From Aureimonas fodinaquatilis (GTDB taxonomy: Bacteria; Pseudomonadota; Alphaproteobacteria; Rhizobiales; Rhizobiaceae): a stretch of 64,000 bases of DNA. This document shows, piece after piece, positions 1-64,000 of this stretch (positions are counted from its first letter, which is position 1; each line of letters starts with the position of its first letter). The notes under the pieces were generated by a model, which saw only the letters and a program-made list of their open reading frames with translations, was not told the origin of the DNA and made no database searches. The position numbers were made by a program, and so were the translations under genes. The DNA lies in the NCBI RefSeq assembly GCF_008369445.1, contig NZ_VTWH01000002.1:558001-622000 (forward strand), in the 5' to 3' direction.

Positions 1-1050
1 CGGGTCATTTTCCGCCGCCACGAGCAAGGTCGGACAACGGATCATGTCGATCCGGCCTTCCAGCGTATAGGGCTCTACGGCCTTCAGGTAACTGCGCAGA
101 TCCTGCACCCCATGAACCCAGAACCCGCGTTGCACGAAACTCCAGTGCAAGCGCCTGTCCGTTTCAACAAATGCGGCCAGCTTGGCCAAAATGGCATCAT
201 CCACATCAGCCAGTTTGCCTGACTGGTTTGCCGGAACTCCCAGCTTGGTGGCAAACCCACTGAAAGAGCGAGCAATGCTGATCTGGCCCGGGTCTGCAAT
301 GCATGCGGCAAGGCGCGGATCACCTGACGCAGCACGCGGAGACAGGTATCCGCCGAGGCTCCAGCCGGAAATGGCAATTCTCGCCGTGTCTATATTTGGA
401 AGCTCGATGGCAAAATCCAGAACCGCAGACACCACGACTTCCCAGTCGGGCCTCAGCCGAACACCATGCTCGTACAACATTTCGCCCTGCCCGGGACCAT
501 CAAAAATCAGGCAGTGGTAGCCACGTTCGCTGGCAGCAACGGCAGAGGCAAAATACATATCCGTTAACTGGCCGTCATACCCATTGGTGAAGATAATCAG
601 CGGGCGCGTTTCGCTTGCGTGGTCTTTGGCCGGGATCAGCCAGCCTGGCATGGTCCGGCCTTCAAACGGAATGCGCAGGGAGCTGGCGGGAACCGGCGAA
701 AGCGACATGGCTTTTTCGAAAGCGGCCATCTGCCTTGTGAAACCGGCCAGCAACCTTTGATCAACCGGCTCGCCGAAGATCGGGTGGTAGGATGTGCCAA
801 AAGCGCAGGTCGCTTTCAGCAATGATGCTCGTGCGCTTTCCCGGTTGCCCTTGCGCAGACTGTTCTCTGCGTCCTGCACCAGCCGATCACCAAGGTCAGA
901 CCAGCATTCATAATAGTCGCCATCGTCACCATCGCCTACTGCTTTGGCGACTTGCAGCATTTCGCCAATCTCTGGCCCGCCTGTACGAATATAGGCAAAA
1001 AGCCAGCTTGCGAAATCGTCATGAAAGTCCTGCTTGAAAATCAGCCCCAT
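1..1050 (-). CDS. Alpha/beta hydrolase (FrsA/esterase-like), 3' end outside window
   Basis: The reading frame stays open from the ATG at 1050 to the first base of the window, giving 350 residues without a stop, so the C-terminus is missing. The protein has a helical N-terminal part (about residues 1-120) followed by an alpha/beta-hydrolase core. The nucleophile elbow GWSLGG places the catalytic serine at residue 231. An oxyanion-type stretch (FTNGYDG) lies near 154-160, and AEND at 346-349 is the expected site of the catalytic aspartate; the histidine would lie outside the window. This build resembles the FrsA / 2,6-dihydroxypseudooxynicotine hydrolase-like group of esterases and C-C hydrolases. 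The substrate cannot be told. No signal peptide is seen, so it is probably cytoplasmic. The adjacent genes give no functional hint. Confidence 0.85.
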   Translation of the reverse strand, partial: MGLIFKQDFHDDFASWLFAYIRTGGPEIGEMLQVAKAVGDGDDGDYYECWSDLGDRLVQDAENSLRKGNRESARASLLKATCAFGTSYHPIFGEPVDQRLLAGFTRQMAAFEKAMSLSPVPASSLRIPFEGRTMPGWLIPAKDHASETRPLIIFTNGYDGQLTDMYFASAVAASERGYHCLIFDGPGQGEMLYEHGVRLRPDWEVVVSAVLDFAIELPNIDTARIAISGWSLGGYLSPRAASGDPRLAACIADPGQISIARSFSGFATKLGVPANQSGKLADVDDAILAKLAAFVETDRRLHWSFVQRGFWVHGVQDLRSYLKAVEPYTLEGRIDMIRCPTLLVAAENDP

Positions 1051-1208
1051 AGCATCCCCCCAGCAACTCAATGCGGACAGTGAAGCAGGTGGGGCCATCA
1101 CTCAAGAGGCAATTTGGTATGCTGAATTTAATTTACTAACAGCAGCGCAGGCCGCGCATCGCTTGAATGCAGCCATTATCTCTAAGAGCGGAGTTTCTGC
1201 ATTATTTT

Positions 1209-1250
1209 GTACCTACAAATAAACTTGAAATGAGATTAAATTGTAGGTAC
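1209..1250. promoter_or_regulatory. Palindromic operator upstream of brnTA
   Basis: GTACCTACAA at 1209-1218 is repeated as its perfect reverse complement TTGTAGGTAC at 1241-1250. The arms are 10 bp and the centre is an AT-rich 22 bp. The right arm ends 10 bp before the brnT start codon. BrnA antitoxins are known to repress their own promoter, so this is the natural operator candidate. A loose sigma70-like pair, TTGAAA (1225-1230) and TACGAA (1248-1253), lies over it with 17 bp spacing. Confidence 0.6.
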
Positions 1251-1260
1251 GAATTAATTA

Positions 1261-1536
1261 ATGAGAATCGAATTTGACCGCGCTAAATGTGATAAAAACA
1301 TTGCTGAAAGGGGGTTGTCCTTTTCACAGGTCGCTGATTTCGATTGGTCCAGCGTACAAGTAGTTCAGGACACCCGTTACGAATATCCCGAACCCAGATT
1401 TGTTGGCATCGGCTTTATCGGGGATCGTATCCACGTGGTCTGCTATACACCCGTTAGTGGTGGAATTCGCATAATTTCCTTCCGTAAGGCCAACGCAAGA
1501 GAGGTAAAGCGATATGAAAAAACCTTTGACGAATGA
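1261..1536 (+). CDS. brnT: BrnT family ribonuclease toxin
   Basis: The 91-residue product has the usual BrnT size and fold signature: N-terminal F-D-x-x-K, a central E-P-R-F block, then R-I-I-S-F-R-K-A-N-A-R-E-V-K-R-Y near the C-terminus. BrnT toxins are RelE-fold ribonucleases that block translation until bound by BrnA. The gene overlaps brnA by 23 bp, the normal toxin-first order. No clear Shine-Dalgarno sequence precedes the ATG; the upstream bases are AT-rich. The palindrome at 1209-1250 suggests autoregulation. All landmark residues appear intact, so the toxin is probably functional. Confidence 0.88.
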   Translation: MRIEFDRAKCDKNIAERGLSFSQVADFDWSSVQVVQDTRYEYPEPRFVGIGFIGDRIHVVCYTPVSGGIRIISFRKANAREVKRYEKTFDE

Positions 1537-1786
1537 AGTTGGCGACGTTCGCGAACTTTCTAAAGGTGATATGCGCCTTATGAAGCCGTTTGCAGAAATG
1601 CATCCCGAACTGGCGAAGGAACTGCATTCTCGCGGTCGTGGCCAACGAGGTCCTGGAAAGAAGCTAGCTAAAGAATCTGTCAATCTGCGTCTGAATGCTG
1701 AAATTGTTCAGCACTTTCGTTCCGGAGGACCGGGGTGGCAATCACGTATCAATGACGCGCTTTTAAAAATTATTGAAAAACACTAA
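1514..1786 (+). CDS. brnA: BrnA family antitoxin
   Basis: The 90-residue product ends in a ribbon-helix-helix type segment (VNLRLNAEIVQHFRSGGPGWQ...INDALLK) typical of BrnA, which binds DNA as a dimer and wraps the BrnT toxin. The basic middle part (RGRGQRGPGKK) is also typical of the family. It starts inside brnT and so is translationally coupled to it. The region after the stop (1787-1868) contains no gene. Confidence 0.88.
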   Translation: MKKPLTNEVGDVRELSKGDMRLMKPFAEMHPELAKELHSRGRGQRGPGKKLAKESVNLRLNAEIVQHFRSGGPGWQSRINDALLKIIEKH

Positions 1787-1868
1787 CAGGCCGAGGTTGA
1801 ACTTTCAGAAGCTCCACGTCCTTACAACATCCATTATAAAACAATATATTTTGCTGAGGGGAAGCACC

Positions 1869-1954
1869 TGGTGCGGGCTGCGGGACTCGAACCCGCACAG
1901 GGAATTCCCCGAGAGATTTTAAGTCTCTTGCGTCTACCATTTCGCCAAGCCCGC
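1869..1954 (-). tRNA. tRNA-Leu (anticodon UAA)
   Basis: Read on the minus strand, the 5' acceptor strand GCGGGCT pairs with AGCCCGC followed by A and an encoded CCA. The anticodon stem AGAGA/TCTCT encloses loop CTTAAAA, giving anticodon UAA. A long variable arm (CGGGGAATTCCCTG) and the T-arm GCGGG-TTCGAGT-CCCGC confirm a class II tRNA. Length is 86 nt including CCA. Confidence 0.97.
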
Positions 1955-2082
1955 CCGCCAGCATGTCCGGTACAATGATTCCGACCGGACATGAAATGCT
2001 TTAGCGGAGAAGCCATAGGCTGGGAACCCCGTTCACGCCGATCATCTCTATCATATGCATATTTTGCCGGCGGTACCGGCCT

Positions 2083-3120
2083 TTAGCCCGAGGCAGCGGC
2101 CAGCTGCCCGCCACGATGCGGCGGCAGTGAAGACAGACGTCGTGCAGCAACCGCTGCCTTCAACGCACTGACCCGAAGCGCAACAACCGGCTCTGAACCC
2201 AAAGCTGAAAGTCGGATGCCCATCTGCCCACGCCCGGGATGTACAGGCGGCCAGATCTCAACCGAGAAATAACGCGCTGCGCTGCGGTCAATATCGCCCC
2301 AGAACTGCAGCAACATGCCATGCGGGATCAAGTCCGGCAGGCGGGAAATTGCATTCAGATCAAGCCGGTAGTCTCGCGAAGGAGTCAGTGCCAGTATCAA
2401 TGCGTCGTAAACGCCACTTTCCACCTGTTCCAGGGTTTCACGCACCGTTACCTGCGCGCCTGCCCTTGTCAGCCCCCCTGCAAGAGCAGGAGCCATTTCG
2501 TTATCGCAAAGCAGAAGGCATTGCAGCCCTGGCAGGGAAAGCCCCGCTTGCTGAATCTGCAATTGGCAAAGCGGTGACAGGAACTCAAGAACTCCAACGC
2601 GCGGATCGGCAATATTGATATCGGAAATCTGCAGTTCGTAAGACGAGCGGTTGGTTATATCCAGACCACCGGAAACGGCATTCCGGCTGTCGAACATCAA
2701 CCCGAGCACAGTGGACGATGGCAATTGCTGCAATATGGCCGGTTTGATCAGTGAAGACTGACGGTCAAGTGCAACGATATCCACCTGATCAAGGTCGACC
2801 TCTTTAACCGAGTTCACAAACTGGATACGGCTTTCCAACCCCTCTTCGGCCGCAAACCTGCGCACCATAGCCTCCACTTGCGCACCACGAACTGTGGGTC
2901 GTGGCGGCCCAACCGCAATAATACGCCGCGCCCCGGCTCGCGCAGCAGTCAGCAGAGTAATGCCGTCTTCCTCCGTGCGGGCGTCTGTCAGAATGGTCAG
3001 ATCTCCAAGATCAAGATGACATTCTTCAATTCGCTGCTCGATCAGCTTGACCAGCTTACCGGAGGACAGATCCACCCATATAGTACTGTTATCGTTGAAA
3101 TCCGACATATTCGCCGCCAT
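2083..3120 (-). CDS. Hypothetical protein with two Rossmann-like halves
   Basis: This 345-residue protein is not recognised with confidence. Residues about 40-120 look like a nucleotide-binding alpha/beta unit (TILTDARTEEDG, then GARRIIAVGPP). A second alpha/beta unit follows near 215-255 (LQCLLLCDNEMAPALAGGLTR, then YDALILAL). There is no signal peptide or membrane segment. It ends in a low-complexity tail rich in Arg, Ala and Gly. It lies 35 bp downstream of the exported glycosidase-like gene on the same strand, so it may be the last gene of that transcript and have a role in polysaccharide metabolism, but nothing in the sequence proves this. A second possible start is the ATG at 3108. Confidence 0.7.
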   Translation of the reverse strand: MAANMSDFNDNSTIWVDLSSGKLVKLIEQRIEECHLDLGDLTILTDARTEEDGITLLTAARAGARRIIAVGPPRPTVRGAQVEAMVRRFAAEEGLESRIQFVNSVKEVDLDQVDIVALDRQSSLIKPAILQQLPSSTVLGLMFDSRNAVSGGLDITNRSSYELQISDINIADPRVGVLEFLSPLCQLQIQQAGLSLPGLQCLLLCDNEMAPALAGGLTRAGAQVTVRETLEQVESGVYDALILALTPSRDYRLDLNAISRLPDLIPHGMLLQFWGDIDRSAARYFSVEIWPPVHPGRGQMGIRLSALGSEPVVALRVSALKAAVAARRLSSLPPHRGGQLAAASG

Positions 3121-3155
3121 AAAAAGATAATTAAATCAAACTGTTAAAGTCTCGA

Positions 3156-4682
3156 TTATGAATTGAGAAACTCGTGTACGGCTTCCCATTTGGGCGTGAC
3201 ATTTCCAGATTCGTCTTCCAGAAGTCCCCACGAGCCCGACTTGGTTGGCTCACCCATGGAGTTGTAGAGCACCATCACCCCGCCACCGGCATCCTGCCAG
3301 TTCTGCAGGTAGCGTTTATAAAGCTGCCCCATGCGTGAATCGCGGTTGGCCGCAATGAACAATTGAGTCAGCCGGTCATCATTTTCTGCGCCGCCAATAC
3401 CCGCCAGATGCTGGCCTGCTTCATAGGCCGCCAGTTCCAACCCGCGCGCCTTGGCAAAATTTGCCTGATCCACCATGCTCTGGCGATTATCGCCATCAAC
3501 CTCCGCTTCCATTGCCTCAAAAAGCTGATCCAATGACCAGGTGGAAACTTCGGCTGAGCGGTCGGGTGAGCCGTAGCTGTAGCCAAAATAGGGGGCTATC
3601 GCCAAAACATCTGCGTGGTCGCGTGCATTACCCCAGTCCAGAACGGTCTCACTGGTCCAGACATTGCCACCCTGCGCTACATAAACGCCCAGAATCCTGT
3701 CTTTGTCCTCTCCGAACTCCTGTTCAAATATCGCCAGAACTTCACTTGTTCTCTGAGAGTAAAATCGAAGTTGCGCCTCAAATCGATTCCCCGAAAGTTG
3801 CAACCGCTCACCTTCATTCGCAGCATAGGCGGCCTGTTCGAAAATCGAATTCCACACCTCGTTTGAATATTCGACATAGACTGGCAGCTCTGGAGAAAGC
3901 TGTTCACGCACCTGTCTGGCGAAGTTGCGCACATAGTCATCATCCGCCAGATGCGGAATGGTGAACCAGGGCGCAGCCTGCTTGGCATTGGCCAGTTCAA
4001 TCATATGTTCGAGCGGAATGCCTTTTTCAGACAAGCCGAACATTCCGGGCAGCGGCCTTTCATCCCAGGTCTTGATGGGCGAATTGTTGGTCGCCATCCA
4101 ATCCATGAAGCGAATGACGCTCATGCCGTTCAGCCGCTGCAGAAAAGGCTCGCGAAACACACTTTCGGAATTTTGCGGATCTTCAAGAACCCGCAAATTG
4201 TGCAGCGGGTTGTCGGCATTGGTGGAAAACAGCCGGACAGTCACCGGTCCGTCGGTGTTCATCAACCGGATTGTGTCGAAACCTTTTCCGCGCTGGTCCA
4301 GCACCGCACCATACTGGTAGTCCATCCTGCCTTCGCCGTCATAGGCAACGGTCAGTACACGCGGAAGATGGCCGCGATGAGATGTGGCAATCAGGAAACT
4401 CTCGGCGTAGTTGTCCTGCGGAATCGATTTCGGATAACCGTCCTCTGTCATGGGTGGCAAAGGCTCATCCCATGTGAAAGGCCGATCCCGTGGCTGAAGG
4501 CGCCAGCGGGATGCGCTGGTTGCCAGATTGGTGAATGGATGCTCGCTTGTCCAGTAAGGCACCCCGGCAAGGTTGATGCCCAATGGCGACCGCTCAGCCG
4601 CATGGCTGGGCAAAAAGCGCATGACTGCGCTGGCCGCCAGTGTTGCAGGAATGAGTTTGAGGAGTTGGCGTCTATCCAGCAT
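3156..4682 (-). CDS. Exported glycoside hydrolase-like protein (clan GH-A features)
   Basis: The N-terminus MLDRRQLLKLIP followed by a hydrophobic stretch and an Ala-rich cleavage region is a Tat-type signal peptide, so the protein probably acts in the periplasm or outside the cell. The body has the Asn-Glu pair of clan GH-A glycosidases (EYSNEVWN, Glu275 as acid/base) and a second conserved-looking Glu in AAYEAGQH (Glu421), a plausible nucleophile. The length of 508 residues fits a single catalytic domain plus an N-terminal beta domain. The start chosen is the ATG at 4682; an upstream TTG at 4700 overlaps the stop of the preceding glycosyltransferase gene. Its place in an exopolysaccharide locus suggests trimming or depolymerising of the polymer made here. 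The exact GH family and substrate are not determined. Confidence 0.75.
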   Translation of the reverse strand: MLDRRQLLKLIPATLAASAVMRFLPSHAAERSPLGINLAGVPYWTSEHPFTNLATSASRWRLQPRDRPFTWDEPLPPMTEDGYPKSIPQDNYAESFLIATSHRGHLPRVLTVAYDGEGRMDYQYGAVLDQRGKGFDTIRLMNTDGPVTVRLFSTNADNPLHNLRVLEDPQNSESVFREPFLQRLNGMSVIRFMDWMATNNSPIKTWDERPLPGMFGLSEKGIPLEHMIELANAKQAAPWFTIPHLADDDYVRNFARQVREQLSPELPVYVEYSNEVWNSIFEQAAYAANEGERLQLSGNRFEAQLRFYSQRTSEVLAIFEQEFGEDKDRILGVYVAQGGNVWTSETVLDWGNARDHADVLAIAPYFGYSYGSPDRSAEVSTWSLDQLFEAMEAEVDGDNRQSMVDQANFAKARGLELAAYEAGQHLAGIGGAENDDRLTQLFIAANRDSRMGQLYKRYLQNWQDAGGGVMVLYNSMGEPTKSGSWGLLEDESGNVTPKWEAVHEFLNS

Positions 4683-4696
4683 TTTTGTTCTTTCGC

Positions 4697-5671
4697 TCAA
4701 CCTGAAACCATTGGAATATTGCGGCCCTGCACGATGACGCTGTGGCGGACAAAATCACCGAACAGATGCGGGGGGACGTGGGTGTCCTTGCGCAGGGGGC
4801 GCCGAATGCGGCGAAGGCCAAAGCCCGCCATCCAGGCCAGATCTGCCATGAATGTGTAGAAGCGGCCGTGATTGGTCAGAAAATACCGGCGGCGGGATTC
4901 AAACCAGTAAGCCGGCCGGCGGGGCAATTCCTCATTGCGCCGGGTGACTTTGGTGGATTGGCCAACAAGATGCACAACTCGACTGGCGGGAACATACCAG
5001 CATTGCCAGCCAGCTCGTGCAGCCTTCAGGCAATAGTCCACTTCTTCATAATAGAGAAAGTAGTCTTCATTCATCAGGCCAAGCTGGTCCACCATGCTTG
5101 CCCGCACCATGAAGCTTGCCCCGGAAACCCATTCCACTTCGGTGGGCTCATTACTCACCGGTGCAAGATTGGACCATTGCCGCAGAAGCTTTGAAACAGG
5201 GCCCAGCCTGATCTCACTCTCAAACTCCCCAATGGGGTTGGGAAAACGGAAGGCACAGGCCTGAGGCGTGCCATCCATATCCTCAAGCCGGCTGCCAGCA
5301 ATACCCGCAGCCGGGTGCGCATCCAGAAAGCTTGTCAAAGCGGATGCTGCACCAGGCCGGCATACCGTGTCGGGATTGAGCAGCAGAAAATACTCCGGCG
5401 CGTGCCCGGCAGCGCGCAAGTGCTCAATGCCTCTGTTGTTGGCATAGGCAAAGCCGCGATTTTCGGTCAAAGCCAGCAGGTCAACCTGCCCTGCCCAACC
5501 GCGCGCCGCAATTTCGCGGGCCAGAACTTGCGCAGAATCATCCCCGGAGCCACCGTCCACAACCACAATGCGGGTTCCAGATGGCAATGACGGGTCATCG
5601 ACCAATGAACCGACCGCATCCACAACCATGAGTGGCGTTCGATAATTGACTATGACCACACTGAGCTTCAT
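4697..5671 (-). CDS. Glycosyltransferase family 2 (rhamnosyltransferase-like)
   Basis: The product is a soluble GT2 enzyme of about 324 residues. It begins MKLSVVIVNYRTP, the usual GT-A fold start. The nucleotide-sugar region carries LLNPDT (the D-x-D-like metal site), and later come WVSGASFMVR and the acidic EDYFLYYEEVDYC acceptor/catalytic block typical of WbbL/RfbF-like rhamnosyltransferases. The ATG at 5671 has GGAG upstream and is preferred over a TTG at 5692. The gene abuts the downstream glycosidase-like gene, so the two are likely cotranscribed. It probably adds a sugar during assembly of the exopolysaccharide repeat unit at the inner face of the membrane. Confidence 0.88.
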   Translation of the reverse strand: MKLSVVIVNYRTPLMVVDAVGSLVDDPSLPSGTRIVVVDGGSGDDSAQVLAREIAARGWAGQVDLLALTENRGFAYANNRGIEHLRAAGHAPEYFLLLNPDTVCRPGAASALTSFLDAHPAAGIAGSRLEDMDGTPQACAFRFPNPIGEFESEIRLGPVSKLLRQWSNLAPVSNEPTEVEWVSGASFMVRASMVDQLGLMNEDYFLYYEEVDYCLKAARAGWQCWYVPASRVVHLVGQSTKVTRRNEELPRRPAYWFESRRRYFLTNHGRFYTFMADLAWMAGFGLRRIRRPLRKDTHVPPHLFGDFVRHSVIVQGRNIPMVSG

Positions 5672-5904
5672 TACACCGACATCTCCGAACAAGGCACAAG
5701 ACTTGAGCCATGTCCTTTATGCGCGACGAAGCGGGTGATATGCGACTTGTCCAAACGGGTGTGTGCATCCTGCCATCGGTGGACAGGCACCCCCCATCGT
5801 TCGTGTTGTGCTACGTTGGGGGTGTAACGTAGAAGTAGATACAACGAAATTTGTATCGGTGGCCTCAAACACCACGATCGCAGTGTTGGCTGGAGACACA
5901 CGCC

Positions 5905-7518
5905 ATGGGCGAGGCCATTGTGGCCGTCATCTATATTTCAATCGGCAGCATGGCACTTTATTTTGCCGCTGGACGTATTGCTAAAGATGTCGTTGATAAA
6001 AAAACTTTGAATATCTGGATTGCAAGTTGGATTTCAGCAACAGCCGTGTTGTTCCTGATACCAAATTTCTTCGCATTCGCTGGGTTTCTGGTCCTTATAG
6101 CAATTATTACGCGCAAGGTCCTTCCCGCTGGCCAAAATATCTACCTTTATATCATTTTATCCTTTCTCGCCCCGACATTTGTGGTCAGCATGCCAGGCTT
6201 TGCCGGCATCAACGGGCTTCTGGATCTGACCGCGCAGCGCGTGCTTGCAATGGCATTTCTGCTTCCGGCAATTCCGGCTGCACTGCGCATGCCGGTATCA
6301 GACAGGCTACGCCTTGTGGATAAGCTGGTTATCCTCTTCGTGTTTCTGGTGAGCGTGCTTTACTACCGGCATTATGAAGCCACGGCCACGGATATGGTGC
6401 GCCGGGCGATTTCTCACACGCTGGATATCTGGGTTCCCTATTTCGTTTTCAGTCGGCTCGTCAGCCTCGCAGATATCCGCAAAGCCTATTTCGCCTTCAT
6501 CATTGCGGCCATTCCTTTACCTATTATCGGTTTTCTGGAGTTCAGCCGCACCTGGCGCATGTACAATCTGGTGGCAGAAAGCTGGGGCATTCCGCTGCTG
6601 CAGTCCTACCTGTTTCGTGATGGCATGCTGCGCGCTGCTGGCCCCGCTGTGGAGGCCATTGCCTATGGCTTTGTCTGCATGGTTGCCATGGGCTGCATGC
6701 TGGCGTTTCTGGCCAAAGGGCAGCGCAATCTTTTTTCACTCGGGCTTCTTGGCGCGTTGACCATGGGCTTAATCATCAGCCTGTCCCGCGGGCCATGGGT
6801 GGGCGCCGCTGTCATGGTGGTGGTGTTTGTTGTTGCGCGCCCGAAGGCAGTGTCCAACACCATGCGTGCAACAATTGGCGGCCTGCTGCTGCTGGTTCCG
6901 GTTCTCATGTCGCCCCTGGGCGGAAAAATCATTCGCTTCCTGCCATTCGTCGGCACGGTTGAAAACAACAATGTGGACTATCGCCAGCAGCTCTTTGACA
7001 ATTCGGTTGCCATTATCCAGCGCCACCCGTTTTTCGGCTCTGCGAACTTCCTGACCGAGCCGGAAATGCTGGCCATGCGGCAGGGCCAGGGCATTATCGA
7101 CGTCGTCAACACCTATCTCGCGATTGCGCTGGAATATGGATATGTGACGCTGGCTGCGTTTATTGGAATATTCGTTCTGATTTCATTTGCCCTGTTCAAG
7201 CTTGCGCTCAAGGATGATGAGGCAGGCTTTCTGGCAAGGATATGCCTGACGATTTATGCCGGTATTCTGTTGACGATTGTTACCGTCAGCAGCGTTTCGT
7301 TCATTCCGTATATTTACTGGACGTTTGCAGGAATTGGTGTGGCACTTGTGAGGGCAGCCGCACTGAATATCCAGCCTGTAGCAAACACTGCCGCACCCTC
7401 AGGTCCGCGCAAAATGCAGGTTATCGGCCCCGATGCGTGGGCTCGGCCCACTGCATTTTCCGGAACGCAGAAGCAGACCTCCAACCTGAAGCTTGTAAGG
7501 AACGCCAATGACCGCTGA
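5905..7518 (+). CDS. Wzy/O-antigen ligase-like polysaccharide polymerase
   Basis: This is a polytopic membrane protein of about 537 residues with a dozen or so hydrophobic segments. One large hydrophilic loop in the last third (about residues 350-410, containing NNNVDYRQQ and later PEMLAMRQGQG) is the layout of the Wzy_C/O-antigen ligase family. Such proteins polymerise or transfer lipid-linked repeat units on the periplasmic face. The start at 5905 has GGAGACACACGCC-ATG, while the frame could open upstream at a TTG (5851) without a Shine-Dalgarno sequence. Its end overlaps the flippase gene by 11 bp, so the pair is coupled. Polymerase rather than ligase is inferred from the neighbouring flippase. 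Confidence 0.85.
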   Translation: MGEAIVAVIYISIGSMALYFAAGRIAKDVVDKKTLNIWIASWISATAVLFLIPNFFAFAGFLVLIAIITRKVLPAGQNIYLYIILSFLAPTFVVSMPGFAGINGLLDLTAQRVLAMAFLLPAIPAALRMPVSDRLRLVDKLVILFVFLVSVLYYRHYEATATDMVRRAISHTLDIWVPYFVFSRLVSLADIRKAYFAFIIAAIPLPIIGFLEFSRTWRMYNLVAESWGIPLLQSYLFRDGMLRAAGPAVEAIAYGFVCMVAMGCMLAFLAKGQRNLFSLGLLGALTMGLIISLSRGPWVGAAVMVVVFVVARPKAVSNTMRATIGGLLLLVPVLMSPLGGKIIRFLPFVGTVENNNVDYRQQLFDNSVAIIQRHPFFGSANFLTEPEMLAMRQGQGIIDVVNTYLAIALEYGYVTLAAFIGIFVLISFALFKLALKDDEAGFLARICLTIYAGILLTIVTVSSVSFIPYIYWTFAGIGVALVRAAALNIQPVANTAAPSGPRKMQVIGPDAWARPTAFSGTQKQTSNLKLVRNANDR

Positions 7519-8875
7519 CAGCGTGGCGCAGCCGCTACGGCGGCGTATTTCCTCAGCCGGGCTGTGGAGCATGGGGCAGTTTGGCGCGTCGCTGAGCGTG
7601 CGCCTGCTCAGCAACATGATTTTGACACGCATGCTGCTGCCAGAGGCCTTCGGCATGGTTGCGGTGGTCAGCGTGCTGACAATTGCGCTGGCGTTGCTGT
7701 CAGATCTTGGAATTGGCCAGAATGTCATCGTGCACAATCGCGGCAATGAACCGGCGTTTCTGAACACCGCATGGACAGTTCAGGTGCTGCGCGGCCTATT
7801 CATCTGGAGCCTGGCCATTATGGCGGCGGGCCTGATCACCCTGCTTGCCGCCCGCGGCGTGTTTTCACCCGGCACGGTCTATGTTGACCCGCGTTTGCCT
7901 GCAGTCTTGATTGTTGGCTCGTTTATAGTGGTTTTGCAGGGACTTGAATCAACCAAGGTGCATCAGGCGCGCCGCAACCTGCAAATTCGCCGTCTGACAG
8001 AGATTGAATTCGGGGTGCAAATTCTGGCGCTGGCAATGACTGTTTTGCTGGCCTGGTACTGGCAATCCATCTGGGCACTGGTATTGGGCTCGGTCTTTTC
8101 TTCCACCATCAAAACAATTGCCACCCATTTGTTGCTGTCCGGCCAGCCAAACAGACTCGGTTGGGAACAGCAGGCCTGGTGGGAAATTTTCCGCTTCGGA
8201 CGCTGGATTTTTTTCAGCTCGATTGTCGGTGTGCTTTTCACCACCGGTGACCGGCTGATCCTTGGCGGGCTGGTGGATGTCAACACGATGGGGCTTTACG
8301 CCATAGCCGCGTTGCTGCTGAGCGTCGTGCAGTCTGCTGTTACAACACTGGTGGGCACGGTGGCATTTCCTGCGCTCAGCGAACTGGCGCGCGGCGACAG
8401 GCAAGGCTTCCGACAAGCCTATCTTCGCTTTCAGGCCGCGGCCGACGGCATTCTCGGACTGGCAGCCGGCGGCATCTACATTTGCGGGCCGCTGGTTGTG
8501 TCAGTTTTATACGATCCGCGTTATGCAGAATCAGGCGCCATGCTTTCGATCCTGGCCGTTGGCCTGATCGGCATGCGCTATTGCATTGTTGAGCAATGCT
8601 ATATGGCCTGTGACGAGATGCGGTATTTCCTTGCGTCCAACGTGCTGCGGCTGTTGGTCATGGTCGTGCTTCTGCCGCTGGGCCATGCCTATTACGGGTT
8701 GGAAGGTGCCCTGACTGCCATTGTGCTGGCTCAGTTTGCCGCATGGCCGGTGGCATGGCTTTTCAAGGCAAAGCATCGGCTGTTTGATTGGCGGACAGAG
8801 GGCGCGTTCATTCCTGCAGTTGCCCTGGGCCTGCTTCTGGGAAATCTGCTGCTGATGCTGGTCAACGCTTTTTAG
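7508..8875 (+). CDS. Wzx-like polysaccharide flippase (MOP/PST superfamily)
   Basis: The 455-residue membrane protein begins with LWSMGQFGASLSVRLLSNMILTRMLLPEAFGM, close to the start of ExoT/WzxC-type flippases, and has 12 or more hydrophobic segments throughout. This family moves undecaprenyl-linked repeat units across the inner membrane. AAGGA lies just upstream of the ATG, which overlaps the polymerase gene. The stop overlaps the end of the convergent TPR-glycosyltransferase gene by 4 bp. Together with the preceding Wzy-like gene and the priming transferase at 19.9 kb it makes a Wzx/Wzy-dependent export pathway. Confidence 0.9.
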   Translation: MTADSVAQPLRRRISSAGLWSMGQFGASLSVRLLSNMILTRMLLPEAFGMVAVVSVLTIALALLSDLGIGQNVIVHNRGNEPAFLNTAWTVQVLRGLFIWSLAIMAAGLITLLAARGVFSPGTVYVDPRLPAVLIVGSFIVVLQGLESTKVHQARRNLQIRRLTEIEFGVQILALAMTVLLAWYWQSIWALVLGSVFSSTIKTIATHLLLSGQPNRLGWEQQAWWEIFRFGRWIFFSSIVGVLFTTGDRLILGGLVDVNTMGLYAIAALLLSVVQSAVTTLVGTVAFPALSELARGDRQGFRQAYLRFQAAADGILGLAAGGIYICGPLVVSVLYDPRYAESGAMLSILAVGLIGMRYCIVEQCYMACDEMRYFLASNVLRLLVMVVLLPLGHAYYGLEGALTAIVLAQFAAWPVAWLFKAKHRLFDWRTEGAFIPAVALGLLLGNLLLMLVNAF

Positions 8876-10551
8876 CTTGCAGCTATTTGCAGGCTGTATG
8901 GTTTGGTCTCCCCCGTGAAACCCAGCCAGATATCGCTCAGCGTTTCCGGATCATGGATTGTGCGGGTCGGCTGCACCAGTGACGTTGTGTTGGATACGTT
9001 GCTGTCGTGGCAGGTGATGAGAAACATCGCTGGTTCGTGAACAAGTTCATGCGGAATCAGCTTTGCTTCGGCCGTAGTGCCGATAGGTTGCAGCACCTTA
9101 TAATCTTCTGTCCAGGTCTTTACCTGACCAACACGCGCGTAAAAATATTCGTGGGTTGCCCGATACAGCGCCGTTTTTCCTCGATTTGCGTCGAATGCAT
9201 AGCCCTTCGTAAATGCAAGAAATTGTGTTTCTGGCTTTGGATCATGCCGATGGAGATATTCAACATATTCCCGGTGGTAGAGATTGTCCGAGTCAAGCTT
9301 TGTATGGCAGTACCGCTCAAATCCATTCATGGACTTCAACAAAAAATCCGAGTGATCGACACCGTCAATCATCCGAATATTTTCGGGAAGCTCGTAGTAT
9401 TTCGAGATTTCTGTTTTGATGAAATCAAAAGAGATCGGATCGCACAGCAGAAATGCATCGAAATCCTGATTGCTCTGGTTGATGAGGCACTTGCAGGTGA
9501 AGTTCATGAAAATCCGAATTCGATAGGAAATCCATGCCTCTGACAGTCTGCCGGTCAGGGGATTCTGCAATTCGGTGCGCGCCGGAAATCTCTTTATGTT
9601 GAATGGTATGGTGAAAACATACTTCGTGGAGCTGCTGGCAACCGGGTTTCGCAGATATGCGCTATAATCAACCGGTTTGCGCATCATGGACTCCGCAATG
9701 ACCCAGTTGAAATTGCTGATCACGCGGCTGTCCGGGAATTTTTCCTTGGCCCTCTGAGCATATGCATGCGCGGCGTCCAGGCGATTTGCCCTGATGGCAG
9801 CTTGAATTGCATCAGCATGATGCGGTTCTGGCTCCGGCGAAATGCCGAGGCATTGTTGGGCATAATCCAGCGCCCGATCGTTTCTTTCCAGCGCCATGCA
9901 GGATTTGGCAGCAATTTTCAGCAAAGCAAGATTGGTGGATGACGCCAACAGTCCGGCCTCTGCCATACGCAGGGCGTGCGAGAAATCCTCCAACCCATAT
10001 GCCGCTTGGGCTTCACGCAGATAACCATCCGGCTTTTCCGGTTCAATCTGCCGTGCCAGTGCGCCGTAATTCAGCGCGGCCTGCAGATCACCCGACTGAT
10101 AAAATGCCGCACTTGTCAGCAACAGAATGGAAAAATCGTTCGGAAATTGAAGCACCGCCTCCTGTGCCATCAGAAGCGCCTTGTCGTTCTGACGCAGGCG
10201 CATATGCAGCCGTATCAGCCGTGCAAAGCTGGATGAGCCGGGGTGCAGGCGGTGCAAAGTCTGCGCAACTTCCAGTGCGGCGTCCACATTGCCTGCCAAT
10301 GTATGCACCTGCGCCAGAACGCTCAAAAGCCCATTGTCGTTGGCAAAATCTTTAAGGGCCTCTTCCAGTTGCAACCTTGCATCGCCAAGCCGGTCCAGAC
10401 CAATCAGCATCTGCCCTACTCTCACATGGGAGCGAACATTGGCGGGGCACTCATCGCGAGCCTTCTCAGCCCACATCAATGCGCCAGCCTTGTCTCCAAT
10501 GCTCTGAGCCTGAGTGAAATTGGCCAGAAGCGTTTTCAGATTTTCCTGCAT
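8872..10551 (-). CDS. TPR-repeat protein fused to a rhamnosyltransferase-like domain
   Basis: Residues about 1-300 are tetratricopeptide-like repeats, recognisable from the regular Ala/Leu-rich helix pairs (for example ALNYGALARQIEPEKPDGY and RALDYAQQCLGISPEPEP). Residues about 310-559 resemble the putative rhamnosyl transferase family (PF11316-like): IPFNIKRFP, the D-x-D type site KLDSDNLYH, and a C-terminal HDSNVSNTTS block. The start is taken at the ATG at 10551, which lies inside the end of the upstream coiled-coil gene (16-bp overlap), giving 559 residues. An alternative longer frame has no good start signal. The fusion may tether a transferase to a multiprotein assembly; that is inference. 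Confidence 0.78.
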   Translation of the reverse strand: MQENLKTLLANFTQAQSIGDKAGALMWAEKARDECPANVRSHVRVGQMLIGLDRLGDARLQLEEALKDFANDNGLLSVLAQVHTLAGNVDAALEVAQTLHRLHPGSSSFARLIRLHMRLRQNDKALLMAQEAVLQFPNDFSILLLTSAAFYQSGDLQAALNYGALARQIEPEKPDGYLREAQAAYGLEDFSHALRMAEAGLLASSTNLALLKIAAKSCMALERNDRALDYAQQCLGISPEPEPHHADAIQAAIRANRLDAAHAYAQRAKEKFPDSRVISNFNWVIAESMMRKPVDYSAYLRNPVASSSTKYVFTIPFNIKRFPARTELQNPLTGRLSEAWISYRIRIFMNFTCKCLINQSNQDFDAFLLCDPISFDFIKTEISKYYELPENIRMIDGVDHSDFLLKSMNGFERYCHTKLDSDNLYHREYVEYLHRHDPKPETQFLAFTKGYAFDANRGKTALYRATHEYFYARVGQVKTWTEDYKVLQPIGTTAEAKLIPHELVHEPAMFLITCHDSNVSNTTSLVQPTRTIHDPETLSDIWLGFTGETKPYSLQIAAS

Positions 10552-10973
10552 GACGCGCCTTTCATTCTTATCGTTTGCAGTCTTGACGCAATATGCTTTT
10601 TGCAACGCCGCAAAGCCCGGATTGAGAACCTGACTGGCGCAGTCAAGCGCCAGGAGCTGCTGTTCATCAAAGCTTGGTTTCGTAAGGTCAGATCCTGCAC
10701 CTTGTGATTCAACGCAGTCACTTCGGCGCAATGTTCGGCCTCAAGTCTGGCCATCTGCCGGACCAACTCATTCATCCGCTTCAGCGCATTGGCTTCGGCC
10801 GCTGTCTGCTTTTCCAGGTCAGCGGTCAGAATTGCGGTCTCGACAAATCGCGTATGCCGTTCGGCGGCCAGCTCTTTCGTCAGAGAAATCACCTGCTCCC
10901 CAAGCTCACCGGCAGCGTCATCGGACAGGTGTAAACTCAACCCGATCGGTAAGGGGCGCATAACCATTCCCAT
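10536..10973 (-). CDS. Small coiled-coil protein with glycosyltransferase-associated SSSWRLT motif
   Basis: The 145-residue protein is mostly coiled coil (residues about 20-95, rich in Glu, Leu, Ala and Lys heptads). It then carries MNSSSWRLTAPVR, close to the S-x-SWR-x-T-x-P-L-R motif found in linkers of large polysaccharide glycosyltransferases and methyltransferases. The C-terminal 30 residues are basic. No catalytic domain is present. It overlaps the TPR-glycosyltransferase gene by 16 bp and was probably once, or still works as, the N-terminal half of one system. Three ATGs cluster at the start (10973, 10967, 10961) and none has a strong Shine-Dalgarno sequence. Function is unknown. Confidence 0.72.
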   Translation of the reverse strand: MGMVMRPLPIGLSLHLSDDAAGELGEQVISLTKELAAERHTRFVETAILTADLEKQTAAEANALKRMNELVRQMARLEAEHCAEVTALNHKVQDLTLRNQALMNSSSWRLTAPVRFSIRALRRCKKHIASRLQTIRMKGASCRKI

Positions 10974-11107
10974 TTAACAGAACGCAACATTGCGCAGTTT
11001 TTAGCTGTAGGTTATAATATAAGCTATATGTTTTGTATTGCGCTTGCTACGATTTTTTAGCCCGATATGCCGGTCATTAACCGGCCCCTGGGAACGGAAT
11101 AACGCGT

Positions 11108-12436
11108 ATGCATGCAAACAAACTGGCCCCTGTCTTCGACCATGGGCTGTTCGATGCTGAATGGTATCAGCAGACCTATCTCGACGTGCAGATGCTCGGC
11201 ATGTGCAGCGCTAAGCATTATCGAAAATATGGTCACCGCTTGCAGCGTGCGCCCAGCGCCGCAGTTCAGAAAGACCCTGCAATGCTGGCGGCAATTGGCC
11301 TGCCCGCTCCAAGGCCTCATGCTGCGCTGCTTGCCGCCAGCAAAATTGCCCAGACGCATGGCTTTGAATGCGGCATCAACTACGCAGCCTTGCATGTCGC
11401 CGCCACGCGCAGATACACGATAGATCCTCTGCGGGCCAACGCTGAACTGCATCGCGGTCACGAGACCGGATGGCTAAACCATGTGAACAGGTATTTACAG
11501 CACTTCGGCGCAGCCGCAGTGCACCTTCGGCAAGGCAGCACCTTTCTGGACAGACTGGCGTGCGAAACGAAATTGCCCCCGGTTACCGACGGACCACTGG
11601 TGTCAATCATCATGCCGGCATGGAATGCGGCACAGACGATTCAGCCGGCTGTGCGCTCAATACTGAATCAGAGCTGGCAAAACCTTGAATTGCTGATCGT
11701 CGATGATGCCAGTACAGACGACACCTGGGATAAGCTGCAACATCTGGCAGGCCAGGACAACAGAGTGCGTATATTCAGGAATGCGCGCAATGTCGGCCCA
11801 TATGTTTCCAAAAACATGGCGCTCAGCTATGTGGCCGGCGAATGGATTACCGGACACGACGCAGATGATTGGGCACATCCACAACGGATAGAGCAGCACA
11901 TGAACCATGTGCTTGCGGCGCGTGACGAGTACCCAGTCAGCAGCACCTACATGGCGCGCATCGAACCTGACGGAAAATTCACATCATTTTCCAATGTGAC
12001 AAGCGGCCTGACAAATGATGGAGTGTCGCGTCAGAGCGCAATTTCAACATTGTTTGACAGGCAATTCCTGGAAAACAGGCTCGGCCATTGGGACAGTGTT
12101 CGCTTTGGCGCTGACAGTGAAATGCTAAGCCGTGCGGCCTGCGCAACCGGCAGAAAACCGGCGATCCTGCAATTGTTCGGTATGCTTTGTCTTTCAACGG
12201 AAGGCAGCCTGACCAACCATCCTGAGTTTGGCATAGTTGCAGGCGGTGGCGGGCTTTCACGCTTGCGCCTGGAATACCGGGACGTCTGGAGCAAAATGCA
12301 CAAGACGCAATCCATGGACGCGTGTTACCTGCCCTTCCCGCTATCGGCGAGCCTGTACAACAGTCCGGCTTCACATTTCGTCGATATTGATGATGTGCGC
12401 CACATACTGGCGCAACATCAGGCAGCGAGGGCGTGA
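11108..12436 (+). CDS. Glycosyltransferase family 2 with N-terminal acceptor-type module
   Basis: The N-terminal 50 residues contain FDAEWYQQTYLDVQMLG...HYRKYGHRL. This matches the FDxxWYxxxYPDV...HYLxHG module often fused to polysaccharide glycosyltransferases. The GT2 core starts near residue 160 (VSIIMPAWNAAQTI). It continues with LLIVDDASTDDTWD and GHDADDWAHPQRIE, the D-x-D metal/nucleotide-sugar site. The C-terminal part (about 340-442) has GADSEM, resembling the acidic catalytic region. No membrane segment is seen. It points toward the export operon on the other strand, with only 2 bp between the two stop codons. The sugar added is not predictable. Confidence 0.86.
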   Translation: MHANKLAPVFDHGLFDAEWYQQTYLDVQMLGMCSAKHYRKYGHRLQRAPSAAVQKDPAMLAAIGLPAPRPHAALLAASKIAQTHGFECGINYAALHVAATRRYTIDPLRANAELHRGHETGWLNHVNRYLQHFGAAAVHLRQGSTFLDRLACETKLPPVTDGPLVSIIMPAWNAAQTIQPAVRSILNQSWQNLELLIVDDASTDDTWDKLQHLAGQDNRVRIFRNARNVGPYVSKNMALSYVAGEWITGHDADDWAHPQRIEQHMNHVLAARDEYPVSSTYMARIEPDGKFTSFSNVTSGLTNDGVSRQSAISTLFDRQFLENRLGHWDSVRFGADSEMLSRAACATGRKPAILQLFGMLCLSTEGSLTNHPEFGIVAGGGGLSRLRLEYRDVWSKMHKTQSMDACYLPFPLSASLYNSPASHFVDIDDVRHILAQHQAARA

Positions 12437-12438
12437 AG

Positions 12439-13287
12439 TTAGATTGTGCCAGCGACTGGCAGACCCTGTGGGCGGCTGCCAAACACGCCGTGCTCTGCAC
12501 GATCAGCTATAACCTGATGCACAATGCGCGGGGTCACCAGCGTCGCCTCTTCGGCATAGGCATAAACGAGACAGCGGTCGGCCAGCACGTTCATCAGACG
12601 CGGTACACCATTGGAATCTTCGTGAATCATCCGCTTGGCTTCGCTGGTGAACAACTCACGCTCACAGCCGGCCACGCGCAGGCGGTGGTCCATGTAGAAC
12701 GTCGCTTCAGATGGCTGGAGCGCCGGCAAATGGAAATCGGCTGAAACGCGCTGGGCGAATTGCTCCATGCCCGGCCCCTGCAGGGTGGCGCGCAATTCCG
12801 GTTGGCCCACCAGAATAAGCTGCATCATCATGATTTCGGTGTTGACGTTGGAAAGCATACGCAGCTCTTCCAGACGTTCCGCATCAAGATTTTGCGCCTC
12901 ATCCACAATCAGGACAACACGGCCACGCTGATGGTACTCATTTTCGATGAATTCAGCATAGCGCTTGTACAGGCCGGCATAAGAACCCTCTTCAAACGGC
13001 TGGCCAAATGCCATGAGTATCCATTGCAGAATGGGGCCCGCACTGCGCGGCGTATGGCTGATGAGGCCGGTACGCACCTCATTTTCCAGGTTGCCAAGCA
13101 ATTGCCGTATCAAGGTTGTTTTGCCGGAGCCAATCGCTCCGGTGATGACAGTAAAGCCTGCCTGATTGACGATGCCGTATTCCAGCATCGAAAATGCCAT
13201 CTGGTGATTACGGCTGAAATATAAAAAACGTGGATCTGGCAGGATGGAAAATGGCTTTTCCCGCAGACCGAAATAAGCTTCGTACAT
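12439..13287 (-). CDS. ExeA/GspA-like AAA ATPase of the exopolysaccharide operon
   Basis: The protein opens with MYEAYFGLREKPFSILPDPRFLY, the hallmark N-terminus of ExeA-like ATPases. It then has Walker A GAIGSGKTTL (about residues 50-59), Walker B VVLIVDEAQNLD and a C-terminal helical lid (GVPRLMNVLADRCLVYAYAEE). Length is 282 residues. The ATG at 13287 has AGGAG seven bases upstream; a further in-frame start at 13314 lacks this. In type II secretion such ATPases work with GspB. In exosortase-linked polysaccharide loci a similar ATPase follows the chain-length and kinase genes, as here, but no exosortase is present. It is the last gene of the wza-wzz-kinase operon. Confidence 0.85.
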   Translation of the reverse strand: MYEAYFGLREKPFSILPDPRFLYFSRNHQMAFSMLEYGIVNQAGFTVITGAIGSGKTTLIRQLLGNLENEVRTGLISHTPRSAGPILQWILMAFGQPFEEGSYAGLYKRYAEFIENEYHQRGRVVLIVDEAQNLDAERLEELRMLSNVNTEIMMMQLILVGQPELRATLQGPGMEQFAQRVSADFHLPALQPSEATFYMDHRLRVAGCERELFTSEAKRMIHEDSNGVPRLMNVLADRCLVYAYAEEATLVTPRIVHQVIADRAEHGVFGSRPQGLPVAGTI

Positions 13288-13332
13288 CAAACGGCTCCTA
13301 TTGCCGAGTATCAAAAACTGGGCACGCCCCTG

Positions 13333-14130
13333 TCACATGCCGTGCGGGCGAGCGCGGTTCATAACAACCTGCGTCTGGCTGTTGGCTGGCAAAAATGTTT
13401 TGCAGGCTTCCAGCTCAGTTACGGTTGAGCGGCCGACGGCCAGCACCAGCAGGATCAGATCCGCCAATGGCAGCATATGCACGGCATCATCACCGGCAAG
13501 CATCGGAGGCAGGTCCAGAAGAAGAATGTCCGGGCGCAACTCACGCTTGACGCGTTCGACAAATTCACTCGGATCAACATCATGTGGCGCAGACAACAGG
13601 TTGATGACGTGTGCACCGGCCTGAATGCGCCGAACATGCCCCATCAAGCCCACAGCGCCCTCATCCGGAGCCTGCCGTGGCAGGCCGAACAGGCCGGAAA
13701 AACCGCCATGCCGGGGTTTGAACTCCACCATCAGCACAGTCAGTGTTTTTAGCCGGGCAAGCGAAAAGGCCAGATTGGCAGCCACCATGCTGACACCGCA
13801 TTCGGTTGTCGGCGCGGTCACGGCTATCGTCTGTGTTCCATCAGCCGCCATGATATTGGTGACATGGCTGCGCAGGATATCGAAACCGCGGGTCTGCGGA
13901 TCGGTCTTGTCGAACGCGGCAATATGGTTGGCACTCAGCAATGCAGGCGCCGGCTTATAGGGTGGATTGGCCGGATCGGCTTCCGCCAGAGCCAGAACAC
14001 CATCCCGCTGGAACAGACCTGCCACGCGGAGCGAACGGCCGGTACGCTGCTCTCTGGCCTGATTGGCAGGAGGCGCGGTCATAGGAGAAAGAGAACGTGC
14101 CCGGTGTAGAGCCTCGGTTACGCGGTCCAT
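13333..14130 (-). CDS. CpsD/ExoP-type BY-kinase-like protein with degenerate P-loop
   Basis: Overall layout and position match the cytoplasmic ATPase partner of a Wzz/GumC chain-length protein: TQTIAVTAP (about 99-107), the ANLAFSLAR helix (118-126), and a Walker B-like ILLLDLPP. The nucleotide-binding residues are altered. The P-loop reads P-T-T-E-C-G-V-S at 107-114, with Val113 where the catalytic lysine should be. The Walker A' aspartate is replaced by Glu136 (VLMVEF). There is no tyrosine cluster at the C-terminus. It is therefore probably a pseudokinase that keeps a structural or regulatory role. It overlaps the chain-length gene by 13 bp and is followed by the ExeA-like ATPase gene. Confidence 0.82.
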   Translation of the reverse strand: MDRVTEALHRARSLSPMTAPPANQAREQRTGRSLRVAGLFQRDGVLALAEADPANPPYKPAPALLSANHIAAFDKTDPQTRGFDILRSHVTNIMAADGTQTIAVTAPTTECGVSMVAANLAFSLARLKTLTVLMVEFKPRHGGFSGLFGLPRQAPDEGAVGLMGHVRRIQAGAHVINLLSAPHDVDPSEFVERVKRELRPDILLLDLPPMLAGDDAVHMLPLADLILLVLAVGRSTVTELEACKTFLPANSQTQVVMNRARPHGM

Positions 14131-15686
14131 GAAAAATCCCCACCCATTGCATGGTGTTGAACTGAAAAATGTGTCGTGAAATGCTCATTGGAAGGGCCGG
14201 GCAAACCGGCAAGACCGGAAGCGATAGCCAGCGCCAACATGGGGCTGGCAAGACCGATACGGCTCAACCATTTATTTTTGCGGCCAAGTTCAGGAATAAC
14301 GACCACTGACTGGCCTTCGAGTGAACGTGTCAGATCAAATGTTCCGCGTATGGTGCGGTCCAGGAAATCAGAGGCATACAGGCACGCTGCACCGACTACG
14401 CCAGCAAGACCCAGCAAGACCAGAAACAGCTTGCTGCGGCTCGGCTCCGATGCGTAGCGGGGCACTTCCGGTGCCTCGACCACTTGGATCTGATCAGCAT
14501 TCTGATCTTCCTCAAGACGCAGCCCCACCCGTGCGGTATCAAGCTTGGCGCGCATTTCTTCCAGGCTGCGCTGGGCAGATGCACGGTCCCGATCAAGGGC
14601 GGCCATCTGCGCACCAACTTCGGGTGAGCGGGCAATGTTGTCGCGCAGCCAGGTTACACGCTCCTGCAAGTCCTGCTGCTGCTTCACCAATGCTTCGCGG
14701 CGAGGCTTGGAAAGCTCGATACGCTCGGCGATCAATGCCAGCTCCGGCGTCAAGGTTGGCGCTTCGGAAGATGCAGGTTGTGCGGCCTGTTCAGCAATCT
14801 GCGCCTGCAAAAACTCAATGCGCGATTGCAGGCTGCGAATTTCAGGATGCGCATCGGCCATTGTCGACGATTTGTTGGCAAGGTCGGTTCTCAGCTCATC
14901 AAGCTGCCGCTGGCGTGCAGCCGCTGCCGTATCTGCAAGGGGTGCGCTGTAGCGATATTCTGCTTCCAGCAGGCGTATTTCATCATCCAGTGCAGGGATA
15001 GCCCGGCCCACTTCGGTCAGTTCCTGCTCCCGGGTGTTCAGCTCGTCTGTTAAAGCGTCCATGCGGCTCGGCAGCGCATTGCTGTTCTGCTCCAGAAACT
15101 CGCGCCAGGTCTTGTCCCTCTCATCCAGACGAACCGTCAGTGCATCGACCTCCCGTTCCAGAAACTGCGAAGTCTCTGCGGCACGACCGGTCCGGCTGTC
15201 GCGGTTTTCCTGGATGATCATGTTCACCAGTTCAGTTGCAACTGCCGCCGCCAGTTCCCGATCACCATAGGTGAAACGAACATTGAAAACCGAGCGGTTG
15301 GCATATTGCAGCGACTCTTCTGTCGCCAGAGGAATGATGGCGATGTGCCCGCGGACAAGGCCCGCCAGACGCGTGTCGGAAAGACCATTCCGCACATCTG
15401 GAAACAGGTCCATACGATTGACGAGATCCAGCAGCTTGTCGCGTGCCAGAACGCGCTGTTCAATGAACTGCAAGCGCTCATTGGCAACTGTTGATGAAAC
15501 AAGCGAATTGGCGTTCTGGTCCGAGCGCACAACGATAATTGCTTCCGCCACATAGCTGCGGGGCAATTGCATGATGACAACCAGACCAACAAGCACAACG
15601 GCTATGGCAGGCAGGATGGCATAGAGTGGACGGCGAAGCGCCAACTCCAGATAGTATTTGATGTTTCTGGTGATCTCGTTATCCAT
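14118..15686 (-). CDS. GumC/Wzz-family chain-length determinant (polysaccharide co-polymerase)
   Basis: A first membrane helix at about residues 22-42 (YAILPAIAVVLVGLVVIM) is followed by a Wzz-type periplasmic domain. A long coiled coil spans about 190-395 (heptads such as LDERDKTWREFLEQ, QRQLDELRTDL, LQSRIEFLQAQ). A second membrane helix lies at about 432-450, after the Pro-rich APEVPRYASEPSR that normally precedes it. A third hydrophobic stretch near 483-498 belongs to the C-terminal tail. The fused kinase domain of true Wzc is absent and encoded by the next gene. It sets polymer length and links the flippase/polymerase to the outer-membrane channel. At 522 residues it is of normal size for the GumC group. 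Confidence 0.9.
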   Translation of the reverse strand: MDNEITRNIKYYLELALRRPLYAILPAIAVVLVGLVVIMQLPRSYVAEAIIVVRSDQNANSLVSSTVANERLQFIEQRVLARDKLLDLVNRMDLFPDVRNGLSDTRLAGLVRGHIAIIPLATEESLQYANRSVFNVRFTYGDRELAAAVATELVNMIIQENRDSRTGRAAETSQFLEREVDALTVRLDERDKTWREFLEQNSNALPSRMDALTDELNTREQELTEVGRAIPALDDEIRLLEAEYRYSAPLADTAAAARQRQLDELRTDLANKSSTMADAHPEIRSLQSRIEFLQAQIAEQAAQPASSEAPTLTPELALIAERIELSKPRREALVKQQQDLQERVTWLRDNIARSPEVGAQMAALDRDRASAQRSLEEMRAKLDTARVGLRLEEDQNADQIQVVEAPEVPRYASEPSRSKLFLVLLGLAGVVGAACLYASDFLDRTIRGTFDLTRSLEGQSVVVIPELGRKNKWLSRIGLASPMLALAIASGLAGLPGPSNEHFTTHFSVQHHAMGGDFSWTA

Positions 15687-15775
15687 GCCACCGCTCCGTC
15701 AACGCTGCCGCGCTGCAATATAAATTATAGATAGAGACTGCGCTTGAGCAACCCTTGGTTGCTTTGCAAGATCGC

Positions 15776-16984
15776 TCAATTCTGCACAGCCGCCGAGCGG
15801 GCGTTGCCATTGGTGAAGGTGACCCGAACCAGATCGCCGGGCCGCAGCACGGTGGTCTCATCGGCAGGCTCTTCTGTCACGGCGCCATTATCGGTGCGCA
15901 CCACTGTGTAGCTGACAACAACGCCGCGCTGTTGAGCCATTTCGGAGTCGATATAGATCGACTGCACACGCTCACCTTCTGCAACGGCTTCCTTGGCGGC
16001 ACGCAGTTCCCGTTCCGCATCATGCAGTTCGGTCAGCAATGCAGCTTCACGCTGGCTCAAAAATGTGTCCATGCGTGAGCCTTCGGCAATGGCGGTGCTT
16101 TCAAGGGCACTCAGATCATTTTGAAACTGATCGCCCTGCTCTTCCAGCTCTGCCACTTCCGCTTCCAGCTCCAGCTTGGCAGACACATGTGCCAGACCCT
16201 TGGCCACCAGCACCGAGCTGTTCTGCAACCGCTGACGCGCCAGTTCCACGCGGGAGGCAACGCTGCCTATCTGGCGGCGCATTGCGGCAATGCTGCTGTC
16301 GCTCAGCTCTTTCAAACGTGTCTGGCTTGCCAGCTGGGCCTTGACCTCGGCCTGACGGCTTTCCAGTACACGCCGTTCCTGCGCAAGAAAGCGGTTGCGG
16401 TCGCCATCCGATATTCCGGCGCTCTCTTCCGGCGTCAGTTCAATATCGGTTCCGTCGGCCAGTTCGGTGTTGATGCGGGCCCTGCGAACCGTCAACTCTG
16501 CAATCAACCGGCGAGACTGGGCAAGCTCGCCCTCTACAACCACTGCGCGATCTCGATCCTGGGCCAGCATCGGCGTGCGATACAGGCCACCCGACAGGCT
16601 GACTGCGTGCAACACAGTCATCGACGGGCGGAATGGATAGGAGCCGGGTTCGTTGACCTCGCCGACGACAAACACCATTGGCATGTGCTGCGGGCCGGGT
16701 TGCAACATAACTGTCAGATCAAGCTGGCCTTTAAAGTAACCGGCGAGCTTGTCCGAGAGTGCTTTTTCAAGCTCATCGACCGTCAGGTCCTGGGCCTGAA
16801 TCTGCCCCGCCAGCGGCAGTGAAATTCTGCCATCCGGGCTGATCACCGTTTCACGGTTCAAGCGGGAATCCTGCGCAACCCAGATTTCCACCGCATCGCC
16901 CGGTTGCAACCGGTAAGCGTCCGCCATGGCCAAACTTGGCAACAGGAAAAAGAGGAAACAAAAAGCTTTTATCATCAATCGCAT
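15776..16984 (-). CDS. ExoF/Wza-like polysaccharide export protein
   Basis: A signal peptide (MRLMIKAFCFLFFLLPSLAMA) precedes a polysaccharide biosynthesis/export domain (YRLQPGDAVEIWVAQD...SPDGRISLPLAGQI, residues about 24-95) and an SLBB-like domain (VFVVGEVNEPGSYPF...SLSGGL, about 103-135). Residues about 150-340 form a long alpha-helical coiled coil, as in rhizobial ExoF rather than enterobacterial Wza. A beta-rich tail ends the protein (TVLRPGDLVRVTF). No lipobox cysteine follows the signal sequence. It forms or recruits the outer-membrane/periplasmic channel. It is the first gene of the 4-gene minus-strand export operon; the 89-bp gap to the next gene has no terminator. Confidence 0.88.
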   Translation of the reverse strand: MRLMIKAFCFLFFLLPSLAMADAYRLQPGDAVEIWVAQDSRLNRETVISPDGRISLPLAGQIQAQDLTVDELEKALSDKLAGYFKGQLDLTVMLQPGPQHMPMVFVVGEVNEPGSYPFRPSMTVLHAVSLSGGLYRTPMLAQDRDRAVVVEGELAQSRRLIAELTVRRARINTELADGTDIELTPEESAGISDGDRNRFLAQERRVLESRQAEVKAQLASQTRLKELSDSSIAAMRRQIGSVASRVELARQRLQNSSVLVAKGLAHVSAKLELEAEVAELEEQGDQFQNDLSALESTAIAEGSRMDTFLSQREAALLTELHDAERELRAAKEAVAEGERVQSIYIDSEMAQQRGVVVSYTVVRTDNGAVTEEPADETTVLRPGDLVRVTFTNGNARSAAVQN

Positions 16985-17261
16985 TGGTCAGCTCCGGGCG
17001 AATAAAAATCCCGTGGAAAATTAAGAATGTAACTGTGGCTCGCGCCGCATTTTTACGCGTCTGCGAACAACCCTGAAACTAAAGGAAAGCGAAGCACTTG
17101 GCGCGTACGCAATTAGAGGTAATATGCTCATACTCCGGCAGGAAAAAACGCCCCGCCACCTCCCACCGGAGGACTACCGCGCTTCGTTTGAACCAGTCAC
17201 CTTGCACCCTTGCCGGATAGCCGGACCCGTTCAGTAATCCTCCACAAAGGCAAATCCGCCG
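16985..17261. promoter_or_regulatory. Divergent promoter region of the export operon and GT2 gene
   Basis: This 277-bp stretch separates the ExoF-like gene (minus) from a glycosyltransferase gene (plus) and must hold promoters for both. A small inverted repeat CCTCC-CACC-GGAGG lies at 17159-17172. I see no convincing consensus -35/-10 pair on either strand. Confidence 0.4.
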
Positions 17262-18269
17262 ATGCCCTATAGCACGAATCAAACCCAGACCCGCCATTCC
17301 GGCATCGGGGTTGTGATAATTGGTCGCAATGAAGGCGCCAGACTGGTCGCCTGCCTTGCCTCGCTGGGAGAATTGGCTCCAACGAGCGCCTATGTGGATT
17401 CAGGCTCAACCGACAACAGCACTGCCAATGCGAATGGCGCCGGTGTGCAGGTGGTCAATCTGGATATGTCGGCTCCGTTCACCGCTGCCCGCGCGCGCAA
17501 TGCCGGATATAAAGCGTTGCAGCAGAAATTTCCCGCATTGCAATATGTGCAGTTTGTCGATGGAGATTGTGAACTGGCGTCAGGTTGGGTGGAATCCGCC
17601 GCGAATTTTTTGGACGCCAACCCGAAGGTGGCCATTGTTGCCGGCCGAAGACGGGAGCGGTTTCCCCAGGCGACCATCTATAATGCGATGACGGATCGCG
17701 AATGGTCGGTGCCTGCCGGAGAGAAGGAAGAGTGCGGCGGGGACTTTTTGATCCGCACCGAAGCATTTTCAGCCGCCAACGGATTCAACCCGGCTTTAAT
17801 TGCCGGCGAAGAACCGGAACTGTGCGTGCGATTGCGCGCGGCGGGCTGGCAGGTTCACCGGATTGACCATGAAATGACCCGGCATGATGCAGCCATGACG
17901 AGATTTGGCCAGTGGTGGAAACGAAATGTGCGGGCAGGCCACGCTTTTGCAGAAGTTTCGCGCATGCACCGTGATACCCCAACCGGTATCTGGCGGCGCA
18001 ATGTCAGAGGCGCAGTCCTGTGGGCGGGCATTATACCGGCCATTGTGCTGGCTATTACTTTGCTGGTTCACCCGGCTGGCCTACTCCTTCTGGGCGTATA
18101 TCCTGCACAGATCGCTCGCATGGCAATGAGAGCTGGTGCCAGCAGACCTGAAAACTGGCAGCACTCAGCCTTCCTTGTTCTGGGCAAATTTCCCGAGCTT
18201 CAGGGAATACTCCAATATGAATGGAACCGCCTGACCGGAAAGCGCCAAAGGCTTATCGAGTACAAATGA
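17262..18269 (+). CDS. Glycosyltransferase family 2 with C-terminal membrane segments
   Basis: The 335-residue protein starts its GT-A fold at GIGVVIIGRNEGARLVACL (about residue 14). It carries YVDSGSTDNS, the D-x-D type FVDGDCELASGW (about 100-111), GGDFLIRTEAF, and an ED-like GEEPELCVRLR. Two hydrophobic segments near 249-285 (LWAGIIPAIVLAITLLV and LLLLGVYPAQIA) anchor the C-terminus. Comparable enzymes in rhizobial exopolysaccharide loci act on lipid-linked intermediates at the inner membrane. AAAGG lies 10 bases upstream of the ATG. It is transcribed away from the export operon. Confidence 0.88.
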   Translation: MPYSTNQTQTRHSGIGVVIIGRNEGARLVACLASLGELAPTSAYVDSGSTDNSTANANGAGVQVVNLDMSAPFTAARARNAGYKALQQKFPALQYVQFVDGDCELASGWVESAANFLDANPKVAIVAGRRRERFPQATIYNAMTDREWSVPAGEKEECGGDFLIRTEAFSAANGFNPALIAGEEPELCVRLRAAGWQVHRIDHEMTRHDAAMTRFGQWWKRNVRAGHAFAEVSRMHRDTPTGIWRRNVRGAVLWAGIIPAIVLAITLLVHPAGLLLLGVYPAQIARMAMRAGASRPENWQHSAFLVLGKFPELQGILQYEWNRLTGKRQRLIEYK

Positions 18270-18588
18270 CCCCACGTCTTTAGCATCAACCCCCTCTCCG
18301 CCTTTGATTCGTGATTCTTCAAGGGGTTAACAGATAGTTAATGCCTGTTTGACCGGGTAAGACCAAAAGCGGGTGCACACTGCATCGGAAACTTTCACCG
18401 TGGAATCTTCCGAGGTGTACCCATACACAACTTTTGATTTACAATGTGACTGAAAGACTGCGCGTGCGAGGCACGCAATACGCCTAACCTAATTCGCAAG
18501 GACAACTTGTAGGAAACAGCCCCAATTGAGATTCTGCACCCGTTTTTAAGGCCCTGCTTAGCCGGGGCAATTTTCGGGGGCTCCATTC
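18270..18588. other. Intergenic region of 319 bp, no gene seen
   Basis: No supported coding region lies here. An imperfect inverted repeat (GGGTGCACAC near 18373 against GGTGTACCC near 18414) sits in the middle. The GC-rich stretch GCCCTGCTTAGCCGGGGC just before the next gene could fold weakly. The region likely contains the promoter of the downstream glycosyltransferase gene. Confidence 0.4.
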
Positions 18589-19809
18589 GTGGCTCATTTA
18601 CTCAATGCATTTTTTCTTACTTTAAATGCCGCGCTGGCCATACCAACCGCCATTTACAGTGTTGAAGTCGCCAGCGGTATGCTGTTGCGTAAACGTGCTG
18701 GCATTCAGCCAGGTGCGCGCCGTCCTCAAGTTGCAATTGTTGTGCCGGCGCACAATGAGGCTTCAGTCATTGGCCCCACTCTTGCAGCATTGCACGCACA
18801 GATGCAGCCGGATGACCGGATTGTTGTGGTGGCAGACAATTGCGATGACGCCACTGCGCAAATTGCACGCGAGGCCGGGGCCGAAGTCGTCGAGCGTTTC
18901 AATACTGAGTTGCGCGGCAAGGGCTATGCGCTGGATGCCGGGATCAGCTACCTGAGAGACAACAACCCACCGGAATGTGTGTTGATTGTTGATGCAGATT
19001 GCCGGCTTTCCGCCGGTTCGCTTGATCTTCTGTCAAAACAGGTTGCCGAAACTGAAAAGCCGGCTCAGGCAGTCTACCTGATGTCCGCACCGGAAGGTGC
19101 GCCATTGGAAACCCATGTTGCCGCTTTTGCCTATGTCATCAAATGTCTGGCACGCCCACTCGGCGTTTCCCGCCTTGGTTTGCCAACACAATTGCTGGGC
19201 ACCGGCATGGCCTTTCCATGGAAAGCCCTGGCATCGGTGGATCTGGCAAATGGCCATCTTGCCGAAGACCTGAAGCTGGGACTTGATCTGGCCCAGAACG
19301 GTTATGCGCCATATCTGTGCGAGGACGCACTGGTTACCAGTGAGTTCCCCATCTCCAAGGAAGGCTTGCAGGCACAACGTTCGCGTTGGGAAAACGGGCA
19401 TCTTTCCATGGTGTGGAGCGCCATGAAAATGCTGTTCAGACCCGGCGGCATGCGCCGTCCAGGTGCTGTGGTGCTTGGGCTGGACATGATTGTTCCGCCG
19501 CTGTCGCTGCTGCTGCTTCTGCTGATGGCTTCCAGCTTCGCTACAATACTCGTCGCGTTGATACTTGGCGATGTTGGCGGCCTGGAATTCACACTGCTCA
19601 ATCTTGCACTATTCGGCACAGCTTCTTTTGCCGGCTGGTTGCGTTATGGCCGGGATATACTACCGGCGTCTGACTTTGTTCACATTGCGTCTTATGCATT
19701 TTCCAAAGTTCCACTGTATGTCAACAAACTGATCTTGCGCCGCAAGCATACTGGCTGGGTGCGGACAGAGCGTGACCAAACAGAAAGCACATCAGAATTG
19801 CGTTCCTGA
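18589..19809 (+). CDS. Membrane glycosyltransferase family 2 (processive-type, QxxRW motif)
   Basis: One N-terminal membrane segment precedes the GT2 domain (VAIVVPAHNEASVIGPTL at about 48-65), with D-x-D type VDADC near 128 and LLGTGMAFPW near 203. QAQRSRWENGH near 262 fits the Q-x-x-R-W motif of cellulose/hyaluronan synthase-like enzymes. Two or three membrane helices follow (about 300-345). Length is 406 residues. The start is GTG at 18589, with GGGGG about eight bases upstream. It probably extends the lipid-linked repeat unit at the membrane. The gene ends 123 bp before the priming transferase gene on the same strand. Confidence 0.88.
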   Translation: MAHLLNAFFLTLNAALAIPTAIYSVEVASGMLLRKRAGIQPGARRPQVAIVVPAHNEASVIGPTLAALHAQMQPDDRIVVVADNCDDATAQIAREAGAEVVERFNTELRGKGYALDAGISYLRDNNPPECVLIVDADCRLSAGSLDLLSKQVAETEKPAQAVYLMSAPEGAPLETHVAAFAYVIKCLARPLGVSRLGLPTQLLGTGMAFPWKALASVDLANGHLAEDLKLGLDLAQNGYAPYLCEDALVTSEFPISKEGLQAQRSRWENGHLSMVWSAMKMLFRPGGMRRPGAVVLGLDMIVPPLSLLLLLLMASSFATILVALILGDVGGLEFTLLNLALFGTASFAGWLRYGRDILPASDFVHIASYAFSKVPLYVNKLILRRKHTGWVRTERDQTESTSELRS

Positions 19810-19932
19810 ACATTTAACAGGGCGGCCGCTCTGAGCCTTGGGCGTCAGGCGGCCTGACCACGATTTTCAACATTCAACACCGTAAGCCCGCGCCACCATG
19901 CCGGGCCAATGGTTGCTTTTTGCGAGGCCGCT

Positions 19933-21366
19933 ATGGCGCTTATTCAGAACACGCCCAATACCGCTTTGCCTGCCATTGCCCGTCCGCGGCGGCCAGGAAA
20001 GGCGTTTCATTACGATGATATTGCCAAGGTTGTTGCCACGCTTGATGTGGTGCTGATCGTCGCAAGCAGCGTTGTTTCCGGGCTTTTGTATCACTGGCTT
20101 GCTTATGGAATGCTGATTGATCCTTCACAATCAATCGGCGTCGGTCTGACACTTGCGGCGGCCTTCGTGCTGGTCATGAGTGCAAGCGGCCTGTACCAGC
20201 CTACCGCACTCTTGTCATTCGGCACTCAGTTCAAATCGCTGTTTCTGGCCGGCATCGGCATCGTGACCTTCATGACCGCGGTGGCATTCTTCCTCAAAAT
20301 CGGCGGTGATTTTTCCCGCGTTTCAATGGGGTCTTTCACCGTACTGGCCTTGAGCACAGTTGCCGTCAGCCGGCTTGTCTGGCGCGACCAGCTGCGCAAG
20401 GCCATGTCGCATGGCCTGTTCCAGATGAAGCGGGCTTTGTTGATCTGCGGTGACTCATTCAATCACGATCGGCTTGCGGAAGAAGTTTCGCACTACGGGA
20501 TGGCGATTCAGCATGTCCTGCGCTGCCCGAACGACGATTTCTCGTCGCTGGCAGGCGCGTTCAGCGCAGGTATCGGCTTTTCGGTCGATGAGGTGCTGGT
20601 TGCTACGCCTTACGGCAACCTGCCCCATGTTGACACGCTGTTGACGGAACTGCGTGCCCTGCCTCTGCCCATCAAGGTTGTGGTCAACGACTTTGCTGCC
20701 GAACTGGTGAGCCAGCCAATCCAGCATATTGGTGGTCTGGTTGCATTTGAAATCCAGCGCCGCCCGCTGACCCTGACCGAGCGTTTTATGAAGCGCGCTT
20801 TTGACATGATGTTTGCGGCAATGGCGCTGATTGCCCTGGCCATTCCATTCATCTTCGTGGCAATCGCCATCAAGCTGGACAGCAAGGGCCCGGTATTTTT
20901 CCGCCAGCAGCGCCGCGGTTACAACAACGAAGCGTTCCGCATCGTCAAGTTTCGCTCCATGCGCGTACAGGAAGATGGCGATACGGTAACCCAGGCACGC
21001 CGACAGGACAGCCGCATCACCAAGGTTGGCCGGTTCATTCGCGCAACCAGCATTGATGAGTTGCCGCAGTTCTGGAATGTGCTGTGTGGCCATATGTCGA
21101 TTGTTGGCCCACGTCCGCACGCTGTTGCGCATGACCGTGAATATGACCAGATGATCCGCAAATACACCTTCCGCCGCCATGCCAAGCCGGGCCTGACGGG
21201 CTGGGCGCAGATTAATGGTCATCGTGGAGAGACACCAACGCTTGGCCACATGGAAGCGCGCCTTAACTATGACCTGTGGTACATCCACAACTGGTCGCTG
21301 TTTCTGGATATGCGCATCATCGGCCGGACTGTTCTGGAGATGATCAACTCCAAATCGGCTTACTAG
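19933..21366 (+). CDS. Undecaprenyl-phosphate sugar phosphotransferase (WcaJ/ExoY-type, polyisoprenyl-phosphate hexose-1-P transferase)
   Basis: The N-terminal half has four to five membrane helices and a cytoplasmic Rossmann-like part (LLICGDSFNHDRLAEEV). The C-terminal half is the bacterial sugar transferase domain: a membrane helix at about 278-300, then FFRQQRRGYNNEAFRIVKFRSM, DELPQFWNVLCGHMSIVGPRPHA and KPGLTGWAQINGHRG. This is the full WcaJ layout. It starts exopolysaccharide assembly by moving hexose-1-phosphate from a UDP-sugar to undecaprenyl phosphate. The ATG at 19933 has GAGG five bases upstream and is preferred over the ATG at 19909. It is the last gene of the exopolysaccharide locus, 5 bp from the convergent phosphopantetheinyl transferase gene. 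Confidence 0.92.
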   Translation: MALIQNTPNTALPAIARPRRPGKAFHYDDIAKVVATLDVVLIVASSVVSGLLYHWLAYGMLIDPSQSIGVGLTLAAAFVLVMSASGLYQPTALLSFGTQFKSLFLAGIGIVTFMTAVAFFLKIGGDFSRVSMGSFTVLALSTVAVSRLVWRDQLRKAMSHGLFQMKRALLICGDSFNHDRLAEEVSHYGMAIQHVLRCPNDDFSSLAGAFSAGIGFSVDEVLVATPYGNLPHVDTLLTELRALPLPIKVVVNDFAAELVSQPIQHIGGLVAFEIQRRPLTLTERFMKRAFDMMFAAMALIALAIPFIFVAIAIKLDSKGPVFFRQQRRGYNNEAFRIVKFRSMRVQEDGDTVTQARRQDSRITKVGRFIRATSIDELPQFWNVLCGHMSIVGPRPHAVAHDREYDQMIRKYTFRRHAKPGLTGWAQINGHRGETPTLGHMEARLNYDLWYIHNWSLFLDMRIIGRTVLEMINSKSAY

Positions 21367-21370
21367 CGCT

Positions 21371-22027
21371 TTAAGCGACGAGCGTCAGACCTGTCAGAAT
21401 GTGGCCGCCTGTGACAAGCAGGCGGCCTTTCCATGTCTGGCCTTTGGTAAAGCCCGCCACATCCATAGCCCAGATTGCCGTGAACCTACCCGCCTGCAGG
21501 TCTGGCAACACTCGGAAAGCTTCAAAACCGAAGAGTTCATTCGTCAGCGGATATTGCGCCTTGTAGGCGCATTCCTTGGCGCTGAATATCACCTTGGCCA
21601 TCAGGCCCGCCTCGTGCTCGGGCAGACCGTGCAGATAGTCCAGTTCGCTGTCAAAGCAGATCTCCTGCCACAGGTCAGGTTCCAGCGGCTGGGCTTCTTC
21701 AATATCCAGACCCAGCGCACGCACGCCATCGGCCTGCCGGGCCACTACGGCCCCGCACAGGCTGGCGGAATGGCTGATGCAGCCCACAAGCCCCGCTGGC
21801 CATACTGGCGAGCGATCCGGTGCAACGGCCACTGCCTGCGGGTGTAACCCCAGTTGCGCCATGGCAGCGCGTGCACACGCGCGCCCGGTGGCAAACTCTG
21901 CCCGGCGTGCAGGCACCGCCGCCGCAACCTGCGCTGCCTCCAGCGCAAAAAGCCCTTCCGCCCGATAGGGTGGAAGGGCCTCGAAGGTTGCAACCGGCCG
22001 GTCAAACAGACGCGGCAGCAGCTTCAT
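21371..22027 (-). CDS. 4'-phosphopantetheinyl transferase, EntD/Sfp-type
   Basis: The 218-residue enzyme shows the EntD signatures in order. These are RAEFATGRACAR (about 42-53), GCISHS (82-87, CoA contact), ALGLDIE (about 104-110, the Mg-binding Asp and Glu), and FSAKECAYKAQY (about 148-159, catalytic Glu and Lys). It transfers phosphopantetheine from CoA to the serine of carrier proteins. Its start overlaps the NRPS stop (ATGA), so it is translationally coupled to it. It is the obvious activator of the NRPS carrier (Ser in GGHSLLA) and the PKS acyl carrier (Ser in GGHSLIA) encoded next door. Confidence 0.93.
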   Translation of the reverse strand: MKLLPRLFDRPVATFEALPPYRAEGLFALEAAQVAAAVPARRAEFATGRACARAAMAQLGLHPQAVAVAPDRSPVWPAGLVGCISHSASLCGAVVARQADGVRALGLDIEEAQPLEPDLWQEICFDSELDYLHGLPEHEAGLMAKVIFSAKECAYKAQYPLTNELFGFEAFRVLPDLQAGRFTAIWAMDVAGFTKGQTWKGRLLVTGGHILTGLTLVA

Positions 22028-25000
22028 CCAGTTTCACGCACGCGCACTATTCCCCCGCGTCGCTCGTTCAAGGCATTGCGGCGCATGGCAGCACGATCCG
22101 CAACCCGGTTCAAGCGTTCATCTGCTTTGCTGTCGCCATCAATGTGCGCGGCAAGCGCCCCGGCCGTGGGAAAACGGAACAGGTCGGTGATTGTCAGCGC
22201 CGGAGCAACGGAAGCCTTGAGCTCGCGGTGCGCCTGCACGGCCAGCAGCGAATGTCCACCCAGTGCAAAGAAGCTGTCGGAAAGCCCAACCCGCTCGACA
22301 CCCAGAATCCGCTGGAAGGTTTCCACCACCGCCTGCTGGGTTGAATTGTCCGGCGCAACATAGCTCTGCGTGCTGGCAGGAGCCTTTGCGTCTTCCGGAC
22401 GCGGCAATTGCTTGCGATCCACCTTGGCGTTCGGCGTCAGAGGAAATGCGTCCAGCGTCAGAAAATGCGCCGGTATCATGTAGTCCGGCAAGTCGCGCGT
22501 CAGTTCGGTGCGCAACGTCTCGTCTGCCGGTGCTTCACCCTCCACACGCATGTAGGCAACAATCCGCACGTCGTCTTTGCGGTCTTCCCGCGCCATGACA
22601 ACCGCCTCGACAATGCCCGGCAATGCCGCGAGGCGGGATTCAATCTCGCCCAGCTCAATACGATAGCCACGCACTTTGACCTGATGGTCTGCACGGCCAA
22701 GGAAATTCAGTGTGCCATCGGCAGAGAATGAGACCAGATCGCCGGTGCGGTACATGCGCCTGCCGGTAAACGGATCCTGCACAAAGCGCTCTGCCGTCAA
22801 GTCCGGCCGCTGAATATAGCCGCGGGTTACACCCTCTCCGCCAATATACAACTCTCCCGGGAAGCCGGGAGGTACAGGCTGTCCGGCCACATCCAGCGCG
22901 TAGAGCTGAGTGTTGGCAATTGGCTTGCCCAGTGGCACAACGCCTTCAGACTGGTTGGCTGTCAGCGTGGAAGACCAGATCGTGGTTTCCGTTGGCCCGT
23001 ACATGTTTTCAACGCTGGCCGAAGACACCGCGGCAATGTCGCCCAACAGCGAGGAGTGCAACGCTTCACCACCAATGAACAGGTGGCGCACACGCGCGAG
23101 TGCAGAGCGGTTTTCATCCGAGTCCAGGAACATGCGCGCCATGGATGGCGTGCACTGCAGATGGGTTACGCCGTGGCGAGCGATCAGGCTGGCAAAGCTT
23201 TCCGCTTCGCTTGCCTCGGCCTGTGGTGCACGATTGCGAGCCACCACATCGGCCAGATGCGGCAGGCTTTGCAGCACTGTGTCGCTGTTCACGCCGAAAT
23301 CAATCAGGCAGGCAACATCATCCACGCCAACGGCGGCAATTTCATCCAGCCGACGCGCAGCATCTTCCACCGTGCCAAACAGGCCGGAATCTTCAAAATA
23401 ACGCTGGAAGGCAAAGTCCAGAATTGCGTCCACCTCGTCCTGATCCAGCGAGCGCAGATCAATATCCATGGCGTTGGTTGCGCCCTGCGGTTTTTTGAAG
23501 GCCGGAAACGCCCAGGCATATTGCTTGATCAACGCCGCAGCACTGCGCAAATATTCCTTCAATGGCTCTCTGGCTTGTTGGCGAACAACCTCGCGGTCTG
23601 TGCCAACCAGGGTGTGCAGCATCAAGGTAACCTTGAATGCGCTCGGGTCATGACCGCATTCGCGCAATGTTTCGCGGTATATGCGAATCTTGTCGCCAAG
23701 TTCGGCAACAGACTGCCCCAGCAAGTGCGTCAGCACGTTGGCGCCGGCACGCGCTGCGTCACGGTAGGTTTCAGGGTTTCCGGCTGTGGTTATCCAGACC
23801 GGTAGTTCCTTCTGCACTGGCCGTGGCTGAGTCACCACAGCGGCTTTGCCGGAACCAAAGTCGAATTCAACGGCTTCGCCCCGCCACAAGCGCCGCACCG
23901 TTTCAATGTCGCGCAGCATCGCCGCCTTGTTGTTGGGCGGAGTGTTTTCCGGACGCAGCACAAAGTCTTCCGGCATCCAGCCGGAGGCAAAGGCCAGGCC
24001 AACACGGCCATTGCTCAGATTGTCCAGAACCGACCATTCTTCCGCAACACGCAGCGGGTGGTGCAGCGGCAGAACGCAGCTGCCCGCACGGATGGCAAGG
24101 TTTTTGGTGATAGAGGCTACGGCGGCGCCCGTTACAGCCGGATTTGGATATGGACCGCCAAAAGCATGGAAGTGCCGCTCTGGCGTCCAGATAGACTGGA
24201 ACCCATGCTCGTCGGCAAATTTTGCGCCTTCCAGCAGCAGGCGATATTTGGCCGGGCCTGCCCCATCGTCATTGCCCCAGTAAAACAGGCCGAAATCCAG
24301 CGCCTTCAACGTGCCGGTAAGCCGCTGGGAAGCCGCGGCGGCGGCACTGTAGACCACCACCTTGAAGCCGCGGGTCAGCGTCCAGAAAAGCTCCAGTACA
24401 GAAATGTCGAAGGACAGGCTGGTAACAGCCAGCCAAACCGGCTGGTCAGGACCATCCACCCCGGCAATCCGATCATCCATGCCGGCAAAGAAGTTGGCCG
24501 CATTGCCATGTTCCACCATCACGCCCTTCGGGCGGCCTGTGGAACCGGATGTGAAAATAACATAGGCCAGATTAGAGGATGTTGAACCGGAAGTCGGGCG
24601 GGTGGCCGGCCAATCCTGAGCCAGCACGTCCTCTATCACCATGACGCGCACGCCCGCCAGCGCCGGAGAATTTGCCAGCGAACGGTCGGTCAGCACCACC
24701 GGGGCGGCGCTGTCTTCAATCATCAGGGCCAGGCGATCGGCCGGAAATGCCGGATCCAGCGGCACATAGGCGCCGCCAGCCTTGTGAATGGCCAGACCGC
24801 CCGTAACAAGGTCCATGCCGCGTGGCAGATGCAGGCCAACCAGCACATCCGGGCCAATACCCGCCGCTTGCAAGGCATGGGCAATGCGGTTGGCGCGCTC
24901 ATCCAACTGGCGGTAAGTCAGTTGCCCGGCGCTGTCAGCCACTGCAACCAGATCTGGCGTGCGGTCAACCTGCAGCTCGATCAGCGAATGCATGGTGGCC

Positions 25001-26595
25001 TGCCGGTCATAGTCCCGCTCGGAGCGGTTCCACTCAAACAGCACGCGGTTCTTTTCCGCCTCATCCATCAACGGCAGTGACAGCATGGCCGCATCATCAG
25101 CGAAGCCGGCAGCAAAAATGCCGAAACGGTGCGCCAGTTCCTGCGCCTTGTTATGTGAGACGCGGTTGGCATCATAAAAGAGCTGCCCGCCAGAGGTGTT
25201 GAATGCGAAGGTCAAGGCAGTGCCCTGCACCGCCTGCCCGTTTTCGCTGATGGCAATTGCCAGACGCGCGGGCGACAGGCCCGGCGTTCTCTGCACCAGA
25301 TCAGCCGCAAAAACGCCACGCTCTTTCAATGCAGCGACGCGTTGGGCAAAGCCGGAAACAAATTCTGCCACCGTGGCATTGTCCGCAGATTCGATGCGCA
25401 GCGGGACCGATGGTGAAAAATATTCCGGGAACTCAGAGGCAAGGCTTGCAATTCCGGCATGGACAAACGCCACATCAAAAGCTGGTTCACCGCCAATGCG
25501 CCGCAAAAATGCCGCGGCAACAGCCATGCCGCCATCGGCCGGCGCTGCCAGGTCAAGCGAGCGTATATCGGCCTGCACCGATGGGGCTGCAATACCGGGG
25601 ATATCCAGATCTGCCGCGGATGCAATGGCCTTTCGGAAAAACGCCTCATGCGTTGCCGCTGCTTCTGTTGCAACTGTCAGACTGGCGCTCTCATCTGCGT
25701 TGATGCGCGGCAGCAAATCGCCCTTGCGCAGAAATTGCGTTACCGGCAGCCCCCCGGCGCATTGCGCCGTTACAAGAACGGGCTTGTCTGCTGTGGCAAT
25801 GACCGCAGCATCTGCACGCAGATCCAGCACCTCACCTGGCAGACCGGGTAACGCCTCGTCCAGCACAGTCAATGTTTGAACCGTCAGCAATCCCCTGCCC
25901 GTCTGCAGCTTGGCGGTGGAAAGTGGATTGCGGTAGCCCGCACCAAAACTCAAAGCCCGAACAGTTTGCGACAGCGCCTGTGCGCCCTGGTCAAAATCCA
26001 GCGTGCCAGCCGCCACAGGCCGCTTGCTGCGCGCAAAAAGCTGGCGGTTGGTAAAATCCTGCGCCACCGGCTGTACGCCATCTTCCAGCGCAACAAGCAC
26101 CCGTGCAAAAGAGGCAATGCCTGCTTCAAAGCATTTGGTGTTCAGCGTCAGTGCGGTATCGTCCGCCTCCAGCGCAAACATTTCCTGCGCGTAGATTGCA
26201 CCCTCATCAATGCCATCGGTAATGGCGTGCCAGGTAACGCCATGCTGCTCTTCGCCAGCCAGCAGAGCCCAGCTTGGGGTGTTCAAACCGGCATAATGCG
26301 GCAATGGCCCATCGTGAAAGTTGATTGCACCTCTGTTGGCACCGGCCCACACAGCGTGCGGAATCATCCTCAGATTGGCGACACTGAACAACCAGTCGTA
26401 TGAGGTGTTACCCAGCACACTCGCCAGATCGCCCTGCCATTGCAGAGCCTCGATCCCTTCGCCCCTGGCCCACTGGCGCACCGATGAATTAGCGGAAACA
26501 ATAGCAGAGATTGTGTGGCCTCTGGCCAGCACCAGCCTTGCGCATTCCACGAGAAGAGATTCGTCACCCACCATTACGCAATTGAAAGCGGCCAT
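22024..26595 (-). CDS. NRPS: formyltransferase - C remnant - A domain with embedded luciferase-like monooxygenase - PCP
   Basis: Domain order in the 1523-residue protein: (1) a methionyl-tRNA-formyltransferase-like domain, residues about 1-290, with catalytic-type Asn92 and His94 in INFHDGPLPHYAG and Asp130 in GIDEGAIYA; (2) the C-terminal part of a condensation domain, about 340-510, without an HHxxxDG motif; (3) an adenylation domain from about 515, with core A3 TSGSTGRPKG near 678 and A4 FDISVLEL; (4) an FMN luciferase-like monooxygenase of the MupA/Atu3671 type inserted between A4 and A5, about 765-1110 (DFGLFYWGNDD, ERHFHAFGG, RAGSCVLPLHHPLRVAEEW, FASGWMPEDF); (5) the rest of the A domain (NMYGPTETTIW, YRTGDLV, KVRGYRIELGEIE, and NAKVDRK with the A10 lysine); (6) a carrier protein with Ser near 1447. 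The adenylation code reads D-I-L-Q-F-G-M-I-W-K, close to the known glycine code. There is no thioesterase. The start chosen is the ATG at 26595, with GGAG upstream; an upstream TTG is at 26610. Confidence 0.92.
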   Translation of the reverse strand: MAAFNCVMVGDESLLVECARLVLARGHTISAIVSANSSVRQWARGEGIEALQWQGDLASVLGNTSYDWLFSVANLRMIPHAVWAGANRGAINFHDGPLPHYAGLNTPSWALLAGEEQHGVTWHAITDGIDEGAIYAQEMFALEADDTALTLNTKCFEAGIASFARVLVALEDGVQPVAQDFTNRQLFARSKRPVAAGTLDFDQGAQALSQTVRALSFGAGYRNPLSTAKLQTGRGLLTVQTLTVLDEALPGLPGEVLDLRADAAVIATADKPVLVTAQCAGGLPVTQFLRKGDLLPRINADESASLTVATEAAATHEAFFRKAIASAADLDIPGIAAPSVQADIRSLDLAAPADGGMAVAAAFLRRIGGEPAFDVAFVHAGIASLASEFPEYFSPSVPLRIESADNATVAEFVSGFAQRVAALKERGVFAADLVQRTPGLSPARLAIAISENGQAVQGTALTFAFNTSGGQLFYDANRVSHNKAQELAHRFGIFAAGFADDAAMLSLPLMDEAEKNRVLFEWNRSERDYDRQATMHSLIELQVDRTPDLVAVADSAGQLTYRQLDERANRIAHALQAAGIGPDVLVGLHLPRGMDLVTGGLAIHKAGGAYVPLDPAFPADRLALMIEDSAAPVVLTDRSLANSPALAGVRVMVIEDVLAQDWPATRPTSGSTSSNLAYVIFTSGSTGRPKGVMVEHGNAANFFAGMDDRIAGVDGPDQPVWLAVTSLSFDISVLELFWTLTRGFKVVVYSAAAAASQRLTGTLKALDFGLFYWGNDDGAGPAKYRLLLEGAKFADEHGFQSIWTPERHFHAFGGPYPNPAVTGAAVASITKNLAIRAGSCVLPLHHPLRVAEEWSVLDNLSNGRVGLAFASGWMPEDFVLRPENTPPNNKAAMLRDIETVRRLWRGEAVEFDFGSGKAAVVTQPRPVQKELPVWITTAGNPETYRDAARAGANVLTHLLGQSVAELGDKIRIYRETLRECGHDPSAFKVTLMLHTLVGTDREVVRQQAREPLKEYLRSAAALIKQYAWAFPAFKKPQGATNAMDIDLRSLDQDEVDAILDFAFQRYFEDSGLFGTVEDAARRLDEIAAVGVDDVACLIDFGVNSDTVLQSLPHLADVVARNRAPQAEASEAESFASLIARHGVTHLQCTPSMARMFLDSDENRSALARVRHLFIGGEALHSSLLGDIAAVSSASVENMYGPTETTIWSSTLTANQSEGVVPLGKPIANTQLYALDVAGQPVPPGFPGELYIGGEGVTRGYIQRPDLTAERFVQDPFTGRRMYRTGDLVSFSADGTLNFLGRADHQVKVRGYRIELGEIESRLAALPGIVEAVVMAREDRKDDVRIVAYMRVEGEAPADETLRTELTRDLPDYMIPAHFLTLDAFPLTPNAKVDRKQLPRPEDAKAPASTQSYVAPDNSTQQAVVETFQRILGVERVGLSDSFFALGGHSLLAVQAHRELKASVAPALTITDLFRFPTAGALAAHIDGDSKADERLNRVADRAAMRRNALNERRGGIVRVRETG

Positions 26596-26895
26596 CGCAA
26601 CAGGCTCCAAAACAACTTAGAATATGAATGCGGCGACTATGCTCATCAGCTGAATTGAAGATCAACGTGTCCTTCCGGTGGCATCGGAAGGTGGGCTATG
26701 GGTGCATATTATCCACCAGAAGGCGTATAGGCATCCATAATTTTATCCCTTGGGTATAAGTCATATCTTCCCAAATGCTAGCGTGACGCCTTGCATGATA
26801 AAGCTTACCACTGATCGCAGCGGCTAGCTTGTTTTTGGCCGGGAAGACAGCATTTCATTGTTTAAATTCCAAACTATAGATTGCGGGCGGACGAT
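26596..26895. promoter_or_regulatory. Divergent NRPS/PKS promoter region with two palindromes
   Basis: This 300-bp region must drive both synthase genes. A perfect inverted repeat CCTTCCG-GTGGCAT-CGGAAGG is at 26671-26691. A near-palindrome TTATCCCTTGGGTATAA is at about 26743-26759. The segment from 26740 to 26895 is markedly AT-rich compared with its surroundings. Either palindrome could be an operator, and no regulator gene lies in the cluster. Confidence 0.5.
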
Positions 26896-29800
26896 ATGGC
26901 TGATGAAACTTTTTCACCCAATGACATAGCAATCGTCGGTATGGCGCTTCGCGTACCGGGTGCGAAAGATGCCGCAGGCTTCTGGAAAAACCTATGCGAT
27001 GGCGTTGAATCCATCAGCACTTTAACCCCGGAAGAGCTTATCCAGCACGGCGAAAGCGCCGAGCGCATGCATCATCCAAATTATGTACCGCGCGCAGCCG
27101 TGCTGGATGAAATGGAGTTGTTTGATGCCGATTTCTTTGGGCTCAGCCCCAAGGAAGCGGCGATTATGGACCCGCAGCATCGGCAGTTTCTGGAATGCGC
27201 CTGGGAAGCGATGGAAGATGCCGGGCGCACGCCTGATACGGCCAATGGCCCGGTGGGGGTTTTTGCCGGCTGCGGCATGGGAAGCTACTTCTACTTCAAC
27301 GTTTGCAGCAACCGACAACTTGTTGAAGAAACAGGCATGTTTCTACTTCGCCACACGGGCAACGACAAGGATTTCCTGGCAACCAGAGCCTCGTTCAATT
27401 TCGATTTGCGCGGCCCCAGCGTTAACGTGCAGACCGCCTGCTCAACATCTCTGGTCGCCGTGCATTATGCCTGTCAAAGCCTGTTGAATGGCGAGTGTGA
27501 CATGGCGCTTGCGGGCGGTGTCACCATCGAGCTGCCGCATCGTCGCGGCTATGTGTTTCAGGATGGTGAAATTCTTTCGCCAGATGGCCATTGCCGGGCG
27601 TTTGATCACCGCGCGGCTGGCACGGTATTTGGCAGCGGCACGGGCGTTGTGGTGCTGCGCCGTCTTGCCGATGCCATGGAAGATGGCGATGTCATCCACG
27701 CGGTCATCAAGGCCAGTGCCTTGAACAATGATGGTGGCACAAAAGCGGGCTACCTCGCCCCCAGTGTTTCCGGTCAGGCAGAAGCAATTGTCGAGGCGCA
27801 GGTTCTTTCCGGACTGCCCGTGGAAACCATTGGCTATGTCGAGTGCCATGGCACCGGCACCTATCTTGGCGACCCGATTGAAATTGAAGCTCTGACCCAG
27901 GCTTTTCGGCAAAGCACCAGCCAGACCGGCTTCTGCCGGATTGGGTCGGTTAAAACCAATATCGGCCATCTGGACACGGCGGCCGGTGTTGTCGGCCTTA
28001 TCAAAGCGGCGCTGATTGTGAAGCACGGCCAGATTCCGCCAAGCCTGAATTACGAAAAGCCGAACCCTTCCATTGCGTTTGAAACAACGCCATTCATTGT
28101 CAATGACCGTTTGACCGAGTGGCAGGATACAGGCGCGCCGCGCCGTGCCGCCATCAACTCGCTTGGCGTTGGCGGCACCAATGCGCATGTTATTTTGGAA
28201 CAGCCACCAGTCGCCAGCACGCCCAAGGGCCGCCCGGCTTCGGCAGACAATGACAATGCGCAATTGCTGGTCTTTTCGGCAAAAAGCCGCAAGGCTCTGG
28301 ATGGCGCAGTCGCCCGTCTGGCAGCGCGATTGGCTGATGACTCCAACCTGTCATTGCGTGACACGGCTTACACATTGCTGCACGGGCGCAAGGCGTTTGA
28401 ACATCGCCGGGTTGTGGCCGTGCGCGATCGGCAGGATGCCATTGCAACACTGAGTGACACCGAAACACGCCGCGCCTTCACCCACTCGGCAATGGACAGC
28501 ACCAGCGGAGCAGTGTTTCTGTTTCCTGGCGGAGGGGCGCAGCACACCGGCATGACCGCGCAGCTTTATGCGCAGGATACCGGCTTCCGCGCATTGGTGG
28601 ATGAGGGCCTTTCCTATCTGCCCGCTGCCGCCGCCACAGAAATCCGTCAGGCCTGGCTGGAAGCATCCGCCGGCAATGAAGCCGCAGCGCAAGCCCTCCT
28701 CAAGCCATCGGTTCAGCTTCCTGCCATTCTCATTATCGAAATTGCCATTTCCCGCACGCTGATGGCGGCTGGCATTCGGCCAAGCGCATTGATTGGCCAT
28801 TCCATGGGCGAAAACGCTGCTGCCTGTCTGGCAGGGGTTTTCAGCTTCAAGGATGCGGTCAACCTTGTGCGCCTGCGTGGTGAGTTGTTTGACACGATTG
28901 CCCCAGGCGGCATGCTGAGCGTGCCAATGGATCCGGCATCGCTGCAGGCAATTCTTCCAGAAGCGCTGGACCTTGCTTCCGTCAACGCACCGCAATTCTG
29001 CGTCGTTTCCGGCAAGAATGAAGATCTGGAAGCGTTCCGCGCCGATTTGCTGGCGCGTGATATTGAAAGCACCCGGATACAGATCGACATTGCGGCCCAT
29101 TCGCGAATGCTGGATGATATTCTGCCGCGCTTCGAGGCATTTTTGCGCAGCATCCGGTTGTCGGCACCACGCATTCCAATCATGTCCAACCTGACCGGCG
29201 AATGGCTGTCGGACGCGCAGGCCATAGACCCGACATACTGGTGCAGGCATTTGCGCTCCACCGTGGAATTTGCCCGCGGAATGGGCGCATTGGCAGCCGA
29301 CAAATCCCGCGTCTATATTGAAGTCGGCCCCAGCCGTGCCTTGAGTTCGCTGGCCAAGGCGCAGGGCAATATCGATGCAAACCAGATCATCAATGCATTG
29401 CCACACCCGGACGAGGTGGTGGACGATCGGCTTTATCTGCTGACCGCCATTGGCCGCGCTTTTGCCGTGGGCCTGCCGGCTGACCTTTCCGCAATGTTCA
29501 AGGACAGCGGCGCGCGCCGCGTGTCTCTGCCAACCTATGCATTTCAGCATCGTCGGTTTTTCATTGAACAGGCAGCAGCCACAACCGCCAAGGCGGGCGA
29601 GGCAGCGCCGCTTTTGCGCCGTGCAGACATTTCCGATTGGGGCTACCGCCCGGTCTGGAAGCAATCCCTGCCCGATATTGAAAGCGAAGTGGCAGCAGAA
29701 CGCCAGTTCTGGCTGGTGTTTGCCGATGAAGGCGGAATAGGCGCAAACCTGACCGAAAGGCTTCGCAAGGCAGGACACAGGGTCGCAACGGTTCGACTGG

Positions 29801-32800
29801 GCGACAATTTTGGCAAACGCGGCGCTGATGACTATGTGCTGTGCCCGGAAAACGAGCGCGCTGGCTATGACGCTTTGTTCAGCGGGTTGGCGGCTGATGG
29901 CGAGATGCCAAGCCAGATTGTGCATTTGTGGCTTTTGACCACGGATGAAAGCCACCGCCCCGGCTCCAGCTTTTTCCACCGCAATCAGGAATGCGGGTTT
30001 TACAGTATATTGTATCTATCCCAAGCCATGGCAGATGCCGGGGCTGGTGCACCACTGCACCTGACAATTGCCACCAATGGCATGCAGCGGGTGGCAGATG
30101 AGGCCGTGCCATGCCCGGAAAAGGCAACCATATTGGGCCCGGCCCTGGTGCTGCCCAAGGAAATGCCCGGTGTCACCGTGCGCATTGCCGATATGGACCT
30201 GCCGGTCAAAGTTGCACAGAAGCAAACGCGCAGCACGCTGTTTGCACGCCGCAGGCCTGAAGCTGACGAACAATTGCCCGATACTGAAGGGCAATTGTGG
30301 AACGAGTTGATGGCCGCTCCAGCTACGGAAACACTGGCTTATCGTGCTGAAAAGCGCTGGAAGCGGGCTTATGCGCCGCTGAAGCTTCAGGAAACCGACA
30401 AGTTGGCAATCCGGCAGCGCGGTGTCTACATGTTCACCGGCGGTCAGGGTGATCTGGCGCTGGCACTGGCGTCGCAGCTGGTCAATGATTATCAGGCAAA
30501 AATTGTTCTGGTTGGCCGTCGGCCTCTGCCGGACCGCAGCCAGTGGCCGCTGCTTTCAAAAGCACTGAACCGCCGCGACCGGACCCGCCGCACCATTGCG
30601 GCCATTTCGGCCATGGAAGAAACCGGCGCAAAAGTTCTGTATCTGAATGCCGATGTCGGCAATCAGGTCGAAATGCAGGCTGCGGTTGCAGAAGCTCGCA
30701 AGGAGTTCGGCGAACTCAACGGCGTGTTCCACACTGCAGGTCTGGTAAAGGACGATCTGATTCCGCTGAAAACCCATGCGGATGTGGAAGAAGTGTTTGC
30801 GCCAAAGGTGCACGGCACTGCCGTTCTTGCCGATAGCCTCGATCAGGAAAAGCTGGATCTTCTGGTGCTTTTCTCTTCCACCAGTACCGATACTGCGCCT
30901 GCCGGTCAGGTGGATTACGTTGCCGCCAACGCCTATCTGAACGCCTATGCAGAAAGCTGCCGCAACCGCACAGACCGAAAAACCGTGGCCGTGCATTGGG
31001 GTGTGTGGGATGAAACCGGACTTGCTGCCCGTGCCATGGGGCGCAGTGTGGTTGACTCGCAGACACTGGAACCTGCCAGCGGCCCGTTCTTCACCCACTG
31101 GGTGGAAGACGAGGATGAAAATCTGTGGCTCGAAACTTCCATAAGCCCCCGCACACACTGGCTTCTGTCTGAGCACAGGCTTGTTTCCGGTACGGCAATT
31201 CTGCCCGGCACCGGCTATATCGAACTGTTGCTGCAAGCGGCTCGTGAATACGGCCTGGCCGAGGCAGTGGAAATTCGCGATCTTGTGTTCCTGCGTCCGC
31301 TGGATGTGGAAGACAATGCCGAAAAGCTGGTTCGGTTGCGTTTGGAGCCGACCCGTCAGGGGCTGCGGGCCACCATTACGGCGCAGGCCAGCGATGGGGC
31401 ATTTGTGCGCCATGCCGAAGCGCTGCTTCTGCAGGCCGCGACTGAACAGCCCAGGATCGATATTGCGGCTGTTCAGGCACGCTGCACCGAGCGCACAGCG
31501 GCAGAGCCGGGTCAAACCCTGCGCGCTGCGCAGGAGGATCACGTCCGCTTCGGCCCGCGCTGGCGGGTTCTCAAATCCCTTTCCCTGGGCAAAGGCGAGG
31601 CACTGGCAGAGCTTGAACTGGCAGAGCAGGCAAAGGGTGATGACACCCGCCTGCACCCTGCCCTGATGGACATTGCCACTGGCTGTGCCATGGATCTGAT
31701 TGCCGGCTATGGCGACAGCAAGGTTCTGTGGGCACCGGCCTCCTATGCAAAGCTGCGCGTTCTGGCTCCCCTTCCGCAAAAGACCGTCAGCTGGCTAAGG
31801 CTGGCTGATGCCGAGGGTCTGGGTGATGGCTATGCGGCGTTTGATGTGGTTCTGGCCGACGAGGCCGGCAATGTCATAGCGCAGGTCGACCACTTCATCA
31901 TCAAACGTCTGGATGATGATGTCAGCTTTGCCGCGCCGGCTGCCGATACGGCCCGTGCGCCATCTGCTGCTCCACGCAGCACGTCGCCGGCAGTTCTTGC
32001 CCTTGCGGCGCAAGTGGCACAGGGCATTCGTCCTGCAGAAGGATTTTCCGCACTGGTTCGTGCCCTCGGCACCGGAGAAAGCCAGCCGATCATTTCTTCC
32101 ATGGATCTTCCAGCGCTTATATCCCGTGCGAACCAGCCTCTGGAAGAGGTTGAAAAATCATCGCAATTGTTCGAACGGCCGGCACTTGAACGAGATTTTG
32201 TCGCCCCACGAAATGCTATTGAACGCAAGCTCGCAGATTTCTGGCGGGAGTTGCTGGGTGTTGACGGAATTGGCGTTGATGACAGCTTTTTCGACATCGG
32301 CGGTCACTCGCTGATCGCGGTCCGGCTGTTCCGCATGATCCGGCAGGAATATGGTCTGGACTTTCCGATTTCCGTGCTTTTTGAAGCGCCGACTATTGCA
32401 GCCTGCGCCGCATTGATTGGTGAAAAGGTTGGCACGCAGGATGGCGAAGACGGCAGCACGGAACCGCGTCAGGAAGACGCCACCTCCAAGCTGACGCATC
32501 TGGTTGTCATGCACAAAGGCAAGAACCCACAGGCAACGCCGTTCTTCCTGTGTGCAGGCATGTTCGGAAACATTCTGAATTTGCGCCATCTGGCACTGCA
32601 TCTTGGCACCGACCGCCCGGTTTATGGCCTGCAATCGCGTGGGCTGTACGGAATGGAATCCCCTCACGAGACATTTGAGGAAGCTGCACGCGAGATTATT
32701 TCCGAAATTCGCACTGTGCAGCCACATGGTCCTTATCTGCTCGGCGGCTTTTCCGGTGGCGGCATAACCGCTTTTGAAATTGCCCGGCAGTTGCAGGAGG

Positions 32801-33345
32801 CAGGGGAAACCGTAAGCCGCCTGATCATGCTGGATACGCCATTGCCAACCCAGCCGGCTCTGACGCAGATGGACCGTCTGGACATGAAATTGCAGGATCT
32901 CAAGCGAAACAAGCTGTCATTTGTATCGCAATGGTGGCGCAACCGGATGCTGTGGGAAAAAGAGCGGCGTGAAAAGGAATCTGCCGCAACCTCCGAAAAC
33001 TCGACAGAGCAATTCCACAATCACAATATTGAAGCGGCCTTCCGCCGTGCTTTGGAGCTGTATCAGGTCAGGCCCTATGCAGGCACGGTGCATCTGTTCC
33101 GCCCGGTTCCCGATGTTGTGTATCAGTTGCGGGATGGCCGCCGCCTGCAGGAAGGCCGCACCATTGTGCTGGATGACAATGGCTGGACCCCGTTTGTCGA
33201 TGAGCTGGTTGTTGCCATCGTTCCGGGTGATCATGACGGCATGGTGCTGGAACCCTGCGTGCGGGTTTTGGCAGAGCGCATGCGCCAGGTGTTGAATGAG
33301 GCGCCGGTCAACACCTCGCAATCGGTTTTGATGGCCGCTGAGTGA
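26896..33345 (+). CDS. Type I polyketide synthase, KS-AT-KR-DH-ACP-TE
   Basis: The 2149-residue protein contains these domains. Ketosynthase, about 10-430: Cys in TACSTS near 181, His in ECHGTGT near 316 and in KTNIGHLD. Acyltransferase, about 535-835: Ser in GHSMGE near 635; the selectivity region reads IAAHS, neither typical HAFH nor YASH, so malonyl is only a guess. Ketoreductase, about 1170-1370: TGGQGDLALALA, LFSSTS, Tyr in GQVDYVAANAY. Dehydratase, about 1410-1670: HRLVSGTAILP fits H-x4-G-x4-P, and HPALMDIA supplies the Asp. ACP with Ser near 1803, and a thioesterase (GFSGGG near 1951). All active-site residues appear present. KR precedes DH, the reverse of the common order. The start is taken at ATG 26896; a TTG at 26881 is in frame. 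It likely accepts the aminoacyl unit from the NRPS, extends it once, reduces, dehydrates and releases it. Confidence 0.93.
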   Translation: MADETFSPNDIAIVGMALRVPGAKDAAGFWKNLCDGVESISTLTPEELIQHGESAERMHHPNYVPRAAVLDEMELFDADFFGLSPKEAAIMDPQHRQFLECAWEAMEDAGRTPDTANGPVGVFAGCGMGSYFYFNVCSNRQLVEETGMFLLRHTGNDKDFLATRASFNFDLRGPSVNVQTACSTSLVAVHYACQSLLNGECDMALAGGVTIELPHRRGYVFQDGEILSPDGHCRAFDHRAAGTVFGSGTGVVVLRRLADAMEDGDVIHAVIKASALNNDGGTKAGYLAPSVSGQAEAIVEAQVLSGLPVETIGYVECHGTGTYLGDPIEIEALTQAFRQSTSQTGFCRIGSVKTNIGHLDTAAGVVGLIKAALIVKHGQIPPSLNYEKPNPSIAFETTPFIVNDRLTEWQDTGAPRRAAINSLGVGGTNAHVILEQPPVASTPKGRPASADNDNAQLLVFSAKSRKALDGAVARLAARLADDSNLSLRDTAYTLLHGRKAFEHRRVVAVRDRQDAIATLSDTETRRAFTHSAMDSTSGAVFLFPGGGAQHTGMTAQLYAQDTGFRALVDEGLSYLPAAAATEIRQAWLEASAGNEAAAQALLKPSVQLPAILIIEIAISRTLMAAGIRPSALIGHSMGENAAACLAGVFSFKDAVNLVRLRGELFDTIAPGGMLSVPMDPASLQAILPEALDLASVNAPQFCVVSGKNEDLEAFRADLLARDIESTRIQIDIAAHSRMLDDILPRFEAFLRSIRLSAPRIPIMSNLTGEWLSDAQAIDPTYWCRHLRSTVEFARGMGALAADKSRVYIEVGPSRALSSLAKAQGNIDANQIINALPHPDEVVDDRLYLLTAIGRAFAVGLPADLSAMFKDSGARRVSLPTYAFQHRRFFIEQAAATTAKAGEAAPLLRRADISDWGYRPVWKQSLPDIESEVAAERQFWLVFADEGGIGANLTERLRKAGHRVATVRLGDNFGKRGADDYVLCPENERAGYDALFSGLAADGEMPSQIVHLWLLTTDESHRPGSSFFHRNQECGFYSILYLSQAMADAGAGAPLHLTIATNGMQRVADEAVPCPEKATILGPALVLPKEMPGVTVRIADMDLPVKVAQKQTRSTLFARRRPEADEQLPDTEGQLWNELMAAPATETLAYRAEKRWKRAYAPLKLQETDKLAIRQRGVYMFTGGQGDLALALASQLVNDYQAKIVLVGRRPLPDRSQWPLLSKALNRRDRTRRTIAAISAMEETGAKVLYLNADVGNQVEMQAAVAEARKEFGELNGVFHTAGLVKDDLIPLKTHADVEEVFAPKVHGTAVLADSLDQEKLDLLVLFSSTSTDTAPAGQVDYVAANAYLNAYAESCRNRTDRKTVAVHWGVWDETGLAARAMGRSVVDSQTLEPASGPFFTHWVEDEDENLWLETSISPRTHWLLSEHRLVSGTAILPGTGYIELLLQAAREYGLAEAVEIRDLVFLRPLDVEDNAEKLVRLRLEPTRQGLRATITAQASDGAFVRHAEALLLQAATEQPRIDIAAVQARCTERTAAEPGQTLRAAQEDHVRFGPRWRVLKSLSLGKGEALAELELAEQAKGDDTRLHPALMDIATGCAMDLIAGYGDSKVLWAPASYAKLRVLAPLPQKTVSWLRLADAEGLGDGYAAFDVVLADEAGNVIAQVDHFIIKRLDDDVSFAAPAADTARAPSAAPRSTSPAVLALAAQVAQGIRPAEGFSALVRALGTGESQPIISSMDLPALISRANQPLEEVEKSSQLFERPALERDFVAPRNAIERKLADFWRELLGVDGIGVDDSFFDIGGHSLIAVRLFRMIRQEYGLDFPISVLFEAPTIAACAALIGEKVGTQDGEDGSTEPRQEDATSKLTHLVVMHKGKNPQATPFFLCAGMFGNILNLRHLALHLGTDRPVYGLQSRGLYGMESPHETFEEAAREIISEIRTVQPHGPYLLGGFSGGGITAFEIARQLQEAGETVSRLIMLDTPLPTQPALTQMDRLDMKLQDLKRNKLSFVSQWWRNRMLWEKERREKESAATSENSTEQFHNHNIEAAFRRALELYQVRPYAGTVHLFRPVPDVVYQLRDGRRLQEGRTIVLDDNGWTPFVDELVVAIVPGDHDGMVLEPCVRVLAERMRQVLNEAPVNTSQSVLMAAE

Positions 33346-33403
33346 ATCAGTAAACGACTGCACGGGAGCATATTTTACAGTCAATATTTTTGGATAAATC
33401 ATT

Positions 33404-35071
33404 ATGATAAACGACGATTTGGATGGCCTCGACGATCATTTTTCCGGTGTCTGCATCGTCGGCGCCGGCCCCGTTGGCATTTCTCTTGCGGTGGAACTGG
33501 CACGGCTTTCCGTGCCAGTGCTGCTGCTGGAATCTGGCGGGAAAAAGCGTGATCCCGAAATTCAGGCACTTTCACAAGCCGATTTTTCCAAGGCGGACAG
33601 TCATGACGACATGACGATTGCCGTGGCGCGCATGCTGGGCGGCACCTCCAATTTCTGGGGTGCCCGCTGCGTCATCTACGATCCGGTGGATTTCATGCCC
33701 CGGCCCGGCCTTGTCGATGCAAAATGGCCAATTGAATATCAGGACGTGTACAAGCATTACGCCCGCGCCTGCGAGCTGGCAGACACTGGCCAACTCGTCT
33801 ACTCCGCGCCGATTGCCGGATTGGAAACAGACGACAAAAGCTTCAGCTTTGACAGTTTGGAACGCTGGGCCAATGAGCAGAAGCTGCAGGTCACCCACCG
33901 CAAAATCCTGAGCGAAAGCCCTTTGATCGATGTGCGTTTGCACAGTGCGGTAACGGATATCGGCCTTGGTGATGATGGCAAGGTGCGTGACGTCGAAATT
34001 TCGCGCGCAGATGGCAGCGGCAAGCGCCGCCTTGGTGTCTCAACGCTTGTTCTAACCGCTGGCGGGTTGGAAAGCACTCGCCTGCTTCTGGCCACTCGCC
34101 GCAAATCACCCGATCTGTTTGGTGGGCCCGATGGCCCGCTTGGCCGCTATTACATGGGCCACGTCATTGGCGAAATTGCTGATATGACGCTGACGTCTGA
34201 CCGCCTGGATAAGGCGTTTGACTTTTTTGTCCATGAAAGTGGCTCGTATGTTCGCCGCCGCTTTGTGCCAAGTGTCGAAACGCAATTGCAGGAAGGCATT
34301 CTCAACACGTCACTTTGGCCAGTTGTGCCACCGGTTGCCGACCCGCGCCATCAAAGCTCCATTCTGTCACTGGTCTATCTGGTCATGGCTTATGGCCCGG
34401 TGGGAAGGCTCATTGTGGCCGAAGCCATTCGACGTCGCCATGTTTCCGACAAGCCGCAGGATGTCTTGAAGCATGTTCGAAATGTTCTTTCCGGCATGCC
34501 AGAAGCCGCGCGCCATGCCAGCAATTTTCTGATCCGGCGCTATACCGGTAAGGAAAGGCTGCCAGGCCTTTTTGTGCCGAACAAAAGTCGCCGCTATGGC
34601 CTTTCCTATCACTCGGAGCACAGCCCGGATGCATCAAGCCGGGTTTGGTTGACAGACAAGACAGATGCTCTTGGCTTGCCGCGTCTGGAAATTGACCAGC
34701 GTTTTCCGGAAGCGGATGCACAGTCGGTGGTCAAGGTGCATGACCTGTTTGAGAAATGGCTGCACACAACCGGCTTTGGCACTCTGGAATACCGCATGCC
34801 TCGTGAAGACAGGGTTGCCGGCGTCATGGCGCAGGCACGCCATGGCACACACCAGATCGGCCTGATCCGCATGGCAGACAACCGGCGCGAAGGCGTTGTC
34901 GATGCCAATCTGCGCAGTTTTGATCTGGATAATCTATACGTGGCAAGCGCTGCCGTATTGCCTACTTCCGGTCAGGCAAACCCGACCCTGACCGCTATTG
35001 CGCTGGCGGTCAGACTTGCCAACCATCTGGCAGAAAGCCGTTTTGCAACTCAGGCGGCCGTTGCCGCCTGA
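33404..35071 (+). CDS. GMC-type FAD oxidoreductase
   Basis: The FAD-binding dinucleotide fold is at the N-terminus (CIVGAGPVGISLAVELARL, about 18-36), then LLESGG and GGTSNFWGARC, the usual flavin-contact loop of GMC-family oxidoreductases. The C-terminal block has the conserved His/Asn region: HQIGLIRMADNRREGVVD, then NLYVASAAVLPTSGQANPTLTAIALA. Length is 555 residues and no signal peptide is seen. It follows the PKS gene by 58 bp on the same strand and is probably cotranscribed. It is a likely tailoring enzyme oxidising a hydroxyl or C-N bond in the released product. The substrate cannot be read from sequence. Confidence 0.88.
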   Translation: MINDDLDGLDDHFSGVCIVGAGPVGISLAVELARLSVPVLLLESGGKKRDPEIQALSQADFSKADSHDDMTIAVARMLGGTSNFWGARCVIYDPVDFMPRPGLVDAKWPIEYQDVYKHYARACELADTGQLVYSAPIAGLETDDKSFSFDSLERWANEQKLQVTHRKILSESPLIDVRLHSAVTDIGLGDDGKVRDVEISRADGSGKRRLGVSTLVLTAGGLESTRLLLATRRKSPDLFGGPDGPLGRYYMGHVIGEIADMTLTSDRLDKAFDFFVHESGSYVRRRFVPSVETQLQEGILNTSLWPVVPPVADPRHQSSILSLVYLVMAYGPVGRLIVAEAIRRRHVSDKPQDVLKHVRNVLSGMPEAARHASNFLIRRYTGKERLPGLFVPNKSRRYGLSYHSEHSPDASSRVWLTDKTDALGLPRLEIDQRFPEADAQSVVKVHDLFEKWLHTTGFGTLEYRMPREDRVAGVMAQARHGTHQIGLIRMADNRREGVVDANLRSFDLDNLYVASAAVLPTSGQANPTLTAIALAVRLANHLAESRFATQAAVAA

Positions 35072-35080
35072 TGATTGTAC

Positions 35081-35308
35081 CGCATTGTCCTGTCGTTGAA
35101 GCGAGTCCGCTTCAACGGGAAATGCTGAGGCCTTTTATTATCCGCATTGTCCTGTCGTTGAAGCGAGTCCGCTTCAACGGGAAATGAAGGCTTCTCGCTT
35201 TTTCGCATTGTCCTGTCGTTGAAGCGGATCCGCTTCAACGGGAAATGAAGGCTTCTCGCTTTTTCGCATTGTCCTGTCGTTGAAGCGAGTCCGCTTCAAC
35301 GGGAAATG
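35081..35308. repeat. Four tandem 44-bp palindromic repeats
   Basis: Copies lie at 35081-35124, 35143-35186, 35204-35247 and 35265-35308, separated by 18, 17 and 17 bp. The second and third spacers are identical (AAGGCTTCTCGCTTTTT). Each copy holds the hairpin CGTTGAAGCG-NNNN-CGCTTCAACG followed by GGGAAATG. The loop is AGTC in copies 1, 2 and 4 and GATC in copy 3, which makes copy 3 a perfect 24-bp palindrome. They sit between the convergent ends of the GMC oxidoreductase and GT4 genes. They look like REP/BIME-type elements rather than CRISPR because the spacers are short and repeated. Confidence 0.9.
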
Positions 35309-36507
35309 CTCTGTTCCCTAAACAGGCTGGCCAGATAAGCCGCTTCCTGATCCAGATTATGCCGCTCCCGCACCAGCGCCTGCCCACGCCGCCCCATATC
35401 AGCGCAGGCAACATCCGGCGCTTCAAGGCAACGCAGCATTGCTGCCGCTGCGGCTTCCACTGACCCGGCAGAAAACAGCCAGCCCGTTTCACCCTCGCGC
35501 ACCAGTTCCGGTATCGCGGCAATTTCGGTTGCAAGAACCGGGCGGCCCAGCGCATAGGCTTCCATAATCACCACGGGCAGCCCTTCGGCAAAACTGGTCA
35601 GGATCATCGCCCGTGCAGCCAGTATCTGATGGCGCACCTCATCGCCACTGGCCCATCCGGTGATGGTAACCGTATCTCCCAACCCTTCCCTGGCAATCAA
35701 CCCTTCAATATCCGGGCGCAATTCACCATCGCCCACCAGCACCAGTTCAAAATCCACACCGCGCTGCTTAAGCAGCGCCGCAGCCTGAACCAGCAACCAA
35801 TGGCCCTTTTGCCCACCCAGACGCCCCACCGTCACCAGACGCCGCGGATAAATTGGCGCGGGAGATGGTTCCAGCACATAAGCAGGGTCCAGCCCGCAGC
35901 GAACAATTCTGATCTTGCCCCAGTCGGCAAACTCCGCCCAACGATAGATCTGGCTGGCGCAAAAATCGCTGATGGCAGCAACAAACTTGGCGTGGTGCAC
36001 CTTGTCGCCCAGCTTCATGAAGCGCGGCGCATCAAATTCATCCGGTCCATGCACGGTGAAACTGTAAGGTATGCCGGAAAGCATGCTCGTCAGCATGGCG
36101 ACTTCGGCGGAGTTGGTGCCAAAATGCGCGTGAATATGCTGGGCCCCGACCTCTGCCAGATGTTCGGCCTGCAAACATGCTTCAGCCAGCGTAATGGCGT
36201 GTACAGCAGGGGACCGGTCGCTTTTGCGCATCATGCGCAGGCTCTGGCGCGCCGCTGCCCAGAACTTTTTCGGGTTGCGAAAAAGCTGTTTGGCCGTCGC
36301 TGAAACCAGCGGCACAGCTCCACCCTTCAGCAAATAATAGGTCTGTTTCTGCTCTGCTATATCTTCCGGATCAACAAGCTCTGCATCCCAGCCGCGCATG
36401 GCAGTGCGGTGCACGCGAACCCCGGCCTTTTCCAGCGCCAGAATTTCACGTCGAATGAAACTGTGGCTGGTCTTGGGATATTGATTGATCAGATACGCAA
36501 CTTCCAT
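35296..36507 (-). CDS. Glycosyltransferase family 4 (WcaL-like)
   Basis: The 403-residue protein has a GT-B fold: N-terminal acceptor domain MEVAYLINQYPKTSHSFIRREILALE and HIHAHFGTNSAEVA. The C-terminal GT4 domain has RLVTVGRLGGQKGH, then VGDGELRPDIEGLI and the E-x7-E type FAEGLPVVIMEAYALGRPVLATEIAAIPELV. It resembles colanic-acid WcaL-type transferases. Its last four codons and stop (S-I-S-R-stop) lie inside the fourth 44-bp palindromic repeat, so the original C-terminus may have been replaced. The metallophosphoesterase gene lies 111 bp upstream on the same strand. Confidence 0.88.
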   Translation of the reverse strand: MEVAYLINQYPKTSHSFIRREILALEKAGVRVHRTAMRGWDAELVDPEDIAEQKQTYYLLKGGAVPLVSATAKQLFRNPKKFWAAARQSLRMMRKSDRSPAVHAITLAEACLQAEHLAEVGAQHIHAHFGTNSAEVAMLTSMLSGIPYSFTVHGPDEFDAPRFMKLGDKVHHAKFVAAISDFCASQIYRWAEFADWGKIRIVRCGLDPAYVLEPSPAPIYPRRLVTVGRLGGQKGHWLLVQAAALLKQRGVDFELVLVGDGELRPDIEGLIAREGLGDTVTITGWASGDEVRHQILAARAMILTSFAEGLPVVIMEAYALGRPVLATEIAAIPELVREGETGWLFSAGSVEAAAAAMLRCLEAPDVACADMGRRGQALVRERHNLDQEAAYLASLFREQSISR

Positions 36508-36618
36508 AACTCAACATGTCCTGCACTGTCGAAGACTATCCGCACAGATATACAGGTTTTTACAAGCAGAGGTTAAGTTTTGAAGCTCGATGCATTCGTC
36601 AATTTGGCGTAAAAGCCC

Positions 36619-37458
36619 TTACTCCGCCGCGATGGGCTGGGCACCTTGCAGCACGTCGCCAATCTCAGTACCGGCCATAACCGTCCAGCGGATCAACTCA
36701 AAAGTGCCGTCATGGCGCTCCACCACGGCGGTGCAGCTTTCCACCCAATCACCCGTATTCACATAGGTGATGGCGCCGCGCGTGCCGATAATGGCGTGGT
36801 GAATGTGCCCGCACACCACACCTTCGCAATTGTGGCGCTTTGCCTCGCTGACCAGAGCATCTTCAAACGCGCCTATGAAATTGACGGCATTTTTAACTTT
36901 CAACTTGGCCCAGGATGACAGCGACCAGTATGGAAAGCCCAGCCATGTGCGGATGCGATTGAAAATGTGATTGATGGCAATGGCCATGTCGTAAGCCCAG
37001 TCGCCCAGATAGGCGATGATGCGGGCATTGCGAACCACCACGTCAAACTCATCACCATGAATGATCAGCATGCGGCGACCATCAGCCGTCTCGTGCACAT
37101 CCTGCAACCGCACTTCTATGCCGCCAAAATGTTCGCCGGGAAACTCACGCATGAACTCATCATGGTTTCCCGGTACATAGATAATCTCACTGCCCTTGCG
37201 TGCCTTGCTCAGCAGCCTCTGCACCACATCATTGTGCGCAGAGGGCCAGTGCCACGAGCGGCGCAGCCGCCACCCATCCACAATGTCACCCACGAGATAG
37301 ATTTTTTCCGCATCATGACACTTCAGAAAATCGACCAGCAGATCTGCCTGCGCAGATTTGGAACCCAGATGCACATCGGAAAGAAACAGCGTTCGGAAAT
37401 GCCGGACAAAGGGCCGGGCGTGTAGCTCTTTCAAAGGCTCTTGCCCATTGCTGACCAT
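36619..37458 (-). CDS. Metallophosphoesterase, UDP-2,3-diacylglucosamine diphosphatase (LpxH)-like
   Basis: Calcineurin-like metal-binding motifs appear in order: LFLSDVHLGSK, YLVGDIVDGW, VPGNHDEFMREF, IIHGDEFD and CGHIHHA, followed by YVNTGDWVESCTAV. Length is 279 residues. The family includes LpxH-like hydrolases acting on UDP-diacylglucosamine in lipid A synthesis, and the long insertion with hydrophobic patches (about 155-190) fits membrane association. Whether it really makes lipid X cannot be decided, because many alphaproteobacteria use LpxI for that step. It may share a transcript with the GT4 gene downstream. Confidence 0.8.
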   Translation of the reverse strand: MVSNGQEPLKELHARPFVRHFRTLFLSDVHLGSKSAQADLLVDFLKCHDAEKIYLVGDIVDGWRLRRSWHWPSAHNDVVQRLLSKARKGSEIIYVPGNHDEFMREFPGEHFGGIEVRLQDVHETADGRRMLIIHGDEFDVVVRNARIIAYLGDWAYDMAIAINHIFNRIRTWLGFPYWSLSSWAKLKVKNAVNFIGAFEDALVSEAKRHNCEGVVCGHIHHAIIGTRGAITYVNTGDWVESCTAVVERHDGTFELIRWTVMAGTEIGDVLQGAQPIAAE

Positions 37459-37830
37459 GAGGCTGCGCCTTTCATTGCCTGATGGAGCTCAACGTCAGAT
37501 GGTCGTGTTGATTGATCAAAGACGTTTTTGCTGCACTTCACTTCGTAAAAATCTATGCCCGATATGGCAGATTCTCATGACAAGCATGTGATGTGCGCAG
37601 GCCCGCCGGTTTCCCTGTATTGAAAGGCATTCAGCACTCTGTTTACGCATTATTATCGTTAAAATGGTTTTGATTTCCGCACGAATGCAATAGAGCATTC
37701 GGGAGATAAGCGTGCCCTTCGCATTTACCCTGAATGCAATCGGGCTTTATCTCTTTGTTATGTCGCAATGCCAGGTTTAGAGCTCTGAGGCTTTTTCTGG
37801 AATTGAGCAATGTGCAGGCGCGGAGGCCAC
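37459..37830. other. Intergenic region of 372 bp upstream of maeB
   Basis: No credible gene is seen. A perfect inverted repeat CGAATGC-AATAGA-GCATTCG lies at 37682-37701 in the part nearest maeB and could be an operator or a leader hairpin. The promoter of maeB and that of the divergent phosphoesterase gene should both be here. Confidence 0.45.
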
Positions 37831-40137
37831 ATGCCGGGGATTGATGAAACCGTAACCAACACCGTCCCGGATCTTGATGAACAGGCGCTGTTTTACCATC
37901 GGCACCCACAGCCCGGTAAGCTGGAAATTCGCCCGACCAAAACGCTCGGCAACCAGCGCGATCTGGCACTGGCCTATTCACCAGGCGTTGCTGCCCCCTG
38001 CCGCGAAATTGCCAAAGACCCTGCACTTGCAGCCGAATATACCAGCCGGGCAAACCTGGTTGCTGTCATTTCCAACGGCACAGCCGTGCTGGGCCTGGGA
38101 AATATTGGTCCGCTGGCTTCCAAGCCGGTCATGGAAGGCAAGGCGGTTCTGTTCAAGAAGTTCGCCGACATAGATGTTTTCGACATTGAAATCGACGCCC
38201 AGGAAATCGACCGGATTGTGGATGTTGTGGCGGCGCTGGAGCCGACCTTCGGCGGCATCAACCTTGAAGATATCAAGGCACCGGAGTGTTTTGAAGTTGA
38301 AGAGCGGCTGCGCGCCCGCATGGGAATTCCGGTTTTCCACGACGACCAGCATGGCACTGCAATTATTGTTGCTGCCGCAGTGCGCAACGCGCTTTTGCTT
38401 GCCGGCAAAAACATTGAAGACGTCAAGATCGTCACCTCGGGAGCGGGCGCAGCCGCCCTCGCCTGCCTCAATCTGCTGGTTTCGCTGGGTGCCAGGCTCG
38501 AAAACATCACCTGCACTGACAAGGATGGCGTGGTCTATCTGGGCCGCAACGACCATATGGATCGGTGGATGTCGGTCTACGCCAAGGAAACCGAAGCCCG
38601 AACGCTGGCCGATGTTATTGAAGGCGCAGACATTTTTCTCGGGCTTTCTGCTGGCGGCGTGCTCAAGCCAGAGCTTTTGGAAAAAATGGCCGAGCGCCCG
38701 CTGGTTATGGCGCTTGCCAACCCGACGCCGGAAGTTATGCCGGATCTTGCCCGTGCCGTGCGCGCTGATGCGATGATCTGCACAGGGCGGTCGGATTTTC
38801 CCAATCAGGTCAACAATGTTATCTGTTTCCCGTTCATCTTTCGGGGCGCGCTGGACTGCGGTGCAACCACCATCAACGAAGAGATGAAAATTGCCGCGGT
38901 GGATGCAATTGCCGAATTGTCCCGAGAGGAAGTGTCGGAAGTTGCGGCCAAGGCCTATGGCTCGGAAACTCCGGTCTTCGGGCCGGATTACCTCATTCCA
39001 TCACCGTTTGACCCACGCCTGATCCTTAAAATCGCACCCGCAGTTGCCAGGGCTGCCGAAAAAAGCGGTGTTGCCGCCCGCCCGATCGCAGATTGGGACG
39101 CCTATATGGACAAGCTCAACCGCTTTGTCTTCCGGTCCGGGCTGATCATGAAGCCAATTTTTGCCTTGTCGCGCCGTTCCGGCAAGCGCATCATTTTCGC
39201 GGATGGTGAGGATGAGCGGGTATTGCGCGCAGCGCAGGTTCTGCTGGAAGAAAAGATCTGCTGGCCAATTCTGATCGGTCGCCCCAGTGTCTTGCAGACA
39301 CGGCTGGAGCGGTTTGGCTTGCGCATTCGCCCGGGCAAGGACTTCGAGGTGGTAAACCCTGAAGATGATCCGCGCTATCGCGACTATGTGGAGGATTATT
39401 TTGCGAAAGTGGGCAGGCTTGGCGTCAACCCGGATACAGCCCGCACAATCATCCGCACCAACACAACGGCCATTGCCACAATTTCGGTTTCGCGCGGTGA
39501 GGCCGATGGCCTGATCTGTGGACTGGCCGGGCGTTTTTCACGCCATATCCGCGACATTCGGCAGGTCATCGGCGCAGCGGACGGTGTTTCCAGAATTTCC
39601 GCAATGAGCCTTTTGATCACCCAGTCCGGGCCGATGTTTTTTGCGGACTCCTATGTTCAGGAAGACCCTTCGGCGACCGATATTGCGGAGATTGCGCAGC
39701 TTGCGGCAATTGAAGTGCGCCGTTTCGGCATCGAGCCCAAGGTTGCTCTGGTGTCACATTCCAACTTCGGTTCTGCCGATACGGAAGATGCCTGCAAACT
39801 GCGTGAGGCGCTGGCTATTGTTCGCAAAGCCATGCCAAACTTGGAAATAGATGGCGAAATGCACGGTGACGCTGCTCTGTCGGAAGATCTGCGCCGCCGC
39901 GTGATGCCTCATTCCACGCTCAGCGGCACCGCCAATCTTCTGGTGTTCCCAACGCTGGACGCGGCCAACATCACGCTGAACGTCGTGAAGACCATGACCG
40001 ACGCCCTGCATGTCGGGCCAATCTTGCTGGGCACCAATTCGCCGGCGCACATTCTCACACCGTCGGCAACATCCAGAGGCGTTGTCAACATGACGGCCAT
40101 TGCTGTGGCAGAAGCGGTTCAGCGCCGCCGTGGCTGA
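37831..40137 (+). CDS. maeB: NADP-dependent malic enzyme with C-terminal phosphotransacetylase-like domain
   Basis: The 768-residue protein has a malic enzyme domain (about 1-420: [52 protein letters not shown] as NADP site) and a C-terminal PTA domain (about 430-768: [39 protein letters not shown]). This is the MaeB architecture. It decarboxylates malate to pyruvate with NADPH production; the PTA part is usually a regulatory acetyl-CoA sensor. The ATG at 37831 has GGAGG five bases upstream, so it is preferred to the ATG at 37810. It is a single-gene unit ending at a strong hairpin. Confidence 0.96.
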
Positions 40138-40142
40138 ATCAG

Positions 40143-40176
40143 TGGCGTTTGCGCATTGCGAAATGCGCAAACGCCA
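40143..40176. terminator. 15-bp perfect hairpin between maeB and gltX
   Basis: TGGCGTTTGCGCATT (40143-40157) and its exact reverse complement (40162-40176) enclose the loop GCGA. It lies between two convergent genes and so probably ends transcription from both. No run of T follows on either side, so it is not a classical intrinsic terminator. Confidence 0.65.
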
Positions 40177-40181
40177 AAGCA

Positions 40182-41567
40182 TCAGGGGATGCGCTGCAAC
40201 GCAGCCTTGCGCCCGATCAGCGGCAGCAAGGCCGCCATCTCGGGCCCATGGTCAAGTCCGGTCAATGCCAGCCGCAAAGGCAGGAACAGACCACGCCCCT
40301 TTCGCCAGGTTGCGGCCTTGACCGCCTGCGTCCACAGACCCCAACTTTCATTGTTCCATGGTTCCGGCGGCAGAAGCGCAAAGGCTTCCCGCACAAACGA
40401 CAGATCCTCATCGCTGAAAACGAAACTTGCGCTCGGCGCGTGGTAAACAATCGCCTGCCAGCTTGCCGCATCGTCAAGCTTTTCGCAGTTTCCTCGCACT
40501 GCCAGCCAGAACGCTTGCGCACTGTCTGTTGGCACCTGCATCTCTGCAAGCCGCGCTGCCACGTCCTCATAACTGAACTTGTGCACCAGCTCTGCGTTCA
40601 GCCGCACCAGTTCGGCCGGATCGAATTTGGCATTGGAGGAAGAAATAGCCGAAAGATCCACCCGTGCGCCAAGCTGCGTCAGGTCCTGCATCGCCTCAAT
40701 AGAGCCGGCACTGCCAACCAGCACCGCAAGTGAGGCCACCGACATGGGTTCCAGCCCTTCCGCTCGCAACATGCGGATTGAAAGCGCGCCAGAGCGCTTG
40801 GACAGCCCCTCGCCATCCACCGTCGTCAAAAGATTGTGGTGACCGAAAACCGGCAGCGAATAGCCAAGTGCTTCGAAAATTGCAATTTGCACGCCGCTGT
40901 TGGTGACATGGTCATCCCCGCGGATCACATGGGTGATGCCCATTTCTCCGTCATCAACAACCGATGGCAGCGTGTAGAGGTAGGTGCCATCTTCACGGAC
41001 CAGAACCGGATCGGAGAGAGACGAAAGATCAACCGTCTGCTGCCCACGCACCAGATCATTCCAGCGGACTTCCTTGCGGACCGGTGCAAAAGGATCCGAC
41101 TCGAAATTCGGCAGCAGAAAGCGCCAGTGTGGACGGCGCCCTTCGGCTTCCAGCTTTGCGCGCTCTTCTGCCGTCAACCGCAGAGCATCCCGCCCGTAAA
41201 CCGGCGGCTGGCCAAGCGCCATGCGCCGTTTGCGGCGGCGTTCCAACTCGTCGGCTGTTTCATAGCACGGGTAGAGCAATCCCTTCGCGCGCAACGCATC
41301 TGCCGCCCGGTCGTAAATTTCCAATCGGTCGGACTGGCGCGCAATCATGTCCGGCACAATGCCGATCCAGCGCAGATCTTCCGCTATAGCGTCGGCATAT
41401 TCCTGCCGTGACCGCTCCACGTCGGTATCATCGAACCGCAGGACAAACTGCCCCGGTGCCTCGCCCGGGCGGGCCTTGGCAAACAGCCAGTTGAACAATG
41501 CCGGCCGGAGATTGCCAATGTGAATATAGCCCGTGGGCGAAGGTGCAAATCTGACAATAACACTCAT
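40182..41567 (-). CDS. gltX: Glutamate--tRNA ligase
   Basis: The class I synthetase signatures are present: [15 protein letters not shown] (HIGH-type motif HIGN) at the N-terminus, DDTDVERS, and the KMSKS-type GLSKRSG near 240. Length is 461 residues, with a C-terminal helical anticodon-binding part. The ATG at 41567 has AGGAAG five bases upstream; a longer frame to 41609 is not supported. Alphaproteobacteria usually carry two GltX proteins. Which one this is, and whether it charges tRNA-Gln as well, cannot be told here. It faces maeB. Confidence 0.95.
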
Positions 41568-41716
41568 GTGGCTTCCTGAAACGCCCCGTGCATGGCACAT
41601 GCTCTGCAAGAGCGCTCTATCTCCTTGATTTCCAGCATTTCCGCTGATGATTGCTTAGAGCAAATGCGGCAGATTGCACAATGGTCATGCGTATGCCAAC
41701 AGCAATTGGCGCAGGT

Positions 41717-42031
41717 TCAAATCGGCATGCCACGCTGCACCAGTGGCGACACCAGGCCGGAAATAACCACCCAGCTTGCCAGCAGAAGGCCGCAGGCTGT
41801 GAACACCGCCCCCACCGTGAACTGTCGCAGTGCATGGCGACGTTCGGGCTCCGCATCCCGCCCGAAAGCCAGTGGCCGGGTGATCAGCGTGCTGTCTGCC
41901 AACATCGTTGTTTTCGTCTGCCGCCCTGTTGCCGCCCTTATCCTGCGCAATGTCAGCATGAATCGAACCAGAAACAGAATGCCGACCACCGTTGCGGCCA
42001 TGGCGATGTCACCGGCTGGTGGAATTAACAT
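41717..42031 (-). CDS. Small membrane protein of unknown function
   Basis: The product of about 104 residues has two hydrophobic helices: AATVVGILFLVRFML (about 12-27) and FTVGAVFTACGLLLASWVVISGLV (about 71-94). A basic, Arg-rich cytoplasmic-type linker joins them. GAGGAG lies 11 bases before the ATG at 42031, and a TTG at 42040 is an alternative start. It is not recognised as a named family. It lies divergent from the DedA gene. Confidence 0.6.
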   Translation of the reverse strand: MLIPPAGDIAMAATVVGILFLVRFMLTLRRIRAATGRQTKTTMLADSTLITRPLAFGRDAEPERRHALRQFTVGAVFTACGLLLASWVVISGLVSPLVQRGMPI

Positions 42032-42208
42032 AGTATGCAATGCTCCTCGACCGCTGTGATAAGAGATATTCCAGAATGACCCACGCCGCAGCAGCGCGCA
42101 ATAACCGGGAAATCCTGCTCAGCTGCGCCTTTGTAGTTGAAATATGCCAGCCGGTCAGCATATGAACCGGGGAATTCCGGCAGATCGCGCCGGATATGCG
42201 GAGGCATC

Positions 42209-42862
42209 GTGTACGAAATCCTCGGACTAATTGATCGGTTCGGCGTTGCCATTGTGTTTGCTGGCACCTTCTTTGAAGGCGAAGTCTTTGCGATCATTGG
42301 CGGTTTTCTTGCCTACCGCGGAACTCAAACTTTTCAGCTCATGATCGGTCTGGCGTTTGTCGGATCTTTCTGCGGCGATCTTGCCGTGTTTTTGTTCGCC
42401 CGATATTTTTCGAACCATCGATGGGTTCAGCGTTGGATTCGCCGACCGAAATTTGCCAAGGCATTGAAGCTGGTGGACAGGTTCCACGCCTATTTCGTCA
42501 TCGTGAATCGTTACATCTACGGCTTGCGTATGCCGGGGCTGATAGCTCTGGGACTTTCCAGCATCACCATTCCGCGCTTTCTTGTGCTGAACTTCATTGG
42601 CGCAGGTCTGTGGGCTTCAATATTCACCACAATCGGCTACGTGTTCGGTTATTCCATCAGCTCTGTCTTCGCCCAGTTGGAAGCCGTGGAACATATAGCA
42701 ATATACGTTCTTGGCGGCCTGGCTGTTCTGTTGACGCTGTATGTCGGCTGGCGCCAGTTCAGCCCCATGTGGTTCAAATCCCGCAAGGAAACGGACACCA
42801 AGGCTCTGGTGGGTCATGTCGGCCCAACCAGACAAAGCGGTTCGAACGAAACCGACAATTAG
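42209..42862 (+). CDS. DedA family membrane protein
   Basis: This DedA-type protein of about 217 residues has F-E-G-E near the N-terminus (AGTFFEGEVFAIIGGFLA), G-x-x-x-G-D (GSFCGDLAVFLFARYF) and R-x-x-x-G-x-R-x-P-x-x-x-G-like RYIYGLRMPGLIALG, then NFIGAGLWA. These mark the DedA/SNARE-associated fold, now linked to undecaprenyl-phosphate and phospholipid flipping. The start is taken at GTG 42209, which has GGAGG four bases upstream; the frame is open to 42137 without a good signal. Four to five membrane helices are expected. The C-terminus is hydrophilic. Confidence 0.87.
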   Translation: MYEILGLIDRFGVAIVFAGTFFEGEVFAIIGGFLAYRGTQTFQLMIGLAFVGSFCGDLAVFLFARYFSNHRWVQRWIRRPKFAKALKLVDRFHAYFVIVNRYIYGLRMPGLIALGLSSITIPRFLVLNFIGAGLWASIFTTIGYVFGYSISSVFAQLEAVEHIAIYVLGGLAVLLTLYVGWRQFSPMWFKSRKETDTKALVGHVGPTRQSGSNETDN

Positions 42863-42901
42863 GCCACGCACAAAGCCGATGAAACCGCCTTTGTGCGTGG
42901 C
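42863..42901. terminator. 13-bp inverted repeat between convergent DedA and DAHP synthase genes
   Basis: GCCACGCACAAAG (42863-42875) is repeated as the exact reverse complement CTTTGTGCGTGGC (42889-42901) with a 13-base loop. A second, imperfect hairpin (CAGGGCGCTGCA against TGCAACGCCCCTG) follows at about 42912-42955. The two may serve the two converging transcripts. Confidence 0.65.
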
Positions 42902-43013
42902 ATTAATGAATCAGGGCGCTGCAAAGGATCTTTCGATCTCATGCAACGCCCCTGGTTCTTGCTTGTCGCGAATTCCCGCCGGTTGAACAAATCCCGTCTC
43001 AGCAGGAACTGTT

Positions 43014-44396
43014 CTAGAAATTGACGACCTGTGCCGCCCTGTCGCCAGCGTGGTGTTCCTTCACCAGCTCTGCGACCATGAATGCCAGTTCCAGAGCCTG
43101 GTTGGCGTTCAGGCGCGGGTCGCAATGCGTGTGATACCGGTCGGACAGATCTTCCGCCAGAACCGGACGCGCAGCACCGCCGGTGCACTCTGTCACATCC
43201 TTGCCGGTCATTTCGATATGAATGCCACCGGGATGTGTGCCTTCCGCCTGATGCACTTCAAAAAATGCCTTCACTTCAGCCAGAATACGGTCGAAAGGCC
43301 GGGTCTTGTAATCGTTGACGGTAATGGTGTTGCCATGCATCGGGTCGCACGACCAGACAACCTTGTGGCCGGACTGCTCTACTGCCCTGATCAGCTTGGG
43401 CAAATGCGCTTCTACCCGCTCATGGCCAAAGCGGGTGATCAACGTCATCCGCCCCAGTTCATGATTTGGGTTCAGCCTGTCCAGAAGGCGCACAAGATCA
43501 TCCGCCTCGAGGCTGGGCCCGCATTTCAGCCCGATCGGGTTGCGAATGCCCCGGCAGTATTCCACATGGGCATTTTCCAGTTGGCGTGTGCGGTCACCAA
43601 TCCAGATCATGTGACCGGATGTTGCATACCACTCACCACTGGTTGAATCGACGCGGGTTAGCGCCTCTTCGTAGCCCAGAAGCAGTGCTTCGTGGCTGGT
43701 GAAAAAATCTGTTTCACGCAGAGATGGATGCGTTTCGGAATTAATACCGATGGCCCGCATGAAATTCATTGTTTCGGAAATGCGGTCGGCAATTTCACCA
43801 TAGCGCTCAGCCTGCGGCGAGCCGGACAGGAAGCCCAGCATCCACTGATGCACATTGTCGAGATTTGCATAACCGCCCTGCGCGAAAGCACGCAGCAGGT
43901 TCAGCGTGGCCGCAGACTGCCGGTACGCCATTTCCTGCCGTTCCGGATTGGGAACACGGGAAGTTTCGTCAAATTCGATACCGTTGATGATGTCGCCCCG
44001 GTAAGACGGCAACACAACACCATTTTTCGTTTCGCTGTTGGAAGAGCGTGGCTTGGCGAACTGGCCGGCTATACGGCCAACTTTGACAACCGGTGAAGAT
44101 GCCGCAAATGTCAGCACAACTGCCATTTGCAGAAACGCACGGAAAAAGTCGCGGATATTGTCCGCGCCATGTTCCACAAAGCTTTCGGCGCAATCGCCTC
44201 CCTGCAGAAGAAAGCCCCGCCCCTCGGCGACTTCGCCCAGAGCACGCTTCAGCTTGCGGGCTTCACCTGCAAAAACCAGTGGTGGAAAGGTAGCAAGACG
44301 CTTTTCCGTTTCGGCCAAAGCAGCCGGGTCCGGATAGTCCGGAACCTGCTCGATGGCTTTGCTGCGCCAGGTCGAGGGTGTCCAGTCTTTCGTCAT
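43014..44396 (-). CDS. 3-deoxy-7-phosphoheptulonate synthase, class II (plant-type)
   Basis: Class II DAHP synthase signatures are seen along the 460 residues: [11 protein letters not shown] (about 63-73), [55 protein letters not shown] and the C-terminal [16 protein letters not shown]. The enzyme condenses phosphoenolpyruvate and erythrose-4-phosphate, the first step of aromatic amino acid synthesis. AGGAG precedes the ATG at 44396 by seven bases, with a GTG immediately before it as an alternative. No attenuator or riboswitch is visible upstream. Confidence 0.95.
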
Positions 44397-44496
44397 CACA
44401 AGTCTCCTGCAGATCGTCGCTCAACTTCTATCGGTCAGACGCTCTGATTTATTGTTGCAAGCAATTGCTTTCCGCGCGACAGCCGCGCCGCGCTCT

Positions 44497-45126
44497 TTAA
44501 CCATCAATGTGCTGATTTGTCACCGAAAAAAGCGCGTCGAAAAAATCGGCCTCACCGGGTTCAAGCTGTACCGATCGCGGATAGCGCGGCTCCGCCCTGT
44601 CGCCCAGTAAAGCAACGCCGAAACCCTCGGTTTCTCTGACGAAACGCATCACGCCTTCCCTGCCATACAGCGCATGAAAGCCTTGCAGGACGGCGTCAAG
44701 ATAGGATTGCAGTATATAGCCTCCGGCCTGTTCAGCAGTTGGCGTATCGCGTCGCCCTTCATAGATGAACAGAGGAACATCCAAGCCAGGCGGATTTTCC
44801 ACCCGCACCCGTTCCCGATCCACAACCTGCCGAAGATAGCCAATTTCACGCTCATCCACCAATGGCAGATGCTCGGCAAGCTCGTAGACCACCACGCCCT
44901 GCGTGGCGCAGCTGGCCTGTTCTCTAACCGATAATAGCGCTGGCATCGGGTGCGGCCTTGGAATCCAGAAGCGCTGCCAGCCAGTGATTTCGGCGCGTCT
45001 GATAGCAAGGAAGCGCGTGCGCAAGGTGCGCTTGTTGACCAGTGAGCCGTAACCGAAATAGGAAACTACCTGGCCCTCGGCAATCAATCGCTGAAGGTCG
45101 GGGTGGTCCGCGTGAAAATCATTCAC
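44497..45126 (-). CDS. Gamma-glutamylcyclotransferase-like protein
   Basis: VSYFGYGSLVN near the N-terminus is the YGSL substrate-binding motif of the gamma-glutamylcyclotransferase fold. A Glu in the middle of the 209-residue protein (the REIGYLRQVVDRE region) could be the catalytic acid, but the assignment is uncertain. Its start overlaps the stop of the glutathione reductase gene (ATGA), a link that fits a role in glutathione or gamma-glutamyl peptide turnover. Substrate specificity (glutathione or another gamma-glutamyl amine) is not shown. Confidence 0.78.
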   Translation of the reverse strand: MNDFHADHPDLQRLIAEGQVVSYFGYGSLVNKRTLRTRFLAIRRAEITGWQRFWIPRPHPMPALLSVREQASCATQGVVVYELAEHLPLVDEREIGYLRQVVDRERVRVENPPGLDVPLFIYEGRRDTPTAEQAGGYILQSYLDAVLQGFHALYGREGVMRFVRETEGFGVALLGDRAEPRYPRSVQLEPGEADFFDALFSVTNQHIDG

Positions 45127-46517
45127 CCGTCTTGACGCTTTCCATCCAACAGGCGGTAACTCGGCTGGTAGATTGTCACCAGTTCCTCCGCCGCGGTGGG
45201 ATGAAGGGCCATGGTGCGGTCAAAATCATCCTTGGTCAGGCCGGCTTTGACGCACACACCCAAAATCTGCGCCAGTTCACCAGCGTCCGGACCCAGCACA
45301 TGCGCACCAACCACCTTGCGGCTGGCTCCATCCACCACAAGTTTGACCAGCATTTTTTCATTGCGGCCAGCCAGAATGTTGCGCATGGGCCGAAAGCTGG
45401 CACTGTAAATTTCAACATTGGGAAATTGTTCTGCCGCAACCTGCTCTGACAATCCGACTGTACCAATTTCTGGTTGTGAAAACACCGCCGTCGGCACCGT
45501 TTCCAGATCAGGCACTGTTGGTTTGTTCAGGAACACCGTGTCCACGAAGCACATGGCCTCGTGTATGGCCACCGGGGTTAGCTGCAGTCGATTGGTCACA
45601 TCACCCAACGCCCAGATATTGGGTGCGCTCGTTTTCGAATACTCATCGATGCAAACAGCACCCGTATGGTCAAGCTTTACGCCAGCCTTGTCACAGCCCA
45701 GATCTTCGGTGTTGGGCAGGCGACCAACCGCCAGCATCACCTCATCGGCATCCAGACAGTCACCGCTTTTCAAATGCGCTTCAAATCGGCCATCAGCCTT
45801 CTGCTCTACGCGCACAATTGTATCTTCGCAGCGAATATTGATGCCTTTGGCCTGCATGGCATCGCTCAAGCCCAGACGCAGATCATCGTCAAAGCCCTGC
45901 AAAATGCGTTTCCCGCGGTAAATCAGCGTCGTGTCAACGCCAAGGCCGTGAAAAATGTTGGCAAATTCAACTGCAATATAGCCGCCGCCCAGAATGACAA
46001 TCCGCTCAGGCAAGCGTTTCAGGTGAAACGCCTCATTCGAACTGATGCAATGCTCAGCGCCCGGCAGATCAGCAAATGGATTGGCCCGGCCGCCCGTGGC
46101 AATAAGGATTTTTTCGGCGGTCACCACCCTGTCGGTAGCCAGAAGACGAATCTTGTTCGGGCCTTCCAGAACAGCACGGCTTTTTAGAATTTCTGCTCCG
46201 GCAGATTCGATATTTCGGCTGTAAATCTGCTCCAGCCGGTCGATTTCTGCATCCTTGGCCGCAATCAAGGTTGGCCAGTCAAAGCGCGTTTCACCCACAT
46301 TCCAGCCATAGCCGCGGGCATCTTCAAAATGCTCGGAATATTGCGACGCATAGACAAACAGCTTTTTGGGCACACAGCCGCGAATCACACAGGTTCCACC
46401 GAAGCGAAACTCTTCTGCAATCGCAACTTTATGCCCCAGGGCAGCCGTGCGGCGGGCGGCGCGCACACCGCCCGAGCCGCCGCCAATCACAAACAAATCG
46501 TAGTCAAACTGCGTCAT
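45123..46517 (-). CDS. gor: Glutathione-disulfide reductase
   Basis: The 464-residue flavoprotein shows the FAD site VIGGGSGGVRAARRTA, the redox pair in GGTCVIRGCVPKKL, an NADPH site VILGGGYIAVEFA with the Arg pair typical for NADPH (YRGKR), and the C-terminal dimer-interface HPTAAEE carrying the catalytic His. It reduces oxidised glutathione in the cytoplasm. It is upstream of and coupled to the cyclotransferase-like gene. All active-site residues appear intact. Confidence 0.95.
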   Translation of the reverse strand: MTQFDYDLFVIGGGSGGVRAARRTAALGHKVAIAEEFRFGGTCVIRGCVPKKLFVYASQYSEHFEDARGYGWNVGETRFDWPTLIAAKDAEIDRLEQIYSRNIESAGAEILKSRAVLEGPNKIRLLATDRVVTAEKILIATGGRANPFADLPGAEHCISSNEAFHLKRLPERIVILGGGYIAVEFANIFHGLGVDTTLIYRGKRILQGFDDDLRLGLSDAMQAKGINIRCEDTIVRVEQKADGRFEAHLKSGDCLDADEVMLAVGRLPNTEDLGCDKAGVKLDHTGAVCIDEYSKTSAPNIWALGDVTNRLQLTPVAIHEAMCFVDTVFLNKPTVPDLETVPTAVFSQPEIGTVGLSEQVAAEQFPNVEIYSASFRPMRNILAGRNEKMLVKLVVDGASRKVVGAHVLGPDAGELAQILGVCVKAGLTKDDFDRTMALHPTAAEELVTIYQPSYRLLDGKRQDG

Positions 46518-46563
46518 TCATCCCACCGGAGGCCTGAGTTAAAGCGTCCGACTGGTCAACCAG

Positions 46564-47091
46564 CTACTGTGCTGGTGTACCTTCGACCGCTGGGGCAAGA
46601 GTTCTCATGCCCTCGTCAGCGGAATTGCGCAAATCTCGCACAATGCCATTGGCCCAGATATCTGCGGCAGACATGGTTTCACGAACGGCGGCCGGACCCT
46701 GCGCAATCAGCTTGCGCCCTGCTTCGGAATCATAAAACTGCGCAATTTCGCGCAATTCCTGCTCCGTGAACATCTTGGCATATATCCGCGCGATTTCGTT
46801 TTCCAGATCGGCCCGGCGAGGCGCAAGGGCAATTGCATTGTCATCAACCATCGCCGAAATTTCCGACTGCAGGTTAGGATTGTTGACAATCAATTCCGCT
46901 TTGATCTGCGTTGCCGCGTTCAGCAAAATCTGGTCGAACTGCTCTGTCGTATCAATCGCATCTACTGCCTGCCGCGCAGCAGCAAGGTGCGATGGGCTGA
47001 CCTCCTGAGCTTGCGAAGGCATAGCAATCAGCGCGGTCAGTGCGGCCGCGGCGCATGCGGCCCGACACAAGTCGAGGTTAAAAACCTTCAA
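46564..47091 (-). CDS. DUF2059 family exported protein
   Basis: A signal peptide (LKVFNLDLCRAACAAAALTALIAMPSQA) precedes an all-helical domain with FTEQELREIAQFYDSEAGRKL, the hallmark of DUF2059. The mature protein is probably periplasmic. The start is taken at TTG 47091, with GGAG eight bases upstream and the signal peptide immediately after; the frame stays open to 47181, but that would bury the signal sequence. Length is about 175 residues. Function is unknown. The order gor - DUF2059 - rpiA is common in Rhizobiales. Confidence 0.85.
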   Translation of the reverse strand: MKVFNLDLCRAACAAAALTALIAMPSQAQEVSPSHLAAARQAVDAIDTTEQFDQILLNAATQIKAELIVNNPNLQSEISAMVDDNAIALAPRRADLENEIARIYAKMFTEQELREIAQFYDSEAGRKLIAQGPAAVRETMSAADIWANGIVRDLRNSADEGMRTLAPAVEGTPAQ

Positions 47092-47247
47092 AGTCCCATC
47101 TCCATGGATTCGAAATGAAGCCTGCTGGCTCACTACCGGACAAACCTTTACCGGGGCAAGCCCCGAATGCAAATCCCACAACCTTTACGATCTGACGCAT
47201 TTTCGCTTTTTTTCGCCGCGCGAAAAAGCCCCAGCTGTAAATTCACT

Positions 47248-47943
47248 TTAGCTGTTCAAAACCTTCACACCTTCCGGGTCGGCCAATATCGCCATATTGG
47301 CAAGGCCCAGGAAAAGGCCATGTTCGACCACGCCCGGAATGGCATGAATTGCAGCACTCAGCGCTTCTGGATCGGGAATGCGGCCAAAAGATGCATCAAT
47401 GATCAAGTGTCCACCATCTGTAATGAAGGGCGCATCACCATTCTTGCGCAACGTCAGCGCACCGGAAAGCCCCATCATGCTGGCTGCCCGCTCAATAGCC
47501 AGATAGGTGGTCACCGCGCCAAAACCATTCACCTCGATCGGCAGCGGAAAAGCGCCCAAGGTGTCCACCAGCTTGGACGAATCGGCGATGACAATCATCC
47601 GCGCTGATGCTGCTGCCACAATTTTTTCGCGCAGCAACGCACCACCGCCGCCTTTGATCAGGCGCAGTTGCGGGTCAACCTCATCCGCGCCATCAATGGC
47701 CAGGTCCAGTTCCGGCAGTTCCTCAAGCGTGCTCAAAGGTACGTTCAGCTCACGGCACAGGCTTGCCGTGCGTTCGGATGTGGGCACGCCAACCAGCTGA
47801 AGTCCGGCGGCCACGCGCTCGGCCAGAACGCGCACAAAAGCCTCGGCGGTTGAGCCGCTGCCAATGCCAAGGCGCATGCCATCTTCCACATAGTCCAAAG
47901 CGTGGCGTGCTGCGTCCTCTTTCAGCCGTGCTGCATCGTTCAT
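47248..47943 (-). CDS. rpiA: Ribose-5-phosphate isomerase A
   Basis: The 231-residue protein has the RpiA motifs [50 protein letters not shown] (with the catalytic Asp/Glu/Lys set) and [11 protein letters not shown]. It interconverts ribose-5-phosphate and ribulose-5-phosphate in the pentose phosphate pathway. AGGAGAG precedes the ATG. It is divergent from gph, with about 100 bp between. Confidence 0.96.
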
Positions 47944-48046
47944 TCCGAAATCTCTCCTCTCAGACCAGACTTTCGTCTAGCTGCTTCGCCGCGCCTTGTC
48001 GATTCGTTGCTTGACGACATGGGGCATGCCGCGCTTGATGCGGGGC

Positions 48047-48769
48047 ATGAGCGCACTTCAATCGACTGACTTCAAACATGGTATCCGGCCAATTGCGGTC
48101 TTTGATCTGGACGGCACGCTGGTAGACACCGCGCCAGACCTGACCGCAAGTCTGAACCATTGCCTCCATCTGCACGGCATGGCGCCGGTGTGTATCGAAA
48201 CGGTGCGCCCCTTTGCCGGCCACGGATCGCGGGCAATGTTGCGAGCGGCTTATGGCTGGGCCAACACCGAGTTGCCGGAAGACATGCTGGAACGGCACGT
48301 TGAAAATTTTCTGACCTATTACGAAGCCAATATTGCGGTTGGGTCCACCGCTTTTCCAGGTGCGGTTGAGGCATTGGACCGGCTGTCCCAAGCCGGCTTC
48401 ACGCTTGCCGTCTGCACGAACAAGTCAGAACGCCTGGCAAAGGTGCTTCTCGATTCGCTGGGCCTTTCAACACGTTTTGCGGCGATTTGCGGCTATGACA
48501 GTTTTCCGGCTCGCAAGCCTGACCCGCGTCATCTGGGCGGCACGATTGCGCAGGCTGGTGCTGAACACAGCAGCAGTGTCATGATCGGCGATACGGTGAC
48601 GGACATGGAAGCGGCGCGCAATCTTGGCATTGCATCGGTTCTGATGTCCTTCGGTTATGATGCAAATGAACAGGCGCGGGCCATGGCGACAAAAATTTTG
48701 CCAACATATGATGATCTGACCGCGAAGCTGCTTCTGGAACTTATGGACAGTGCCGGCTCGGGCAGTTGA
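48047..48769 (+). CDS. gph: Phosphoglycolate phosphatase (HAD superfamily)
   Basis: HAD motif I is VFDLDGTLVDTAPDL near the N-terminus, motif II is AVCTNKSERL, and motif III/IV is the K-P-D-P block (RKPDPRHL) followed by MIGDTVTDMEAARN. This is the Gph subclass that removes 2-phosphoglycolate from DNA repair and photorespiratory-like damage. The start at ATG 48047 gives 240 residues. The frame opens 51 bp earlier, but that extension has no family resemblance. The gene ends 55 bp before tRNA-Val. Confidence 0.9.
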   Translation: MSALQSTDFKHGIRPIAVFDLDGTLVDTAPDLTASLNHCLHLHGMAPVCIETVRPFAGHGSRAMLRAAYGWANTELPEDMLERHVENFLTYYEANIAVGSTAFPGAVEALDRLSQAGFTLAVCTNKSERLAKVLLDSLGLSTRFAAICGYDSFPARKPDPRHLGGTIAQAGAEHSSSVMIGDTVTDMEAARNLGIASVLMSFGYDANEQARAMATKILPTYDDLTAKLLLELMDSAGSGS

Positions 48770-48824
48770 CGTTCGTCCGGTGCGGCGGGTATATCGGCCC
48801 AGCCTTGCAGGAAGCAGGCTGTCC

Positions 48825-48899
48825 GGGCGCGTAGCTCAGCGGTAGAGCACCTCGTTCACATCGAGGGGGTCACAGGTTCGATCCCTGTCGCGCCCACCA
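48825..48899 (+). tRNA. tRNA-Val (anticodon CAC)
   Basis: Acceptor strands GGGCGCG/CGCGCCC, D-arm GCTC-AGCGGTA-GAGC, anticodon stem CCTCG/CGAGG around loop TTCACAT (anticodon CAC), T-arm CAGG-TTCGATC-CCTG and an encoded CCA complete a standard 75-nt tRNA. Its 3' end is the left attachment site of the element that follows. Confidence 0.97.
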
Positions 48900-48900
48900 T
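48873..48900 (+). repeat. attL: 28-bp direct repeat in the tRNA-Val 3' end
   Basis: The bases CAGGTTCGATCCCTGTCGCG plus CCCACCAT (48873-48900) cover the T-arm, 3' acceptor strand and CCA plus one base. The same 28 bp recur without mismatch at 51630-51657. The identity stops sharply on both sides. This is the pattern left by tyrosine-recombinase integration into a tRNA gene. Confidence 0.85.
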
Positions 48901-48929
48901 ATAAATCAATTGCTTACAATGATTTTACA

Positions 48930-48955
48930 AGTTTCCCGGTAGGTTCAGCGAACCT
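48930..48955. repeat. Left-end palindrome AGTTTCCC-N3-AGGTTC-N3-GAACCT
   Basis: AGTTTCCC at 48930-48937 is followed by the inverted pair AGGTTC (48941-48946) and GAACCT (48950-48955). A very similar block lies at 51533-51558 near the other border. It sits 30 bp inside attL and may be a recombinase or accessory-factor arm site; this is inference. Confidence 0.5.
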
Positions 48956-49017
48956 GAGGCTTCCAAAATTGCTCTTGCGTTTTATCTAAATTCTCCTGAT
49001 TTGACTCGGAGGATCCC

Positions 49018-49241
49018 ATGACAAACCCAGGCGATCGATATGCATATGCAGCCGTTGACAAGAACAATGAAGCGCTGAGCGATCAGGAGGTGCTTCGAGG
49101 TAGCGCACCGGTCCAGACGATGAGCTGATGCAATCGCTACGCAGTCTGGCCGCCGAGACGCTGGACAAATTCCCAGAGGGCTTTGAGGCGTTTTCGATCG
49201 AGCTTGCCAGCAAGATTGGTGAGGCCGATTTCTCGATGTGA
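49018..49241 (+). pseudogene. Small frameshifted gene of unknown family
   Basis: GGAGG five bases before an ATG at 49018 starts MTNPGDRYAYAAVDKNNEAL and reads to a stop at 49126. The downstream frame, entered near 49110, continues as GPDDELMQSLRSLAAETLDK through FSIELASKIGEADFSM to a stop at 49239. Together they would make a protein of about 74 residues with an amphipathic helical second half. The break lies in GAGGTAGCGCACCGGTCC, so a one- or two-base indel has probably disrupted the gene. A further short frame starts at 49238 (GTG, 20 residues, MSKKPDWFQGPTNTKVSPDV) and may be another remnant. Confidence 0.45.
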
Positions 49242-49553
49242 GCAAAAAGCCAGATTGGTTCCAAGGCCCTACGAATACGAAAGTAAGTCCGGATGTATGA
49301 CAGGGCACGCCCGCACGGACCGCGTGTGCACAACAATTGGGCTTTGCCTTTTGTGATTGAGTACAGGTTTCACATGCCTGGCACTTGGCACCGCTTCGAC
49401 TAAGGGCAAAGCTACTGAGGATAGGTCGGGAAAGGATTATTGAACTGCAGTGATTACAGAGAACGATTCAGAATTCGTTAACCGTTACAACTGCAAAAGC
49501 CTGGCCAAGGGTGGAACCAAAACGCAGCTATCGAGAAACTTTCTGAGGTATAA
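49242..49553. other. Non-coding stretch of 312 bp inside the element
   Basis: Apart from the 20-residue frame that starts at 49238, no gene is supported. The AT-rich part from about 49430 to 49553 likely holds the promoter and leader of the PBP gene. Confidence 0.4.
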
Positions 49554-51326
49554 ATGAGCGTTCCTAGCTTCCGGCCTAAAGCACCCTCATTTGGCATGAC
49601 GCCGAAAAGAAAACTTGGGCCAATCGAGCCCGCTAGAAATCGAATACGGACGCTCACAACTGTAACACTATTCGCAATCGCGTATGCGGCTATTACGGCG
49701 CGTCTTCTCGCTTTCGGAGTGGCGGATGAGACCTCGACAGCATACTATCCCGTAACACCGTCCGTAGCGCGCCCTGACATTCATGATAGGAATGGGAGTA
49801 TTCTCGCGACTGATTTGCCATCGTACTCAGCTTTTGCAGAGCCACGGCGAATTGTGGATGTGGACGAGGCTGTGGAGAAGATTCTGGCGGTTTTCCCGGA
49901 ATTAAATGCTCGCAGCTTGCATAGCCGCCTGAGAGGCGAGAGCGGATTTACGTGGATCAAGCGCTCCGTTACGCCAGCCGAACAGCAATCTTTGTGGCAA
50001 CAAGGCATTCCGGGAGTTGGATTTAGACGCGAGACAAGTCGGTTGTATCCAAATGGGCCTGCGGCTGCTCAAGTGCTCGGTGCGGTCAATATCGATAATC
50101 AAGGGATTTCTGGCATTGAGAAGTGGGTAGATCAAAGTGGCCTTGACGCCCTTCGCTCGGCAGGAATGGATCTGCAAAAGGCTGATCTCACGCCCGTAGA
50201 ATTAAGTCTGGATCTAAAAGTCCAACAAGCATTCGCGCATGAGCTTCACGCAGAGATCGAAAGATACAATGCTATTGGCGGTGCTGGGCTGGTGCTCAAT
50301 GTGAATAACGGAGAAGTCATATCGCTCGTGTCAATTCCGGATTTTGATCCGAACGACTCCACACAGGCACTTAAGCCGGAAAACATTAATCGCATTAATG
50401 TCGGTGTTTACGAAATGGGCTCGACGTTTAAAGCGCTAACGACTGCGATGTCGTTGGACTCTGGCATTTACAATATGCACTCTGTTCTTGATGCGAGTAA
50501 GCCCCTGAGTTTTGGCCGTTTTCGGATCAATGACTTTCGAGGAGAAAATAGACCGTTGAATGTGCCAGAGGCGTTTCTCGCTTCTTCGAACATAGCTTTC
50601 GGCCGTATGGCAATGGGTGTAGGCGTAGATCAGCACAAAAGCTTCTTGAAAAAACTGGGGCAATTAGATCGTTTGGTCACAGAATTACCCGAGAATGCAA
50701 CTCCAATTGTCCCTAAAAATTGGCAGCCGGTGAATACTGCGACGATCGCCTTTGGTCACGGGCTTGCCGTAACCCCACTGCAGGCCGCAATGGGTGTCTC
50801 AGCGCTTGTGAATGGTGGCCATTTGATTAGGCCAACTTTCATCAAGGGGTCCGATGTGTCCGCAAGAACTATTCAGGATGCTGTTATTAAGACCGAAACC
50901 GTTGAAGAGTTGCGATATCTGATGCGGCTGAATGCACTTTCCGGATCGGCCAAAGGAGCCGACCTGCCAGGATATTACGTTGGAGGAAAAACCGGAACAG
51001 CCGAGAAAGTCGTAAATGGGCGCTATGATAAGACCCGAGTGATGACTTCTTTCATGGGCGTTCTACCAGCTAACAATCCGCAATATCTGGTTCTTGTAAT
51101 TCTCGATGAACCAAAGCCCACAAAAGATACACACGGGTTTCGCACTTCAGGGTGGAACGCGGTACCAGCGGCCTCCCGAATAATGAGGAGAATTCTGCCA
51201 ATAATGAGGGTGGCTCCAAAGCTTGGAACGCCGGAAAACCCATTCCCTTATGTAACCGCGCAGAGGCCTTTTGGGATCAACCGAATTCAGACTGATCAGC
51301 CGAATTTAACCCTGACCAATCTTTAA
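49554..51326 (+). CDS. Peptidoglycan D,D-transpeptidase, FtsI/PBP3-like class B penicillin-binding protein
   Basis: The 590-residue protein has one N-terminal membrane helix (about 32-54), a dimerisation/pedestal domain and a transpeptidase domain with all three catalytic motifs. These are S-x-x-K as Ser290-Thr-Phe-Lys in YEMGSTFKALT, S-x-N as Ser344-Ser-Asn346, and K-T-G at 479-481 in VGGKTGTAEK. Length is normal for FtsI. It should cross-link septal peptidoglycan in the periplasm and be a beta-lactam target. The normal ftsI lies in the division gene cluster; this copy stands alone inside a tRNA-integrated element with more AT-rich codon use, so it is probably an acquired paralog. A weak GAGG precedes the ATG by eight bases. 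Confidence 0.9.
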   Translation: MSVPSFRPKAPSFGMTPKRKLGPIEPARNRIRTLTTVTLFAIAYAAITARLLAFGVADETSTAYYPVTPSVARPDIHDRNGSILATDLPSYSAFAEPRRIVDVDEAVEKILAVFPELNARSLHSRLRGESGFTWIKRSVTPAEQQSLWQQGIPGVGFRRETSRLYPNGPAAAQVLGAVNIDNQGISGIEKWVDQSGLDALRSAGMDLQKADLTPVELSLDLKVQQAFAHELHAEIERYNAIGGAGLVLNVNNGEVISLVSIPDFDPNDSTQALKPENINRINVGVYEMGSTFKALTTAMSLDSGIYNMHSVLDASKPLSFGRFRINDFRGENRPLNVPEAFLASSNIAFGRMAMGVGVDQHKSFLKKLGQLDRLVTELPENATPIVPKNWQPVNTATIAFGHGLAVTPLQAAMGVSALVNGGHLIRPTFIKGSDVSARTIQDAVIKTETVEELRYLMRLNALSGSAKGADLPGYYVGGKTGTAEKVVNGRYDKTRVMTSFMGVLPANNPQYLVLVILDEPKPTKDTHGFRTSGWNAVPAASRIMRRILPIMRVAPKLGTPENPFPYVTAQRPFGINRIQTDQPNLTLTNL

Positions 51327-51629
51327 ATAGGATGTCATTAACGTGCCCTCAAAAGCTCATCTCTAGTTGCTGGGTGTCGAAAGTCGCCCCTGTCATCTCA
51401 TTACATTCTGCCAATGAAAGATGTGCCGAAGGAGCTAAGACGATCCGCGAATTTAGCCGGGCAGCGGCGACCGGTTCAGGCCCAGCAGAATCCGCGTCGA
51501 GCAGCCAGAGCGCTCGAAATTTAATGTTTACGAGTTTCCCACAGGTTCGCGGAACCTGTTTAGGGGAACGGAAGCGGAGACCAAAAACGGCCTTTTACAA
51601 GTGGCCCTGTTCCCAGAAGCGCAGGGCGG
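51327..51629. other. Non-coding right arm of the element, 303 bp
   Basis: No gene is supported. The stretch contains the right-end palindrome (51533-51558) and ends at attR. No intrinsic terminator for the PBP gene is obvious. Confidence 0.45.
51533..51558. repeat. Right-end palindrome AGTTTCCC-N-CAGGTTC-GCG-GAACCTG
   Basis: AGTTTCCC at 51533-51540, then CAGGTTC (51542-51548) and its reverse complement GAACCTG (51552-51558). It matches the block at 48930-48955 in order and spacing to within a base or so and lies 71 bp inside attR. Confidence 0.5.
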
Positions 51630-51657
51630 CAGGTTCGATCCCTGTCGCGCCCACCAT
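51630..51657 (+). repeat. attR: 28-bp copy of the tRNA-Val 3' end
   Basis: Exact copy of 48873-48900. No 5' tRNA half precedes it, so it is not a functional tRNA gene. Confidence 0.85.
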
Positions 51658-51758
51658 CGCCCGCCAGTAAATTAAGCTGACGCAGAAAATGCCGCACCTT
51701 ATGGGAACTCACACGCCCCTGCGTCATTATCCTTTCAACTGCGAAAGGAGAGCTTGTT

Positions 51759-51962
51759 ATGGATTGGAATCGTGTTGAGGGCAGCTGGAAGCAATTTTCC
51801 GGTAAAGTCAAAGAACAGTGGGGTAAACTCACCGACGATGATATCACCCAGATCAACGGCAATCGTGAACAGCTTGAGGGGAAGCTTCAGGAACGTTATG
51901 GCAAAGCCAAGGACGAAGTGAAGAAAGACGTTGACGATTGGTATGGTCGTCAATCCTGGTAA
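51759..51962 (+). CDS. CsbD family stress protein
   Basis: The 67-residue hydrophilic protein begins MDWNRVEGSWKQFSGKVKEQWGKLTDDD, the CsbD consensus, followed by an amphipathic helix (GKLQERYGKAKDEVKKDVDDW). CsbD-like proteins are small and stress-inducible, with no defined biochemical role. AAAGGAGA lies upstream of the ATG. It is a single-gene unit with its own terminator. Confidence 0.93.
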   Translation: MDWNRVEGSWKQFSGKVKEQWGKLTDDDITQINGNREQLEGKLQERYGKAKDEVKKDVDDWYGRQSW

Positions 51963-51968
51963 GCATCA

Positions 51969-51996
51969 AAGGCCCCGTCCAATCGGGGCCTTTTTC
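51969..51996 (+). terminator. Rho-independent terminator after csbD-family gene
   Basis: AGGCCCCG (51971-51978) and CGGGGCCT (51985-51992) form a GC-rich stem around TCCAAT, followed at once by TTTT. Confidence 0.9.
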
Positions 51997-52040
51997 ACAT
52001 CCTGAGATAGATCAGTTTTAGTTGCGTTGGAGTTGGGGAA

Positions 52041-52376
52041 ATGATCTCGATTGGTACTTTGATTTACAGTCTGGTCGCTTTGGCAGGTGGTGCATGGGGC
52101 GCCAAAATTGCCAAGGCGAATGTCTTGCATGGTGTTCTGGCCGTCTTGGCCTCAGTTCTTATCGGCCTTGGCCTGCAGGTTATGGCCCAGACCATCATTG
52201 TGGTTGGTGTCGCGCAGGTGGTTGTTACCATTCTCGTCGCCATGGCTTTTGGCATGAATTTCCGTCAGGCGGTCATTGTATTGGTGGTGAGCCAGGCCCT
52301 GTCCTTCGCTGTAGCATTCCTGATCAACTTTTTCTGGGGGCTGGAAAGCTCTTTGACCAGACAACCAGTTGGCTGA
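52041..52376 (+). CDS. Small four-helix membrane protein, unknown function
   Basis: The 111-residue protein is almost entirely hydrophobic, with about four transmembrane helices (LIYSLVALAGGAWGAKIA, HGVLAVLASVLIGLGLQV, IIVVGVAQVVVTILVAMAFG, AVIVLVVSQALSFAVAFLINFF). It is flanked by a terminator on each side, so it is its own transcription unit. It is not recognised as a named family. The neighbouring CsbD gene hints at a stress role, but that is weak. Confidence 0.75.
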   Translation: MISIGTLIYSLVALAGGAWGAKIAKANVLHGVLAVLASVLIGLGLQVMAQTIIVVGVAQVVVTILVAMAFGMNFRQAVIVLVVSQALSFAVAFLINFFWGLESSLTRQPVG

Positions 52377-52398
52377 TATCTTCGCCGAGCAATCACAG

Positions 52399-52433
52399 AA
52401 CCCGCAGCGAAATGCTTTCGCTGCGGGTTTTTT
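52399..52433 (+). terminator. Rho-independent terminator after the small membrane protein
   Basis: AACCCGCAGCGAAA (52399-52412) pairs exactly with TTTCGCTGCGGGTT (52416-52429) around the loop TGC and is followed by a run of T. Confidence 0.93.
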
Positions 52434-52549
52434 ATCATCAAAAAACATCAATATTACTGAAACTTCCCATGTCCATTAAAGGATAAACTACCTCTATTTT
52501 TAACGACCCGCGTTCTGTCGTTGCAGTTGCATCACCCTCCAACCAAAGA

Positions 52550-52606
52550 AGTACTCTCATATTACTCCTGAAAGAGGTTTTCGGACCGGCATTGGGAGAG
52601 AGTACT
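52550..52606 (+). promoter_or_regulatory. Leader inverted repeat covering the adhesin ribosome-binding site
   Basis: AGTACTCTC (52550-52558) is the exact reverse complement of GAGAGTACT (52598-52606). The second arm overlaps the Shine-Dalgarno sequence GGGAGAG and ends one base before the ATG at 52608. If both arms are in the transcript, pairing would hide the ribosome-binding site; a 39-base loop lies between. Confidence 0.5.
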
Positions 52607-52607
52607 C

Positions 52608-55600
52608 ATGGTAATCAAGGTTACGTCGAAGGCTGATGGATCTTCGCAAAGCACCGTTTCAAATAGTATTCTGCTGAACGACGCCAGCGTAGTGGAAGTT
52701 CAGCTATCTCCAGGTGATGTCGCATCCTTAGACCGTGTCGGCAACGATCTTCTGATAAGGCTGGAATCCGGCGAAACAATTCTGATCCAGAACTTCTTTG
52801 CTGCTGGCCAGGACAATGACCTTGTCCTGCGCGCGGATGACGGCACGCTATACTGGGCCGAGGGGTTAGATGGTTCGTCGGGAGTGGCTCTGACCGAGAT
52901 AGGCTCCGTCGACCAGCTTATCGGCGGTGCGGGTGGTTTGGGCGGAATTCCTGCGGGCGCTCTGCTTGGCGCACTCGGGGCCGCGGCCATCGGAGGCGTG
53001 GCAATTGCTGCTGGCTCATCAGGCAGCAGCGGTGGCGGCGCGCAGCCGCCAATTTCTCCGCCAGATCCAGTTTTGCCAGTTCCGCCAGTTATGCCATCAA
53101 CGCCTGCAAATCTCGCAGTAAGCCCGGATGGAACGCTGCTCACTGGCTCAGGACAGCCCGGCACCTCCGTCGTTGTTGTCAGTGCGGATGGCATCAATAT
53201 CGGTGTCGGCATCGTAAATCCGGACGGGACATTTGCGGTCGTTCTTCAACCTCCACAAGTTGACGGAGAGGTGCTCACCGTCGTCGCCTCAGACAATCAG
53301 GGTCAGATGTCATCGCCGGCACTGGTATTGGCACCCGACATCACAGCACCGCCAGCGCCGGATAATCTGTCGGTTTCGGCAGACGGATCGATCCTGACAG
53401 GAACCGGCGAACCCGGCTCCACAGTTCAGGTAACGAATGCTGCCGGTGTTATTCTTGGCACGGCGCCTGTCTCTGCTGCCGGTACATTCCAGATTTCCCT
53501 CGTTCCGGCTCAGATTGACGGCGAAATTCTCACTGCCACTCAAACTGACGCGTCAGGAAATACGTCCAGCCCTGGCTTTGCGAGTGCACCTGACCTGACT
53601 CCCCCCGAAACGGCAACGCCAGACGCTCCAACGGATATTACCGTGGCCGCTAATGGCCTGAGCCTTTCCGGTAACGGAGAAGCGGGAGCCGCTGTTAACG
53701 TCACAGGGCCGGATGGCCTTGTTGCGAGCGGCGAGGTCAATGAGGACGGGACATTTGTTATCCCCCTCCCCACGCCCCTGCTCAATGGCGAAGTCGTCAC
53801 TGTCACTCAGACCAATGCCTCAGGAAACACTTCGGAACCCGGCTTTGGCATTGCACCCGATGTGACGCCGCCGGCCATTCCGGGTGATCTGCTGGTTACG
53901 CCCGATGGTCTCAGCCTTACCGGAACCGGTGAAGCCGGAGCGTCTGTCTCCGTCACCGGTCCTGATGGGCTGGACCTTACCGGTACCGTGGACGAGGATG
54001 GAACCTTCACCATCGCTCTGCCAACACCGCTGCTCAATGGTGAGGAAATCACCGTTACCCAGACCGATGCCGCAGGCCTTGTCTCACCTCCCGGCGTCGT
54101 CAGCGCACCCGATGTGACACCGCCAGCCATTCCGGGTGATCTGCTGATCACGCCCGATGGCCTCAGCCTCACCGGAACCGGTGAAGCCGGAGCGTCTGTC
54201 TCTGTCACCGGGCCTGATGGGCTGGACCTCACCGGCACCGTGGACGAGGATGGAACCTTCACCATCGCTCTGCCAACACCGCTGCTCAATGGTGAGGAAC
54301 TCACCGTTACCCAGACCGATGCTGCGGGCCTTGTCTCACCTCCCGGCGCCGTCAGCGCACCGGATGTGACGCCACCAGCCATTCCGGGTGATCTGCTGGT
54401 TGCGCCCGATGGCCTCAGCCTTACCGGAACCGGTGAAGCCGGAGCGTCTGTTTCTGTCACCGGCCCTGATGGGTTGGACCTCACCGGCACCGTGGACGAG
54501 GATGGAACCTTCACCATCGCTCTGCCAACACCGCTGCTCAATGGTGAGGAACTCACCGTCACCCAGACCGATGCTGCGGGCCTTGTCTCACCCCCCGGCG
54601 CCGTCAGCGCACCGGATGTGATGCCACCAGCCATTCCGGGTGATCTGCTGGTTGCGCCCGATGGCCTCAGCCTTACCGGAACCGGTGAAGCCGGAGCGTC
54701 TGTTTCTGTCACCGGGCCTGATGGGCTGGACCTGACCGGCACCGTTGAAGAGGATGGAACCTTCACCATCGCTCTGCCAACACCGCTGCTCAATGGTGAG
54801 GAACTCACCGTTACCCAGACCGATGCTGCGGGCCTTGTCTCACCTCCCGGCGCCGTCAGCGCACCCGATGTAACGCCACCGGCCATTCCGGGTGATCTGC
54901 TGATCACGCCCGATGGCCTCAGCCTGACCGGAACCGGTGAAGCCGGAGCGTCTGTCTCCGTCACCGGGCCTGATGGGCTGGACCTTACCGGCACCGTCGA
55001 CGAGGATGGAACCTTCACCATTGCTCTGCCAACGCCGCTGCTCAATGGTGAGGAACTCACTGTTACCCAGACCGATGCTGTGGGCCTTGTCTCACCTCCC
55101 GGTGCCGTCAGCGCACCCGATGTGACACTGCCAATTGCACCATTCGGCCTTCAGGTGGATGAAGACGGCGAATTCCTGAGCGGCTTTGGCGAGCCAGACA
55201 CACGGGTTGTTGCAACAAATTCGGCTGGTGATGTCGTTGGTGAGGGAGTTATTCTGGCTGACGGATCATTTACGATTGAACTGGCGACACCCCAGGTTGA
55301 GGGATTGCCGCTGTCGGTCATTTCTATTGACGCAGCGGATAATGAATCGCTGCCCGGGACCGCCAGCACGCCGGACCTGACGGCCCCGGCACCAGTGACA
55401 AATCTGGTCGTTTCGGAAGACGGCGCCTTCGTTTCCGGTTCTGGTGAGATTGGCGCCACCGTGGTCGTTTATGGACCGAACAGCCAATTCCTTGGCGATG
55501 GTGTGGTGGACCTGGACGGTAGCTTCACCATCGAGCTGAGCGTGCCGCAGCTCAACAATGAGTTGTTGACCCTGACGCAACAGGATGAGGGAGGAAACAT

Positions 55601-58037
55601 TTCGCCCTCCGCCACGGTGAATGCACCCGACGATACACCGCCCTTGCCAGCCGACTTGCTGGTTGTGTCTGCCGACGGGCTGGTTGTCACCGGTCGCGGC
55701 GAGCCATTGGCGGCTGTGACTGTTCTTGGGATAGGCGGTGTGCTTCTGGGCACGGGCAGTGTCCTTGCCGATGGAACATTCAGCGTCACTCTTGATCCGG
55801 CGCAGATAGACAGTCAGAGTCTCGACGTGTTTTTGACTGACCTTGCCGCCAACACCTCACCCGCCTCGTCCGTGATTGCCCCTGATGTAACACCGCCAGC
55901 GCCTCCGGCTGATCTGGAGGTCGTTGAGGGTGGTGCCTTCCTGACTGGAACAGGGGAACCGAACGCATCGGTGCTCGTGCGCGGGGCCGGCGGTGCCACC
56001 GTCGGAACTGGCTTTGTTAACACCGACGGCACATTTACAGTGAGTTTGGTGCCGCCGCAGGATAACGGCCAGATTCTTCGGGTATTTCAGACCGATCTGG
56101 CCGGAAATGGTTCACCCGCGGCAACCGTCACGGCGCCGGATCTGAACCCGGCGGATGATCTGGTGGCTGCCTATGATGATATAGTGGCAGCGACGATTGT
56201 TCTGACACCGGTAACGACGACCCGAGAGGGTTCGCAGGTGGATACCGTCATCCTCAACCTTGGAAACTTCAGCCAGGCGTTCGAGTTTGATGTCGCCGTT
56301 GGAACTGAATCCGACGCATCCTTCCTCATCGAAATTTCCAGTCTTGCCGGCGTACTGAGCAATGCCTTTGGTATTCTGGAAGTGTTTATCGACGGCCAGT
56401 GGCAGACAGTCGGAGGAACCGGTACCGGAGGTTTGCTTGACCTTCTCTATCTTGGCGGCAATTCCGTGCGCATTGACGCGACGGATCTGCCGGCGAGCTC
56501 GTATCGCCTTGTTTACGGCGGCGGCGGACTGCTCGGCGCGTTGACTGAAGTTTCGCTCAGCGCTGACTTTACCGACGCGAGTCTGACCGAATTCATTGCA
56601 TCTGCAGGACCGCCCGCTGCCGGAAACCTGCTCGACGGTTCAGACGGTTTTCCTGACTCATTGGGTCCGGATGGTCTGGCGGTTCTGCATATTGATACCG
56701 GCGACGGCAGTTTTCAGGCAGTCACCACCACGACGATTGTCGAAGGCGCATACGGCATTCTGACCCTGCAACCTGATGGCAGTTTCACTTACGCGCCAAA
56801 TCCTTCAGCGGCATCCATCGGCCTCGTGGATAGTTTTTCCTACAGCCTTATCCATCCGAACGGCCAGACTTCGCAGGCAACACTTTATGTCAGAGTGGAA
56901 AATCCGGAGACAACAACGGTCTGGAGCGATCTTGATCCTGCACAGCCGGCAACGATTGTGACCGCGACGGACAATGCCGGAATTGCTCTGGTGGAAAGCG
57001 TGCCGCTTGAGGCGCCGCCCGAGACCCGTGTCGGAGTTATCAACTACACGACACTGCTGTTGGGCGGATCGCAGAACTATCTGTTTTCCATCGACGATGG
57101 CATCCAGTCGGACCTGACAATTTCCATCGGCACAGCAAGCGTGGCGGGGCTGCTTCAGAATATTCGCTTCAGTCTGGAGCAATTTATTGACGGACGCTGG
57201 GTTCAGATCGGCGCTTCCGGCAACGGTAATCTCATTGATATCGTCGGTCTTGTCGGCGGTCGTGTTCAGGCAGAGATCAACGATCTTGGTGCCGGCAGCT
57301 ACCGGTTGCGAGTTGCCAACAGCGGCATTGGACTTGTTGAGAACGTCAGGGGCGATATCACATTCGTGGACACGGACCTGGATGTCTTCACCGCAGGGCG
57401 AACAACCACGGCCACCGGCAACGTTCTGAGCGATGACACGACTGGTTCTCCGCTGACATTTATCAGTGTGTCGGCGGATGGGACCAACTACCAGCTTGCA
57501 GCCCCAGGCGGTACGCTTCTGAGTGGCGACTATGGCGACCTTTTGATCCGTGCTGATGGAAGCTACGTCTACACACCAGACGCAAGTCTGGACAATGTGG
57601 GCATGGTAGACGTTTTTTCCTATCGATTGACCGGGCCAAACGGCGAAACAGCAGATGCCCTGCTGACAATCACAATTCAGCAAGGTGTGCCCGAGGTTGT
57701 TCCGGTATCCACGGTACAGGCAGCTGACACGCCTGACGATGTCGTTTTGCTGGCAGCGCTTGAAACACATGCAGCTTCCGATGGCGAAGAGCTTTCGGCA
57801 GACAGTTTCGACGCTGAGCTGCTTCAGAACACCGCCGAAAGCGAGCAACAGGCAACCACACTGGATGACGTTCTCATCTCCGGCGACGACGCCGGCCTGA
57901 TCGAAATGGGAGATGAGCCCATACCAATCACCCTGCCCGACAGCAGCACGATTGCAGCAGATTCGATTTTCGATATGGCGTCGCTGCCAGTCGAGGATGA
58001 ACTGCAACGATCGATCAATGCTCAATCCGGACTGTGA
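52608..58037 (+). CDS. BapA/LapA-like giant repeat adhesin, type I secreted
   Basis: The 1809-residue protein starts with a BapA-prefix-like beta domain (about 1-110) and an Ala/Gly-rich hydrophobic stretch ending in VAIAAGSSGSSGGG (about 114-144). A Pro-rich linker follows, then about a dozen Ig-like repeats of 84-90 residues (about 165-1180), five of them nearly identical. The C-terminal third has two copies of a module of about 250 residues (about 1180-1435 and 1440-1690), each ending in a VCBS/cadherin-like G-x-L-x-x-x-x-D-G-S-F/Y-x-Y-x-P unit. A short acidic tail probably carries the type I secretion signal. No RTX nonapeptides are seen. The three following genes encode a matching TolC/LapB/LapC-type exporter. 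Likely role: surface adhesion and biofilm formation. Confidence 0.9.
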   Translation: MVIKVTSKADGSSQSTVSNSILLNDASVVEVQLSPGDVASLDRVGNDLLIRLESGETILIQNFFAAGQDNDLVLRADDGTLYWAEGLDGSSGVALTEIGSVDQLIGGAGGLGGIPAGALLGALGAAAIGGVAIAAGSSGSSGGGAQPPISPPDPVLPVPPVMPSTPANLAVSPDGTLLTGSGQPGTSVVVVSADGINIGVGIVNPDGTFAVVLQPPQVDGEVLTVVASDNQGQMSSPALVLAPDITAPPAPDNLSVSADGSILTGTGEPGSTVQVTNAAGVILGTAPVSAAGTFQISLVPAQIDGEILTATQTDASGNTSSPGFASAPDLTPPETATPDAPTDITVAANGLSLSGNGEAGAAVNVTGPDGLVASGEVNEDGTFVIPLPTPLLNGEVVTVTQTNASGNTSEPGFGIAPDVTPPAIPGDLLVTPDGLSLTGTGEAGASVSVTGPDGLDLTGTVDEDGTFTIALPTPLLNGEEITVTQTDAAGLVSPPGVVSAPDVTPPAIPGDLLITPDGLSLTGTGEAGASVSVTGPDGLDLTGTVDEDGTFTIALPTPLLNGEELTVTQTDAAGLVSPPGAVSAPDVTPPAIPGDLLVAPDGLSLTGTGEAGASVSVTGPDGLDLTGTVDEDGTFTIALPTPLLNGEELTVTQTDAAGLVSPPGAVSAPDVMPPAIPGDLLVAPDGLSLTGTGEAGASVSVTGPDGLDLTGTVEEDGTFTIALPTPLLNGEELTVTQTDAAGLVSPPGAVSAPDVTPPAIPGDLLITPDGLSLTGTGEAGASVSVTGPDGLDLTGTVDEDGTFTIALPTPLLNGEELTVTQTDAVGLVSPPGAVSAPDVTLPIAPFGLQVDEDGEFLSGFGEPDTRVVATNSAGDVVGEGVILADGSFTIELATPQVEGLPLSVISIDAADNESLPGTASTPDLTAPAPVTNLVVSEDGAFVSGSGEIGATVVVYGPNSQFLGDGVVDLDGSFTIELSVPQLNNELLTLTQQDEGGNISPSATVNAPDDTPPLPADLLVVSADGLVVTGRGEPLAAVTVLGIGGVLLGTGSVLADGTFSVTLDPAQIDSQSLDVFLTDLAANTSPASSVIAPDVTPPAPPADLEVVEGGAFLTGTGEPNASVLVRGAGGATVGTGFVNTDGTFTVSLVPPQDNGQILRVFQTDLAGNGSPAATVTAPDLNPADDLVAAYDDIVAATIVLTPVTTTREGSQVDTVILNLGNFSQAFEFDVAVGTESDASFLIEISSLAGVLSNAFGILEVFIDGQWQTVGGTGTGGLLDLLYLGGNSVRIDATDLPASSYRLVYGGGGLLGALTEVSLSADFTDASLTEFIASAGPPAAGNLLDGSDGFPDSLGPDGLAVLHIDTGDGSFQAVTTTTIVEGAYGILTLQPDGSFTYAPNPSAASIGLVDSFSYSLIHPNGQTSQATLYVRVENPETTTVWSDLDPAQPATIVTATDNAGIALVESVPLEAPPETRVGVINYTTLLLGGSQNYLFSIDDGIQSDLTISIGTASVAGLLQNIRFSLEQFIDGRWVQIGASGNGNLIDIVGLVGGRVQAEINDLGAGSYRLRVANSGIGLVENVRGDITFVDTDLDVFTAGRTTTATGNVLSDDTTGSPLTFISVSADGTNYQLAAPGGTLLSGDYGDLLIRADGSYVYTPDASLDNVGMVDVFSYRLTGPNGETADALLTITIQQGVPEVVPVSTVQAADTPDDVVLLAALETHAASDGEELSADSFDAELLQNTAESEQQATTLDDVLISGDDAGLIEMGDEPIPITLPDSSTIAADSIFDMASLPVEDELQRSINAQSGL
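53874..55133 (+). repeat. Five tandem 252-bp repeats inside the adhesin gene
   Basis: The unit beginning GCCATTCCGGGTGATCTGCT starts at 53874, 54126, 54378, 54630 and 54882, an exact period of 252 bp (84 residues). Copies differ by only a few bases each, far less than the flanking repeats. This implies recent expansion or gene conversion. Recombination among copies could change protein length. Confidence 0.95.
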
Positions 58038-58219
58038 GTCCGGAGTGCCGCGCCTCCGGGCGCGGCACGGCAGTGCGTGCGTTTGGAGATCGTATGGAAT
58101 TGTTCATTGCATCCCACTTTGAAGAACCTGATCAATCCCGGCAGAAACACATTCCGTTGCGGCTGGAAAACCTGATTAAAATCAAGGGCTACGAGCTTTT
58201 GCGCCAATCTGCTGGAAAC

Positions 58220-59659
58220 ATGTCTTCCTGGCGTGGGCGCAAGATATTTCCAGCCATTGCCGCAGCACTTTCACTGACAGCCACTGGCTGCACAACCGCC
58301 AATCTGGACGCAGCCATGCCGGCAACCGCAAGCACTGTTTCAGCAAAGACAATATCTGAGCCGCGTGCGGCAGCGGAGCAAAGGTCGACACGCCCGGGGG
58401 CATCCGGCGAAGGTTTGACGCTGGAAAAAGCGGTTGTCCGGGCGGTGGACTGGCACCCGACGATCAGTGAGGCGGCCAGCCGCACCAATCAGGCCGGCGA
58501 TGAAATCGACGTTGCGCGTGCGGGCTATTTTCCGCAGGTCCGCGGCGGCGTTTCGTCCGTTCACGACGATGCATCACGGCGAGGCAACTGGAACCCGCAG
58601 CTCAGCGTCACCGGGTCGCAGATGCTGTACGACTTTGGAAAAGTGTCGAGCAGCGTGGCTGCAGCCAGAGCGGCGCATGATGCCAGCCGTTCCAGTCTGC
58701 TGATCACAGTTGATGATGTTATTCTTGAAACAGCCGCTGCGATGGTTGAGGTTTACAGAAACCGCGAACTGGCTGCCGTTGCGCAAGATCAGGTGCGCGG
58801 CATCGCCGACATCACGGATCTGGTCCATCAGCGCACGGATCGGGGTGCCAGCACACGATCTGATGCTGTTCAGGCCAATGCGCGGCTTCAGGCGGCACAA
58901 TCCACCGAATTACAGATACGCGCCGATCAGGAGCGATGGGAAAGTGAGCTCGTGTCCTTGATCGGAGCAGATAGCCTGCCGGGCCTTGCCCCGAGATTGC
59001 CGGCCAGTCTGGCGACGGCATGCGAGAAAGCCTCGCTCTCCATCGATACTGTGCCTGCTGCGCAGCGTGCTCTGGCAGAGCAGCGCGAGGCGCAGGCACA
59101 GCTTCGCAGCAACCGCGCACGCGCCCTCCCTACGCTGGCTGTTGAGGTGGGCGCCGGCTACGACATACTCGACAATGGATCGGATGAATTGCTTCTGGGC
59201 GAAGACGACTCACGCACGGAAATACGGGGCGGTCTCAGCCTGAGCAGCTCTATTTTTGAAGGCGGTGCATCGGCCGCGCGGAACCGCGCCGCTGCCAATG
59301 CATTGCAGGCGGCCAATGCCGGACTGGACAATGCCCGTTTTGAAGCCACACGGAAACTGCGTGAGGCCCGCCAGCAGACACTCTCGCTGTCCCGCCTTCT
59401 GGCTTCCCTACGAACGCGCGAACCTACAATGCGGGAAACGCGGGATATGTACCGAAAACAGTATCTGGAGCTTGGCACGCGCTCACTTCTCGATCTGCTC
59501 AACGCTGAACAGGAGTTGCATGCCGCAAGGTTCGATGTGGCGCGAACGACAGGCGATATTCAGCGTCTGGGCCTGGACTGCCAATACAGCGCCGGGCAGT
59601 TGCGAACCGCCTTCGGATTGCAGGGCGCCTCTTTAAGAGGGGTCACGTTCCAACCATGA
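58220..59659 (+). CDS. TolC-family outer-membrane protein of the type I secretion system
   Basis: The start at 58220 (MSSWRGRKIFPAIAAALSLTATGC) gives a signal peptide with a lipobox-like end. It is followed by an outer-membrane efflux protein: GLTLEKAVVRAVDWHPTISEAA, alternating coiled-coil helices, YDFGKVSSSVAAARAA, and the mirrored second half SSSIFEGGASAARNRAAANALQAANAGL. Length is about 479 residues. An upstream ATG at 58094 with GGAG five bases before it is a real alternative that would add 42 residues before the signal peptide. It forms the outer-membrane channel for the adhesin. Its stop overlaps the ABC transporter start. Confidence 0.88.
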   Translation: MSSWRGRKIFPAIAAALSLTATGCTTANLDAAMPATASTVSAKTISEPRAAAEQRSTRPGASGEGLTLEKAVVRAVDWHPTISEAASRTNQAGDEIDVARAGYFPQVRGGVSSVHDDASRRGNWNPQLSVTGSQMLYDFGKVSSSVAAARAAHDASRSSLLITVDDVILETAAAMVEVYRNRELAAVAQDQVRGIADITDLVHQRTDRGASTRSDAVQANARLQAAQSTELQIRADQERWESELVSLIGADSLPGLAPRLPASLATACEKASLSIDTVPAAQRALAEQREAQAQLRSNRARALPTLAVEVGAGYDILDNGSDELLLGEDDSRTEIRGGLSLSSSIFEGGASAARNRAAANALQAANAGLDNARFEATRKLREARQQTLSLSRLLASLRTREPTMRETRDMYRKQYLELGTRSLLDLLNAEQELHAARFDVARTTGDIQRLGLDCQYSAGQLRTAFGLQGASLRGVTFQP

Positions 59660-61854
59660 AACATGAGGATAAGCTGGTTGTTGCCAGCCCCAAACCCGCA
59701 AGCAATGCAAATAATTGGCTTGAAGCGCTTCGGCGCGTTGCACGCCATTACGAACTGCCTTCAGGTTACCGAACTGCAAGACCCGCTCTCACGGAGCTGA
59801 CCGAACAGGACCGGGACATTCGAGAAATGGCAACCAGCCTTGGCCTGAACGTCAAAATTGTGGCCAGCCTGCCGGCCAAAGCGCAGGGCTGGTCGCTGCC
59901 GTTAATCGTCGAGCTGCGGGATGGCAGGACAGGCGTAGTCGAAAGCATCAGCTCCTCGGGCATGGCCCTTATCCGCTTCAGTGGCGACGAGGGTCTTGCA
60001 TCCCCCTTCCCTGTCTTAAGCCTGTGCTCTGCCTTGTCGCGCGCAGCCATTGCCCGGCCAGCACTTGCAATACCGGATGCCCGTATTGACGCGTACATAC
60101 AGCCATTTCGTCCCAATTGGCTGCGCAGCATCATCCTGTCCGACATGCGTCCCTACACCCACGTCATGCTGGCCAGCTTCCTGGCCAACTGCCTTGGTCT
60201 GGCGGGCGTTATTTTTTCAATGCAGGTTTATGACAGGGTGGTTCCAGCGGAGTCCTATCATACGCTCTATGTTCTTTTTCTGGGCGTCATCGTTGCGCTT
60301 CTGTTCGACTTCATTCTTCGCTGCGCCCGAATGAACGTCGTTGACACGCTTGGAAAACGCGCAGACCTGCGCATGTCCGATCTGGTCTTTGGACATGCGC
60401 TTCGCGTGCGCAATGATGCGCGACCGGCCGCAACCGGCACATTCATATCTCAATTGCGGGATCTGGAACAGGTTCGCGAGCTTCTGACATCCACCACGGT
60501 ATCCGCAATTGCCGACATGCCGTTTTTTCTGCTTTTTCTTGTCATTTTCTGGGTCATTGGTGGCCCTCTTGTAGCGGTGCCACTGGTGGCGCTCGTTCTG
60601 CTGATAACGCCGGGAATCCTTGCACAGCCGCGTCTTCGACGCTTCACCAGCGAAGCAATGCGGGAATCTGCACTGCGCAATGCTATTCTGGTTGAAGCAG
60701 TGCAAGGGCTGGAAGATATAAAATGCCTGCAGGCGGAAGACCGGTTCCAGCGCCGGTGGAACCACTGCAATGCCGTGACCAGCCAGGCCAATTTGAAACT
60801 GCGCGGCCTGGCCAACGGTCTTATAGCGTGGACCCAGGTGGTTCAAACCGGGGTTTTTGCCTCGGTGATCTGTCTGGGGGCACCAATGGTCATTTCAGGA
60901 GAGATGACAACAGGCGCGCTGATTGCCGCATCGGTTCTGGGTTCACGCATGATGGCGCCCATGGCCCAGATTACGCAGGTGCTCAGCCGCCTGCAGCAGG
61001 CCAAAGTCGGCCTGTCAGGGGTCAATGAAATCATGAAAAAGCCGGTGGACAGCCCGGAACTGGAAAGCCGGGTGCCGCTACCGGAAGCAGATGGGCGCTA
61101 CAAGTTCAAATCAGCGACTTTTCGATATGGCGACCCGACGACACCGACCGTGCTGCACATTGGTGCGCTGACCATAGGCGCTGGAGAAAAGATCGCACTG
61201 CTGGGCCGAAACGGGGCCGGAAAGTCGACGCTTCTTCACGCTTTGTCGGGAATGATGCTGCCAGCATCGGGAGAAGTGTTGCTGGACGACCGGTCGATCG
61301 GGCAGATCGATCCGGGTGATCTTCGATCGCAGATCGGCTTTGCAAGCCAGAATTCCCGGCTCTTTTACGGGTCCATCAGAGAAAATCTCCTGCTTGGAGC
61401 ACCGCATGCTTCACACGCCGATATGCACAACGCTGTCAGCATGGTCGGCGCAGATGAGTTTATTGCCCGCCTGCCGCAGGGCATGGACTATCCCATCCAG
61501 GAGGGTGGGGCCGGGCTTTCCGGAGGCCAGAAGCAGGCGTTGCTTCTGGCGAGACTGCTGCTGCGTCAGCCCCGTATCATATTGCTGGATGAACCAACAG
61601 CCGCCATGGATGAGATTTCCGAACGGCATTTCATCGAGCATTTCAGCAAATGGGCCCGCGGCAGAACGGTCATTGTGGCAACGCACAGAATGCGCGTGCT
61701 TGACCTGGCTGACCGGATACTCGTTATCGAAAGGGGGCGCATTTCGCTTGACGATGCCAAGGAGAAAGCCCTCGCCTCTCTCAGGAACGTCAGAAATGTT
61801 GCCACGGGTATGGCAGAGCGTGCCAACGCATCCACAGTCCGCATGGAAGGTTAG
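59656..61854 (+). CDS. Type I secretion ABC transporter (LapB/HlyB-like)
   Basis: The 732-residue fusion has an N-terminal C39-peptidase-like domain (about 20-140) that lacks the catalytic Cys/His set, as in LapB-type adhesin exporters. A transmembrane domain follows (about 155-440: FLANCLGLAGVIFSMQVYDRVVP, MPFFLLFLVIFWVIGGPLVAV). The ATPase has Walker A GRNGAGKST, the signature LSGGQKQALLLARLL and Walker B RIILLDEPTAAMD. It powers export of the adhesin in one step. It overlaps the TolC-like gene by 4 bp and is followed after 6 bp by the adaptor gene. Confidence 0.93.
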   Translation: MKHEDKLVVASPKPASNANNWLEALRRVARHYELPSGYRTARPALTELTEQDRDIREMATSLGLNVKIVASLPAKAQGWSLPLIVELRDGRTGVVESISSSGMALIRFSGDEGLASPFPVLSLCSALSRAAIARPALAIPDARIDAYIQPFRPNWLRSIILSDMRPYTHVMLASFLANCLGLAGVIFSMQVYDRVVPAESYHTLYVLFLGVIVALLFDFILRCARMNVVDTLGKRADLRMSDLVFGHALRVRNDARPAATGTFISQLRDLEQVRELLTSTTVSAIADMPFFLLFLVIFWVIGGPLVAVPLVALVLLITPGILAQPRLRRFTSEAMRESALRNAILVEAVQGLEDIKCLQAEDRFQRRWNHCNAVTSQANLKLRGLANGLIAWTQVVQTGVFASVICLGAPMVISGEMTTGALIAASVLGSRMMAPMAQITQVLSRLQQAKVGLSGVNEIMKKPVDSPELESRVPLPEADGRYKFKSATFRYGDPTTPTVLHIGALTIGAGEKIALLGRNGAGKSTLLHALSGMMLPASGEVLLDDRSIGQIDPGDLRSQIGFASQNSRLFYGSIRENLLLGAPHASHADMHNAVSMVGADEFIARLPQGMDYPIQEGGAGLSGGQKQALLLARLLLRQPRIILLDEPTAAMDEISERHFIEHFSKWARGRTVIVATHRMRVLDLADRILVIERGRISLDDAKEKALASLRNVRNVATGMAERANASTVRMEG

Positions 61855-61860
61855 CACCCG

Positions 61861-63045
61861 ATGACCGCGTGGAACCATCAGACTGACCTTCTGGATGACG
61901 CCGACGACGTCACGTTTTCGCGCTCTCGCCGGATAGTGACGCTTGTCGCGGTTTTCTTCTGCATCGCTGCCGCCTGGGCGTATTTCGCCACCCTGGACGA
62001 GGTGGCATCCGGCACCGGCCGGGTTGTCCCAACAACGCGCGAGCAGGTCATTCAATCGCTGGAGGGCGGCATCCTGTCGTCTCTTCACGTACGTCAGGAT
62101 GACGTCGTGGAAGCGGGTCAGTTGCTCGCACAGCTTGATCCGAAGCAATCGCGATCCAACGTCGAGGAAAGTGCCGCACGCTACCGCGCCGCCATGGCCA
62201 GCGCAGCCCGCCTGTCGGCTGAAGTCAACCGAACGGAGCTGTCCTTTCCCAGTGAGTTGGATGCCTTTCCGCACCTTATGCGTGCCGAGAGAGAGCTGTT
62301 TGAGGCAAGAAGAAGCAGTTTGAATGACGCGCTTCGATGGGTGCGAGAATCGACTGAGCTTGTCCAAAGCGAGCTGTCGATCAACGAAGACCTTTCCACG
62401 ATAGGCGCAGCCAGCACGGTCGAGGTGCTGCGGCTCAGGCGACAGCTTGTGGAGCTTGAACTTCAACAGGTTGAACTGCGCTCCGAGTACATCGTGCGCT
62501 CGCGCGAGGAACTCTCCAAGGCCAACGCGGAAGTGTCGGCGCTCCGACCCGTTGTTGAAGGGCGAAACGATACATTGTCGCGCCTGACCCACCGCTCGCC
62601 GGTACGCGGAATTGTGAAAAACATCGAGGTATCAACCGTTGGCGGTGTGGTGCCGCCAAATGGCGTCCTGATGGAGATTGTTCCGCTGGATGATCAACTG
62701 TTGATTGAAGCGCGTGTCTCGCCACGCGATATTGCGTTCATCCACCCGGGACAGGCGGCGAACGTCAAGATTACAGCCTATGATTACGCTATATTTGGTG
62801 GGCTGGAAGGCTATGTCAGCTCTATCTCTCCCGACACTATTCGTGACGAAATTGATCCGAACATCTTTTACTATCGCGTTTTTGTGAGAACCGCGTCAGA
62901 CGCTCTCGTTAACACTGAAGGTCAAAGCTTTGCTATAGTTCCCGGAATGATTGCAACTGCTGATATTAGGACTGGAACAAAATCCGTACTTCGATATTTA
63001 TTGAAACCATTGAACAGAGCAAGCGAAGCGCTCCGTGAACGGTAG
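61861..63045 (+). CDS. HlyD/LapC-family membrane fusion protein
   Basis: A single membrane helix at about 27-42 (LVAVFFCIAAAWAYFATLD) precedes the biotinyl-lipoyl-like half-motif GTGRVVPTTREQVIQSLEGGILSSLHVRQDDVV. A coiled-coil hairpin spans about 85-230. The second lipoyl half and beta-barrel are HRSPVRGIVKNIEVSTVGGVVPPNGVLMEIVP and LLIEARVSPRDIAFIHPGQ, and MIATADIRTGTKSVLRYLLKPL forms the C-terminus. It bridges the ABC transporter and the TolC-like channel. At 394 residues it is normal for the family. Confidence 0.93.
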   Translation: MTAWNHQTDLLDDADDVTFSRSRRIVTLVAVFFCIAAAWAYFATLDEVASGTGRVVPTTREQVIQSLEGGILSSLHVRQDDVVEAGQLLAQLDPKQSRSNVEESAARYRAAMASAARLSAEVNRTELSFPSELDAFPHLMRAERELFEARRSSLNDALRWVRESTELVQSELSINEDLSTIGAASTVEVLRLRRQLVELELQQVELRSEYIVRSREELSKANAEVSALRPVVEGRNDTLSRLTHRSPVRGIVKNIEVSTVGGVVPPNGVLMEIVPLDDQLLIEARVSPRDIAFIHPGQAANVKITAYDYAIFGGLEGYVSSISPDTIRDEIDPNIFYYRVFVRTASDALVNTEGQSFAIVPGMIATADIRTGTKSVLRYLLKPLNRASEALRER

Positions 63046-63120
63046 CGTACATAGTAGAGGTAACATCTACGCTGACCCTGTTCATTTTCTAGTTAGAGAA
63101 TAGAAACGGGAGGTGTTGGC

Positions 63121-63837
63121 ATGGGTAGACCTTACAGACCTGGAAGCTTATCGCATATTCCGCCATACCAGATATTAGCAGAGGAATTCTATCGGCGCAT
63201 TGTCAATGGCCGCTGGCCGCGCGGGCGTATACTGAAAAGCGATGCTCTTGTTGCTGAAGAATTTGGCGTCAGCGTGCCGACCGTGCGTCGCGCATTCGAT
63301 GTTCTGGAGCAATTGAACCTGATTGTTCGCCTGAAAGGCCATCGCAAAATGGTGGGTGCCGATCCCGACAAACGCGCATCGGCTCTGATGAGCTTCGTGG
63401 ACCATAATGGCGACCCCGTGGGCGGCAAGGTGGACATCATCTCAATTGAAAAAATCAGCGCAGAACGTGCTGGCTATGCCGCGCGCCGTTTGGGCCATGT
63501 GCAGGAGCTGTTGTGCATCATTCGCTCCAGAACATATGGCAACCGCATTTTCGCGGTCGAAACCGCATTTGTTGTTGCCCAGGAACAGATACCCAGTTTG
63601 CAGGATCTGCGCCTGTCCGCGGCCCATGGCGTCGTTGCAGGGCAGATTGCCGTCAGCAAGGAAGAGTATGCGTGCGTGAGTGAGCCAACACAGATATCTG
63701 CCTCGCTTCTGGAGCTTGATGCGCAGGAGTCTGTTCTGGAGGTGCGGCGCACATTGCTGGGCTTTGACGAGGTGCCACTGGAGGTGGATGTCACGCAATG
63801 CGTTCTGGGCCAGGAATTAAGATACCGGACGGCCTGA
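63121..63837 (+). CDS. GntR/HutC-type transcriptional regulator
   Basis: Residues about 10-75 form a GntR winged helix (QILAEEFYRRIVNGRWPRGRILKSDA, then VAEEFGVSVPTVRRAFDVLEQLNLI). The remaining 160 residues look like a UTRA-type ligand-binding domain of the HutC subfamily. Length is 238 residues. GGGAGG lies upstream of the ATG. The 75 bp before it contain TTCTAGTTAGAGAA (about 63087-63100), a possible autoregulatory operator. Being next to the adhesin export operon it could regulate it or the gene that begins at 63989. The effector is unknown. Confidence 0.85.
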   Translation: MGRPYRPGSLSHIPPYQILAEEFYRRIVNGRWPRGRILKSDALVAEEFGVSVPTVRRAFDVLEQLNLIVRLKGHRKMVGADPDKRASALMSFVDHNGDPVGGKVDIISIEKISAERAGYAARRLGHVQELLCIIRSRTYGNRIFAVETAFVVAQEQIPSLQDLRLSAAHGVVAGQIAVSKEEYACVSEPTQISASLLELDAQESVLEVRRTLLGFDEVPLEVDVTQCVLGQELRYRTA

Positions 63838-63988
63838 AAGGTATTTTTCAATATTATAAATGAATGCTCTTTTTAGCCGGCTTTGTTTTGAATGACTTTA
63901 CGGCAACACCGCATCTACTTCTTTCGGCTTATGATCCATCATCGTCCGGCTGGCAACCCCGGCTGACGCATTTGGAACGGAGTGCCGC

Positions 63989-64000
63989 ATGAACTTGCGT
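63989..64000 (+). CDS. Start of an unidentified gene cut by the window end
   Basis: GGAG six bases before the ATG at 63989 gives MNLR up to the last base. Too little is present to identify it. It would be the next gene after the GntR regulator, 151 bp downstream. Confidence 0.4.

Follow-up and report, generated by a model that had tools for sequence, protein, structure and literature searches.

A predicted N-formylglycine NRPS-PKS assembly line within a Wzx/Wzy exopolysaccharide locus of Aureimonas fodinaquatilis and its relatives

Organization of the locus

The analysed stretch of the Aureimonas fodinaquatilis genome (64,000 nt, hereafter the window) contains a compact core of four genes, which code for a Sfp-type 4'-phosphopantetheinyl transferase (PPT; 21371-22027, minus strand; 4PPT_N 2.1e-24, ACPS 1.3e-11), an NRPS (22024-26610, minus strand), a type I PKS (26881-33345, plus strand) and a GMC oxidoreductase (33404-35071, plus strand; GMC_oxred_C 2.5e-20). 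These genes and their domain order, as proposed in an initial annotation made from the sequence, were borne out by the open reading frames (ORFs) and by Pfam/NCBIfam matches. The listed start codons of the NRPS and PKS genes are both TTG, and in-frame ATG codons at 26595 (NRPS) and 26896 (PKS) are the likelier starts. The PPT is predicted to activate the PCP and ACP carrier domains, and only one other ACPS-family match exists in the host genome. The core genes evolve under purifying selection, as dN/dS values between loci L005 and L017 are about 0.08 for the NRPS and 0.07 for the PKS.

The core is situated in the middle of a single Wzx/Wzy exopolysaccharide (EPS) locus spanning 3.2-36.5 kb of the window, in which a phosphoglycosyl transferase, Wzx, Wzy, an export protein, a chain-length protein and glycosyltransferases, the set that marks Wzx/Wzy-dependent EPS loci, all occur together. 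Its left part comprises a putative secreted glycoside-hydrolase-like protein (3156-4700, minus strand; 24 BLAST matches including itself, with homologues in other such loci), a GT2 glycosyltransferase (4697-5692, minus strand; Glycos_transf_2), a Wzy/O-antigen-ligase-type polymerase (5851-7518, plus strand; Wzy_C 1.4e-12), a Wzx-type oligosaccharide flippase (7508-8875, plus strand; Polysacc_synt_3 8e-43), a TPR protein with weak similarity to rhamnosyl transferases (8872-10731, minus strand) and a second GT2 glycosyltransferase (11108-12436, plus strand). These are followed by an XrtA-system-associated ATPase (12439-13314, minus strand; TIGR03015 263.7 bits, cut-off 324.5), an EPS tyrosine-autokinase-like protein (13333-14130, minus strand; TIGR03018 3.2e-11) and an EPS chain-length determinant of the XrtA-system type (14118-15686, minus strand; TIGR03007 138 bits, cut-off 278.85), the matches of the latter two likewise lying under the curated cut-offs. 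A Wza-type polysaccharide export protein (15776-16984, minus strand; Poly_export 1.3e-19), two GT2 glycosyltransferases (17262-18269 and 18589-19809, both plus strand) and a WcaJ-type undecaprenyl-phosphate sugar phosphotransferase (19909-21366, plus strand; Bac_transf 1.5e-67; TIGR03023 424.9 bits, cut-off 410.75) lead up to the core. The WcaJ-type enzyme is predicted to start the EPS repeat; the host genome has one further PF02397 match. A GT4 glycosyltransferase (35296-36507, minus strand), whose homologues recur beside NRPS and PKS genes, closes the locus on the other side. The earlier remark that the cluster has no exporter thus holds for the four genes but misses an export route just beyond their edges, formed by the Wzx flippase and the Poly_export protein. 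The names "glycoside-hydrolase-like" and "SGNH", given to two of the neighbouring families, are based on motifs read by eye and have no Pfam match.

Domains and catalytic residues of the assembly line

Pfam/NCBIfam and hhalign results resolve the NRPS into a formyltransferase (F) domain, a condensation (C) remnant, a glycine-type adenylation (A) domain with an embedded monooxygenase (LLM) and a PCP. Matches to Formyl_trans_N (1.6e-16), to AMP-binding (1.5e-82), interrupted by Bac_luciferase (2e-47), and to PP-binding were obtained, and the LLM scored 485.8 bits against TIGR04020 (cut-off 244.45). The LLM occupies residues 773-1122, after FDIS and before MYGPTE, which confirms its insertion between motifs A4 and A5. 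When aligned with five condensation domains (hhalign 97.2%), the linker between the F and A domains covers their C-terminal half but not the half bearing HHxxxD, so that the label "deltaC" used earlier is correct; the host genome has no PF00668 match. The A-domain signature, read by eye, is D-I-L-Q-x-G-M-I-W, which we take to denote glycine according to the adenylation code table. The F-domain residues Asn92, His94 and Asp130, whose catalytic roles we take over from FMT, are present in 16 of 17 aligned rows, the remaining one being a Deinococcus protein that has no F domain. Signature, Formyl_trans_N match and catalytic residues together support the predicted use of glycine and its N-formylation.

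The closest solved structures to the whole NRPS are chains of LgrA, the F-A-PCP initiation module of linear gramicidin synthesis, which also carries an N-terminal formyltransferase domain. The window NRPS differs from LgrA in the C remnant that separates F from A, in the LLM within its A domain and in passing its chain to a PKS. In the A-MOX modules of myxothiazol and melithiazol synthesis, which we take to be MtaG and MelG, the carbinolamide is cleaved to an amide at the end of the line, whereas the window module appears to be an N-formylated loading module that is followed by extension. One report, in its available text, places the A-MOX monooxygenase likewise in a glycine-activating domain, between A4 and A5 (PMC10204066).

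The PKS matches ketoacyl-synt, Acyl_transf_1, KR, PKS_DH_N/PS-DH, PP-binding and Thioesterase, giving the order KS-AT-KR-DH-ACP-TE, which supports the single extension step proposed earlier. All 68 aligned PKS rows retain the KS Cys/His/His, AT Ser/His, KR Ser/Tyr/Asn, DH His/Asp, ACP Ser and TE Ser/Asp residues, and the TE His is found in 67 of them, with a gap in the other. The statement that every active-site motif is present therefore stands for the catalytic residues throughout the family but not for the KR cofactor motif of the window, whose last glycine (Gly in 42 of 68 rows) is replaced by Ala; 10 of 68 rows have Ser in place of another glycine of this motif. The DH His motif contains one extra residue, and the second DH motif ends in Gly in all 68 rows.

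Thioesterases usually act by hydrolysis or cyclisation, and the usual outcome is a free product. In the fold comparison of the modelled TE, 1000 of 1000 aligned chains reached Z >= 8, with hydrolases, cyclases, a branching TE (7r0x) and mycobacterial Pks13 lying within a few Z of one another. The TE of Pks13 passes an acyl chain to trehalose, and its match to the modelled window TE (5v3y, Z 25.0, rmsd 3.3, 212 aligned residues) might suggest acyl transfer; domain order and substrate differ between the two PKSs, however, and fold alone does not show a common function. The fold was consequently dropped as proof of acyl transfer, as hydrolytic, cyclising, branching and Pks13 thioesterases match alike.

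Genomic context of the homologues

The window NRPS belongs to a clade that comprises 97 of 108 tips (FastTree support 0.845). Of 80 loci fetched, 71 span at least 19 kb, and a six-frame HMM search, used because a greedy ORF caller missed real genes, revealed two or more EPS-type ORFs in 70 of these, the neighbour HMMs having been trained on these same loci. Two results are free of this circularity: 19 of 20 control stretches had no EPS-type ORF and one had a single weak match, and 24 of 33 genomes (1.24 expected) have an initiating sugar transferase (PF02397) no more than 25 kb from the NRPS, the genomes in all these counts being related and not independent. The initial description of the four genes as a self-contained route to a free small molecule is hence not supported, since here and in most homologues examined the genes sit within an EPS locus.

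Of the 45 loci that carry the PKS and NRPS genes on one strand, 44 have a GT2 gene between them; in Ruegeria, gaps of only 2-3 bases separate PKS, GT2 and NRPS genes in two annotated loci. The GT2 of the window at 4697-5692, which has BLAST matches in 66 stretches including the window, is homologous to the GT2 found in this position in most Rhodobacterales and Hydrogenophaga loci. The EPS context is retained on plasmids and through rearrangements, as in loci L012 and L034, where glycosyltransferase genes part the rearranged NRPS and PKS genes. Four clusters of neighbouring ORFs look like antisense shadows, two by position (C16, C31) and two by the look of their sequence (C24, C41), and were not used.

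The GMC oxidoreductase is a variable member and not part of a fixed core as first assumed: homologues occur in only 17 of 81 loci (window counted), often at other positions, which rules it out as a fixed tailoring enzyme. Its weak similarity to pyranose oxidases (TIGR02462, 3.6e-11, far under the cut-off) suggests that its substrate is perhaps a sugar. In Paracoccus and Ruegeria, the GMC gene adjoins an SDR gene.

Outside the clade, homologues with 42-45% identity have the F-A[LLM]-PCP and KS-AT-KR-DH chemistry in common with the window. No EPS-type ORFs were found in about 39-40 kb around two of them (G668 and G955), nor by HMM in Aliiroseovarius, where the only annotated glycosyltransferases are two GT2 genes 16-20 kb away, together with xrtD. 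The EPS link is thus a property of the lineage and not of the domain set, and the chemistry can do without a glycan. In a Deinococcus polysaccharide locus, the line is built from a free formyltransferase, A[LLM]-PCP and KS-AT-KR-DH-ACP-C.

A proposed acyl unit for the exopolysaccharide

The placement of the core among EPS genes, in the window and in many relatives, makes an unusual polymer decoration more probable than a free natural product. We propose, with a probability of roughly 60%, that the PPT-NRPS-PKS core serves the Wzx/Wzy EPS pathway as a dedicated assembly line and supplies it with a C4 acyl unit derived from N-formylglycine. Genes, domains, residues, embedding and conservation were computed here, and we infer each chemical step from the precedents named. 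In this scheme, the PPT would prime both carriers, the A domain would load glycine, which the F domain would N-formylate, and the LLM would oxidise the alpha carbon. The PKS would add one malonyl unit, reduce it and probably dehydrate it, and the TE would either free the acid or pass it to an acceptor. The carbinolamide formed by the LLM could be kept or cleaved; the unit would be of the 4-formamido-but-2-enoyl type, possibly 4-hydroxylated, or 4-oxobutenoyl should the carbinolamide collapse. The "C4-sized N-formyl product" predicted earlier agrees with this structure in its formyl group and C4 chain, but the total would be the C4 chain plus the formyl carbon (C5). The neighbouring glycosyltransferases would build the unit into or onto the EPS repeat; we infer both the product structure and its covalent attachment to the glycan, and no acyltransferase for the attachment could be pinned down. 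In the D-alanylation of teichoic acids by DltA/DltC, A-domain and carrier-protein chemistry also ends on a cell-envelope polymer, although only a single amino acid is transferred, without a PKS and without formylation.

A more specific version, to which we give somewhat less than an even chance, holds that these loci represent an unrecognised, widespread EPS class with a C4 acyl group derived from N-formyl-alpha-hydroxyglycine, a masked aldehyde that the terminal PKS domain (TE, or C in Deinococcus) transfers onto a lipid-linked sugar. If so, the masked aldehyde could cross-link or bind within the biofilm matrix.

Alternatively, the core may produce a free, secreted small molecule, such as a biofilm signal, and adjoin EPS genes for the sake of common regulation. 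The intact TE triad, the usual outcome of TE action and the relatives outside the 97-tip clade, which run the same type of line with EPS genes absent or distant, speak for this reading, which we nevertheless regard as unlikely given the GT2 gene between PKS and NRPS, the persistence of the EPS context and the failure to find a small-molecule exporter in the scanned ORFs on either side of the window core. A product that serves once per polymer as primer, cap or anchor, like that of RkpA/WcbR, and not as a substituent of the repeat unit, is decidedly improbable: the RkpA/WcbR product is presumed to be a lipid, whereas a glycine starter with one extension would give a short polar acid, and a phosphoglycosyl transferase, Wzx and Wzy are all encoded in the window locus itself. 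The precedent comes from Burkholderia, Nitrosomonas and Rhizobium, whose capsule clusters contain wcbR/rkpA genes for type I PKSs; these share the type of locus with the window PKS, but unlike it have no NRPS partner described in the available text (PMC3908369). A metallophore or siderophore pathway of the Atu3671 kind is barely credible, since the MupA/Atu3671 name of the LLM family and the iron binding that an N-formyl-N-hydroxy unit could offer, if the LLM oxidised nitrogen, are opposed by the absence of TonB receptor and siderophore transport genes among the 33 longer window ORFs that were scanned, in line with the earlier view that this is not a standard siderophore locus, and by the alpha-carbon hydroxylase activity ascribed to the A4-A5 monooxygenases of the myxothiazol and melithiazol glycine domains in the available text of PMC10204066.

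If the unit is polymer-bound as preferred here, the range of bacterial polysaccharide constituents widens, assembly-line enzymology is joined to glycan biosynthesis, and marine and soil bacteria amenable to genetics offer a chemical signature that can be tested directly. Genome-mining tools would class such loci as small-molecule NRPS-PKS clusters, and a search of culture extracts would then target a metabolite that perhaps never occurs in free form. Among the titles and abstract openings listed in a literature search, no account of an NRPS-PKS belonging to an EPS pathway was found, an absence that carries little weight. In Phaeobacter inhibens, Inhi_1972 is reported as a PKS and Inhi_1974 as an NRPS, without a link to EPS in the available text (PMC4062626); judged by gene number, their spacing fits the order PKS-GT2-NRPS. 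A hybrid cluster has also been described in Paracoccus, in a report whose available text does not discuss EPS (PMC8273931). This cluster probably contains a homologue, because a plasmid of the same size, NZ_CP065894 of Paracoccus marcusii from Cancer pagurus, yields a match.

The core genes and their surroundings in the window

All four core genes were recovered in the ORF listing at the positions given in the initial annotation, and their domains were assigned with Pfam and NCBIfam. A 4'-phosphopantetheinyl transferase gene (PPT; 21371-22027) and an NRPS gene (22024-26610) lie on the minus strand, a PKS gene (26881-33345) and a GMC oxidoreductase gene (33404-35071) on the plus strand. The NRPS consists of a Formyl_trans_N (F) domain, an AMP-binding (A) domain split by a luciferase-like monooxygenase (LLM), and a PCP. 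The LLM corresponds to TIGR04020 (485.8 bits against an NCBIfam cut-off of 244.45) and is inserted after motif A4 (FDIS) and before A5 (MYGPTE). The F-A linker matches the C-terminal half of a condensation domain (hhalign probability 97.2%), the half bearing HHxxxD being absent. Read by eye from a 17-row alignment, the A-domain signature is D-I-L-Q-x-G-M-I-W, which we take to be a glycine code.

The PKS comprises KS, AT, KR, DH, ACP, and TE domains. The catalytic residues of the first five and the TE Ser and Asp are present in 68 of 68 PKS rows, and the TE His in 67, the remaining row showing a gap. DH motifs are atypical throughout the family. In the window, the final glycine of the KR cofactor motif (residues 1185-1194 of the ORF at 26881-33345) is changed to Ala; this position is Gly in 42 of the 68 rows, while another glycine of the motif is kept in 58. 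The KR catalytic residues are invariant across the family despite this variable motif. Judging from the motif variation, some family members may omit the reduction.

Polysaccharide genes flank the four-gene core on both sides, so that the self-contained pathway proposed initially does not hold and the core is situated within a single exopolysaccharide (EPS) locus. The surrounding genes encode a Wzy-type polymerase (from 5851), a Wzx flippase (from 7508), glycosyltransferases (from 4697, 11108, 17262, 18589, and 35296), an ATPase (from 12439), a kinase-like protein (from 13333), a chain-length protein (from 14118), and an export protein (from 15776). At 19909-21366, a gene for a WcaJ-type initiating transferase stops four bases short of the PPT gene. 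The ATPase, kinase-like, and chain-length proteins (12439-15686, minus strand) are of the XrtA-system type with scores under the NCBIfam cut-offs. The window ORFs scanned included no exosortase, and in Ruegeria conchae and Aliiroseovarius xrtD lies close to related loci. At the edge of the locus, a 345-aa ORF (2083-3120, minus strand) matched neither Pfam nor, by BLAST, the fetched loci searched. A predicted secreted hydrolase-like protein (3156-4700, minus strand), likewise lacking a Pfam match, has homologues in 23 other stretches of such loci, several of which align within longer proteins. Past 36.6 kb, the window holds chiefly housekeeping genes, followed by an adhesin and its secretion genes. 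This type I secretion adhesin set (52608-63045, plus strand), comprising a BapA-type adhesin (BapA_N, 12 Big_6 stretches) and then outer-membrane efflux protein, ABC transporter, and HlyD genes, represents a further biofilm function near the EPS locus.

Association of the NRPS with polysaccharide genes

A homologue scan using one genome per species provided the best 80 of at least 574 confirmed stretches with NRPS relatives, and homologues of the window's polysaccharide genes recur next to most of these 80 loci. HMMs built from 15 EPS-type neighbor families detected at least one EPS-type ORF in all 71 loci of 19 kb or more (nine shorter loci were excluded) and two or more in 70 of them. Among twenty 20-kb control stretches at arbitrary positions in eleven genomes having the NRPS, 19 contained none and one a single weak match. 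As these HMMs were trained on the very neighbors counted, the counts in the loci carry some circularity, and the count of the initiating sugar transferase family PF02397, which avoids the circularity, is the better test. Of 33 genomes, 24 have a PF02397 match no more than 25 kb from the NRPS (1.24 expected from copies per genome), and 14 have one no more than 10 kb away (0.56 expected); the genomes are related and thus do not represent 33 independent events.

Both the NRPS and PKS genes fall inside the fetched stretch in 75 loci, on the same strand in 45, and in 44 of these 45 a glycosyltransferase (GT2) gene lies between them; the window GT2 at 4697-5692 is a homologue. Gaps of 2-3 bases separate the PKS, GT2, and NRPS genes in two annotated plasmids from Ruegeria. 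Two Rhizobiales loci (L012, L034) have rearranged PKS and NRPS genes with glycosyltransferase genes in between. In the L034 genome, the NRPS is present twice, on separate contigs (G315 C11 and C16) and with the same score, reflecting recent duplication or assembly redundancy. In the Paracoccus EPS loci L088 (665-4543) and L105 (1-2540), a second NRPS gene, read as C-A-PCP-TE in L088, adjoins glycosyltransferase genes; its predicted product could extend the unit. A Ruegeria EPS locus (L087:28311-32225) contains consecutive UbiA, GtrA, FAD-binding oxidoreductase, and SDR genes, by family pairing presumably akin to a polyprenyl-phospho-arabinose pathway.

PKS genes in capsule loci are already known (RkpA/WcbR; PMC3908369). 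In Phaeobacter inhibens, a PKS and an NRPS gene reported two gene numbers apart (PMC4062626) probably belong to the same family as the window's pair; the available text of that article does not link these two Phaeobacter genes to EPS. Among the open-access papers listed in text searches, none was seen to describe an NRPS-PKS line that takes part in EPS synthesis. In the window locus, assembly-line enzymes would serve a polysaccharide.

Distribution and limits of the association

The assembly line is uncommon: matches occurred in 6 of 297 genomes of the order sample (E up to 1e-300), and in 7 of 385 and 16 of 398 genomes of the class and phylum samples (E up to 1e-200), samples which overlap and each include the window's own genome. 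Besides the window's own genome, sixteen genomes of these samples have full-length matches, at least three of them being also in the 80-locus set. EPS neighbors are clear within the stretch read in 12 of these; G117 has them at 15-35 kb, G257 shows weak EPS matches, and the HMMs found no EPS-type ORF in the stretch read of G668 and G955. None was found in G253 and G944 either, which have A-LLM matches only.

FastTree analysis of the A-LLM-PCP part placed 97 of 108 sequences, including the window and all 80 loci, in a single clade (support 0.845). A separate clade holds six sequences with full-length relatives (L089, L092, L093, L096, L108, and L110); in it, the PKS ends in TE or C-A-PCP-TE, and the F domain was confirmed by Pfam for L089 and L096. 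Hence, close linkage to EPS genes characterises one large lineage, and the combination of F-A[LLM]-PCP with KS-AT-KR-DH is a more ancient chemical unit.

A match was present in 28 plasmid records, of which thirteen were inspected (nine from Alphaproteobacteria, four other). Seven of the nine are polysaccharide loci (Aminobacter, Shinella, two Ruegeria, Parasedimentitalea, and two Paracoccus), and the unannotated Methylobacterium bullatum record gave weak HMM matches only. The Aliiroseovarius plasmid is not a polysaccharide locus, with no EPS-type ORFs by HMM and two annotated GT2 genes 16-20 kb off, plus xrtD. Its line (L089:18450-32189; F-A[LLM]-PCP and KS-AT-KR-DH-ACP-C-A-PCP-TE) adjoins denitrification genes and, lacking close EPS neighbors, likely makes a free product. 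Of the four other records, that of Deinococcus is a polysaccharide locus, and the Streptomyces, Nostoc, and Burkholderia glumae matches belong to other cluster kinds, the last leaving the F part uncovered.

A putative route to a glycan-bound acyl unit

The PPT would prime the carriers: the host genome holds one other ACPS-family match, and PF00668 gave no match there. The A domain would load glycine, which would then be N-formylated, as in the precedent LgrA. Subsequently, the LLM would hydroxylate the glycine alpha carbon. The window NRPS resembles those of myxothiazol and melithiazol, where a glycine domain likewise carries a monooxygenase between A4 and A5 and carbinolamide cleavage yields a glyoxylyl thioester, while solanimycin B retains the carbinolamide (PMC10204066). 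The PKS would add one malonyl unit, followed by reduction, on which the altered KR motif casts some doubt, and dehydration. Finally, the TE would release or transfer the unit. Its model (pLDDT 86.9) has the usual TE fold and a long lid helix, and it scores similarly against hydrolytic, cyclising, branching (7r0x), and Pks13 TEs, so that the fold does not decide between release and transfer.

From the gene context, we infer attachment of the acyl unit to a glycan. The strongest single hint that it is handed to something comes from a Deinococcus actinosclerus plasmid, where a polysaccharide locus from another phylum combines the same chemistry with an end domain of a type joining acyl groups to nucleophiles. 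In this form, represented by one record placed outside the 97-sequence clade, the NRPS lacks an F domain, a separate formyltransferase gene lies immediately upstream, and the PKS (KS-AT-KR-DH-ACP) ends in a condensation domain in place of the TE. Its neighbors are sugar transferase, UDP-glucose dehydrogenase, CapK, and glycosyltransferase genes.
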